NCBI RefSeq assembly: GCF_019320115.1
Contig: NC_089584.1
Coordinates: 108,207,799-108,271,798 of the forward strand
Length of the DNA: 64,000 nucleotides
Direction: 5' to 3'
DNA from: Miscanthus floridulus
Lineage: Eukaryota; Streptophyta; Magnoliopsida; Poales; Poaceae
Program-made: the position numbers and the translations under genes
Shown: in pieces, positions 1 to 64,000 of the stretch
Layout: each line of letters opens with the position of its first letter
How positions within the stretch are numbered: position 1 is the stretch's first letter
Notes under the pieces: model-generated
The model's input: only the letters and a program-made list of their open reading frames with translations
The model's database searches: none
Told to the model about the DNA's origin: nothing

Positions 1-422
1 CTCAGAGCACACCATAAAACATTTCATGAGTAATATGCAAACAATCCAAAACATAACATGGAACATTTCATGGTACGATTAATATGTGAACAATCAAAAA
101 ATATTGTAGGACATCTCATGGATAATAAAGGAAAAGAAAAGAAAAAATAAATATGAACAAATCCCGTATTATAGGAAAAGGAAAAGAAAAAAATAAAACA
201 GTGATGACGCCATGAAGAATATAAGATGAAAAAAATAGAAGGTGGTGCAATGGGAGAAAAGAAAAAGAAAAAGAGTCCGACGGGCCTAAACTTGTGCATC
301 ATGGTATATTCCTTCATTCATTATGGACGTACCATGCAGTGAAATGGCTAACTGGAAGAGAAAGCTTCTATAGGCCGAACATGCAGCCAATTAACTAGTT
401 GGGTGGTGGGCCTTGTCATATA
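1..422. other. AT-rich flank, nothing recognised
   Basis: AT-rich sequence with several purine-rich runs of the GAAAAG type between about 130 and 280. I see no coding region, RNA gene or clear repeat boundary. The short open frame on the minus strand here is low-complexity (Phe-rich) and is not a convincing protein. Confidence 0.5.
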
Positions 423-670
423 CTCCCTTTGTCAAGTCGTTCTCTTTTCCCGAAAAATCAATATTTTTTAACTTTGACCAACTATATATAAAAAAATATA
501 AATATTTATAATATATAATTAGTATAATTAGATAGATCGTTAAATATATTTTCATAATAAACTTATTTAGAGATATAAATGTTGCACGTATTTTCTACAA
601 ACCTAATTAAAGTTAAGAAAGTTTGACCTGCACGTATTCCATAATGACCTTCTTTCTAGGACGGAGGGAG
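423..670. mobile_element. Stowaway-type MITE
   Basis: A 248-bp AT-rich element with inverted ends: CTCCCTTTGTC on the left and GGACGGAGGGAG on the right. It is flanked on both sides by TA (421-422 and 671-672), the target duplication expected of Stowaway elements (Tc1/mariner superfamily). It has no coding capacity and would have been moved by a transposase supplied elsewhere. Confidence 0.85.
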
Positions 671-1400
671 TACAAAGATTGACGTCATGGACCATGGCCA
701 ATTTCTGGGCAGAAAAAATCTATTTGACCCCTCTTAACTTTTTTTCCGAAGGCAAGTGGGACTCATATTAAATTTTGCTATAGTAAATCCTCAAATTACA
801 CATGAAAGAAATCTAAAACAAAAAATATAATATTCTATTCAAACTTTTTCATCTTCTTCCCTAATGGAATCCATCGAACGTGGGAGCTAAGGTGCAGTCC
901 ATATGCCGAATCCAACGACCAACTCTAAAACATTGGACACGTCGCAAGATCCAACGCTTCGGAACCAGTCCAAAAGCATCTGAATCGTTGAAAGAATATC
1001 GACAATTGCATCGTCGGGTACGACATAGGCTGCAGATACATCACCTTGAGACCTTGAAATCCTCTCCGCGACCATCGACGATGAGATCGATTACCGCGAC
1101 GATAAGATCAATGACCCGAAGTCGCTGTCCTCGTAGGGGGCACCCAGAAGCATCCCCTTGCAGATAAAGGCCATAAATTGGCCGCCTACCAATGAAATCA
1201 ACGCCTGCAACGACGATCTTGTCGTGGCAATCATCGAAGTCATTGTAGGAAACATGATCCCGACAAAAAATCATCTGATTTCGTTGGAAGATTAATTTGG
1301 ACTGAACCCTAAACAAACTGGAACTAAAAACTGCGAAAAACAGATGGACCCCCTCTTCTTCTTACCTCCGACAGGCGCACCGGAGAGGAAGAAAGAGAGG
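671..1400. other. Unassigned sequence between MITE and solo LTR
   Basis: Positions 671-860 are AT-rich and featureless. Positions 880-1320 are more balanced in composition and contain short overlapping open frames on both strands, none with a recognisable domain. The stretch could be the remnant of an older transposon. The last five bases, AGAGG at 1396-1400, are the left target duplication of the solo LTR that follows. Confidence 0.4.
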
Positions 1401-3319
1401 TGAAAGGTCCTAGCATGGCTAGAAGAGGGTGAATAGCCTATATAAAAATCTACAAACCAACTAGAGCAATTTGATTAGTATGACAAATACCGAAAACAAA
1501 CTTGCTCTAGCTCTACAAGGGTTGCAAGCCATCTATCCAATAATTCTAGTTACTATGATCACTAGACACACAATTTACTAAGTCACTACTCACTAAGAGC
1601 TCTCACACTTGTTACACTAAAGAGCTCCACTAGATGAACTTAAGCTAGAAAGCAAGCTCTCAATTCTAGCTATACTAAATAGCTTACTACAACTAGTTTG
1701 CGGGTATATAAATGAATAAGTAAGGTGATTATACCGTCGCGTAGAGGAGCGAACCAATCACAAGATGAATACTAACTCAATCACCGAGACAATACCAAAG
1801 GGCAAGAGACAACCAATTTTCTTCCGAGGTTCACGTGCTTGCCAACACGCTACGTTCCCGTTGTGTCGACCAACACTTGGTGGATCGGCGGCTAAGAGGT
1901 GTTGCACGAACCTCGTCCACATAATTGGACACCGCAAGAACCTACCCATAAGTGAGGTAACCTAATGACATGAGCAATCCACTAGAGTTATCTTTCGGTG
2001 CTTCGCTGGGGAAGACACAATACCCCTTACAATCACCGGGAGGTGGCCACGAACACTCTCCAACTTGTGCCAATCCTCCTCCGCTGCTCCAAGCCATCTA
2101 GGTGGTGACAACCACCAAGAGCAACAAGCGAATCCGACAGCGAAACACGAACACCAAGTGCCTATAAATGCAATCACTCAAGCAATGCACTTAGATTCTC
2201 TCGCAATCTCACAAAGATGATGAATCGATAATAGAGATGAGTGGGAGGGCTTTGGCTAAGCTCACAAGGTTGCTATGTCAATGCAAATGGCCAAGAGAGT
2301 GAGCTTGAGTCGGCCATGGAGCTTAAATAGAGAGCCCCCATGAATAGAGCCGTTGGCTCTTTGTTCATTGAGAAATCAGGACGACCGGACGCGCCGATCG
2401 AATTGACCGGACGCAGGACCCCAGTGTCCGGTCCTCAGATTTTTGCCATGTGTCCCCTGCTTCAAATGCTGATCATCCGATCTCAACGGTCATCAGTACA
2501 CTTAAGTTGTGACCGGACGTACTAAAGTGTAGGACCGGACGCACAGTTGCCTAGCGTCTAGTCACTTCCAGTAAGGTTCTAGTCGCGATCGGACGCGTCC
2601 GGTCATGCCCGACCGAACTCGCCCAGCGTCCGATCACTCTCCCTCTTCTCTGTGCGCTGCCACAATAGCATGACCAGACGCTGAACAGTGTTTAGCCAGA
2701 GTCCGGTCGCCTGCGTCCAGTCTCAGGCTGAGAGTACCATCTTATTTTATAATTGATCGGACGCTGCTCCCTAGAGTCTGGTCAGCACGTGACCAGCGTC
2801 CGGTCACCGTTTGACAGTGAAAAACACCTCCTTCGATTCACCAACTTCACCACCCTTGCTCAAATGTACCAACCACTAAGTGTACCACCTTGTGCACGTG
2901 TGTTAGTAAATTTTCACAAATATTTTCAAGGGTGTTAGCTTTCCACTAGATCCTAAATGCATATACAATGAGTTAGAGCATCTAGTGGCACTTTGATAAC
3001 CACATTTCGATATGAGTTTCACCCCTCTTAATAGTATGGCTATCGATCCTAAATGTGATCACACTCTCTAAGTTCTTGATCACTAAACCAAAAAGCTCCT
3101 ATCAATTTCACCTTTGCCTTGAGTTTTTTATTTTTCTTTCTTCTTTTACAAGTGAGCAAGTCCAAGCATTTGATCATCACCATGCCATCACCATCATCAT
3201 GTCATGATCTTCATATGCTTAATCACTTGGAGTAGTGCTACCTATCTCATAATCACTTGGATAAACTAGGTTAGCACTTAGAGTTTCATCAATTCACCAA
3301 AACCAAACTAGAGCTTTCA
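1401..3319 (-). mobile_element. Solo LTR of a Copia (SIRE/Maximus-like) retrotransposon
   Basis: A 1919-bp segment that begins TGAAAGGTCC and ends GAGCTTTCA, so it has TG...CA termini. It is flanked by a perfect 5-bp target duplication AGAGG (1396-1400 and 3320-3324). No primer-binding site, polypurine tract or coding region is attached, so it is a solo LTR left by LTR-LTR recombination. Its architecture resembles the LTRs at 20799-22365 and 32071-33645, including a cluster of GACCGGACGC / GCGTCCGGTC motifs at about 2380-2820 and an 'AGGTGGTGACAACCACC' region near 2100. By comparison with the LTR at 32071-33645, whose element is on the minus strand, this LTR is also on the minus strand. Confidence 0.85.
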
Positions 3320-3479
3320 AGAGGGGCCCTAGATGGAGGCGTGGCGATGGCGAGGCCCTAGGAGCAAGGGCGGCGTCATTTTTCGGTATACCCTAGGCGG
3401 TGGCTCCTCTTTTAACTTTCACTGTAATCCGATTTACCTTTCACCACCTCTCAGTTTTTAAACCATCCAAGTTTACTTT

Positions 3480-5870
3480 ACGGGTAGTTTTGGAAGTTGT
3501 TTCGGTTGATGTGGTATCCTACATGGTGTTATGCCAGCTAAAATGTATAAAGACTATGTTGATAGTCCATGATCAATTAGACTTTACCAAAAAAATATAG
3601 AAATAAAATTAAAAATTTGTCCAAATACTTTTTTCTAGGACTAATATACAATTAAATGAAATCCTAAAATCAGATTTGATCTTAGAAAATTGTTTCAGCT
3701 AAAAAAATATGACACTAGTTTCATTCTTTCAAAAATCATTCTCTATATTATAGCACCTAGCATAGAATTGTTTGAATCTTATATGATCTCTATTGTTATT
3801 GTTTTAGTAGATGCTCTTTTTATGTGTTATAATTAGTCTATGCTGATGATACAGAGCACATAGAAATTCAATTGACTTTGGTGCTAACACATGCTCACAA
3901 CATGCATCCACACTTAAAATATGAACATACACATTCATACCCTTCTCATTTGAGGATAGATCTTGAGATTAATTAACAAAGTCATTACAGACATTTCATT
4001 GAAATTTTGTAATATTTTGTTAACTTGATTCAACAACATTCTCTCATGTGTTTGTGTTAATTTTGTGCTAATAATTCAAATCTCATCAAGTATAATTCAT
4101 TTGCATGTTTATAAACAAGAAACAGAAAAACAAAAGGATGTTTCTTTGCATTACGGTGGTATTTAGATGATGAGGCATGTTTGAGTCAACACATACTAAT
4201 TATAACATATATAACTAGACCATCTACTGGCAAATAAACATGGGCATGGCTAGCACCCGGACGCTAGCCCCTCGTTCGGACGCCCACGCCTACCCACTCA
4301 CGTCTCGCCTGATGCGCCCGTCCGCAATCACGTGGGGCCCACCCTACGCTAGTGGGGACTGCCTCTGTCAGCGCTCACTTCCCGAGCCTGACATTATGCT
4401 TTCAATAGTATGCGGCATTCCCGTCGACAGCGAGGCGCCTGCGGTGACTTCGTCAATCTCGAGATATGCCGGCATAGTCTTTCGAATGTGCTCATAGGGG
4501 TAGGGTTTGTGTGCATGTGTTCATAGGGGTGAATATACGTGTGTGTTATGAGCGTCTACGTATGTACCTGTGTAACTCTCTCAAAAAAAAGAAAGGCGAG
4601 GAGGGAGACGCAACACCTGATCTTGTTTTGAAATATCCAGATGCAACAATTACAACATACGTCTAAAAATAAATGAATCATTTGAAACATGTATATACAA
4701 TAATTGCAAAAACACCTAAAAACACTTGAAATCATTATAAACATACGCAACATCCAGATAAAACACTTGTATCATATGTGTGAAAATATATGCAACGTCT
4801 AGATAAACACACTTGCAACATACGTCGAAAAAACAGATGAAACATTGAGAACAGGAGTTTGAAACATACGTGTACAACCATTGCAACATCCCGATCTAAT
4901 TTTACAACATCCATAAAAAACACTTGCAACATACCTATGAAGCATCTGAAACACTTCAGACATACATTTGCAACATGGGGGAGGTCGGGACCGGTCGATT
5001 CCAGCCGTCAGGGTCGGAGAGCGCAACATCTTCTTGCTGCTTGGGAGAATAAAAACTCGTTGGGTGTGGAGTTCACCGGTGTAGAACTCATCGTTTCGTT
5101 GGGGAAGGCTATGGCAGGGCGTCATGAGCTGGGTGCAGGCGGCACATGAGTTTTGCCCCAGCCACGACGAGCTGGGCAAGCGAAGCGCGAGACGTGGACG
5201 GGCGGGCTCTGCCCAGGCTACGGTGAGCTGCACGCGGGGCGAGCTCCGCCATGGCTGCGGTGAGCTGGGCAGCCTTCGCCCTGGTCAAGATGAGCCTAGG
5301 TGGCCGCGGCGGGCACAAGATGAGCGCGGGGGCGGGCGGGAGGCACGACTCTAGCGGCGGAGCCTGGCGGCGGAGAGGCGAGCGAGGGCCTCTGACCGGA
5401 GGAAGCAGAGGTGGTCGTCGCTGGCGGCGGCGGCGGGCGGGCGGGCGGGGAGAGGGGCTTGGGTGAGCGTGAGAGGCGGAGTGGGAGTTATTTCTTTTTG
5501 TTTCTGGAGTCGGCGTCCGGCTGAACGGACGCCCGCATAGCAGCATTATTGAATAAACATCAAAGGACATATAAAAGATTCAAATAATTCTAAGCTAGGT
5601 ACAATAATATAGAGCATGATATTTGAAAAAAATTTGAAACTGGTTTCATATTTTTCTAAGCTAAAACAATTTTTCTAAGATTAGTTTGGATGTTGGGATT
5701 TTAATTTTCTTATTTTCTAGAAAAAATATTTGGACAATTTTCTTGAAAAAATCTATATATTTTTATAATAAAGTAATAGACTCCTGACGTGTCATGTCAG
5801 CTAAAATTACTTTCATCTTAGGAACAACTTCGGGCGGGTTTAAAGGTTGGATGAGATAAAAAAAAAAGGA
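3480..5870. repeat. Long inverted repeat (arms about 3480-3815 and 5561-5870)
   Basis: The two arms are diverged reverse complements. Matching blocks include TTGTCCAAATA followed by TTTTTTCTAG, TCTATATTAT followed by CACCTAGC, and TTTGAATCTT followed by ATATG. The arms are roughly 310-330 bp with many substitutions and indels, so the event is old. The loop contains about 430 bp of unassigned AT-rich sequence plus a later Mutator-like insertion at 4242-5551. It may be a foldback or long-TIR DNA transposon; I could not fix its outer ends. Confidence 0.6.
4242..5551. mobile_element. Non-autonomous Mutator-like (MULE) element
   Basis: A 1310-bp segment flanked by a perfect 9-bp direct repeat AATAAACAT (4233-4241 and 5552-5560), the target-duplication length of Mutator-like elements. 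The ends are imperfectly inverted: both carry paired blocks of the type CCGGACGC and TCGGACGCC. The left half has a short-interval repeat of CAACAT / TGAAACA phrases (about 4615-4975). The right half (5160-5470) is strongly GC-rich with open frames on both strands but no recognisable domain. A captured gene fragment (Pack-MULE) is possible but not shown. Confidence 0.65.
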
Positions 5871-6513
5871 ACCTGTTTTTTGGTTGGACGACGTAAATCG
5901 AACGGGTAAAGTCGAATTAGGTTAAATCGACTTTTTCTGTTAATTTTTTTAGTGGATTTTTTCTTTTTCTTTTTCTTTTTTTGAGATTTTTTTTTCTGTT
6001 TATATGAAAACAGACCCTGAGTCTCCGTCGCTCAGGCCCACGGACCACACTAATTGCGTGTTTGACGGAGCACTATTACGCTGGGCTGACCGTCAGAATG
6101 AAGATTTGGAAAGGGGCCACGCGACCCCCAAAATTTCTTTGTTTATAATAATGGTGCAGTGAGGAACAGGTGATTCCTCTAAACTGGTATCAAACCACGT
6201 GCTGTACTTGCGGATACTACCGCAAAGACTTCCGGAATCCGGAGCACTTCCCATTAGGTCGGTCTTTCAAGTCTCAACCCTCCACCGTATGAATCACTCC
6301 GGACGGACCAAAAAGCCACGTAAACTAAATGGAAGTCATTTTGAAAGCTTAAAAAAAGACCGGACTTTTGTGCCGTCAACGGTAGAGTTGTGTTAAACAG
6401 GGGAGTCCACTTCCCTCTGCACTTTACCGAACCACCTCCACTTCCCGCGTTCACCGCGGCGGCCGTGCCCGTGCACCACCGACGCCACGGCACGAAAACA
6501 AGCCCGCCAAGGC
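5871..6513 (+). promoter_or_regulatory. Upstream region of the LRR receptor kinase gene
   Basis: The 643 bp before the receptor-kinase ATG. The first 130 bp are T-rich; from 6000 the sequence becomes balanced and then GC-rich near the start codon, as is usual for grass genes. I cannot place a TATA box or transcription start with confidence, and I see no other gene here. Confidence 0.35.
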
Positions 6514-9500
6514 ATGGAGGCACCACGCCCGTGCCTCCCCGGCCTGCTGCTCGCGCTGCTTCCCTGCTGCTGCCTGCTGCCCCGCGCGGCCCCACAGTCC
6601 TCCCAGCCGGCGGCGGACGAGGCGCAGCTGCTGCTCCAGATCAAGCGCGCGTGGGGCGACCCGCCCGTGCTCGCCGGATGGAACGCCTCGGCCGCGGGCG
6701 CACACTGCGCGTGGCCATACGTGGGCTGCGACACGGCGGGCCGCGTCACCAACCTCACCCTCGCGGACGCCAACGTCTCAGGCCCGTTCCCAGACGCCGT
6801 CGGCGGCCTTACACGCCTCACGCACCTCGACGTCTCCAACAACAGCATCACCGACGTGTTCCCGACCACGCTGTACCGCTGCGCTTCGCTGCGGTACATC
6901 GACCTATCCGAGAACTACTTCGGCGGCGAGCTCCCCGCGAACATCGGCAACCGCCTGGCGGCGACCCTGACCACGCTGGTCCTCAGCGGCAACGAGTTCA
7001 ACGGCACCATCCCGAGGTCGCTCTCCAGCCTCCTCAACCTCCGGCATCTCGAGCTCGACAACAATCGACTCGTTGGCACCGTCCCGGCTGGGCTCGGTGC
7101 GCTGACGAGGCTTCAGACGCTGTGGCTGGCGTCCAACCCGTTCGACCCTGGCGAGCTGCCGGCGTCATTCAAGAACCTGACCAGTCTAGTCAGCCTCTGG
7201 GCGGCGCAAAGCAACCTCGTCGGCGACCTCCCGAGCTATTTAGCGGATATGCAGGAGTTGGAGGTGCTGGACCTCTCGAAGAACTCGTTCATAGGAAGCA
7301 TACCTCCGGGGGTTTGGAGCCTGAAGAAATTGCAAAAGATGACAGTGTTCAGGAACAAGCTCACCGGCGACATGGTCGTCGACGATGGCTTTGCTGCAAA
7401 GAGCTTGACCATAATTGACGTCTCCAAGAACAACCTTAGTGGAGTCATTCCGGAAGTCTTCGGGCATTTACAAAACCTCAGAGAATTACACCTCTTCAGC
7501 AATAACTTTTCAGGCGAGATACCAGCGAGCATCGGCCGGTTGCCATCTCTATGGACATTGAGATTGTACAGTAACAGGATTACTGGCACGCTCCCGCTGG
7601 AACTCGGGAAGCACTCGAGCTTGGGTTATGTAGAGGTTGATGACAATGAGCTCACCGGCGCCATTCCAGAAGGGTTATGCGCCGGAGGCCAGTTCCATTA
7701 CCTCACCGCTGAGCACAACCACCTGAACGGCTCCATCCCAGCGGGCCTTGCCAACTGCGCAACTCTGGTAACCCTGGATCTAGACAATAACCAGCTCACC
7801 GGCGACGTGCCAGAGGCTCTATGGACAGCCACGCAGCTTGAGTTCCTAGCACTACAGAGTAACCATCTCACCGGGAGTCTTCCGGCCTCGATGTCTGCCG
7901 ACCTTACGACGCTACACATAGGGAACAACCAATTCGGTGGCAACATTCCGGCTTCAGCAGTTATGCTCCAGGTGTTCACCGCCGAGAACAACCAGTTTTC
8001 TGGCGCGATACCGGCGAGTCTTGGCGATGGCATGCCGCTGCTGCAGACACTGAACCTGTCGGGCAACCAACTCTCTGGCGCGATCCCCAAGAGCGTTGCT
8101 AGCCTGAGGCAGCTGACGTTTATGGACATGAGCAGGAACCAGCTCAGCGGCGCGATACCGGCCGAATTGGGCGCCATGCCGGTGCTCAGCGTCCTTGACC
8201 TTTCGTCGAACGAGCTCTCCGGCGCGATACCTCCGGAGCTTGTGAAACCAAACCTCAACACCCTCAACCTGTCCTCCAACCACCTCAGTGGCCAGGTCCC
8301 GATCGGGTTCGCCACGGGGGCCTACGACAACAGCTTCCGCGACAACCCCGGCCTTTGCACCGAGGCTCCGGTACCCGCCGGCGTGCGCTCCTGCGCTGCG
8401 GCGGGATCACAAGACAGGGGTTCTTCCCGAGGCGTCTCACATGCACTCCGCACGGGCCTCCTCGTCGCTGGCGGCGCGCTCCTCGCCGCCGCGGCCTTCG
8501 CCCTGCTACTCGTCCGCGACATCAAGAAACGGCCGCGCGTCGCGGTCCGGGACGAGTGGAAGATCACGCCTTTCGTCCAGGATCTGGGCTTCGGGGAGGC
8601 ATCCATACTCCGGGAGCTGACAGAGGAGAACCTCATCGGCCGCGGTGGTTCCGGCCACGTGTACCGGGTCACCTACACCAACCGTCTCAACGGGAGCGCG
8701 GGCACGGTGGCCGTGAAGCAGATATGGATCGCCGGGACGCTGGACGAGAAGCTGGAGCGCGAGTTCGAGTCGGAGGCGGGCATCCTCGGGAACGTCCGGC
8801 ATAACAACATTGTCAAGCTGCTGTGCTGCATCTCCGGCACTGAGGCCAAGCTCCTTGTGTACGACTACATGGACAACGGCAGCCTGGACCAATGGCTCCA
8901 CGGCCACAACGCCAGCGCTGATGGGCTCCTTACGGCCAGGGCTCCTCTGGACTGGCTGACGAGGCTCAGGGTGGCCGTCGGCGTCGCGCAGGGGCTATGC
9001 TACTTGCACCACGAGTGCTCGCCACCCATCATTCACCGCGACGTCAAGACGAGCAACATCCTGCTGGACTCGGAGTTCAGGGCCAAGGTCGCTGACTTCG
9101 GGCTCGCCAGGATGCTGGTGGAGGTCGGGGCACCCAAAACGATGTCCGCCGTCGCTGGGTCTTTCGGCTACATGGCTCCCGGTATGGATTTCGGCCCTGT
9201 CCATTTTGCTGGGTTCTGTTCTGTACAGAATTTGGGGGCAGTATTTGCTGTATCAAATCAAACGCTGCATGTGCTTACCTGCAGAGCGTGCTTACACGAA
9301 CAAGGTGAACGAGAAGGTTGACGTCTACAGCTTCGGCGTCGTTCTTCTGGAGCTCACCACCGGAAAGGAGGCCAGCGCCGGCGGCGAGCACGGCTGCCTG
9401 GCGGAATGGGCGCGGCACCACTACCAATCAGGGGGGAGCATCCCTGATGCCACAGACAAGAGCATCAGATACGCAGGGTACTCTGAGGAGATCCAGGTCG

Positions 9501-9757
9501 TATTCAGGCTAGGCGTGCTGTGCACCACAGATATGCCGTCGTCGCGGCCAATCATGAAGGACGTGCTGCAAATCTTGCTCAATTGCAGCGAGCAGACGCG
9601 CCAGAAGAGCAAAATGGAGAATGGCCAGGAGTACGAAGCGGCTCCTCTCCTGCTGCCGCAGCGACGCAGTCGCCGGAAACAGCCGTCGAATGGAACAGGA
9701 ATTGACATGGAAGAAAATAGTGACTTCGACAGAGCATTGCACATGTCAGTACAGTAA
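6514..9757 (+). CDS. LRR receptor-like serine/threonine kinase, subfamily XI, HSL3-like
   Basis: Two exons, 6514-9181 and 9285-9757, joined across a 103-bp intron give 1046 residues, normal for LRR-XI kinases. In order: a hydrophobic signal peptide (about 1-28), an N-terminal LRR cap ending in a Cys pair (about 33-75), some twenty plant LRRs of the LxxLxLxxNxLxGxIP type, a second Cys-containing cap, one transmembrane helix (about 645-668) and a kinase domain. The kinase has the glycine loop GRGGSG (709-714), VAVK lysine 735, HRD (841-843) and DFG (861-863), and keeps the APE segment across the splice. It is therefore an RD kinase predicted to be active at the plasma membrane. Kinase motifs and overall layout resemble Arabidopsis HSL3 (At5g25930), a peptide receptor; ligand and orthology are inferred. 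The ATG begins the signal peptide. Without splicing, reading stops at 9321. The gene converges on the hexokinase gene. Confidence 0.93.
9182..9284 (+). other. Intron of the LRR receptor kinase gene
   Basis: The donor is G|GTATGG after the codon for Pro of the APE motif; the acceptor is CTGCAG|AG. Splicing restores GAG (Glu of APE) and the downstream AYTNKVNEKVDVYSFG block expected in this kinase family, so the boundaries are well supported. Confidence 0.9.
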
Positions 9758-10331
9758 GTCTGGACAGCGTCAAACAACAGATACAGAGATACTTCTGTTA
9801 GTACATTTTAGCACACTATAGCTTAGAGTCATGCATCATAACTTGTCACCATGGCCTTTGTGGGGTTCACACAGTAAATTTCTATTAAATCACACATACA
9901 TTAGACCAATCAAACGTAACAAGCAAATATTACTATTGTAGTTGTTTCTGAAATAAAGGCAGGAGCTCTGCACATTCAATAAAAAATGAGTCCCCCACCT
10001 CTCTCTCTTTATTTTGGAGGACAAGATCACACAGATAAGAACTGGTTGTTTTGTGATATCGCATAAAAAAAGAATCGGCAGGAATGGAACGGCTTATTCA
10101 GACATCAGACCTCCGCTTCCACTTTTTTCTGCCGTTGTTAATGCTTGTTGCTAGTGATAATGTACTCCAAGCTCAATGGCACCATCCTAGCTATACCCCG
10201 CTGCTGAGGCAAAAAAAAAAGAAAAAGAAAAAAAAAGATGCGAATCGCACATTTGCACGAGGGGGTCTCGCGATTGAAGGGGAAAAGGGAGGAAACAGAA
10301 AAAGGCTACACTAGGAGCCGAGCTCCTAGAT
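9758..10331. other. Convergent intergenic region (3' UTRs)
   Basis: The space between the stop codon of the receptor kinase (+) and the stop codon of hexokinase (-). It should hold both 3' UTRs. AATAAA-like hexamers occur at about 9952-9985 on the plus strand. A long A/G run lies at 10209-10237. I see no additional gene. Confidence 0.5.
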
Positions 10332-18119
<7,788 letters not shown>

Positions 18120-18355
18120 TCAGGGCGCGTTTACTTCCGAAATTTTTTTTTGCTTTTAGCTACTGTAGTATTTTCGTTTGTATTCGGTAAAAATTGTCTA
18201 ATTATGGACTATTTAGGCTTAAAAGATTCGTCTCGCTAATTACAGGCAAACTGTGCAATTAGTTATTCTTTTTATCTACATTTAATGCTCTATGTATGTG
18301 TCGTAAAATTTGATGTGACGATAAATCTTAAAAATTTTTGGTTTTTGGATGGTAT
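18120..18355. mobile_element. Tourist/PIF-Harbinger-like MITE, right end lost
   Basis: The sequence from GGGCGCGTTTACTTCC through the block ACTGTAGTATTTTCGTTTG, GTGCAATTAGTT and TTTGATGTGACG matches, block for block, the MITE at 56662-56907. The expected right terminus (AACTAAAC...GGGC) is absent, so the copy is truncated near 18355. Confidence 0.7.
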
Positions 18356-18830
18356 CGGCCTCACCGAGAAATGTTCACGGGCTCACGGCCATCACGGTTT
18401 CCCGCTGCTTGGGGGCTGGTATTGCAGTGGCTCCGTGCTTCCACGGTTCCACCATCCACGATGTCACGCAGCTTTCGGGAACAGTTTACTACAGCCATAC
18501 ACTCGGGGAAGATGCTCTCTATGTCGCTGTGCCTTGGCTCCTCTGAAAGACAAAGCACCTGTTCTTATAAACAACGGAGACTGTCCTTGCAAAGCAAGTG
18601 ATCCAAGTGATATTCAGTAAAACAATAGAAAGACTGTAATTGCAGAACGAATGGCTTAAAAGTCAGGCCACGATACCAAACACGCTGGAACAGCTTGGCC
18701 TCATTGGCTGCTTTGTTTGGTTCCCTCAGATGGCAAATGGTGGCAGACCGACAAATCATGTAAGATAGTAGTCTATAGATCAGACACGTTGCACGAGTGA
18801 CACTTGAAGATTTGTGTTATTTGTTTCATT
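18356..18830. other. Unassigned sequence
   Basis: Mixed-composition sequence with several overlapping short frames on both strands and no recognisable domain. I see no gene or repeat boundary. Confidence 0.4.
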
Positions 18831-20396
18831 TCTCCTACAACTAAAAAGACTAAAAGTAAGACTATTTTTTTTGTGTGACTTTTTTTTAGGGTCGCTTCTC
18901 CCTTCCGGCCATGCGATACCCTGCGCGATAGAAAAAGAAACTGTCATCCCTGCGATCCCCGCCTGTTTTGGAGAAAACAAATTGATCACCTGAGGCCACG
19001 TACATGGAAGAAAACAATAATCGTGCATGAAAGGAAATAATTGGCAAAGATCAAGCAAAACTCCTCCCTTCTGGCCATGCAATACCCCGCGCGATAGAAA
19101 AAGAAACTGTTATCCCTGCGATCCCCGCCTGCTTTGAAGAAAACAAATCGATCACCTGAGGCCACGTGCATAGAAGGAAACAACAATCATGCATAAAAGG
19201 AAACAATAATCATACACGAAAGAAAATAAGTTTATTATAAAAATATATTCAATGATCTATGTAATGATACTAATTATGTATTGTAAATATTAATATTCTT
19301 TTATATATAATTGGTCGAAGTTAAAAAAAATTAACTTCTTGGAAAGCGAGAATGAATTCTATTTTGAGATAGAGGGAGTATATGAAAGCAGTGTTGAAAA
19401 TATTTTAACAATTAAGTTCGTCTTTGTCTGATTGGTAAGCTTAGACATCATAATGGCATAAAAAATTTCGACTCTCATGGACATCCTCATGGATCAGTGC
19501 AAAGCATCTCAATCCTATAGCATACACAAATGACAATCTTAAAGTTATGATATTTTCAAAAGGTGAACAATAAAGACCATCTTAGACGTTCTGGCATTAG
19601 AGTTTATACGTGCAGATCTCCTATAACTAAAAAGACTAAAAGTAAGACTATTTTTGTGCGACTTTTTTGGGGTTGCTCCTCCCTTCCGACCATGCGATAC
19701 CCCGCGCGATAGAAAAAGAAATTATCATCCCTACGATCCCTGCCTGCTTTGAAGGAAACAAATCGATCATCTGAAGCCACATGCATAAAAGAAAACAATA
19801 ATCATGCATGGAAGGAAACAATTGTTAAAGATCAAGCAAGACTCCTCCCTTCCGGCCATGCGATACCCCGCGCGATAGAAAAAGAAACTGCCATCCCTGC
19901 GATCCCCGCATGCTTTGAAGAAAACAAATCGATCATCTAAAGCCACATGCATGGAAGAAAACAATAATCATGTATGGAAGAAAACAATAATCATGCATGA
20001 AAGGAAATAAGTTTATTATAAAAATATATTCAATGGTATATGTAATGATACTAATTATGTATTATAAATATTAATATTCTTTTATATATAATTGGTCGAA
20101 GTTAAAAAAAATAACTTCTTGGAAAGCGAGAATGAATTCTATTTTGGGACAGGGGGAGTATATGAAAGCAGTGTTGAAAATATTTTAACAATAAAGTTTG
20201 TCTCTGTCTGATTGGTAAGCTTAGACATCATAATAACATCAAAAATTTTGACTCTTATGGACACTCTTATGGATCAGTGCAAAGCATCCCAATCCTACAA
20301 CATACACAAATGACAACCTTAAAGTTATGATATTTTCAAAGGGTGGACAATAAAGACCATCTTAGATGTTCTGGCATTAGAGTATATACGTGTAGA
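18831..20396. repeat. Tandem duplication of a 785-bp unit with internal 166-bp repeats
   Basis: Unit 1 (18831-19616) and unit 2 (19617-about 20396) are aligned end to end with few differences. Each unit begins TCTCCTA.AACTAAAAAGAC and ends in GGCATTAGAGT.TATACGTG. Within each unit a block beginning CTCCCTTCYGRCCATGC and containing GCGCGATAGAAAAAGAAA occurs twice at 166-bp spacing (18898 and 19064; 19679 and 19845), giving four copies. Each unit also contains the half of a Stowaway-like end (AGGGAGTA near 19373 and 20153). There is no coding potential. Confidence 0.88.
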
Positions 20397-20798
20397 CATA
20401 TAAGCATGGTGATGAAAGTGAATAGCCAGCAGGAGTCGAGAGTTAGGGGGTGTTTGGATCCTAGGACTAAACTTTAGTCCCTGTCACATTAAATTTTTAG
20501 ATATCAATTAGGAAGACTAAACATAAGCTAATTATAAAATTAATTACATAAGTTATGGCTAATTCGCTTGTCAGCGCCGTGTACAGGATGGTATGGGTGG
20601 AACATATTCATGGATTTGTTGGCGCACGAAAAAAATGGATATAAAAAATCTCTTCCTATCGGTATAAAAATGATCTTAGCCGCATCACGAAAAGATCTAC
20701 ACAGTAGAGTTTGTGAGCCTGCGACACCATGCTCTCTGTGACTGTGTAAATTTCACGAACTTAGCCTTTTGGATTAAATATCACTTTAACATCGGCCA
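20397..20798. other. Unassigned flank with a MITE fragment
   Basis: The block at about 20446-20560 (GGGGGTGTTTGGATCCTAG...ATTACATAAGT) looks like one end of a common grass MITE, but no matching right end is seen. The rest is unassigned. The last bases before the LTR are GGCCA, a candidate left target duplication of element A. Confidence 0.4.
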
Positions 20799-22365
20799 TA
20801 AAAAGCATCTAGGCCTCTAGTTGGGTTTCGGTGATTAATGACAATACAAGATTACTATGACTAACATGTGTTTTGCAGAGGCAATTAAGTTAGGTCATGG
20901 TAATGGAGATCAATTGGGCAATCGAGGTGGTCATGCCCATACGATGGAAATCGTTTCGGTTTTCAAAGGATGGACGACAAGGTTAAGAATGACTAGTTCT
21001 AAGTGTCGATTAGAGTTGGAGAGACATTTAGAGTAGTTTAGGACTTTGTTTTTCCTTTGGCCGTACTATTAAGAGGGGTATGGACGGGTAGCTTGACCTA
21101 GATGAGTCTAGTGAGTTAGGTGTGGTGCACACTTGTTAAAACTAGCACTAGGTAGCTCCTACATATACCTAAGATCTAATGGAGCAAACTTCATTCACAT
21201 ATGAGAGTTGGAAGTGAATGGAGGGTCAAGTACTGATCGGACGCTGGCTCCGGTGCGACCGGACGCTGGCCGTAGGGTTCGGTTAGTTCATTTGACCAAG
21301 GAGATTGCGTTCGATGTGACCGGATGCTGAGTGGTCGAGTGACCGGACGCTGAGGACCAGCGTTCGGTCGACTCCAATAAGGTTCCAGAGGAGAAAATCT
21401 GCGACCGGATGTGTCCGGTTAGTACTGACCGGACCCTGAGGGTTCAGTGTTCGATCGAGTATAGTAAGGTTCTAGTGAGGGTTTAATGCGACCGGACGCG
21501 TCCGGTCAGTGGTGATCGGACCCTGTCAGTGTCTAGTCAACACTTAAACACTGGTGTGCGGGTTGAACTGACCGGAGCATCCGGTCAACATGATCGGAGC
21601 ATCCGGTCACCCCGTAGAGGCACATAACGGTTCGTTTTTCAGGCTGCCTTATAAATAGAAGCTCCACTCGTGTGTGGAGTTATTTTTGCTCATTCTAACA
21701 GTTGAGAAACACGTTTGTGAGTGCCAAGAAGAGCAAGGTCCTAGTGAGGTGATTGAGATTTGAGAATCCAAGAGAGTAGCCTCATTAGTGAATCAAGAGT
21801 AGCAAAGTGTGCATCCACCATTCTCATTAGGCTTCGTATGGTCAAGTGAGAGTTTATGCTTATTACTCTTGGTGATCGCCATCACCTAGACGGCTTGGTG
21901 GTGATTGGGAGCTTGGTGATCACCCGGCAGAGCTTGTGGGTGGCCCAACTCAAGTTATGAGCGGTTGTGGGTGATTCACCGCGATGGAGTGTCGAAGAAT
22001 CAACCCATAGAGAGCACTTGATCCTTGCATGGATCAAGGGGGAGCTACACCCTTGCACGGGTGCTCTAACGAGAACTAGTGGGGAGTGGCGACTCTCCGA
22101 TACCTTGACAAAACATCGTCGCTTTCCTCTCTCAATTTACTTTGAGCATTTACTTTGAGAAATTCAATAGTTGTTCTTACATTCATAGAATTGCCATGCT
22201 AGAGTAAGTTTGGAACATAGGTTACAAGTCTTTTGTGCGTTAGATTATTAGAAACACTTTTTTAGGCACAAGAGGTTAATTGTACTAACCGTAGGATTTA
22301 ATTATTACAAGAAAATTTAGAATTAGCCCAATTCACCCTTCCTCTTAGGCATCTTGATCCTTGCA
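20799..22365 (+). repeat. 5' LTR of element A
   Basis: About 1567 bp, the reverse complement counterpart of 32071-33645. The start has decayed from TGAAAGCATC to TAAAAAGCATC, while the end is ...GATCCTTGCA. It contains a cluster of ACCGGACGC-type motifs (about 21235-21610). The probable primer-binding site TTGGTATTGGAGCC follows at 22367-22380; it is a mutated form of the TGGTATCAGAGC initiator-tRNA-Met site. Confidence 0.85.
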
Positions 22366-22420
22366 ATTGGTATTGGAGCCTCGTGCTCATGTTTTTGAGC
22401 TTAATCACTTAGAGCAAGAT

Positions 22421-24800
22421 ATCTCACAAGGATGGACCTCCTCCTATCTTTGAGGGAGATGACTTTCCATATTAGAAAATCCGCATAGAGACCTACTTAG
22501 AAGCTCTAGACATTAGTATACTTAGAGCCACCTCACAAGGCTTCCCAAAACCTCAGGATGCTACACACTTACAAGGCGATGAGGTTAATTATGAAAAGTG
22601 GAATGCAAAGGCTTGAAACACCATCTTTAGAGGGCTTTGTAAAGATGTGTTCCACCGCATAAGGAATCACAAAGATGCCCATGCACTATGGTCGAACGTT
22701 TGTGCGCTCCATAAGGGAACCAAGAGTGAGCATGAGGAATGCTATCATCTTGTAATTAAAAAGCTAAATTCATTTGAGATGCTTCCCAAAGAATGTGATA
22801 ATGAGATGTATTCATGTTTGAATGTTCTTGTAGAGGAAGTCAATAGGCTTGGACTTACTCAAATGTCACCATTCGACGTTGTGAGAAAGATCTTGAGTAT
22901 CCTCCCCATTAACAAATATGGGCATATTGTGACTGTGCTACACCAAGGTGATCTTTCCATCGCTACACCGACATAAATCTTAGGAAAGATTAATGCTCAT
23001 GAGATGTACATGCACATCATGCCACAAGATGGCTCATCCTCTACCAAGAAAGAGAAGGACTTAGCATTCAAAGCTAGCCAAGAGAAGGCCAAAGCAAGGC
23101 TTGAATATAAGAGCTCAAGTGATGATGAAGTTGATGATGAAAGCCTTGCTCTCATGGTGAAGAAAATCGCCAAGATGCTAAAGAAGCTAAACAAGAGTGG
23201 CATCAAGTTCGATGTCAAGAAGAAGTTCTTCATAAGCTCTAGGAGAAAGTCAATCTCCGAAACGGATTGCTTCAATTGTGGTGAACTTGGTCATCTAGCA
23301 CACCAATGTACCAAGCCCAAAAAAGACAAGTTCAGGAACAAGTTCAAGGGCAAGAAAGATGACTCAACCAATGAAGAAGAAGATGAAAAGAAGAAGAATA
23401 AGCCATACAAGAAGAGAGATGGCAAGAAGAGAGACTTCCACAAGAAGAAGAAGAATGGAAAGGCCTACATTATCGGTCATTGACTCACGGACATTGATTC
23501 ATCTAGTGGATCATCTGATAATGATAGTGACAATGAGAAGGTGGCCGCCATTGCTATTGATCTTTCATCTTCACCGCCATCATCCTCTACACATCTATGC
23601 CTTATGGCCAAGGGTGAACACAAGGTAACTAATAATGATGATAGTAGTGATGATGAGCAAGCTAGTAATGATGATAGCGATGATGATGATGATTCACCTT
23701 CATATGATGATCTTGTCAAAATTCTAAGACAATATACTAAGATCATTAGAAAGAGTAGAGCTAAAAATGAAAAGCTAGATGCTAAAAATGATTCACTTTT
23801 AGCAAAATGTGATACATTGGAAAATGCTAATGTTGAGCTTAAAGAAACAAATGATACTATATCATTCAAACTCAAGGAGCTCAAATCTTCTAAGAAAGAG
23901 CTTAAAGATAAACATGATAAACTTGAGAGGATACACAATGAGCTCATCACTAGTCACAACAAGCTAAAAGATGAATACACTACTCTTAAGATCAATCATG
24001 ATACTCTTATTATTGCTCAAGAATTTTTACCAAATAAGCCACATGATGCTACTAACCATGTTGTTAAGATTGATATAGCTACATCATGTGATGATTTAAT
24101 TGATGAGAGCATTGAGCAAGGATCTAGTGGCAAAGGCAAGCAAGTGGTTGAGTGCAATGACTATGATGAGTATGTCAAGCTCAAGAGTGATAATGAGAAG
24201 CTCAAGAAAGATCTTGAAGAGATCAAAAGCTGCAACGCCATTGTGCTAGAAACTCTTGATCATGATGAAGAGTTGATCCTTGAGAATGAGAAGCTCAAAG
24301 AAGAAAACAAGAAGCTCAAGGAAGAGAAGAAAGATGATGCTCTAAAGGAAGAAAATAAGAAGCTCAAGTTGGAGAAAGAGCATATCAAGATTGGGTTGAG
24401 CAAGTTTACTAGAGGCAAGCACCTCCAAAGTGAGCTACTCATGAACACCGTCATAAAGATGGATAGAAGTGGCATTGGATATATGGCAAGTGTAGAGAAG
24501 AAGAAGGCTCAAGTTCAACAACAACAATCAAAGCCAAAGCTAAAGCCAAAAAGATGTTTTGAGTATGGACAAGAAGACCACTTTGCTCATGAGTGCTAAA
24601 CTCCACCGCCACAACCCTTGCCCAAACATGCTAGACCCTTTGCCTTCAATGCTCACTACATGCTTAGAAAGGATTCTAGTGGAAAGATGAAAGTCATGTT
24701 CTTAGGACCCTCTAACAAGAATAGGCCTAAGAAGATTTGGGTGGCTAAGTCACTTGTTGAGAAGGTGAAGGGCCCTCAATAAGTTTGGGTTCCTAAAGCT
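22421..24800 (+). pseudogene. gag pseudogene of element A
   Basis: Copia gag with a DUF4219/UBN2-like N-terminal part, a zinc knuckle of the form CX2CX4HX4C (about 23271-23312) inside a Lys-rich region, a very long Asp/Lys/Glu-rich coiled-coil segment (about 23540-24420), and a second, degenerate knuckle near 24556-24597 in which the second Cys is replaced (CFEYG). In-frame stops are seen near 22473, 22615, 22976 and 23483, and again at 24597. The product would be the capsid-nucleocapsid precursor; here it is non-functional. Confidence 0.8.
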
Positions 24801-27800
24801 TGAATCTCTTGTGTGTAGGTGAACTACAAGATCGGTGGAAGTCATTGGGTTATTGATAGTGGTTGCACTCAATATATGACCGGTGATCCTCGTATGTTCA
24901 CCTCACTAGATGAAGAGGTAGATGGACAAGAGAGAATAATATTTAGAGATAACTCAAAGGGCAAGGTTAAAGGATTGGGTAAAGTGGCAATATCAAATGA
25001 TCATTCCATCTCCAATGTGCTTTCTGTTGCTTCATTGAGCTTCAACTTGCTATCCGTTGGACAATTGTGTGATCTTGGCTTCCAATGCTTATTCACCAAG
25101 AATGAGGTTGTTGTATCCAAGGTAGATGATAATCAAGTGATATTCAATGGATTTAGATACAACAATTTATATCTAGTGGACTTCACCTCCGAAGATGCAA
25201 ATTTAAAGACTTGCCTATTTACCAAAACAACACTTGGATGGCTATGGCATAGAAGACTTGCTCATGTTGGGATAAGCTCACTCAAGAAGCTAATGAAGAA
25301 TGAGTTGGTGAGAGGGTTAAAGGATGTGAAGTTTGCGAAGGACAAGCTTTGTAGTGCATGTCAAGCCGGCAAGCAAGTTGCAAATACTCATCCAACCAAA
25401 GCTTTTATGCCAACCACAAGAGTGCTAGAACTCCTTCACATGAATTTATTTGGACCAATAACATACAATAGTTTAGGAGGAAATCTTTATTGTCTTGTGA
25501 TTGTTGATGATTATTCAAGGTATATATGGGTATTCTTTCTTTATGACAAATCCGAAGTTGCATCTTGCTTCAAGAAGTTTGTCAAGAGAGCACAAAATGA
25601 ATTTGAAGTGAAGCTCAAGAAAATAAGAAGTGACAATGGGAAAGAATTTGACAACACAAACATAGAAGCTTATTGTGATGAAGTTGGAATCAAACATGAA
25701 GTCTCTGCAACTTATACTCCTCAATAAAATGGTGTAGTTGAGAGGAAGAACCGGACTTTGATCACTCTTGCAAGGATAATGCTAGATGAGTACAACACCC
25801 CCGAAGCTCTATGGGCTGAAGCAATCAATACCGCATGCTATGCATCCAACCGCCTATTCCTTCAAAAATTCCTTGGCAAGACACCTTATGAGTTGCTCAA
25901 TGAAAAGAAGTCGGACGTCTCCTTCTTTAGGGTGTTTGGTTGCAAATGCTACATCTACAAGAAGTGGCAACACCTAGGGAAGTTTCAAAGACATTGTGAT
26001 ATTGGTTTTCTTGTTGGTTACTTATTAAAGTTCAAAGCATATAGAGTATTTAATCCTATCACTGGCTTGGTTGAAGAAACATATAATGTGGAATTTGATG
26101 AATCTAACGAATCCCAAGAAGCACATAAGAATCTTCATGATGTAGGTGATGAACCATTGAGGGAGGCTATGAAGAATATTCCGGTGGGAGACATCAAGCC
26201 AAAGGATGATAAAGATGATATACAAGTCATTGATCAACCTTCTTCATCAAGTGTGCCACAAGATGATAAAAAAGATGGGAGAATAGAAAATGAAGATACT
26301 CATGTCTCTCATGGGCAAATGGTGGTACAAGCACAAGATGTTGATGCTTCATAACCTTCTCCTCAAGTGGTTAACAGAAGAAATACACCTCTCCAACAAG
26401 ATCATCCACAAGATCTCATCATAGGGAGTCCATCAAAGGGTGTAATGACTCGATCTCAAAAACTTGCTTCATTTATTGCTCATCACTCTTTTGTCTCTTA
26501 CTATGAGCCTACCAAGATAGAAGAAGCTCTTAAAGATCTAGATTGGATCAATGCCATGCATGAAGAGTTGAACTTCACTCGCAATGAAGTTTGGACTCTT
26601 GAAGAGTGGCCAAAAAGTGCAAGAGTCATTAGAACAAAGTGGGTGTTCTAAAACAAGCAAGATGATCAAGGTGTTGTTGTGAGGAACAAAGTAAGACTAG
26701 TTGCAAAGGGGTTCTCTCAAGTTGAAGGTTTAGATTTTGGAGAGACCTTTGCACCAGTTGCAAGGCTAGAAGCCATTCGTATCCTTCTTGCATATGCATC
26801 GCATCATAAAATAAAATTATATCAAATGAATGTGAAAAATGTATTTTTAATTGGCTTTATTAATGAACTAGTCTATGTTGATCAACCTCCTAGGTTTGAA
26901 GACCCTAGATATCCTAATCATATTTATAGGTTGTCCAAGGCATTATATGGGCTTAAGCAAGCCCCAAGAGCTTGGTATGAGTGCCTTCGGGACTTCCTTA
27001 TTGAGAAGGGCTTTACCATTGAAAAGGTCGACACTATACCATTCATCAAGAAGCTTGATGGGCATATCTTTATTTGTCAAGTATATGTTGATGATATCAT
27101 CTTTGGATCATCAAATGAAGACTCTTGCAAAGAATTTGGTAAATTGATGTCAAAGGAGTTCGAGATATCAATGATTGGTGAGCTTACATTCTTTCTTGGT
27201 TTTCAAGTCAAGCAAATGAAAGAAGGCATCTTCATCTCTCAAGAGAAATACACAAAAGATCTTCTCAAGAGATTCAAGATGGATGAATGTAAGCCAATCA
27301 AGACATCAATGCCTACCAATGGACATCTCGACCTAGATAAGGGAGGTAACACGGTTGATCAAACTCTCTATCGTTCTATGATTGGTAGCTTGTTATATTT
27401 GACCGCATCTAGGCCTAACATCATGTTTAGTGTGTGTTCGTGTGCTAGATTTCAAGCTAATCCTAAGGAAACACATTTAATTGTCGTAAAAAGAATCCTT
27501 AGGTATCTTAAGCACACACCAAGCATTGGCCTATGGTATCCCAAAGGAACTATATTTGAATTAATTGGCTATTTCGATTTGGATTATGCTAGTTGCAAAG
27601 TTGATAGAAAAAACACATCCAGAGGGTGCCATTTGCTTGGTAGATCACTTGTGTCTTGGTCCTCCAAGAAATAAAATAGTGTGGCTTTGTCCACCGTCAA
27701 AGCGGAATATATCGCCATGGGTGCTTGTTGTGCATAAATACTATACATAAAATAAACTTTGCTAGACTATGGTATAGTTCTAGAAAAGATACCTCTTTTG

Positions 27801-28043
27801 TGCGATAATAAAAGTGTGGTAAAACTTACAAATAATCCGGTTCAATACTCTTGCACCAAGCACATAGATATCTGCCATCACTTTCTAAGAGATCATGTTG
27901 CTAAAAATGATATACCACTAAAAGGTGTAAGAATTGAAGATCAGTTAGCAGATATCTTCACTAAGCCGCTAGATGAGGCAATATTTTGTAGATTGCGGAA
28001 TGAGCTCAATGTTCTTGATTTTGGTAACTTCACTAAAAGATGA
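24801..28043 (+). pseudogene. pol pseudogene of element A (PR-INT-RT-RNase H)
   Basis: Copia-order polyprotein. Visible parts: protease motif DSGCT (near 24856), integrase zinc-binding His/His/Cys/Cys (about 25250-25360), integrase core with the aspartates of VDDYSR and SDNGKEF, RT with YVDD (27086-27097), and RNase H to 28043. Stops interrupt it at 25725, 26352, 26649, 27672 and twice near 27736-27750. In RT the first catalytic aspartate position reads Asn (NVKNVF near 26827), an additional inactivating change. The copy cannot encode an active polyprotein. Confidence 0.85.
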
Positions 28044-29413
28044 GCTTGTGTTGTCCCTTGCATTGCATTATAATATATTACATGTTTACTGTATGGCAAT
28101 ACATTTAGGGCTTGTCTAACATAGTTAAGATAACCACCATAAAGCGTGTGAAGAAGCTTAACCTTGGATCAAACTTGACAAGCAACTAGATTTACTTACA
28201 AGTATTGCATATGTATGAATGTTGTTTTGTCGTTTTATTCCATTTTGCCTTTTTATTGCCTATTTTCATAAAAAGAATTATAGCCTAAGGCAAAATATTT
28301 TAAAAAACTTAAGGATTTGAGAGAGGTCACTCACATCAGTCCCAATTGGTGTTTATTTGGATCTTATTCAAGTTGGGACTTGATTGGGAACAGGCAGCGT
28401 GAATGATCTTTGAAGATTTGCTGGAAAAGAGTGACCGGATGCTGCACCGGACTCTGATGTCCAGCATTCGGTCAGTTCATAGGAGGTGAACTTGCTACGA
28501 AGGAGTGACCGGACTCTGCCTTTCTGCGTCCAGTCAGAAGTCGTCTCAACGTTCGATCGATCATGAAGACATCAAGGCTAGGTGATCGGACTCTAGCTGT
28601 GTCCGGTCGGTGTCCACCGGACGCATCCGGTCGCGATTCTAGAGGAATTGGACCTCTCTGGAATCGACCGGACGCTGAGTGGTAGCGTTCGGTCGCTACC
28701 ACCGGAGCGTCCGGTCATTAGATTTCGTGCGGCTTTCAATTTTTTCTCCTTTCCTTTCCCATCGCGTTGGGGGCCACCATAAAATCAATTGCGTTTTGAC
28801 CTAATTTGCATCTCGCCTTCATGCAGCGCCGTAGCATCGCCGAGCCACCGGATTCACCACCGTATTCACCGCTCACCTGCGCTTGCCTCTGCCCTCACCG
28901 CCGTCGCCGGTGCTCGCCGCGCTCGCATAGCTCCTCTCCATGCTAGCGCAAGCTCCACCCACACGCCTCCATTCCAGCGTCATCGAGGTATCGCCCTAAC
29001 CTGCGCTACGCTTCTCCCGAGCCATGACCTGTGCCGCCATGGTCCAAAGCCGACCCTCTGCTGTCCAGCGTTGGGCCATCAATTCACTGCTCACCGTCAA
29101 CCCTAACACTAGATTCGGTGGTTCTCCGCGTGTCACTTCTCTTTTCATCGGATTGCCGTTTCGTCAGGTAGCAAGCCAGTCATCTCAATTTTGTACCTAA
29201 ATTGCTTGCTCTCATAAGATTTCACATCTATGAGGTATATTGTATTTGTTGTATATCTATCTATTCCATTGTGCAGTGAGTCGGTGCCGTTGAGATCGTG
29301 TGGCAGTTGTCAGTCAACTTAGAGCCAAGCTCACGAGTACGGATCGAGGCCAAGCCTCGAAAGTGTTACTGGAAAGTTGATCTTGTCAGCGATAGTGGTT
29401 CTAGTCAGATCAG
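28044..29413 (+). other. Spacer between pol and env-like ORF of element A
   Basis: Non-coding internal sequence. Positions 28430-28720 carry an array of GACCGGACGC / GCGTCCGGTC-type motifs like those in the LTRs of this family. Positions 28790-29110 are GC-rich with an open frame lacking any recognisable domain; they may be the leader or a splice region for the env-like ORF. Confidence 0.55.
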
Positions 29414-31882
29414 ATGGCTCACACCAAGAATGTTGGTGGTGGTCCAGGAGATGATGATCGGAGGCCTCCGCCTCGCCTGCCTACAGATCCTATAGGCAAG
29501 GCGATGAAGAAGATTGCATCCAAGAAGTGCAAGTACCCTGATGTAGAGACAACCAGAGCAGTAGCTGTTGTAGAGGCCGCAGAGCGTGCCGAGAGAGGAG
29601 GTGCCCATAGTGGAGTTGTTATAGCAGATCATCTGTCACCAGAGGCGCAGGGCTGACTGGAGCATATTGAGCGTCTTCATGGTGGTTCACCTGGGACTGT
29701 CATGATGGCAGGACGACGTATGGCTATTAAGGAGCCTCAGGCTCAGGGGGAGTCCTAGTAGGAGCCACAACAGCAACCCCTGTCAGCAGAGCCGACAGAG
29801 TAGCCTCAGGAGGGAGAGCAGGCAGAGGAGACCAAGCAGGCACCATAGCCCTAGCTACGCTACTCTGGTCATACTTGTGTTCTAGTCTCACCGAGGCCAC
29901 CGACACAGCAGAGGGGATCTCGTCCACCGCCTAGACCACAGGGTCCGCCTCTAGTGACCCACCTTGACTTGAGGGCCACCACGGCCAAGTAGGTTCAGTA
30001 GCTTTGCTTTGTGGAGTTTGATGTGTGGTTTCCACCTAGGAGGGATGAGAGAGCAGCAGAGGGTTTCTATACGCCACTGCAGGAGGATTTCTATAATGCC
30101 TATATGAACAGTGGAGCAGTCTTCAAATCTCAGAGAGTCTGCAACATAGAGGCTATAGTCGCAGCAGCTGAAGAGCACATTCGCCCCTATCTTGCATATC
30201 TACCGGGGCTAACAGATCTGATTGGCCAGACAGGATTGTATGTACCATCTTGGGTTTGGTAGTTCTATGCTTCGCTCTACATTGACCCGCATCATAACTT
30301 TATACATTTTGTATTCAGAGGCAGAGACTACAGGATGATGAGTCAGAGGACCAGGGAGATACTGTGGCTATAGGAGCAGCCTATCAAATTACATGAGGTA
30401 TGTTATGTACAGTAAGAGCCTCCCAGGCGTCCTCATAGTGGTTTGGTGCCCCCTATAGATCTTGTGCGCCATTGCTTCAAGAAGCCCTTTGGTGAGGGGT
30501 CGAGGAGGAACCCCAGTGATCTTACTCCTACAACTAGAGTGCTAGAGGCTATCATAAGGAGGACACTACTTCCTAGGATGGGATATAGAGAGGGTTTGAC
30601 TCGCCTCCAGCTTTGGCTCCTCAACGTCCTGATGCAGCAGACTGTGTTTGATATTTAGGATCTCCTTCTATCAGAGATGGAGGATACTATAGCTGAGGGC
30701 TTCCAGGGTCACAGGCAGCTTTCATATGCACATTGGATCACATTCCTTATTCTCAAGGCTGTGCAAGTTAGGACACCAGAGATGGTTGTAGAGTACAGAG
30801 GTGCCACCATAGAGTTTCCAGCTTATAACATGGCACAGAGGATCAGGCATAGCACACCACAGGCATCCACTCAGCCTCGCCATCGTCCAAATGTACCAGA
30901 GTCCATAGCTCAGCAGGACAAGATTATCAGAGGCATAGCCGCTACTGAGGAGGAGCAGCTTGAGGCTCAGGAGGAGAGGAGCGAGTCTAGTGACAGTTCG
31001 GATGATGACTACCTGCCTATTCCTCAGATGCCTCCATGCAGACATGATACAGAGGCCGACAGTTCTAGCTCTGCTCCACCTGCACCACAAACGGACCTCG
31101 CTTTGATTGCTATCCTTGAGCGGATGTAGCAGGATCAGGCTAGATAGGCTTAGGAGACCGCTGCCAACGTTGCACAGTTTCAGGCTCGTCAGGACGAGTT
31201 CCAACGATAGCAGCAGGTCCTCCAGCAGCAGCAACAGATACATCAGCAGTAGTTACTCATGCAGCAGCAGCTTTTGGGATTCATGCAGCATGTAGTGACG
31301 ATGATTGGGGCCCCACAGCCACAGCCTTCGCCCCAGATTGGTCAGCTTACTACCACTATGATGACTCTAGCAGTACAGGCCAGTGGGCTTCAGAGTCAGG
31401 GACAACCTCCAGCTCCGTTTGCTTCTCCCACAGTACAGGTGTCTCAGTGGTTATCCTCGCCAGTGATAGTCCCACAGTTCACACCACTTCAGACGGGCTT
31501 CACACCGGACCAGTCACCCTCGCTATTTGTGCCTAACACATCAGTCTCTAGGAGTCTTGGAGCATCCTTTAGCGAGTTGATAGGGATGCCTACACTGCCA
31601 CATATGCATGCCCTAGGTCCTTCTACAATAGCTCCCGTCGTTGTGACTACTCAGAGGCTCCCTTCTTCTATCGCATCTTTAGATCCTACGACAGACATAC
31701 CAGCAGCATCACAGGCAGCACCTGCCCCAGCTCAGACCCAGACCGCTTCAGCGACGCTTCCAGCCACAGAGGGTCAGTCAGTACAGAGCTCAGGGTCAGA
31801 TGATGATGGCGCCCAGTTTCTGCTTGCTCCTCGTACCTCAGCGCCCGGCTCGTCCGCTGCAGCCCCACCGACCGATCCTTAG
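29414..31882 (+). pseudogene. Post-pol env-like / plant transposon ORF of element A (broken)
   Basis: Read in one main frame from ATG 29414, this ORF contains a basic, Pro-rich start, a central conserved block (about 30010-30660; 'FDVWFPPRRDERAAEGFY' onward) of the kind found after pol in grass SIRE/Maximus elements, an acidic Ser/Asp segment (about 30960-31080), and a long Gln/Pro/Ser/Thr-rich tail to 31882. About 18 premature stops are present, nearly all TAG. The role of such ORFs is unproven; an envelope function is only a historical suggestion. The same tail is seen on the minus strand at 34143-34854 in element B. Confidence 0.7.
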
Positions 31883-32070
31883 GTTTTGCTGTTTGACGCC
31901 AAAGGTGGAGAGGGTTCGAGTATGTAGACTCAGGGGGAGCAACTTTTAGGGGGAGCCTAGTTTGCTATTAGTCTATTATATACATTTAGAGTTTTATTTA
32001 TGTGATACACTATTACTATTATGCATTTGTGTGTTTACTTTCATGCATACTATTATATCTATGTGATAGT

Positions 32071-33645
32071 TGAAAGGATCAAGATGCCCAAGAGGGGGGG
32101 TGAATTGGGCTAATTCTAAATTCTCTTGCAATAATCAAATCCTACGGATAGCCCAATTAACCCCTTGTGCCTAGAAAAGTGTTTATATCAAACTAATGCA
32201 CAACAACCTCTCAACCTATGTTCCAAACTTACTCTAGCAAGCAATTCTTTGAATGTAAAACAAGTATTGAATTGCTCAAAGTAAATACTCAAAGTAAGTG
32301 CTCAAAGTAAGTAGAGAGAGAAAGGAACGCGGCGATGTTTTGCCGAGGTATCGAAGAGTCGCCACTCCCCACTAGTCCTCGTTGGAGCACCCGTGCAAGG
32401 GTGTAGCTCCCCCTTGATCCGCGCAAGGATCAAGTGCTCTCTACAGGTTGATTCTTCGACACTCCGTCGCGGCGAATCACCCAAAACCGCTCACAACTTG
32501 AGTTGGGTCACCCACAAGCTCCGCCGGGTGAACACCAAACTCCCAATCACCACCAAGCCGTCTAGGTGATGGCGATCACCAAGAGTAACAAGCACGAACT
32601 CTCACTTGACCACGCGAAGCCTAATGAGAAGATGGATGCACACTTTGCTACTCTTGATTTGCTAGTGAGGCTACTCTCTTGGATTCTCAAATCACAAACA
32701 CCTCACTAGGATCTTGCTCTTCTTGGCACTCACAAACGTGTTTCTCAGCTGTTGGAATGAGCAAAGGATGCTCCACTCATGAGTGGAGCTTCTATTTATA
32801 AGCCAGCCTGAAAAACTAACCGTTATGAGCTTCTGCGGGATGACCGGACGCTCTGGTCGTGATGACCGGACGCTCCGGTCAGTTCAACCCGCGAACCAGC
32901 ATTCAAGTGATGACCGGACGCTGTCAGGGTCCGGTCAGTACTGATCGGACGTGTCCGGTCGCTCTTGGATGCTTACTGTAAACGACCGGACGCTGGATAC
33001 TCAGGGTCCGGTCACACTGACCGGACGCGTCCGGTCACACTTTTCCAAGTCTAGACCCTTACTGGAGTTGACCGGACGCTGGCCCTCAGCGTCCGGTCAC
33101 ATGACCTCCCAGCGTCCGGTCACACCAGACTTGATCTTCTTGGTCAAATGAACTGACCGGACCCTGCGGCCAGCGTCCGGTCGCACCGGAGCCAGCGTCC
33201 GGTCAGTATTTGACCCTCCATTCACTTCCAACTTCCGAACATATATGAATGAAGTTTGCTCCAAAGGATCTTAGGCATTCATAGGAGCTACCTAGAGCTA
33301 GTTTTAACAAGTGTGCACCACACCTAACTCACTAGACTCAACTAGGTCAAGCTACCCGTTCATACCCCCCTTCATAGTACGGCCAAAGGAAAAAACAAAG
33401 TCCTAAACTACTCTAAGTGTCTCTCCAACTTCAATCGACACTTAGAACTAGTTATCCTTAATCTTGTCGTCCATCCTTTGAAAACCGAAACGATTTCCAT
33501 CGTAGGGGCATGACAACCTCGATTGCCCAATCGATCTCCATTACCATGACCTAACTTACTTGTCTCTACAAAACACACGTTAGTCATAGTAATCTTTGTA
33601 TTGACATTAATCACCGAAATCCAACTAGGGGCCTAGATGCTTTCA
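32071..33645 (-). repeat. 3' LTR of element B
   Basis: A 1575-bp LTR with intact ends (on the plus strand TGAAAGGATC...GATGCTTTCA). It is homologous to the LTR at 20799-22365 in opposite orientation. At 32840-33210 it contains the best-preserved array of inverted GACCGGACGC / GCGTCCGGTC motifs in the window. Confidence 0.88.
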
Positions 33646-34142
33646 ATCTCCCCCTTTTTGGTGATTGATGACAATACCACCTCGAGTATGTTATGGAGTG
33701 AGGTTTTTGACGGGCTTGGTTCATATAAGCTTTTGTCAATAAGAACAAAAGAGTTAGTCAAGCTTATAAGACCCAAGCCAACACAATGTACTCAAAGGAT
33801 ATGAAATAAGCATGAGTACAAATAACAAAGCTCATTTGCTTCGAAGTAAAAACGCGGAAGCAAAAGCAAATGAGCATTCCACAAGTGATATGACATATAG
33901 ATAAAGCAAAGTAGAAATCACACATGTCAAATATCACAATCATGTAGATAGCACTATCACATGAATATATAATAGTATGCATGAAAGAAAACACACGAAT
34001 GCATAAGAAATAGTGTATCACACAAATAAAACTCCAAATGTATATAATAAGCTAATACTAGATAACTAGCTCCCCCTAAAACTCGCTCCCCCTAAGTCTA
34101 CATACTCAAACCCTCTCCCCCTTTGGCGTCAAACACCAAAAC

Positions 34143-34854
34143 CTAAGGGTCGATCGGCGGGGCTGCAGCGGACGAGTCGGGCGCTGAAGTACGTGGAGCA
34201 AGATGGAACTGGGCGCCATCATCATCTGACCCTGAGCTCTGAACTGACTGACCCTCTGAAGCAGGAAGAGTCGCTAAAGCGGTCTGGGTCTGAGCTGGTG
34301 CTGCCTGTGAAGCTGCAAGTATGTCTGTCGTAGGATCTGACGAGGCGACAGACGAGGGGAGCCTCTGAGTGGTCATGATAGCTGGAGCTGCTATAGACGG
34401 ACCGGCAGTATGCATGTGAGGCAGAGTAGGCATGCCGGTCAACTCGTTGAATGATGCTCCAAGACTCCTGGAGACTGATGACTCAGGCACGAATAGCGAG
34501 GAAGTCTGCTCTGGTGAGAAACCCGTGTGATAAGGAGTGAACTGCGGGGCTATACCAGGTGAAGCTAACCACTGGGACACCTGTACAGGAGGTGAAGTAA
34601 ACTAAGCTGGAGGCTGTCCCTGACTCTGAAGCCCGATGGGCTGTACTACTGGAGTCGTCGAAGTGGTAGGAGGCTGTGCAAGCTAGGGCGAAGTCTGTGG
34701 CAGTGGAATCCCAATGGCTATCACTACATGCTGCATGAATCCCATGAGCTGCTGCTGCATGAGTAACTACTGGTGCTGAAGGAGCTGCTGCTGTCGCTGA
34801 AACTCGTCCTAACGAGCCTGAAACTGTGCGAAGTTTGTAGCTGTCTCCTGTGCC
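34143..34854 (-). pseudogene. Env-like ORF tail of element B
   Basis: The Pro/Ser/Thr-rich C-terminal part of the same post-pol ORF as in element A, here on the minus strand; the last 145 codons (34580-34143) are open and collinear with A. Upstream it is interrupted by stops and then by the N run. It is truncated by the assembly gap, not necessarily in the real genome. Confidence 0.7.
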
Positions 34855-34954
34855 NNNNNNNNNNNNNNNNNNNNNNNNNNNNNNNNNNNNNNNNNNNNNN
34901 NNNNNNNNNNNNNNNNNNNNNNNNNNNNNNNNNNNNNNNNNNNNNNNNNNNNNN
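34855..34954. other. Assembly gap (100 N)
   Basis: Exactly 100 N, the conventional placeholder for a gap of unknown size. The left edge is inside element B's env-like ORF; the right edge is about 3.55 kb into the 5' LTR of element D. The hidden sequence must therefore be far longer than 100 bp. Confidence 0.97.
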
Positions 34955-35282
34955 TTTTGTTGGAGATGATCATCCGCTGGCACTGTATTTAAACTCCGCG
35001 TGAGTGTGTGTGTGGTTTGAACAAATGACTTCCGCTACTTTTATTCGAACTGGTTTGTAATAATTATGTTTAAACTCTGATGTATCTGAGACCGTGAACT
35101 TTTATGTAATATGTGATGGTGACCGCTAAACTTACTACGATCATGGCTGGGACACAAGTTGGTTTGGAATCCTTCGTGATTTCACGGACTACCGGGTTAT
35201 ACGGGCTTAAGTTGGATAAATCGTCTGCTCCTAGTGGATGATTTTCTCACTTAATTTCGTATAATTGGTTGGTTCTGTCACA
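34955..35282 (+). repeat. 5' LTR of element D, last 328 bp
   Basis: Matches the last 327 bases of the 3' LTR (45501-45827) almost exactly and ends ...CTGTCACA. The first roughly 3.55 kb of this LTR lie in the gap. Confidence 0.93.
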
Positions 35283-35284
35283 GC

Positions 35285-35296
35285 TGGTATCAGAGC
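35285..35296 (+). promoter_or_regulatory. Primer-binding site of element D
   Basis: TGGTATCAGAGC, complementary to the 3' end of initiator tRNA-Met, two bases after the LTR end. This is the standard minus-strand primer site of plant LTR retrotransposons. The copy in element C (near 46370-46381, minus strand) has mutated. Confidence 0.92.
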
Positions 35297-36068
35297 GTGG
35301 TTTAGCGTGTTACTCTTCACAAGTGTATTTAAAACAAAAAGGCATTTGGAAAACATGATTTAAAACTATAAAGTGTGCCAGTGATCATATCCCTTATGCC
35401 CAGTTAAGGACTTTAGGTGGCTTAATTAAGTACTGACTGGGGTTCTTGCATCATATTTCTCTTTCGTCGCTCATACGGCGTGCTATTGTATGAGTGCCAC
35501 TTGTTTGAGTGGTAATGAATGGATCATTTGCCTCTACGCCTCGGTAAGTGTGAGTTGTGAGAGCATGATCGGATACACTGCCGATCTAGGGTGAATGCTT
35601 ATATGATGCTGGAGTAATTACATGTTCTACGCATGTTTTACAAAGGTGTCCCATGTAAGGGTCTTCCATCGGTGGAGGCGATGCCGTCAATAGGACGATG
35701 GTTCGGGTAGTTACTACCGTTGTACACGTATCTGGGGATTCGTGTAGAGCGTGTAGATAAAACTTTACTGCTTTTATGTATTCATTGAGAATTGGGCTGA
35801 AATGGATCTTCTGCAGGTACATAACAACGCTATCGTGTAGAACGTATTAACTACGTATTTGAGAGATCGTTGTTATGCCACCGAATTCGTCGTTAGAAAT
35901 TATTATTTCCTAAGTTTGTGAGAACGTACGAACCGTACATACATCATGTTACTTGGGCATCTCATTCATCTCGTGCATACCTCCCCTTATAAATTGATTA
36001 TCTCATTTGATAAAAGTGTATCACCTAAAATATGTTTCCCCGAAGTAATAAGAGAACTTTTGCTACAG
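35297..36068 (+). other. Leader of element D with donor-like and acceptor-like splice signals
   Basis: A 772-bp untranslated leader. It contains CTCG|GTAAGTGTGAG at about 35541-35551, a strong 5' splice-site match that is conserved in element C (reverse complement near 46113-46124). It ends TTTTGCTACAG immediately before the ATG at 36069, a good 3' splice-site match. A TTCTGCAG|GTACAT block lies at about 35811-35822. Confidence 0.5.
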
Positions 36069-37057
36069 ATGGCCCGCACGAAGCAGACCACCCATAAGTC
36101 CACCGGAGGAAGAGCACCTCGACGTCCGTTGGCCCTAAGGAGCACCGCACCACGGACACCTTCTTGAGCGAGTTTGGCATGCCAACTTTGCTTTGGAGAG
36201 TGCTCCATGATGTGGGGTACCCAGAGGGTCAAGAGCCGGTGTACTCTTGGAATGAAAGCCAGTTAGCAGATGATGGACTTGCAGTGGTGGAGATCACGGT
36301 TCCTGCTCTCGGTGATGCTCTAGATTGGGATGGTTGGCATTTGGAGTTTGAGGGTCGCACTCCAGCTGAGGGTGCAGAGGGAGCAGCCTTCCGTGTCATC
36401 AGGGACATTATGAGCAGATTTCCTAGTGAGCTTGCTGCAGCTCTAGCTGGTACTTTTCCTAGGGATGATCCTCGCGATGCCATTTGGGTTCAGCCTCAAG
36501 GAAGTGCATTGGTCAGAGGTCCAGCTGAGGGACAGGCTAGCGACAACCAGGCAATGAGTGCTATGTTCGCCGCCATCAGAGCATATGAGGGTCTCGAGAG
36601 TACCTACTGGACTTTGACTGGCTTGCGTAGTGAGGATAAGCTCAAAGGGAAGAAGTAGAAGAAGAGACAGGCACGAGCTATAGCTAGCTTGCAGGAGCAG
36701 TTGGCTGATATGAACTTACAGCGAGACCAAGTGGTTGAGAGAGGTGATAGAGCTATGCAGCGAGTGCATACGTTGACTCAAGCCAACAACAATGCAGACC
36801 GCATGATTGGACAGTTGGTTCAAGAAAGGAATGAAGCCTGGAACGCAAGAAACCTTCTGCTGCAGAGGGTCGATGAGCTAGAGGAATACAACGGCTACTT
36901 GCACGAGGAGTTTCACGTGCTCTACAATGGGGTTGGCCCATATGCTCCACCGAACGTCGCTGGTATGGACGTTGACAACGACAACGAGGACGAGCCTGCA
37001 GTTTCACCTGGGGGCGATGGTGACGTCTCCGATCCCGACGATGGCCCCGAGGAGTAG
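36069..37057 (+). pseudogene. Extra ORF of element D: histone H3-tail-like N-terminus, coiled coil, acidic C-terminus
   Basis: The ATG at 36069 opens with MARTKQT, then KSTGG, APR and LA in the same spacing as the histone H3 N-terminal tail: 17 of the first 22 residues are identical. The positions of H3 K4, K9 and S10 are kept; K14, K18 and K23 are Arg. This frame ends at the TGA 36165-36167. A different frame continues without a gap from 36164 as a roughly 165-residue globular region. After one in-frame TAG (36656-36658) follows a heptad-like coiled coil (about 36690-36940) and an Asp/Glu-rich tail to 37057. The simplest reading is one ORF of about 330 codons broken by one frameshift and one stop. 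It lies between primer-binding site and gag, where standard chromoviruses have none. I do not recognise the globular part. Function is unknown; histone mimicry is an inference. Confidence 0.75.
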
Positions 37058-37423
37058 GCTAGTTGCTTTGTGCTAGTATCTAGGTCTTGTCGCGATGACC
37101 TTTCTTTTGTTGGCATGTAATCTATCGTATGTTGCTTCGAATGTATGAGACTTGGCATATGGTTGGAACTTGATTTTAGAATGCGATATCTGAACGCATA
37201 AAAAGTCCAGTGTATGTATGCTGGCAATGTGATTGTATGGACGCAATGTTTGCCGTTGAAGTAATTTGATTAAGTGCTGTTGTTTTAATTGGAATGCGAT
37301 TGTTGTGCCTCTGTTTTTATTGTATGAATTTATTCTATCCAGTAAATTCAGTATGGCATAATTTTTCCTTCACTCGCAATTATTACAGCGTCACTCAATC
37401 GTACTTGTTGCTGAAATATGCAG

Positions 37424-38500
37424 ATGACAAACACTCGTCGAACCACGTATGAGGCCGCTGAGCCCGGTGCCAACGGTGCGGGGGACCGGTGGTGGTGGTG
37501 GTGGTGGAAACCACAGCAACAACAATGAACCTCCCCATGAACCGCATTTGCCACCTCCTCCCCCGTTTACCCCCGAAATGTTCCTCGCACAGCTGCTCGG
37601 GAGTCAGCGCAACACGGAACAATCTCAGAAGAACATGGAGGATCTTCTTAGAACCATCGCCAACAACGTTCAACGTGGTAACAATCAAGGTGGTGGCATG
37701 GGAGTGAACCAATATAGCAGCTTCAAAGATTTCATGGACACCAGGCCACCAGTATTCAAGGAAGCAACAGAGCCACTCGATGCTGAGGAATGGATCAACA
37801 CGATGGAAGATAAATTCCGTGTGTTGAGAATGACTAAGGTGCTGAAAACGGAATATGCTGCACTTCAATTGCAAGGACCGGCGGGAATGTGGTGGAAGCA
37901 CCATCACACCACCTTCCCTCCAAATGCTCAAATTTCTTGGAGAGAGTTTGCTGAGGCCTTCCGTGGAGTCTATATTCCACCCGGACTGACCGAGATGAAG
38001 TTGGGAGAGTTTCTGGCATTGAACCAGGGCACCAAAACCGTGACGCAATATCTGCATGCCTTCAACAACTTGTGTCGCTATGCTCCCGACATGGTTGACA
38101 CAGATGCTAAAAGGATAGCCAGTTTTAAGAGGGGTCTTAATCCAAAAATGATGAAGCATGTTGGTATCAACAACCGCGTCAGATTCAATGACTTCATCAG
38201 CGACTGTCTAAAGCAGGAGAAGAATAACAACGCCAGCACCGCAGCCAAGACACGCAAGAGAGCCTTTGAAGGTGGGCCGTCTCAAGCTAGGGCACCTATG
38301 GGAGGTCGTCCTCCTTATCGCCCATCGGCACCTGGCGCTAGATTCAGGCCACCTCAGCCAAGAAGTCAGAATTTCCGTGGACCTCAAAAGCCGTACAAGA
38401 TGGCAGTACAGCCCAACAAAGCGGCCGCAACTACGGTACAAGGCAGTTCCAAGGAGCTGTGGGATCTGTCGGGACAGTAAGAGGACCCTGCTATAACTGT
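37424..38500 (+). pseudogene. gag of element D (frameshifted)
   Basis: Gypsy gag. The ATG at 37424 follows TGAAATATGCAG directly. The first codons (MTNTRRTTYEAAEPG) are in one frame; reading shifts in the GGT microsatellite near 37480-37500 and the capsid-like retrotransposon gag domain (about 37700-38210, with WRE and KRGL motifs) is open in the next frame until 38480. The zinc knuckle CX2CX4HX4C ([14 protein letters not shown], about 38489-38530) is back in the original frame. Two compensating frame changes thus flank the capsid part. The product would form the virus-like particle; this copy needs both shifts to be bypassed. Confidence 0.82.
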
Positions 38501-41500
38501 GATCAACCCGGTCATTTCTCGAGGTTTTGTCCGTACCCGCCTAAGAAGAAGCAGCAGACTTATAATGCTAGAGTGCATAGTACAACAGTGGATGAAATTC
38601 CAGAGGGAGAGCCCGTCACTGCTGGTAAGTTTCCTGTCAACGAAAACCCTGCAGTTGTTCTATTTGATTCTGGATCATCACATTCTTTTATGAGTCAAGC
38701 ATTTGCACAGAAACATGGACAACTATGCACAGAATTGGGTTATGGGTACCGTATAAGTTCAGCAGGGGCTGATGTTTTGACCAACCAGATGATTCGAGGG
38801 GCAACCCTTGAATTAGGTAGCAGGAAGTTCCGAGTGAACTTGATAGTTATGCCTGGGTTAGTCTTGGATGTCATTATAGGGATGAATTGGATGAAGGATT
38901 GGGGAGCAGTCATAGATACTGGAGGTCGAGTACTTACCCTTAAGGATCCCCTAGGTGAGGGTACTTTCCAAGTACCATTGCCTCGAAGGACAAACCTTAT
39001 AAGTGTTACATGTGCTACGGCAGTCACACCTATTCATCAGATTCCGATAGTGTGTGAATTCCCGGACGTATTTCTGGATGAGCTACCTGGTCTTCCGCCA
39101 GATAGGGAGATTGAGTTTGGAATCGAGCTAGTCCCTGGAACAGCTCCGATTTCAAGGAGACCTTATCGGATGCCTCCAGATGAGTTAGCTGAGCTAAAGA
39201 AGCAATTAGAAGATTTGTCGAAAAAGGGGTTTATTCAGCCAAGCAAGTCTGAATGGGGATGTCCCGCTTTGTTTGTGAAGAAAAAGAATGAGGGCACGTT
39301 GAGAATGTGCGTAGACTATAGGCCACTCAATGCTGTGACCATCAAGAATAAATATCCCTTGCCACACATTGATGTTCTGTTTGACCAATTATCCAAGGCC
39401 AAGGTATTCTCAAAAATAGATTTGAGATCCAGTTATCATCAGATTAAGATTAGGCCATAGGATATACCGAAAACTGCATTTTCCACCAGATACGGGTTGT
39501 ATGAGTATCTTGTCATGTCTTTTGGCTTGACGATTGCTCCTGCATACTTTATGTTCTTGATGAATACAGTTTTCATGCCAGAATTGGATAAGTTTGTGGT
39601 AGTATTCATCGATGACATTTTGGTATACTCCGAGAACGAAAAAGATCATGAAGAGCATCTGAGAACTGTCTTGACCAGACTTAGAGATCATCAATTGTAT
39701 GCTAAGTTTAGCAAATGCGAATTCTGGTTGAAGGAAGTTCCTTTCCTTGGTCACATTCTATCAGAGAATGGAGTTTCAGTCGATCCAAGTAAGGTGCAAG
39801 AAGTTATGAATTGGAAAGCACCGACCACAGTTCCTGAGGTTAGAAGTTTCTTAGGATTAGCAGGTTATTACCGTCGCTTTATACCAGATTTCTCGAAGAT
39901 CGCCAAACCAATGACAAGCCTCCTTCAGAAGGACCATAAATTTGTGTGGACAGAAGAGTGTGAAGCAGCTTTCCACACTTTGCGGAAACTGTTGACCACT
40001 GCTCCGGTTCTAGCACAACCAGATATTGAGAAACCATTTGATGTGTTTTGCGACGCATCAAAAACTGGATTGGGTTGTGTCCTTATGCAAGAAAGGAGAG
40101 TCATTGCTTATGCATCACGACAGTTGAGAAAGCACGAGGTCAACTATCCAACACATGATCTTGAACTTGCTGTAGTTGTGCACGCCCTCAAAATTTGGAG
40201 ACATTATCTACTTGGTAATGTGTGCAATATTTTCACGGATCATAAGAGTCTTAAGTATATCTTTACCCAACCAGAGCTAAACATGAGACAACGTAGATGG
40301 TTGGAATTGATCAAGGATTACAACTTGAATGTGCAATATCATCCTGGTAAAGCCAATGTAGTGGCAGATGCTTTGAGCAGAAAGTCACATTACTTGAATG
40401 TGCAGCCATTACTTGAAGATGGATTCGATCTAATGCATCCTGCTGTGTTGCATAGTATTCAGATTAGTTGCTCTTTGGAGAGTAAGATAATAGAAGGTCA
40501 GAAAACTGACAAGGGGATATTCCACATCAAAGAGAAAATAAAAGAAAAGCCGTCTCAACACTTTAAAGTGGATGAACAGGGCGTGTTGTGGTTTGACAAC
40601 CGTCTTGTGGTTCCCAAGGATCGAGAGCTTAGGAATAAACTCATGGATGAAGCTCACCTTTCTAAGCTATCTATCCATCCTGGAAGTAGTAAGATGTATC
40701 ATGAACTAAGGTCTCGCTATTGGTGGACCAAAATGAAGAAAGAAGTTACAGCATATGTTGCCAGATGTGACACATGTTGTCGAGTGAAAGCCATTCACAT
40801 GAAACCTGCTGGTATGTTGCAACCCTTATCAGTCCCTAGTTGGAAGTGGGACGATATTAGTATGGATTTTATCACGGGTTTGCCCACTACTCAAAAAGGA
40901 CATGATTCGATTTGGGTAATTGTGGATCGTCTTACCAAGACCGCTCATTTCTTGCCGATCAAAACAGATTATCGACCACCTCAATATGCCAAGAAGTATA
41001 TCGCAGAAATTGTGAGGTTGCATGGTATACCAATGACCATAGTATCTGATAGAGGCTCACAGTTCACGGCTCATTTTTGGGAACATTTACACAAAGGCTT
41101 AGGAACTAGTTTGATTCGCAGTACCGCTTATCATCCTCAGACAGATGGTCAGACTAAATGAGTAAATGCTGTTTTGGAGGATATGTTGAGAGCCTGTGTA
41201 TTGTCTTCCAAGGGATCATGGGAGTCATGGTTACCGTTAGCTGAGTTTTCTTATAATAATAGTTATCAAGAAAGCATCAAGATGGCCCCATTCGAAGCTT
41301 TATATGGCAGAAAATGTAGAACACCATTGAATTGGATCGAGCCTGGTGATAGAAGGTATTATGGCATTGACTTTGTAGAAGAAGCCGAGAAGAAAGTTCA
41401 TATTATTCAGCAGAATATGAAAGCTGCCCAATCACGTCAGAAAAGCTATGCAGACAAAAGAAGGAGACCCCTTGTGTTTGAAGTTGGTGACTATGTTTAT

Positions 41501-41953
41501 CTGAAAGTCACGCCAATGAAGAAGAAAAGGTTTGGAATTCGAAGAAAGCTTGCCGCGAGATTCGTAGGACCATACAAGATCTTGGAACGAAGAGGTCCAG
41601 TAGCCTACAAGTTAGAGTTACCTGAGACAATGAGTACCGTTTTCCCAGTTTTCCATGTATCACATCTCAAGAAATGTTTGCGTGTTCCGGAAGAAAGAAT
41701 AGAACCTCAAGGTGTCGAACTCAAATCAGATTTGGTGTATCGTGAACAACCAGTACGGGTGTTAGACACTAAGGAACGTGCTACTCGGAATAGTGTGGTA
41801 AAAATATACAAGATACAGTGGGATCATCATGATGAGGGAGATGCAACTTGGGAAACAGGAGAGTATCTACAAAAAGCTTATGAAGAATTTTATAACAAAT
41901 GGTTCGTAACCCAAATCTCGGGACGAGATTTTTATAAGGGGGGAGGGCTGTAA
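38501..41953 (+). pseudogene. pol of element D (PR-RT-RNase H-INT-chromodomain), two premature stops
   Basis: One frame, continuous with the zinc knuckle of gag, runs to the TAA at 41951-41953. Visible parts: protease with FDSGSSHSF (about 38660), RT with FIDD (39605-39616), RNase H with FCDAS and TDHKSL, integrase with the H/H/C/C finger (CDTCC near 40768) and DDE-type core (MDF, SDRGSQF), then a chromodomain at about 41756-41905 containing KIQW and ATWE. Stops interrupt at 39458-39460 (TAG, in RT) and 41159-41161 (TGA, in integrase); otherwise the frame is open and catalytic residues are kept. The final stop is formed by the first bases of the 3' LTR. The chromodomain is expected to guide integration toward histone-marked heterochromatin. 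Confidence 0.88.
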
Positions 41954-44900
41954 CACCCCGGTGTTATGCCTGCATTTAGGCATTGCTAATCATACATATT
42001 GTGCATCATCAAGCATCCTATTCATATATGCGCAATCTTGCATATAACAACTGAAACATTACTTCGAAACATACGAAACATGTTTGTGAAAAGTAAATGA
42101 TGCATACACTTATTAGAGTTGTTTTGCTCTGATTCTTGCTTGCTAGTTGAGTAGAAACTGTTGGTTATGCTTGTAAATCATCTAGAATTGTTTAGCAAAA
42201 TTTTTGGAGCAAGGTTTGTATTCAAATTAATTCAAAACTTTGCTTCCAAAGTAAATTCCCAAAATTAGGGTTTTTGAGTTAAAATTTAACTTTGATTCTA
42301 TAATTTAAAAATCTAGATAGAATTGGACTTTAGTCACAAAAGCAAAGTTGTAGGGAATTAAATTCTAAGCAACTTTCATTTTTGGTACATTTTCAAAAGA
42401 GGTCATTTTCTTGCTCAAAATAATGATTGAAAGATGGCATTTAAAAAAATTTCTTGAAAATATATTGAAAAATTCCATTTCTATTTGTCTGGGCCGCCGC
42501 CTCGCTTCTGGCCCGCCAGCCGAAGCCGGCCCAGCGAGCCCACGCACGCCGCGCGCCTCGCCTCGGCCCAGCCCAGCGCCGTGCCAGCCCGGCCTGCCCC
42601 CGCGCGCCGCGCCTTCTTCTCCCGCGCGCCGTGCCCGTCGCCACGCCACGTCCTGACCGCTTCAGGCGACGCCCGCCGCGTGTCCGCCATGCGCCCGGCT
42701 AGCTCTGACCACGCAGCGCGCTGGCGGGCTTGAAGAGGAGCGCGCCCTGCTGCCAGCCGCACGCGCTCTGCCTTCACTCCTCCCGCGCTGCCTTTCCTTC
42801 CGCCAGAACCGCGCCCGAGCTCCGCCGGCGTCAAACTCCCGCACCACCGCGCCATTCTCCAATTACTCGCGCCCGCAACTCCGCCTCGCCTTCCTTCAAG
42901 TCGTGCTCGAGCTTGCTCCGCCTTCCGAGCACAGGTTGGGCCTCCCTGCGTCTCGCCGCCGACGGCCATGGCGCCGCCGTGCTCGGCCGCCATGGAATCC
43001 GTCTTCCTTCTCCCCTCCAGCCTCGCCTAGCTACCCTACCGAGCTCGCCTTCTCCTCGCACGTCTCCTGCGCTCGCTCGCTTGCGCTGCCGAGGCCGGAG
43101 ATGGCCGCCGGCCGCTGGCCGAGCTGCGCCGCCGCGCCAGCGCGCGCCCCGGCGAGGCACCTTGCCTCGGCTGGCCAGGCCGAGCCAGGCCGAGGGCTGA
43201 CGCCCTGTTGGGCCGTCCCCCTCCCTCGCGCTCGGGCCACGCAGGCCGGCTGTGGCCGTGGGCCAGTTCATTTCCGCAGGCCGGCCCAGTAGCATTTAAA
43301 TGATTTGTTTTCAATTTATTCATTATTATTTGAAAACAGAAATGGTTTGCAAAATATTTGGATACTCAAAGTTGCTCCAAATTTGTTGAAACAAATTTTG
43401 CTAGGTTCCTTATCATCAGATCTACTAGGGAAAATTATTGCATGCCATTTTTGAAATACTTTTCTGTGGAACTTTATTTAATCATGAATATTGCTAATAA
43501 CTTAAAAAATTTGTAGAAAAATCTATAGGATTCAGAAAAATATGATTCTAAGTTTGTTAATCTTCTAGTGTCATGTACTTCTTAGGAAAAATATGTTTCA
43601 TGCATGTGTTGTGGAAAATTTTGAGGTGTAGTTCAAGTACCTTTAATGGCTGAATTCTGTTATTTTTGTTAGAGAGCAAACTTTGTATAAAACATGCATG
43701 TGATAATTTTTGTACAGTCATTATATGCTATTAAGAACCTAGGAAAAATACTAATTCTATTGTTTGACACTTTTCATAGTACAAAGTAATTTCATGCTCA
43801 TTTTTATGCTATAGCTTGTCATTTTTGTGTAGGATAGTTTACTTATCCAAATTTCATGAAATTTTTATGGTAGTCTGTTTAGGGTAGTAGTATGCTACTG
43901 TAATTTTCTCAGATTTTTAGTAACATCAAAAATATATGTTGCTATTCAAACCTATTATTAATTAGAGTTTAAGCAAGTGTTGCTTTAAGTGTGATTAGGA
44001 AATTAGTAAAGCTTTGGTGTATCTTTGAAGCATTTCATAAGGTATGTTAACTTAACATATTAGTAGTAGAAGAGAATGCAGTAGATGACATGTGCTTGTA
44101 GTATAGTTCTTGGATGATGTTGACTACCTTGCATTTCAACATATCCATTACATTCATCTCCTTCGATGCACCGTTTGCATAATCACTTACGCGCATTGCA
44201 TCATACAGGATCGCAAACCGAGAACCCAGTCATCATACCCGAGGAGCCCGAGGAGCAGCTCGAGGTGCAGCAGCAGGAAGTGCCAGAAGTCGACGAGGAG
44301 GACGTTGAGGAACTTCCAGAGTGCCCCGATCACCGTCCGAGCTCCTTCGAGAGAGGCAAGCCCCGGAGCATTTTCTCCCGGTTTGCAATTATTTAATTAA
44401 ATACTTTACTTTAAATTGATGCATTACGTTCAAGAGTTGTTTGCAACCGTTGCTGCATTATACCTTGCTTACCTTTGTTATACTATATCCTTGTTACCCT
44501 AGTATTCGCAGTCGAGTCAATGCTTAGCTGGCTTAGACCGGTAGAAGTCAGGTGATTTCCTGTCACCTGCGAGCTATAGGTGGTTACCTGGATCTGCTTG
44601 GATGACTATGAAGTCATGGTATAACTAAGTGTTAAATGAAGTTGAGACCGGACGGAGACTTGCAAAGTTTTGGACTGTAGTGTTTCCGTCTGTGTCGATT
44701 AAGGACTGACCGTTGTTGGGCCTCGAGTCATGTTGAACGCATGACTTATATTTAGCTGGCCGGATAAAGTACCTTCCGACCGCAAAGCTGGGAGATTTTT
44801 CGGGCCGAGTAGATTGCCCGCAACGCACTGTACCGGAGCAGGTGTGGTAGGACACGGGGGCGGGATGATAAGACCAAAGTGCAGTCAGTCGGCCCCCGGG

Positions 44901-45827
44901 TACATGTGGTTCCTGGCAAACTCGAGATTCCTAGAAAGTTGACTCGGTGATCAATATCTCACTTTAGCGGGTGAGTGAGGTTTGTGTAAGGAATAAATCA
45001 CCAGCTGGTTAGGAATCGATTCGAATCGCCATCGCTCCTGGATAGTGAGCACTTGACTTGAGTTACTTCATCGTAGTAAATGTTATGGAACACTTGGACA
45101 GTTATAGTGAATATGACAGTATGGAAATTGTTTAATGATCATTGGTTATCATTATCTGCTTAATCACATGATTACTCTAGCATAGGTGCAAATCTAGTTG
45201 ACAGGTTAATAATAATTCACTTGGCAATAATGCTTTTAGAAAGGTTCTTGAAATGCTAAAACTGCTTCTTTTTGCAAATGAGTCAGCTACCCTACTATAA
45301 AGCCCTTCATAATCCTTGGTGTCATTTATTTTCGGTTATGTCGGGTAAGTCTGGCTGAGTACCTTCTCGTACTCAGGGTTTTATTCCCACTTGTTGCAGA
45401 TGGGCAGATGTATTATGGCTACTGTATCAACTGCCTTTATCCTGCGATGGGTGATGCTTAGGACCATGGGCATGGTCATTCCTTACGTCTCATCTAATGC
45501 TTTTGTTGGAGATGATCATCCGCTGGCACTGTATTTAAACTCCGCGTGAGTGTGTGTGTGGTTTGAACAAATGACTTCCGCTACTTTTATTCGAACTGGT
45601 TTGTAATAATTATGTTTAAACTCTGATGTATCTGAGACCGCGAACTTTTATGTAATATGTGATGGTGACCGCTAAACTTACTACGATCATGGCTGGGACA
45701 CGAGTTGGTTTGGAATCCTTCGTGATTTCATGGACTACCGGGTTATACGGGCTTAAGTTGGATAAATCGTCTGCTCTAGTGGATGATTTTCTCACTTAAT
45801 TTCGTATAATTGGTCGGTTATGTCACA
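41949..45827 (+). repeat. 3' LTR of element D
   Basis: A 3879-bp LTR, TGTAACACCCCGG...GTTATGTCACA. It is preceded by the polypurine tract AGGGGGGAGGGC. Inside are an AT-rich first 530 bp, a strongly GC-rich island (about 42485-43290), a long AT-rich part, a short acidic ORF (44166-44396), and a terminal part shared with the 5' LTR. It is homologous in full length to the minus-strand LTR at 46386-50296. Confidence 0.92.
44166..44396 (+). other. Short acidic ORF inside the element D LTR
   Basis: A 76-codon frame rich in Glu/Pro/Gln that ends DHRPSSFERGKPRSIF followed by a short tail. A collinear frame with the same ending is present in the LTR of element C (minus strand, 48020-47661), and an acidic run followed by GKPW is found in LTR F (minus strand, about 53490-53310). 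It may be a true small protein or only conserved regulatory sequence; no known domain is recognised. Confidence 0.45.
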
Positions 45828-48800
45828 TACACGATAACATTGTTATGTACCTGTAGAAGATTCATTTCAGCCCAATTCCCAATGAATGCATAAAAGCAGT
45901 AAATTTTATCTACATGCTCTACATGAATCCCCAGATACGTGTACAATGGTAGTAACTACCCGAACCATCGTCCTATTAACGGCATCGCCTCAACAGATGG
46001 AATACCCGCACATGAGATACCTTTGTAAAACATGTGTAGAACATGTAATTACTCCAGCATCATATAAGCATTCACCCTAGATCGGCGGTGTATCCGATCA
46101 TGCTCTCACAGCTCACACTTACCGAGGCGTAGAGGCAAATGATCCATACACTACCACTCAAACAAGTGGCACTCATACAATAGCATGCCATATGAGCAAC
46201 GAAAGAGAAATATGATGCAAGAACCCCAAGTCAGTACTTAATTAAGCCACCTAGAGTCCTTAACTGGGCATAAAAGATATGACCACTGGCACACTTTTTA
46301 GTTTGGAAATCACGTTTTTCAAATGCCTTTTTGCTTTAAATACACTTGTGAACTGTAACACGCTAAACCATGCTCTGATGCAAGCTGTAACAGAACCGAC
46401 CAATTATACGAAATTAAGTAAGAAAATCATCTGCCAGAGCAGATGATTTAGCAAACTTAAGCCCGTATAACCCGGTAGTCCGTGAAATCACAAAGGATTT
46501 CAAACCAACTCACATACCAGCCAAGATCATAATAAGTTTAGCAGTCACCATCACATATTACATAAAAGTTCGCATCTCAGATACATCAGAGTTTAAACAT
46601 AGTTATTACAAAACGAGTTGAAATAGAAGTAGCGGAAGCCATTTGTTCAAAACCACACACACTCACACGGAGTTCAAATATAGTGCCAGCTAATGATCAT
46701 CTCCAACAAAAGCATCAGACGAGACATAAGGAATGACCATGCCCATGGTCCTATGCATCACCCATCGTAGGATAAAGGCAGTTGATACAGTAGCCGTAAT
46801 ACATCTGCCCATCTGCAACAAGTGGGAATAAAACCCTGAGTACGAGAAGGTACTCAGCTAGACTTACCCGACATAACCAAAAATAAAGTGACACCAAGGA
46901 TTATGAAGGGCTTTATAGTAGGGTAGCTGACTCATTTGCAAAAAGAGGCATTTTTAGTATTTCAAGAACCTTTCCAAAAGCATTATTATCAAGTTAATTA
47001 TTATTAACCTGTCGACTATATTTGCACCTATACTAGAGCAAGCATGTGATTAAGCAAATAATGATAACCCATGATCATTAACAACTTCCATAATGTCATA
47101 TTCATTATAACTGTCCAAGTGTTCCATCAACATTACTATAATGAAGTCATTCAAGTCAAGTGCTCACTATCCAGGAGCGATGGCGATTCGAATCGATTCC
47201 TAACCAGCTGGTGATTTATTCCTTACACAAACCTCACTCACCTGCTAAAGTGAGGTATCGGTCATTGAGTCAACTATCTAGGAAAATCTCGAGTTTGCCA
47301 GGAACCACATGTACCCGGGGGCCGACCGACTGCTCTTTGGTCTTATCATCGCGCCCCCGTGTCCTACCACACCTGCTCCGGTACAGTGCGCTGCAGGCAA
47401 TCTACTCAGCCCGAATAATCTCCCAGCTTCGTGGTCGAAAGGTACTTTATTCGGCCAGCTAAATGTAAGGCATGCGTTCAACATGACTCGAGGCCCAACA
47501 ATGGTCGGTCCTTAATCGACACAGATGGAAAGCACTACAGTCCAAAACTCTATAAGTCTCCGTCCGGTCTCAACTTCATTTAATCACTTAGTTATACCAT
47601 GACTACATAGTTATCCAAGCAGATCCAGGTAACCACCTATAGCTCACAGGTGACAGGAAATCACATGACTTCTACCGGTCTAAGCCAGCTAAGCATTAAC
47701 TCGACTGCGGATACCAGGGTAACAAGGATATAGTATAACAAAGGTAGACAAGGTATAATGCAGCAACGGTTGCAAACAACTCCTGAATGTAATACATTAA
47801 TTAAAGTAAAGTACTTAATTAATAATTGCAAACCGGGGAGAAAAATGCTTCGGGGCTTGCCTCTCTTGAAGGAGCTCGGGCGGTGATCGGGGCACTCTAG
47901 AAGTTCCTCAACTTCCTCCTCATATGCTTCGGTCACTTCCTGCGGCTGCACCTCGAGCTGCTCCTCGGACTCCTCAGGTATGACGACTAGGCTCTCGGTT
48001 TGTGATCCTGTATGATGCATGTGCGTAAGTGCTTATGCAAAAAGTGCATCGGATGAAATGAACACAATGGATATGCTTGAATGCAAGGTAGTCAACATCA
48101 TCCAAGAACATGTACTACAAGCACATGTCATCTACTGCATTCTCTTCTACTACTAATATGCTAAGTCAACACATCTCATTAAATGCTTCAAAGATACACC
48201 AAAGCTTCACTAATTTCTTAATCATACATAAGGCAACATTTGATTAAACCCTAATTAATAATATGTTTGAATAGCAACATCTATTTTTATAGCTTAGAAA
48301 AATCTTAAAAAATTACCATAGCACAGTACTACCCTAAGTAGTCTACCATTAAATTTTTATGACATTTGAATAAGTGGAGTAGCCTACACAAAAATAACAA
48401 GCTATGGCATAATTATGAACATGAAAATACTTTGTATTATGAAAAGTGTCAAACAACAGATGTAATATTTTTCCTATGTTCTATACAGTAAATAATCATT
48501 GCACAAAAATTATCACATGCATGTTTTATACAAATTTTGCTCTCTAGCAAACATAACAAAAATCAGCCATTAAAGGCACTTGAACTACATCTCATAATTT
48601 TTCTACAGGACATGCATGGCATATATTTTTCCTAGGAAGTACATTACACAAGAAGAGTAACAAACTTGGAAGCATATTTTTTTGATACATATAGGTTTTA
48701 CTACACATTTTATAAGATATCAGCAATATCAAGAATTAATTAAAGCTCTACAGAAAAGTATCTCAAAAATGACATGCAATAATTCTATCAGGTAGATCTG

Positions 48801-50296
48801 GTGACAAGGAACACAACAAAATTTGTTTCAACAAATTTGGAGCCAAAATGGGTACACAAACATTTTCCAAAGTATTTCTCTTCCCAAATAATAAAAGAAA
48901 AACCGAAAACAATTTTCCTATTATTACTGGGCCGGCCCGTGGGAACAACTGGCCCACGGCCACTTTCGGCCTGCGCAAATGAGCGAAGGAAAGGCGACGG
49001 CCTGGCCTAGGGCTCCTGCCCAAGGCTGACCTGGCCCAGCTCGGCCGAGGCGAGACGCCACGCCACGCCACGCCACGTCGGCATTCCAGATGCCACGGCG
49101 GTGCGGTCGCTGCCAGTGGGCCGACGGCCATTGCCGACCATGATTGGGCAAACAGGCATGAGCGCTGGGTCTACAAGAAGACGGCAAACCTGAGCGGGTT
49201 ACCTAAGGGGATGGAGAAGGGACGGAGGAAGCCCTTCCACGGCGAGGCCAAGTGCGGCGGCGCCATGACCGACGGCGGCAAAAACACGCAAGGCCGCTAT
49301 ACCTTGCTCAAATGGTGTCCCTACAGCGAGCACCAGGTGCTAAGGAGCGAGGCAGAGCAACGTGTGCTTGATTGTGGGAAATGGTGGACCACCGGCAGCC
49401 AATTTTGCTGGCGGGGCTGCGGTGGCGATGGCGGCGCGAGCAGAGCTCGGTGCGGGGCGAGGTAGAGACACGGCGCGGGAGAGGAAATGAGGAGTGTAGG
49501 GAGAAGCGGAGCTACGGTGGCTTGAAAATGGTGAGGCGCGCTTGCTTGCGGGGGCCATGGGATGCCACCCGGCCGGCGTCGCCGGCATGCGCTCACCACG
49601 CGGCGCGGCGTGCCTGATGCGGTCGGACGTGTACGCGCGCGTAGTGGAAAAAGGAAGCCAGCGCGCGAGGTGGGCCGAGCTAAGGCGAAGGCGCGGGCGC
49701 GGGGAGGATTGCTGGGCTGGCTTCGTCTGGTGGGCCAGAAGTGAGGCGGCGGCCCGTTAAAAGGGAGAAACAATTTTTCAAATTCTATTTTTAATGAATT
49801 TTCAAATATCAGTTTTCAAGTATCATTTTGAGCAAGAAAATGACTTCTTTTGAAAATAGCCCAAAAATAAAAGTTGCTTAGAATTTAATCCTCTACAACT
49901 TTGCTTTAGGGACCAACTAAAAATTTTGCATAGATTTTGAATTGGGAAGTAAAAGCTAAATAGGGAGGATTTTTGACCATTTTCAATAAAAATTTCAAAT
50001 GCATATTTTGTCAAAAGTTTGAATACAAACTTTGCTCCAAAAATTGTGCTAAATAATTCTAGATGATTTACAATTATAGCCAAACATGTTTTACTAACCT
50101 AGCAAGCATAATTAGGGCAAAATAACTCTAAACAAGTGTATGCAACATTCATGTTTCACGAGCTTATTTCATAAGTTTCGAAGCATTGTTTCAGTTATTA
50201 TTTACATGATTAGGCATGTATGATTAGAATGCTTGATGATGCATAATATGCATAATTTACGGTGCCTAAATGCTTGCATAACACCAGGGTGTTACA
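45828..50296 (-). mobile_element. Element C: minus-strand relative of D, 5' LTR and leader only
   Basis: Read on the minus strand: a complete 5' LTR (50296-46386), a mutated primer-binding site, and about 550 bp of leader homologous to 35283-35835 of element D, ending at 45828 where the 3' LTR of D begins. D therefore inserted into C's leader; TACAC (45828-45832) is the candidate 5-bp target duplication. The rest of C, including its coding region and 3' LTR, should lie left of D, behind the N gap. Confidence 0.87.
46386..50296 (-). repeat. 5' LTR of element C
   Basis: A 3911-bp LTR with termini TGTAACACCCTGG...GTTCTGTTACA on the minus strand. It is full-length homologous to 41949-45827 but visibly more diverged than the two D LTRs are from each other, so C is older. 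It includes the same GC-rich island (about 48930-49760) and acidic ORF. Confidence 0.9.
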
Positions 50297-51941
50297 CAAG
50301 GCATCCAGGTGGTGGCAACCTCCAAGAGTAACAAGCACCACTTGCTTGTAACACGATTACCTAGTGCCATTCGATGCAACCTCACGATGCAATCGCACTA
50401 GAATCGCTCACTCACTCAAACGGATAAACACTATCAAGCAAGAGTGAGTTAGAGGGCTCCCGAGCACATCTACACAAGCCGCCAAGGCTCAAGGGTGCTC
50501 AGCTCCCGACCCAAGGTCGGTCAAGGCTCCTATTTATAACCCCATAAATAAATATAGCCGTTACCCCTTCACTAGGCAGAAAACATAGCTACCGGACGCG
50601 CCGGTCATGATGACCTGACACGCCAGGCCCTATGTCCGATCATTCCTGGCTGTCCTTGTGTCCCTGCCATTCAACATCGCGCGTTCGATCCCAATTGTCG
50701 GCAACCGCGCCAACAGTTACAAGACGATAAGACACACCGCTGGCATGACCTGATGCTCCCACGTCGTGTTAGGTCAACGCATTCCCGCGCACTGCCAACA
50801 GGCGACCGGACGCGTCGATCAACAACCCGATCTAACGTGTTAGGTCTGCCCTATGCGTTAGGTCACTTCCAGAGAGTTCCTTAGTGCCTATGCGTTAGGT
50901 CACTTCCAGAGAGTTCCTCGAGCGACAAAAACCCGATCTGACGTGTTAGGTCTGCCCTAACCGACACAGCTGAGCATCAGGTCCTCGGTGCCTTAGTTGC
51001 CTGTGCTACATCACCATACATCATACGTGACCAGACGCACCCTCGGCAAGTTAGATCACCACTTTGCGCCAGCGTTAGGTCACACGACCGAGACTGCGCC
51101 TTCACTGTTGAGCATGACTGAACGCGTAGTTCCCGCATCAGGTCCAACATCCAGAGACTCATAGTGACCTGTTTTGTCTCTATTTCTTCACCGAGATGAT
51201 CTGTTTCAACTCCAACTCTCCTCCTTTGCAAATGTGCCAACACCACTAATTGTACACAACCATGTGTATGTGTGTTAGCTTTTCACAAACATTTTTAAGG
51301 AGTTAACCACTCATCTTGCAAAGTCACTCGATCCTAGTAATGATGCAAAGTTATGTCACTCGAGTGGCACTAGATGACCGATATACAAACAAGTTTACCC
51401 CTCTTAATAGTATGGTCATCTATCCTAAACCTGGTCATCAACTTCTCTACACACCTATGACCGGTGAAATGGAATGCCCTAGGTTATACCTTTGCCTTGC
51501 GTATTCTATTTCAACTCCACCAATGTTGATGCAACACATGCACCAACATGATCAACAATGATATGATCCACTCCATATCATCATGTGATCATATTAGTTC
51601 TTCGATCTTGACTTCACTTGCTCTTCATCGTTGCTTCGGTCTATCAGCGTGAAGTCATCACTCAACTTGCCCTTCACACTTGCAACCAGTCTATCAAGTC
51701 AAGTTATGTCTAGATCTTCTCCACCTTGATTACATGACTCAGTGTCATGTCTCATGTGTAATGAGCTCCTTCATCATCACATGTGTGAGCTTTGCAACAT
51801 CTTCGAGCTATCTTCATCGTCATTACATATGTTGCTCACACACATGTACTTGTAGACTAATCACCTGTGTATCTCACTCAAACATATATTAGTCCACCTA
51901 AGGTTATCACTCAATTACCAAAACCAAACAAGGACCTTTCA
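50297..51941 (-). mobile_element. LTR fragment E (Copia, same broad family as the solo LTR at 1401-3319)
   Basis: About 1.65 kb ending ...AAGGACCTTTCA at 51941. It shares with the other Copia LTRs the AGGTGGTGGCAACC / CAAGAGTAACAAGCAC block at its left edge and degenerate GACCGGACGC-type motifs (about 50590-51150), plus a local duplication of TATGCGTTAGGTCACTTCCAGAGAGTTCCT (two copies, about 50851 and 50889). Element C's LTR begins exactly at its left edge, so C inserted into E. The remainder of E is not visible. Confidence 0.6.
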
Positions 51942-51982
51942 GCGTCCCCATAGCCTACAAGTATAGATAGCCATATAAAGGC

Positions 51983-54900
51983 TGTTGTGGCAAAATTGCC
52001 CGAAATAGCACGCTTCCGAAGCCGCTCGTCTTCCACCAGACACTAAGTACCCCAAAAGTAAGCTACATCGGACGGTTCCATCGAGCACACGCCAAGGGAG
52101 AACTCGAACACTCCACATTTTTTATATAGGATCTAATAATGAGAACAAGCTTACAATACTTAGTCCATTTCATACAATAAGAGTTCTTAGAAATATATTA
52201 TTACAATACCAAGTTCAGAGTATGGAATTTAAACAACGGAATTGAAATAAACATCTAACATTAAGATACAAGGATCCGTTTGTGTCCACCAAAAGAATCC
52301 TCTACACAACAATCATTCCTCAAACTGCATCTGCAACAGGGGTAAATAAACCCTGAGTATATAATGTACTCGCAAGACTTACTCGACTATTGAGAATAAT
52401 TTCCTGACTCCAAAGGATATGATAAGCTTTATAGTTTGTTGGGTTTCTTTTTTGCTAAAAGCATTACTAGTAGTGAATTCTTATGTATGTTTCTTATTAG
52501 CAGTCATGATTAGTTCATTAGCTAACCATTCTATGTAAGCACCTGTTCTACTTTCAAGCAAGAGTTGAGCAAACAGATCCATTTCATCATCTTTCATCTT
52601 CCAGTTCTTACTACGGTGCTAGATCGTAGACAAGTCATACTGTATCCCACAGCGATTCATGAACCAATGTATCCTAGCTGGGTACCCTAAAACATACGCC
52701 CCGCTTGTACCCCAGGCACAAGCAAGACCAACCCACCACTCTCCTATCAAGGGGTCTAGGTCCTCGTCCAAACTTGGACTCCAAGTCCCCACTTCTGAGT
52801 CCCGGACTCAATATGGTGCTTAGACCTCCATCATCCCCACCTCCAATCAGTCGGTCCGAAAAAGGGCAGGAACATACAACAAGAGAGCAATGAGCCTTCC
52901 CACTTCCATAAGCATGTATGTGCTCAGGATAATAAGTCTGTGACCTGACTAGAATCTACAACAACAGACAGTCCTTAACCAATACGGACAGGGAAAACAG
53001 TGTAACCAAGCTATGCCCCGTTGGCTACGGGACATAACCTATTACACCCACCAATACCTGTACCATATCCCTGCCCAGTCTCCATTTTCTTTCACTATTT
53101 TATCGTGAGAGTAATAATTATCACCTATTGTGAGTAACGGTAGGTTACTCACGCTACCGATAGCCTAAGCATAGCAGCTACTCAACCTATGCTAGTAGGA
53201 CTCATAGGCAGGTTTATCTATGCATATAGTTTCAATATAAATCCTATAACGTAAATGCACATCACACACACACACACACATATATATATATCCAGTGATC
53301 ATTTAAAATAATGGTTATGCACCAGGGCTTGCCTTGGGCAGGCGGATTGTCAGCTAAGTCAGTTAGTGATGGCTCTGGAACCTCCTCCTATATGAGGACC
53401 TCCTCCTCGTACTCCTCAATCACCTCTTCGTACTCCTGCTCTCCGGCGGGCACGGACTCCACCAACTCGTTCTCTACATGCATGCAACGGTGATGCAACA
53501 CCTAGTATTTTGGCAACATCAACTCTTAAAATAATAATACGCCTGCTAAGCTACTAAGCTAACTCTAATGACTAAGATACTAAGCTAATCATTATCTCTA
53601 CCAAATAGATTCTAAGCTCACCCTACAAGTGCTTAATTTTTATAAACCAATATCATGCCATTATTCATTTAGCCTTAATGGGTATTTAGCTACCATATTA
53701 AATTATCTATTTTAGGGCTACAAAAATTATAGTGAGCACATAATAATACAATGAAGCTACTACAAAAATTTTAGGGTTTTTGCTATCACCAATCTACCAC
53801 AAAAATTCCTACAATAATTAACTTAATAATATTGAACGCTCTCAAATGATTTAATAGCTCCTGGTATCAACAAGCACATATATGAACTAAATACACTAAC
53901 AGATAGAGCACAATTTTAGGAACCTAACGGAATTTGTTTCATAATTTTTAGATACTTGCATGATTTTATACGATTTACCAAAGATCAGTTCAAAATTAAA
54001 TTAGAAAACTATTTCTAATTCCTTATGAAAAGGAAAACGTATTCTCCCGCGCTGCCCATACATGCGGCCCACGTGACGCAGCGTGCGCATGGCAACCCAC
54101 AGGCACGACCCACGCGACGCCGGCCCACGCGCGGAGACGGCCTGCGGCGGGGAAATCCCGCGCGCGCAGACATATTAGCGAAAACACCCCTCAACTATGA
54201 ATAAAACAACCCGTAGTCTATGTTACTATTCCTAGAGACAACACCTATATAAAAAGACCCTTGTACTCTCTCCTCTTTACAATGGCATGGTCCCTGACCT
54301 CCCCCGCGCACTCCAGCGTGATGAGCGGTGGCACTGGCGATAACGCCGGCCACCCGAGACCCATGCTAACCTAGCTAAGAGGCTGAATCTCAACAAGGGG
54401 TCGACGTGAGATGATGGGCGGCGATTGTATGAGCCGAGACGCTGTAGAAGGACCTCTCTGCGACGGCGGGCACCCTGCGGCAATGGCGACGACGTTCAGG
54501 TGAGCCGTAGCAACAACAAGGCAGTAGGGGTAGCGGGTGAGCAATGATGACTGACCAGTGACCTTACCATGATGTTGGCTCGACCGGAGATGACCCGAGC
54601 GAGGCTGTCCACATGCGTGCTGCGAGGTGAACAGTGGACCACAAAGGCACGGCCGCATCAGCGGCTAGGAGGCGGCACTAGAGCTATGACTAGCATGCGC
54701 ACGACGAAGAGGGGTTCTAGGCGGGGCTAGTGGTGCGGTCAATTCGACATGAGATGGCGGGGTTGGAGCTAGCCATGATGAGGTGGGCTAGGCCTTAATG
54801 GCATGGTGGTGGGAGCAAGGCTCCAAAAATTGGAGCTCGACTGCGCCGTAATCAAAGTGGTGTGGGGCGGTCGACAAGAGGACATAAAGGCAGAGACGTG

Positions 54901-55986
54901 GGCATGAGGAATTAATGAGAGGTGCTCGCTCTCTGACGCACCATGACCGCGACTCGATGGCAGCGAAAAGCAGAGGGAGAAAGAGAGGATGTGGTCGATG
55001 ATATCGTGGAGGCCCACACACAGGCGCGCATGCCCGACCGGCGTGGCCCATGAGGCCGCATGTCATAATTGACAAAGCGACGGTGGCGTGCACGGCCATG
55101 TGCGGACGACACCCAACCGGGCTAGGGAGGGGGCAACATGATGCAGCAAGCAGACGCGAGTACGGGAGCGACACGACGACAGCGGCAGCAGCGCTACGCG
55201 AGGCAGCAGTGGGCGGACGCGACGGCAGCGCAGCGCGGCCGTGGCGGCACCCATGGCAGCAGCGCGAGGATGGGCAGCAGGCGCGAGGCCAATGGCTCGC
55301 TGCGGTCGGCCTCGGCCAAGCCCATGCGGCTCGATCGACCCAGCGTGGCGGCGCAGGATGACCGCGCCAGACGCGACCATGTGCGCGGCATGGGGAGGCC
55401 GCACGATGACCGCGCACCTAGCGCCAACCAACCCGAGACAGTGACGCACACGAATTTTAAAGCGCTCAGCACGACCAAACGGTTGCTCCAAGAGCTAAAC
55501 CAACTTCACCATGCTCAGATGGCATATGAGATTGCCAAATCAAGCTATAACACTACACCACTTCTTAACCCAATCTCACCAAATAAATTACTAAATATAG
55601 CAGCGTCTAGCTGTTGACAGACTTGAAAATTTCCTAAGTTTTGAGCTGGATTTGTTTTCATGTTCCCTTTCTAGACTATTAGAAATACGAGCTAGTAACA
55701 TTATTTTTCTACAGCAAGTATTTCATTGTCATCTGCAAAGTTTACACTTCAAACTTTATTTAAGTATCATATACATGTTCTATAACATTTTTGCTTAATA
55801 AAAATTGATTTTAAACCCTACTTGATATACATAAACTATCGAATCAACTTTTGTTTCGCATTTTTGTTGATTATTTCGAGTTACAGAAATTGATCTACAC
55901 ACTTTACCATATGCATTAACACATAGACATGATGCTCATAACATGTTTTAGTAAGTTGTTTAAGCGGTAGCACCGAGGGTGTTACA
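51983..55986 (-). mobile_element. LTR F, Tekay-like Gypsy, probable solo LTR
   Basis: The right end reads GAGGGTGTTACA (minus strand TGTAACACCCTC), the same start as LTRs C and D. Inside, in matching order, are an AT-rich part, a GC-rich island (about 54050-55450), an AT-rich part, the acidic ORF remnant (53490-53310) and a CTCAGGGTTTATTTACCCCTGTTGCAG-type block (about 52323-52360, minus strand) that also occurs in LTR D. The left end (TGTTGTGG at 51983) is a guess giving about 4.0 kb. No primer-binding site or coding region is attached and no target duplication was found, so it is old or truncated. The GC-rich open frames inside are not believable genes. Confidence 0.5.
53264..53292. repeat. 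(CA)n(TA)n microsatellite
   Basis: A run of CA dinucleotides followed directly by TA dinucleotides within LTR F, a candidate variable marker. Confidence 0.85.
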
Positions 55987-56048
55987 GCCGTGGCCCATCA
56001 GCACGACCCATGGCCCGGTGTTTTGGCCCATGCCAACCTAGCCCAACT

Positions 56049-56183
56049 AAGGAGCTATTTGGATCAAAGCTTGCTAGACATGTCTCCGTCCATGCAGGGA
56101 TATTGACCTCAGGCGTTCAAAATCGAACGCCTGGAGGAGCTCCAGCAAGCAAGTTTGCCTAGATTCAGTCCAAACAATCCTTT
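56049..56183. mobile_element. Foldback MITE (PIF/Harbinger-like)
   Basis: About 135 bp able to fold on itself: the left end AAGGAGCTATTTGGATC faces GATTCAGTCCAAACAATCCTTT on the right, and the centre is a perfect hairpin AGGCGTTC (56111-56118) / GAACGCCT (56125-56132). Ends of the type GGR..TTTGG are typical of Tourist-like elements. Confidence 0.6.
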
Positions 56184-56186
56184 GGG

Positions 56187-56661
56187 TCGTGCCTAGGTCA
56201 TTGTCTCGACATGGCATGCTGTATGGTCCGTCTAATTAAATGGTGGCCTGAAAATAGTCAGATACCCTCTATAGTGTATATAACTCCCGTCCAAAAACTA
56301 AACCCTAGCTATCTCCTCTTATAGAGCCTCCACTTTCTTTTGCTCGCCTCCTTATCCTTCCTCCTGCAACGTGCTGTGCGGAGCAGCACGACCATAGCAG
56401 TGGCAGAGTAGCGCGGTTGCGGTGACGAGAGCGGCTGTGGCGGCTAGCGTGCGCTGCGCCACAATAGTTCAGGCACAGGCGCGATGGGCTCAACGTGCAG
56501 ATGGGACGACTTAGCACAGCTCGAGTTTTTATAGGGCCTTGCTTGAGTCGTAGCTGTAGCCTGTGGGCAGGCATGGCACTCGCTAGGGCATAACCTTGTC
56601 TAGAACATTGCAAACTCGATCCACAACCCGTGGGGTATACCTATCTAGGACATTGATATTA
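56187..56661. other. Unassigned sequence
   Basis: Short frames on the minus strand (56305-56613) lack any recognisable domain or start context. No repeat boundary is seen. Confidence 0.4.
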
Positions 56662-56907
56662 CCCGTGTTTAGTTTAGTTGGTTGAAAAGTTGAAATTTGG
56701 CTACCGTAGCACTTTCGTTTTTATTTGGCAATTAGTGTTCAATCTTGGACTAATTAGGCTCAAAACGTTCGTCTCGCGATTTCCAACCAAACTGTGCAAT
56801 TAGTTTTTTTTCGTCTATATTTAATGCTCCATGCACGTATCGTAAAATTCGATGTAATAGGTACTATAGCATTTTTTGGAATTTTTTTTTTTTGAACTAA
56901 ACATGGG
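56662..56907. mobile_element. Tourist-like MITE
   Basis: A 246-bp element with inverted ends CCCGTGTTTAGTT and AACTAAACATGGG, flanked by TTA (56659-56661) and CTA (56908-56910), a near-match to the TTA/TAA target of PIF/Harbinger MITEs. The internal blocks are shared with 18120-18355. There is no coding. Confidence 0.78.
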
Positions 56908-56980
56908 CTAAGGTGGAAGATCTCAACTTTACAAACCGAGACATGGGCTAAGGTGGAAGATCTCAACTTTACAAACCGAG
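56901..56980. repeat. Exact 40-bp tandem duplication spanning a MITE end
   Basis: The 40 bases 56901-56940 (ACATGGGCTAAGGTGGAAGA and onward) are repeated without change at 56941-56980. The unit includes the last seven bases of the MITE terminal inverted repeat plus 33 bp of flank. Confidence 0.93.
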
Positions 56981-57692
56981 AAACTTTTCAAACTCTGATG
57001 TGCAAACCTATAGCAATGCATCGTGACTTAGCGGTGGCCACAACCGTCACATCCAACCCCTGTTTTATGGGTTGACAACAATGGCGGACCTACGTGGAGG
57101 CCAAAATGAGTCGTGCCCCGGCCCCACCTTGGCGTTTGAATTTTCTCAATGATGTCAATGATTAATTCTTAGAAAGTAACAAAGATTTCCTCATCAAATA
57201 TAACTTGAATACTCTTGGCCCCCTCTTGAATCCCCTTCAAGCTCCATCACTAGTTGACAACAAGAAATTCTTTAACTGATCCAAATTCCCGAGGAGCCAA
57301 ACTCAAGATCCTGAAAGAGTGAAGGTGCTACTAAGCACATACAACCAGCTACATGCGCCTAGCCCAACGGGCAAGGGCAACAGCCACCAGGACTAGCTAC
57401 AGGCGCACGGCGCACCATAAATTCAGCACTGCCGATCGTGGCGAACAGCCGAGCGTGCAGTTCCAGGCCTCCAGCGCCGTGCACTCGCTGCCATTCACCA
57501 CCGTGCAGCGAGTGCAGATGCCTGAAAAGAGTCACGTTACCTAGCTACTGACAATACGTGTACGGTCAGACATGCGCTGCACGGCACCTGAAAATCAGGT
57601 CCAGCTAGCGAATTGGTTGGAGCTAGCTAGCCTACCGGTACGATGTGATTGATTGGCTTCTGCATCTGTCAGTTTCTTTGTTTGCCTTCCCA
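56981..57692. other. Unassigned sequence
   Basis: Mixed composition. Phrases such as GGCGGACCTACGTGGAGGCC and CTTGGCCCCCTCTTGAATCCCC near 57083-57240 resemble worn transposon ends of the type seen in many grass hAT relics. I see no gene. Confidence 0.35.
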
Positions 57693-57909
57693 CTCGCTCC
57701 GTTCCATTAAAAGTCTCATTTTTTACTTTCAAGCTTACTGTTTATCTTATTTAATTTTTTATACAAATAATAAAATAAATAAATCATTATTTAAGTATCT
57801 CAATGATAAAATAAATCATAACAAAATAAACAATATTTATAAAAAAAATTGAATAAGACGAACGAAAATCTAAGAGTAAAAAATGACACTTTGAATTGGA
57901 TGGAGCGAG
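57693..57909. mobile_element. Stowaway-type MITE
   Basis: About 217 bp, very AT-rich, with inverted ends CTCGCTCCGTTCCATT and AATTGGATGGAGCGAG. The right flank is TA; the left flank is CA, a one-base departure from the TA target. Confidence 0.72.
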
Positions 57910-59990
57910 TAGCATCCTAGGGCAGCCCCAATAGACAGTACTACGTATCATTAGCAGTAACCTAGTACTACTCTCAATAGTGTTACGACCTTGACATAAA
58001 CTGCAACAGTTTAGAACTGTTTTCACGTATACTCTACCTTAGAGTGAATATTATTCACATGTATATCTTTAAATTGTTTTTTTCATAACGAATCTAATAA
58101 TATTTATTTTATATTATTTTTTACAAATTTGGTTAAATTTCAAAGTACATAGTAGACACAACATAAGAAATAATTAATTACTGTGATAGCTTGCATGTAA
58201 TTAATGAAGTGATATCATGTACTTGTAAAGATTATTTCTTTCCATTGATTTAATACTACTTCTGTGAAGTGGCTGCTTTAATTAGATATCGAAGTATGAT
58301 ACTGTAGATCGGTTTAGTGCTTCACAATGGCAATACTTTTTTTTTGCGAAAGATCACAATGGCAATACTACTTTGCGTTCCATTCTAAATTATAAGATGT
58401 TTAGCTTTTCTAGATATATATAATTTTTACTATATATTTAGATATACACTATGTTTAGATATATATATAAAAACATAATATATTTAAAAAAACAAAATAT
58501 ATTATAATTTGGTAAGCCCTTCGTTCCAAATTATATGATGTTTTAGTATTTCTAGATACACATAGCAAAAAGCTATGTACTTAGAATACACTTAGGTATT
58601 GGTACATAGTAAAAATAATATAGAACAGAGTAGAAACATCTTATAATTTAGTACATATACTAAGCTTCGTGCGGTAGGGCCCACGTACGGGTCAAGTCTG
58701 GAGCCGGACTCGCACGCTTGCCTCTTACTTCCGGTTCCTGCGTAGTCCCGGCTGACTGGCTTTCCCTCGGTGACAGGAAACTGTGCACGTACTATATCCA
58801 CAGCCCACATTGTACGTACGGTGGATGTAACGACAGGTCGGCAGCGAGTTTTCTCTGCAATTTAGGGCAGCGACAGCATGACAGCGCGCCCGTTTTCCTA
58901 GCCAGAAAAAGGAGAGAAAACGAGAGGCGACAAGAAGTCCACATGGACCATCAACCTCTGTGTATTTTGGTGGTTGCCGGACGGTAATGTCTCTCACCAG
59001 CAGCGGAGAATTCTTGCTCAAGGCCACATAAAGACGCATGCGGTTCTAGGTAGCAGCTGATGCTGATGCTAATCGAACCAGCTGTTGTCCGATCCGCGGC
59101 CCACCCACTCGGTAGCATCCACGACCTGTGTAATGACTGTGTGTGAGTATGGCGGCAGCTCGCTGTCGTTTTCAGAGGACAGGTAAAGGTACATACTACA
59201 TGGCACATGGATGTTACATCTAAAGCTTTGCTAAACAGGGAAAACTGATACCAGTAGTACATCACTAAACAGGTCGTTACCTTATCTTGGAGCCCACATG
59301 GGGTGGTTATGGTATCAAAAAACGAGCCACATTTGACGATGCACAGCGAGCGGTGCGGAGTAGGAGCAGCCGTGCCAGGTCAAAGAAAGTTTCGACAGGA
59401 CTGAGAACCTGGGTGGGACTGTCCATCACTCCAAAAAAGACTTTTGGGATCCTACGGTGACGCTGACAGCAACTGTAGCTTCGTCGCCTGCACGACTGAA
59501 ACAGAGCAGGCGCACGAGACGAGAGGTACTACGTACAACCCATGTGTACACCGGCGCACAGTGCACGAGACGCCCGCCCATGCAGATGCAGCTCTCCCGT
59601 TGCCGTCCAAAAAGCCTCTGTCCCATCAGCACTGCTAGTACCACCTCTGGATCGTTGACCATTCAGGTATGGAGGTTAGCTAGTGCCTAGTGAGTCGGCC
59701 TGCACTAGCCCGTGAAGTGCCTCGTGGTCGTGGCGCAAGGATACGAGATTTATTGGGCCGGCCGGATCAGACGTACTGGCCGCGGCATTACCGAACCTGC
59801 AAAACTTTTTTACTAGGAGTACTACCGCTCAGTCTTCTCCCGCGGCGACTTTCTCTGCGCGCGATCAGGCGATCAGAGATGGGGACACGCCGGCCATCGA
59901 GCACGGTTTAGAAGGGGGCCCGGGCCGGCGCGGGCAGCAGAAGCCTCAAGCCAGCATCCATGACCGCGAGGTGTAGCAAGCGCGTGTAGG
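57910..59990. other. Intergenic region with worn MITE-like sequences
   Basis: Positions 58375-58660 contain two partial Stowaway-like phrases (GTTCCATTCTAAATTATAAGATG and CGTTCCAAATTATATGATG) in AT-rich sequence. A 15-bp direct repeat CACAATGGCAATACT occurs at about 58323 and 58355. From 58660 to 59990 composition is balanced; short frames on both strands show no recognisable domain. No gene is supported. Confidence 0.4.
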
Positions 59991-61276
59991 GACGGAGCCG
60001 CCCCCGAGCCCGGAACAAAGTGGGCGGCTTGCCAGCAGCAGCAGCCAGCAGAGCGGATCCCGCTCGCCGCCGCGTGCGTACTTCCAAGAGAAGACGCTAT
60101 CCCAGTGCGCGCCCGCGAAGCCAGGACCGGCAGATCTTGGCGTCATCGAATCGCCCGGCCGATCTGATCCCCCGGTCCCCGGCCGCTCTCTCACCGCTCG
60201 CTCAGGCGCCGGCCGGCCGGCCGTTCTAGGTGTGTGACCTATCGTTTGCCGGGCGCTGCTAGTTACCGGCTCACGTCCTTGTTCCCTTGCACCGTTTTTA
60301 CTCGTCGGGGTGTCCGGGTGGGCATGCATGTGTGCCTTGGCAGGGCGGGAGCCGCAACAGTGCGCGTCTGAGCTGGTCGTTTGGAAGATCCCGCCCCGCG
60401 GTTTTTGTTGGCTTGCACTCCGAGCCTTGGGCGGGGAGCGGGGAGCGCAGAGCGGGGGGGAATCTCTCGTGAGCTGGGTGTGCCCGGTCCGGGGACGCTA
60501 GTACGCGACTGACTGTGCGGTGCCGCCGAGTCGTTGAGATCCACGCGTCAGTTCCGGCGCTCTCCCCTCCTACTAATCCGATCACCGCTGCCGCTGTGGG
60601 GATCGCTCCTCTCTCTCTCTCTCTTTTACGGTTCGAGAGGCTGATCCGCGCGTGGGTTTCAGCGAAACCTTAGCTTGCTTTCCTCTTCGGGGCTGCAGTG
60701 CTGCACTGCACGACGGCCGCGCGTAAACCTCGCCGGCTTCCTCTACTGGACGCTGCCTCTGCCTGTAATTTGCTGCCTAATTCCGAGCCGCCTCTTTTGC
60801 CGCTGCTTCCTCTGCAAGGTCTCTTGCTTTAATCTCGTGAGCTTCTTTCTGACGCTGCTGCAAGTTGAGCTTGTTTTCGTTTTGCTTCTTGAAGTCCAAT
60901 CCGCTCCCAAGGATTCCTCTGTACAATTCGCTGCCTTTTGCCCTTTTGGCTGTCTGGCTTTGCCTACGTACGGAACGAAAAGGTTGTATCCGGTGTTTCT
61001 TGCTCCAGGCGCCTCCTTCGGCCGTTTTCAAACCAAACGCTCTCTTTTCCCCTCTAGTTGGAGGCACAGCTCGCCGTGTCATCATCCATCCCAAAATTCC
61101 CATCTGCAGCGCTCTGTTCTTCTTTGATTGCTCTGCTCCTCTGTTGATGAATTTCGCCTGTTGATCTTCCTTTGCTGTAACGCTTGCCCCCATTCCTTTC
61201 GTTTTTTTTTATTGAAGAAAACCCCATTCCTTTCGTTGACCGATTTGCATTCTCGTGCGCAGAGAATTGCCGCAGC
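59991..61276 (+). promoter_or_regulatory. Promoter and 5' UTR region of the IQD gene
   Basis: GC-rich from about 59990, then pyrimidine-rich toward the start codon, with a CT microsatellite at about 60607-60625 typical of plant 5' UTRs. A TTGCAG- or TGCGCAG-type acceptor-like site lies at about 61256-61262 just before the start codon, so a 5' UTR intron is possible. Open frames here (for example 60675-61127) lack any recognisable domain. Confidence 0.4.
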
Positions 61277-63090
61277 ATGAGGCGCATCGTGAGATGGCTC
61301 AAGCAGCTACTGACGGGCAGAAAGGAAGAGCACAGGGGACTCCAGGCGAACCATGTCGGTACCGACTGGGGCGACGGGCCGGAGAAGGAGAAGAAGAGGT
61401 GGAGCTTCGCAAAGCAGAGGAAGAGCGAAGCTGACGACGGCGCGCGGTCGTCGGGTCTGGACGCCGTCGCTCCTCCTGCCGCGGTGGAATGGTCGCAACT
61501 GGTGATGAGGCCAAGGGAGGATGCGAGAGCTCGAGAGCACCGTGCCGCGGTCGTGATCCAGAAAACATTCAGAGGCTACCTGGTATGACCGTCCCGAGCT
61601 TCCGTCTATTCTTCTCGTTCTGATCTCTTCCTAGCTTCTTATTCATTCATACGTACACGAGAAGTATTGTTTTTTTAAACTACAATTTCCCCCTTTTTTT
61701 TAAAAAAAAAAGTTATGCAGTATAGAAGTTTCTTTTTGTGCAACGATGCAGATGCCTCTTTCAGTGTATTTTTGCTATATTCTTCAGCCTTTTTGTTTGT
61801 TACTGCTTGGTGCCTTGGCTAGGTGGACTAGGCTGTTGTTGTATGTGATGTCACTTCTGCTCCTGTTCCCTTTTCTTTTTCCATGATACACAGTCGTTTG
61901 TTAGCTCTTGCGTTGTCCGTACTATACAAAATATGCACGTTGATCCGTCGTGCAATTGTTTACTGTCTTTTACTCTGCGTCGGCGAAGACTTCATCGTAC
62001 TATCAAGTTTCTGTTTGGCGTCAGAGCAGTTGATTATCACGTAGCCTGACATAAGCCTCATTACCTAATCCGGAGTTGTTTAATATAATACGGATTAAAA
62101 CAGTTTTTTCCCCCTAGAGGAAAGTCTGACATTGGGTTGGGTTTGAATCCTTGGTGTCAGGCTAGGAGAGCGCTTCGAGCTCTCCGGTCACTCGTCAAGA
62201 TCCAGGCGTTGGTACGGGGATACCTGGTGAGGAAGCAGGCAGCCATGACGCTGCACAGATTGCAGACGCTCATGCGGCTGCAAGCCGACTCCATCGCCGT
62301 CAAGAATGCTTCGTACCGGAAATCCATGGAACAAGAAGTAACCCACATGTCTTTTTTTTTTTTTAAAAAACTTTTTTTTTGAAGACTTATGTGATCCTTT
62401 GTCCTGCAGGAGAGGATCTTTGCTCGGGACGTGCAGATGAAGCCGCTGGCGACGCCGGTGCATCGCCGGATGCTGTCTGACAGCACGGACTCCAACTACG
62501 AGCGCAGCCCGCGGATCGTGGAGATGGACACTTGCCACCTCCGCTCCCGGTCCTCACGGATCACCAGCAGGTATAACCCGGATCAGTTACCGGAGTATCA
62601 CCGCCACGCGGCGCCGACGCCGTCGTGCTCGCCGCTTCCCGGCGGCAAGCAGCAGCAGCCCGCGCGGCTCTCGTTCCAGCGTAGTGCCCGCGATGAGCGC
62701 GACCCCCGGGGCTCCAAGACTGCACAGAGCACGCCCCGGTTCGCCTGCCACGACTCATCATCGCCTGCCAAGAGCGTCGAGCACAGCCTGGCCAGCACGC
62801 CACGGCGGCGCGCCACGCAGCGGGACCGGGACGAGCTCGTCAGCCCGCGGTACATGGCGGGAACCGCGTCCTCCGCGGCCAGGACGCGGTGCCACAGCGC
62901 GCCGAGGCAGCGGCAGACGACCGACGCCGAGCAGGCGCCGACGACGGCGTCGAGGAGGTCGTCGTGCTCGCATGCGCACGGCGGCGGGTTCTGCTTCCAG
63001 TGCTCGGACGTGACCCGGGCGTCAGGCTTCTCCGGGATCAGCTTCGGCGACGAGGTGGCCAGAGACTACTACCTGGACAGCTTTTGGTGA
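61277..63090 (+). CDS. IQ67-domain (IQD) calmodulin-binding protein
   Basis: Three exons, 61277-61582, 62161-62337 and 62410-63090, all joined in phase 0, encode 387 residues. IQD proteins are plant-specific, basic calmodulin-binding scaffolds at microtubules, plasma membrane or nucleus. Seen here: a short basic start ([16 protein letters not shown]), the IQ67 domain (about 88-155) with a first IQ motif [10 protein letters not shown] ending exon 1 and a second, KIQALVRG, in exon 2. The intron inside IQ67 falls at the position typical of the family. A Ser/Arg/Pro-rich C-terminal half follows, with a DUF4005-like block ([11 protein letters not shown]...SAPRQR, about 305-330) and an aromatic end YYLDSFW. 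Donors GTATGA and GTAACC and acceptors TCAG and GCAG fit. The ATG at 61277 is the first that gives the family's basic N-terminus. Assignment to a numbered IQD is not attempted. Confidence 0.93.
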
Positions 63091-63817
63091 TCAGGCAACG
63101 TGATGCGAAACTGGTGGGTTGGTGGACTGTTTCTGTTTTAGAATGTAGTAGAAGACGAGTGCACGGAATTGTACATAATCGTAGTGACGCTAAAACATCT
63201 AGCAAGTCATGGAGTGACTGGAAGATTACACGGGACAACAGGACAGCAAGCAGTCTCACAGAAGAGTGTAGTATAGATAGTTGTACACACTTGTTGCTTG
63301 GGTGTTGAAGTGTTCCCATGTGGAGGATGAAGCTAACGGCATTGTGAGGCAGCGATACCGACTATCTAGTTATTAGCAGGTCAGCGCGCAGCTGCGGCTG
63401 ATATTAAAGTCGGCTGAAGTTGTTTTGTTGTGAGAGAAAAATATTGTAGATTCTAGCTGATAAGCTGGCTGAAGCAAACATGCCCAATTTGATACATCTG
63501 ATTATAATAATTAGATTATATGATCAAATTTTGATTGGAACGGAATTGATTATATGATGAATTATTATAATCAAAACTCTTGATTATCATAATTCCATAA
63601 TCCAGGTGAGACCAAATTATAGGGGATTATGGGCGCTGAGAGTCTAACTTGCCCTCCATTAATTATCTAACTTGCCAAATTTCTCATTTTAATCTGCAAA
63701 AGGAGGTCGTGCCCCAGCAAGGCCAATGCCCGGATTTCGACGGATCATTGATCGACATGCAGTAATTTAGGCTAAGTAACCAAAAATAATTTTGCAAAAG
63801 AATTATAGGGGACTATG
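63091..63817. other. 3' flank of IQD gene with MITE end
   Basis: The first 150-250 bp should be the 3' UTR. Positions about 63375-63482 (GCTGCGGCTGATATTAAAGTCGGCTGAAG...AGCTGATAAGCTGGCTGAAGCAAACATGCCC) resemble the terminal part of a common grass MITE whose ends read GGGC.TGTTTG. The rest is AT-rich and unassigned, with a TTGATTATAAT-type palindromic stretch near 63480-63600. Confidence 0.45.
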
Positions 63818-64000
63818 TGTCGGTGTTTTGAGTTACCACCGACGAGTAAATTTTCAGTATTACGCGTCTAGCTCGGATGGTATGCTTAGAGGACACGAGG
63901 TTTATACTGGTTCGGGGAGAAAGTCCCTACGTCCAGTTCGTCGCTGTTGCTCGTATTACTAGCATTGAAAGTTTATAGTATAGGTTACAAACGAGCGAGA
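63818..64000 (+). mobile_element. Start of an LTR, cut by the window end
   Basis: Begins TGTCGGTGTTTTGAG and contains GGACACGAGGTTTATACTGGTTCGG, a phrase common in the LTRs of grass retrotransposons. The second end is outside the window, so family and strand are uncertain. Confidence 0.5.

Follow-up and report, generated by a model that had tools for sequence, protein, structure and literature searches.

The locus studied here raises the question of why a grass retrotransposon should encode, between its 5' LTR and gag, a protein that begins almost like histone H3, and whether this beginning is an accident, a captured piece of a host gene or an imitation kept for a purpose. The window, by which we mean the whole stretch of 64,000 nucleotides analysed, contains a Tekay (Del)-type chromovirus, the clade being assigned by anatomy, with an extra ORF in sense orientation upstream of gag (hereafter ORF0). 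The ATG at 36069 opens a frame whose first 22 residues agree with H3 at 17 positions in an ungapped alignment, as a preliminary description of this DNA had stated.

The H3-like tail and the element that carries it

The match to H3 stands alone in the window, where the runner-up in the six frames has 8 identities; the best matches in eight shuffled windows have 8-9. On a composition basis, a match of 17/22 is expected about 1e-12 times per window. A phmmer search of the tail against PDB sequences retrieved histone H3 (E 1.8e-6). The features of the element are listed in Table 1.

Table 1. Features of the chromovirus and the adjoining LTR in the window
Feature	Positions	Strand	Remarks
5' LTR, visible 3' part	34955..35839	+	bounds from alignment (self-BLAST)
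H3-tail-like N-terminus of ORF0	36069..36164	+	32 codons here, then out-of-frame stop 36165-36167 (TGA)
ORF0 middle region, 163 aa	36167..36655	+	frame shifted relative to tail; TAG 36656-36658
ORF0 C-terminal region	36659..37054	+	starts lysine-rich and ends acidic; coiled coil likely, on weak evidence; stop 37055-37057
gag	37449..38480	+	Pfam Retrotrans_gag 4.7e-18
Zinc knuckle, aspartic protease, reverse transcriptase start	38459..39460	+	Pfam
Reverse transcriptase, RNase H, integrase zinc-binding and core domains	39497..41161	+	Pfam; frame broken between ORFs
Integrase C-terminal part, SH3-like domain and chromodomain	41174..41953	+	Pfam Tf2-1-like SH3 1.1e-24; Chromo 0.0026
3' LTR, cut at its own 3' end	43240..45827	+	bounds from alignment (self-BLAST)
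Sister-subfamily LTR	45828..48975	-	opposite strand to element; self-BLAST

The tail sits between the 5' LTR and gag, and the Pfam matches downstream follow the Ty3/gypsy order of gag, protease, reverse transcriptase, RNase H and integrase with a C-terminal chromodomain. The carrier had been described as an element with a chromodomain-type integrase and this is borne out, with the Chromo match itself (0.0026) falling below the Pfam curated cut-off. The pol frame of this copy is split into three ORFs. A gap of 100 Ns (34855-34954) precedes the visible part of the 5' LTR, and the comparable pieces of the two LTRs (45501-45827 and 34955-35282) are 98.5% identical (322/327), suggesting a fairly recent insertion. 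The cut 3' LTR is adjoined, in inverted order, by the sister-subfamily LTR and the internal 3' part belonging to it (49671-50296, minus strand). Elsewhere the window holds a decayed Ty1/copia-type element (23004-27674; gag_pre-integrs, rve and RVT_2), a leucine-rich-repeat receptor kinase gene (6514-9757), whose kinase part changes frame at about 9206-9321, perhaps across an intron, and an ORF matching DUF4005 (62431-63090).

ORF0 of the window copy is interrupted twice, by a frameshift after the tail and by the TAG at the end of the middle region, and the remainder lies in a different frame from the tail (36164-36658, then 36659-37057). The reading of 36069-37057 as a single ORF, made in the preliminary description, fails for this copy, whose tail frame closes at 36165-36167, but is right for the family, since relatives carry one ORF of 329 codons with an H3-like start; it is the window copy that is damaged. 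The intact protein begins with the tail, which about 170 residues separate from a lysine-rich stretch (KLKGKKQKKRQAR); then come what is likely a coiled coil, as a heptad count and weak matches suggest, and an acidic end.

Downstream of the tail, ORF0 runs on as sequence unrelated to histone. None of the three pieces into which ORF0 falls in the window matched a Pfam histone profile; the middle region matched no Pfam profile at all, and the tail matched only PAF, weakly (E 0.23). A PDB sequence search with the middle region returned one match that is not meaningful (E 1.4), and a structure model made without an alignment reached a pLDDT of 41, too poor for a structure search. Weak structural similarity to DRBM (TM 0.35-0.37) has been described for the maize and sorghum 5' aORFs (PMC11728184). 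For the middle region studied here a DRBM origin is unsupported, with no Pfam match and an hhalign probability of 1%. No relatives appeared in scans of IMG/VR with ORF0, gag and pol pieces or in one prokaryote-genome scan with ORF0.

Conservation of ORF0 within the genome

Relatives were sought in one plant genome, the 2.68-Gb assembly whose contig C5 contains the window. The ORF0 middle region gave 8008 first-look candidates, and the 150 that were scored were all 98-100% identical to it. We compared 43 distinct young copies, the window copy included, after five of 48 rows had been dropped as places fetched twice. All 43 have a recognisable tail (17-19/22 identities to H3), and 34 of them agree with H3 at every one of the first 14 residues, counting the Met. 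ORF0 is open for all 329 codons in 22 of the 43, and one copy (L014) has a stop codon within the tail. The usual form of the tail is 19/22 identical to H3. The residues T7 and H8 of the window copy, both G-to-A changes at CpG relative to copy L001, are A7 in 69 and R8 in 67 of the 76 loci compared overall, so that the family is nearer to H3 than the copy in which the tail was noticed.

The minus-strand LTR of the window is 89-92% identical to the LTR pieces of the element. Copies of this sister subfamily were found with the 3' part of that LTR (45828-46711), which gave 40 scored places among 5853 candidates, from which 30 loci were cut. A tail-bearing ORF0 is present at 29 of these, the exception being the LTR of the window itself. 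The sister copies are more decayed: identities to H3 range from 16 to 20 of 22, the first 14 residues equal H3 in 13 of 29, one copy (L075) is without the ATG and none has an open ORF0 of 329 codons. Glutamine at position 19, as in H3, occurs in eight of the 29, of which four reach 20/22. Within this genome, the prediction that relatives should carry the ORF therefore holds for young and sister copies alike, and the possibility that the tail is private to the window copy is rejected.

A search for deeper Tekay families with the window stretch 49671-50296 (40 scored of 2663 candidates) ended in a group that partly coincides with the sister subfamily. Ten places were taken at the expected distance: four hold a tail-bearing ORF0 (15-19 identities) and six hold other sequence, in one case an LTR and in the others mostly sequence unlike that of the window. 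The elements at these six places may be truncated, rearranged or devoid of ORF0. The same 40 scored places include five same-strand pairs spaced 10.54-10.64 kb apart (C5:907709/918251, C2:24246852/24257396, C14:75551109/75561662, C5:16562198/16572744 and C3:134079323/134089965), a spacing of about one LTR plus internal region, as in tandem arrays with shared LTRs.

Across the 76 loci, which lie on many contigs, the residues matching H3 are non-random, as had been anticipated. K4, S10 and G13 are present in all 76 and K9 in 75, while the uncharged residues T3, Q5, T6, S10, T11, G12 and G13 are each kept in 71-76. The departures from H3 are equally regular. Position 14 is arginine in 75 loci and lysine in one, position 18 is arginine in 68, histidine in seven and cysteine in one, position 22 is leucine in 73 and position 23 is arginine in 74. 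Two loci, L054 and L055, resemble one duplicated segment; both are included in the count of 76, and L055 was dropped from the selection count of 71 copies.

ORF0 is clearly under purifying selection, as counts of variants relative to one existing copy show. In the C-terminal region of the 71 copies, singletons have a replacement/silent site ratio of 1.04 (1.05 without CpG), as expected of dead copies, whereas variants found in five or more copies have a ratio of 0.22 (0.18 without CpG); all shared variants compared with single ones, without CpG, give a Fisher value of 2.5e-10. In the 43 young copies, the corresponding ratios are 0.44 for singletons, rather than 1, and 0.13 for variants shared by at least four copies. 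For these young copies the tail and the C-terminus fell outside the search query, while the middle region was itself the query and its low replacement counts are thereby biased. For the tail alone the counts suggest purifying selection, in a test that is small and not robust: among the young copies, variants in at least two copies comprise 2 replacement and 4 silent changes against 9 and 0 for singletons (p 0.011), but in the 71 copies without CpG sites the counts are 3 and 6 for shared against 10 and 4 for single variants (p 0.10). With CpG sites included, they become 11 and 9 against 16 and 4, six of the shared replacements being recurrent CpG variants in at least five copies.

Possible role and origin of the tail

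The element may imitate host chromatin in order to handle silencing, as a near-exact H3 tail apparently kept by selection suggests. ORF0 may well be a histone mimic favoured by selection, and would engage host readers and writers of the H3 tail, most likely blunting or diverting silencing, a reading in which our confidence is evenly balanced; recruitment of these host proteins to the integration complex would be the next possibility. An initiator methionine that precedes alanine is removed. By this rule ORF0 would be left with a free ARTK N-terminus, as in H3. The putative C-terminal coiled coil would gather several such tails into an oligomer, which could bind host H3-tail readers and writers, the candidate partners being PHD or SAWADEE-type readers, K9 methyltransferases and readers, and VIM-type ubiquitin ligases. 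The purpose would be to blunt or divert the silencing of the element. Since any protein of the element is greatly outnumbered by H3, a bulk decoy would need local concentration or multivalency.

The pattern of kept and lost residues fits a ligand open to binding or methylation but closed to further processing. Retention of residues 1-13 leaves the K4 and K9 epitopes whole, and the loss of K14, K18 and K23 removes the lysines that UHRF1 can ubiquitylate in animal H3 and that are also acetylated (PMC6316679). The PHD finger of UHRF1 binds ARTK (PMC12704277), and the plant VIM proteins, VIM6 excepted, carry a PHD as well; H3 as a target of VIM in plants is still to be tested according to the same source (PMC8594673). 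A more specific version of the proposal, which we put forward tentatively and think rather unlikely to hold in full, is that ORF0 forms a pseudo-nucleosome tail, a coiled-coil oligomer whose K4 and K9 could be read or methylated and whose positions 14, 18 and 23 could be neither ubiquitylated nor acetylated, so that it would trap silencing of the VIM/MET1 or SUVH/CMT type. If this is true, such silencing factors would be tied up in a dead-end complex, and the tail would be, among the literature searched, the first case of histone-tail mimicry by a plant transposable element.

Binding of the tail by the element's own integrase, proposed in the preliminary description, is weakened. Type II chromodomains of plants have lost the first and usually the third residue of the methyl-lysine cage (PMC3350952, PMC6317226). 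In the window element the cage tryptophan is kept and the third position is histidine, in a local alignment with HP1 that covers these two positions and not the first.

The same facts of sequence could also describe an adaptor for integration. ORF0 would then be part of the particle or pre-integration complex, and readers of K4 or K9 that bind its tail would tether the element to chosen chromatin. In sunflower, Tekay insertions are distributed differently in groups that have a 5' aORF and in groups that lack one, but this aORF resembles none of the grass ones at the amino-acid level (PMC11728184). The element already possesses an integrase chromodomain, the presence of ORF0 in particles is purely hypothetical, and a reader whose pocket is occupied by chromatin cannot also hold the mimic unless it dimerises. 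We therefore regard an adaptor role as doubtful, though worth keeping in view.

H3 tails can serve in nuclear import, and the tail of ORF0 might be a mere import signal, or a basic stretch for binding nucleic acid, that happens to come from H3. The replacement of K14, K18 and K23 mostly by the equally basic arginine agrees with such a role, as does the nuclear localisation predicted for other Tekay 5' aORF proteins (PMC11728184). However, the seven uncharged residues named above are also kept in nearly all loci, and ORF0 has another lysine-rich stretch elsewhere, the one already given. This explanation is improbable in our judgement.

Whether the tail is only a fragment of a captured H3 gene, riding along without function, bears on its origin and was considered against the H3 genes of the host. 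An H3 query matched 97 genomic places, of which many are single exons; 36 starts were fetched and 35 host H3 sequences, a few of which may be pseudogenes, were kept, one being dropped for having fewer than 20/22 identities. The tails of copies L001 and L050 differ from these 35 at 15-21 of 66 bases and at no fewer than 11.5 of about 18 synonymous sites, with dN of 0.04-0.12 in the eight genes tabulated, whereas each host H3 has another H3 at most 2.0 synonymous differences away. A recent capture is rejected on these codons. Host H3 is itself conserved, so that part of the synonymous distance, and it may be much of it, lies on the H3 side; the result counts against a recent capture and not against an old one. 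Of 16 H3 gene starts set beside the tail, 11 share its first 20 bases (ATGGCCCGCACGAAGCAGAC) exactly, with which an old capture fits, making descent from an H3 gene plausible. The claim that the tail is not simply a captured H3 gene accordingly stands in so far as no histone fold follows and no host H3 is close at synonymous sites (n=35), but a capture of the tail alone in ancient times would look the same as convergence. Six of the host H3 sequences (L093, L094, L107, L108, L109 and L110) have arginine instead of lysine at position 18 (APRRQLA), and these match H3 over residues 1-121 or 1-122 only.

A neutral fragment, which the shared first bases would suit, is very unlikely all the same. 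Synonymous sites are near saturation and yet 19-20 of 22 residues are kept, whereas simulations in which an H3 gene diverges by random substitution as far as observed retain some 12 identical residues on average, and they attain the 19 of L001 or the 20 of L050 in 0 of 5000 runs, and the 17 of the window copy in one of 5000. ORF0 is, moreover, under purifying selection in an active lineage. As for chance resemblance, which the preliminary description had thought unlikely, or an assembly artefact, the expectation per window given above and a family-wide tail make either practically negligible, and chance is rejected.

The resemblance to H3 would have a practical consequence. Antibodies to H3 positions 1-13 methylated at K4 or K9 could cross-react with ORF0, given that the first 14 residues equal H3 in most young copies.

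Comparison with known systems

An extra ORF between the 5' LTR and gag, known as ORF0 or 5' aORF, is likewise present in the grass Tekay elements Retrosat2, RIRE3, RIRE8, ZMsat2 and Sorsat2 (PMC3485330, PMC11728184). The grass ORF0 is thus already known, though unexplained, and it is the histone-like tail that is new among the literature searched. The word 'histone' occurs in neither the main text of PMC3485330 nor that of PMC11728184, nor in the available text of PMC7264820, and full-text searches of open PMC papers brought up nothing on histone mimicry or H3 tails in retrotransposons, judging by titles and abstracts; a 2011 survey of extra ORFs (10.1007/s10709-012-9654-9) lay outside this search and may hold an earlier notice. 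The element studied here has in common with the grass Tekay elements an LTR of about 3.1 kb, which in the window is complete only in the sister LTR (45828-48975), and probably a long C-terminal helix of ORF0. Kinship with the published ORF0 families is set by position and anatomy alone. No function is agreed upon for the extra ORFs that plant LTR retrotransposons carry, and here an abundant family has one with a near-exact H3 tail.

An element-encoded counter to host silencing, which for ORF0 we propose by inference only, is known from plant DNA transposons of the Vandal family, which encode anti-silencing proteins (PMC11728184). The Vandal elements belong to a different class, and the available text of that article mentions no histone mimicry for them. 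PAF15 is closer in kind, as its N-terminus is H3-like and is bound by the PHD finger of UHRF1 as H3 is (PMC7060239). As in ORF0, the H3-like sequence stands at the very N-terminus of another protein. The lysines of PAF15 are ubiquitylated by UHRF1, whereas positions 14, 18 and 23 of ORF0 are mostly arginine, and the match of ORF0 to H3 is much closer than that of PAF15.

Imitation of the H3 N-terminus by non-histone proteins is also known from influenza NS1 and from the SNAG domain bound by LSD1, in which few residues are shared with H3. In the usual form of ORF0, by comparison, 13 consecutive residues after the Met are identical to H3, and the carrier is a plant LTR retrotransposon. The tail of ORF0 suggests that retrotransposons, too, may counter or exploit silencing through histone mimicry.
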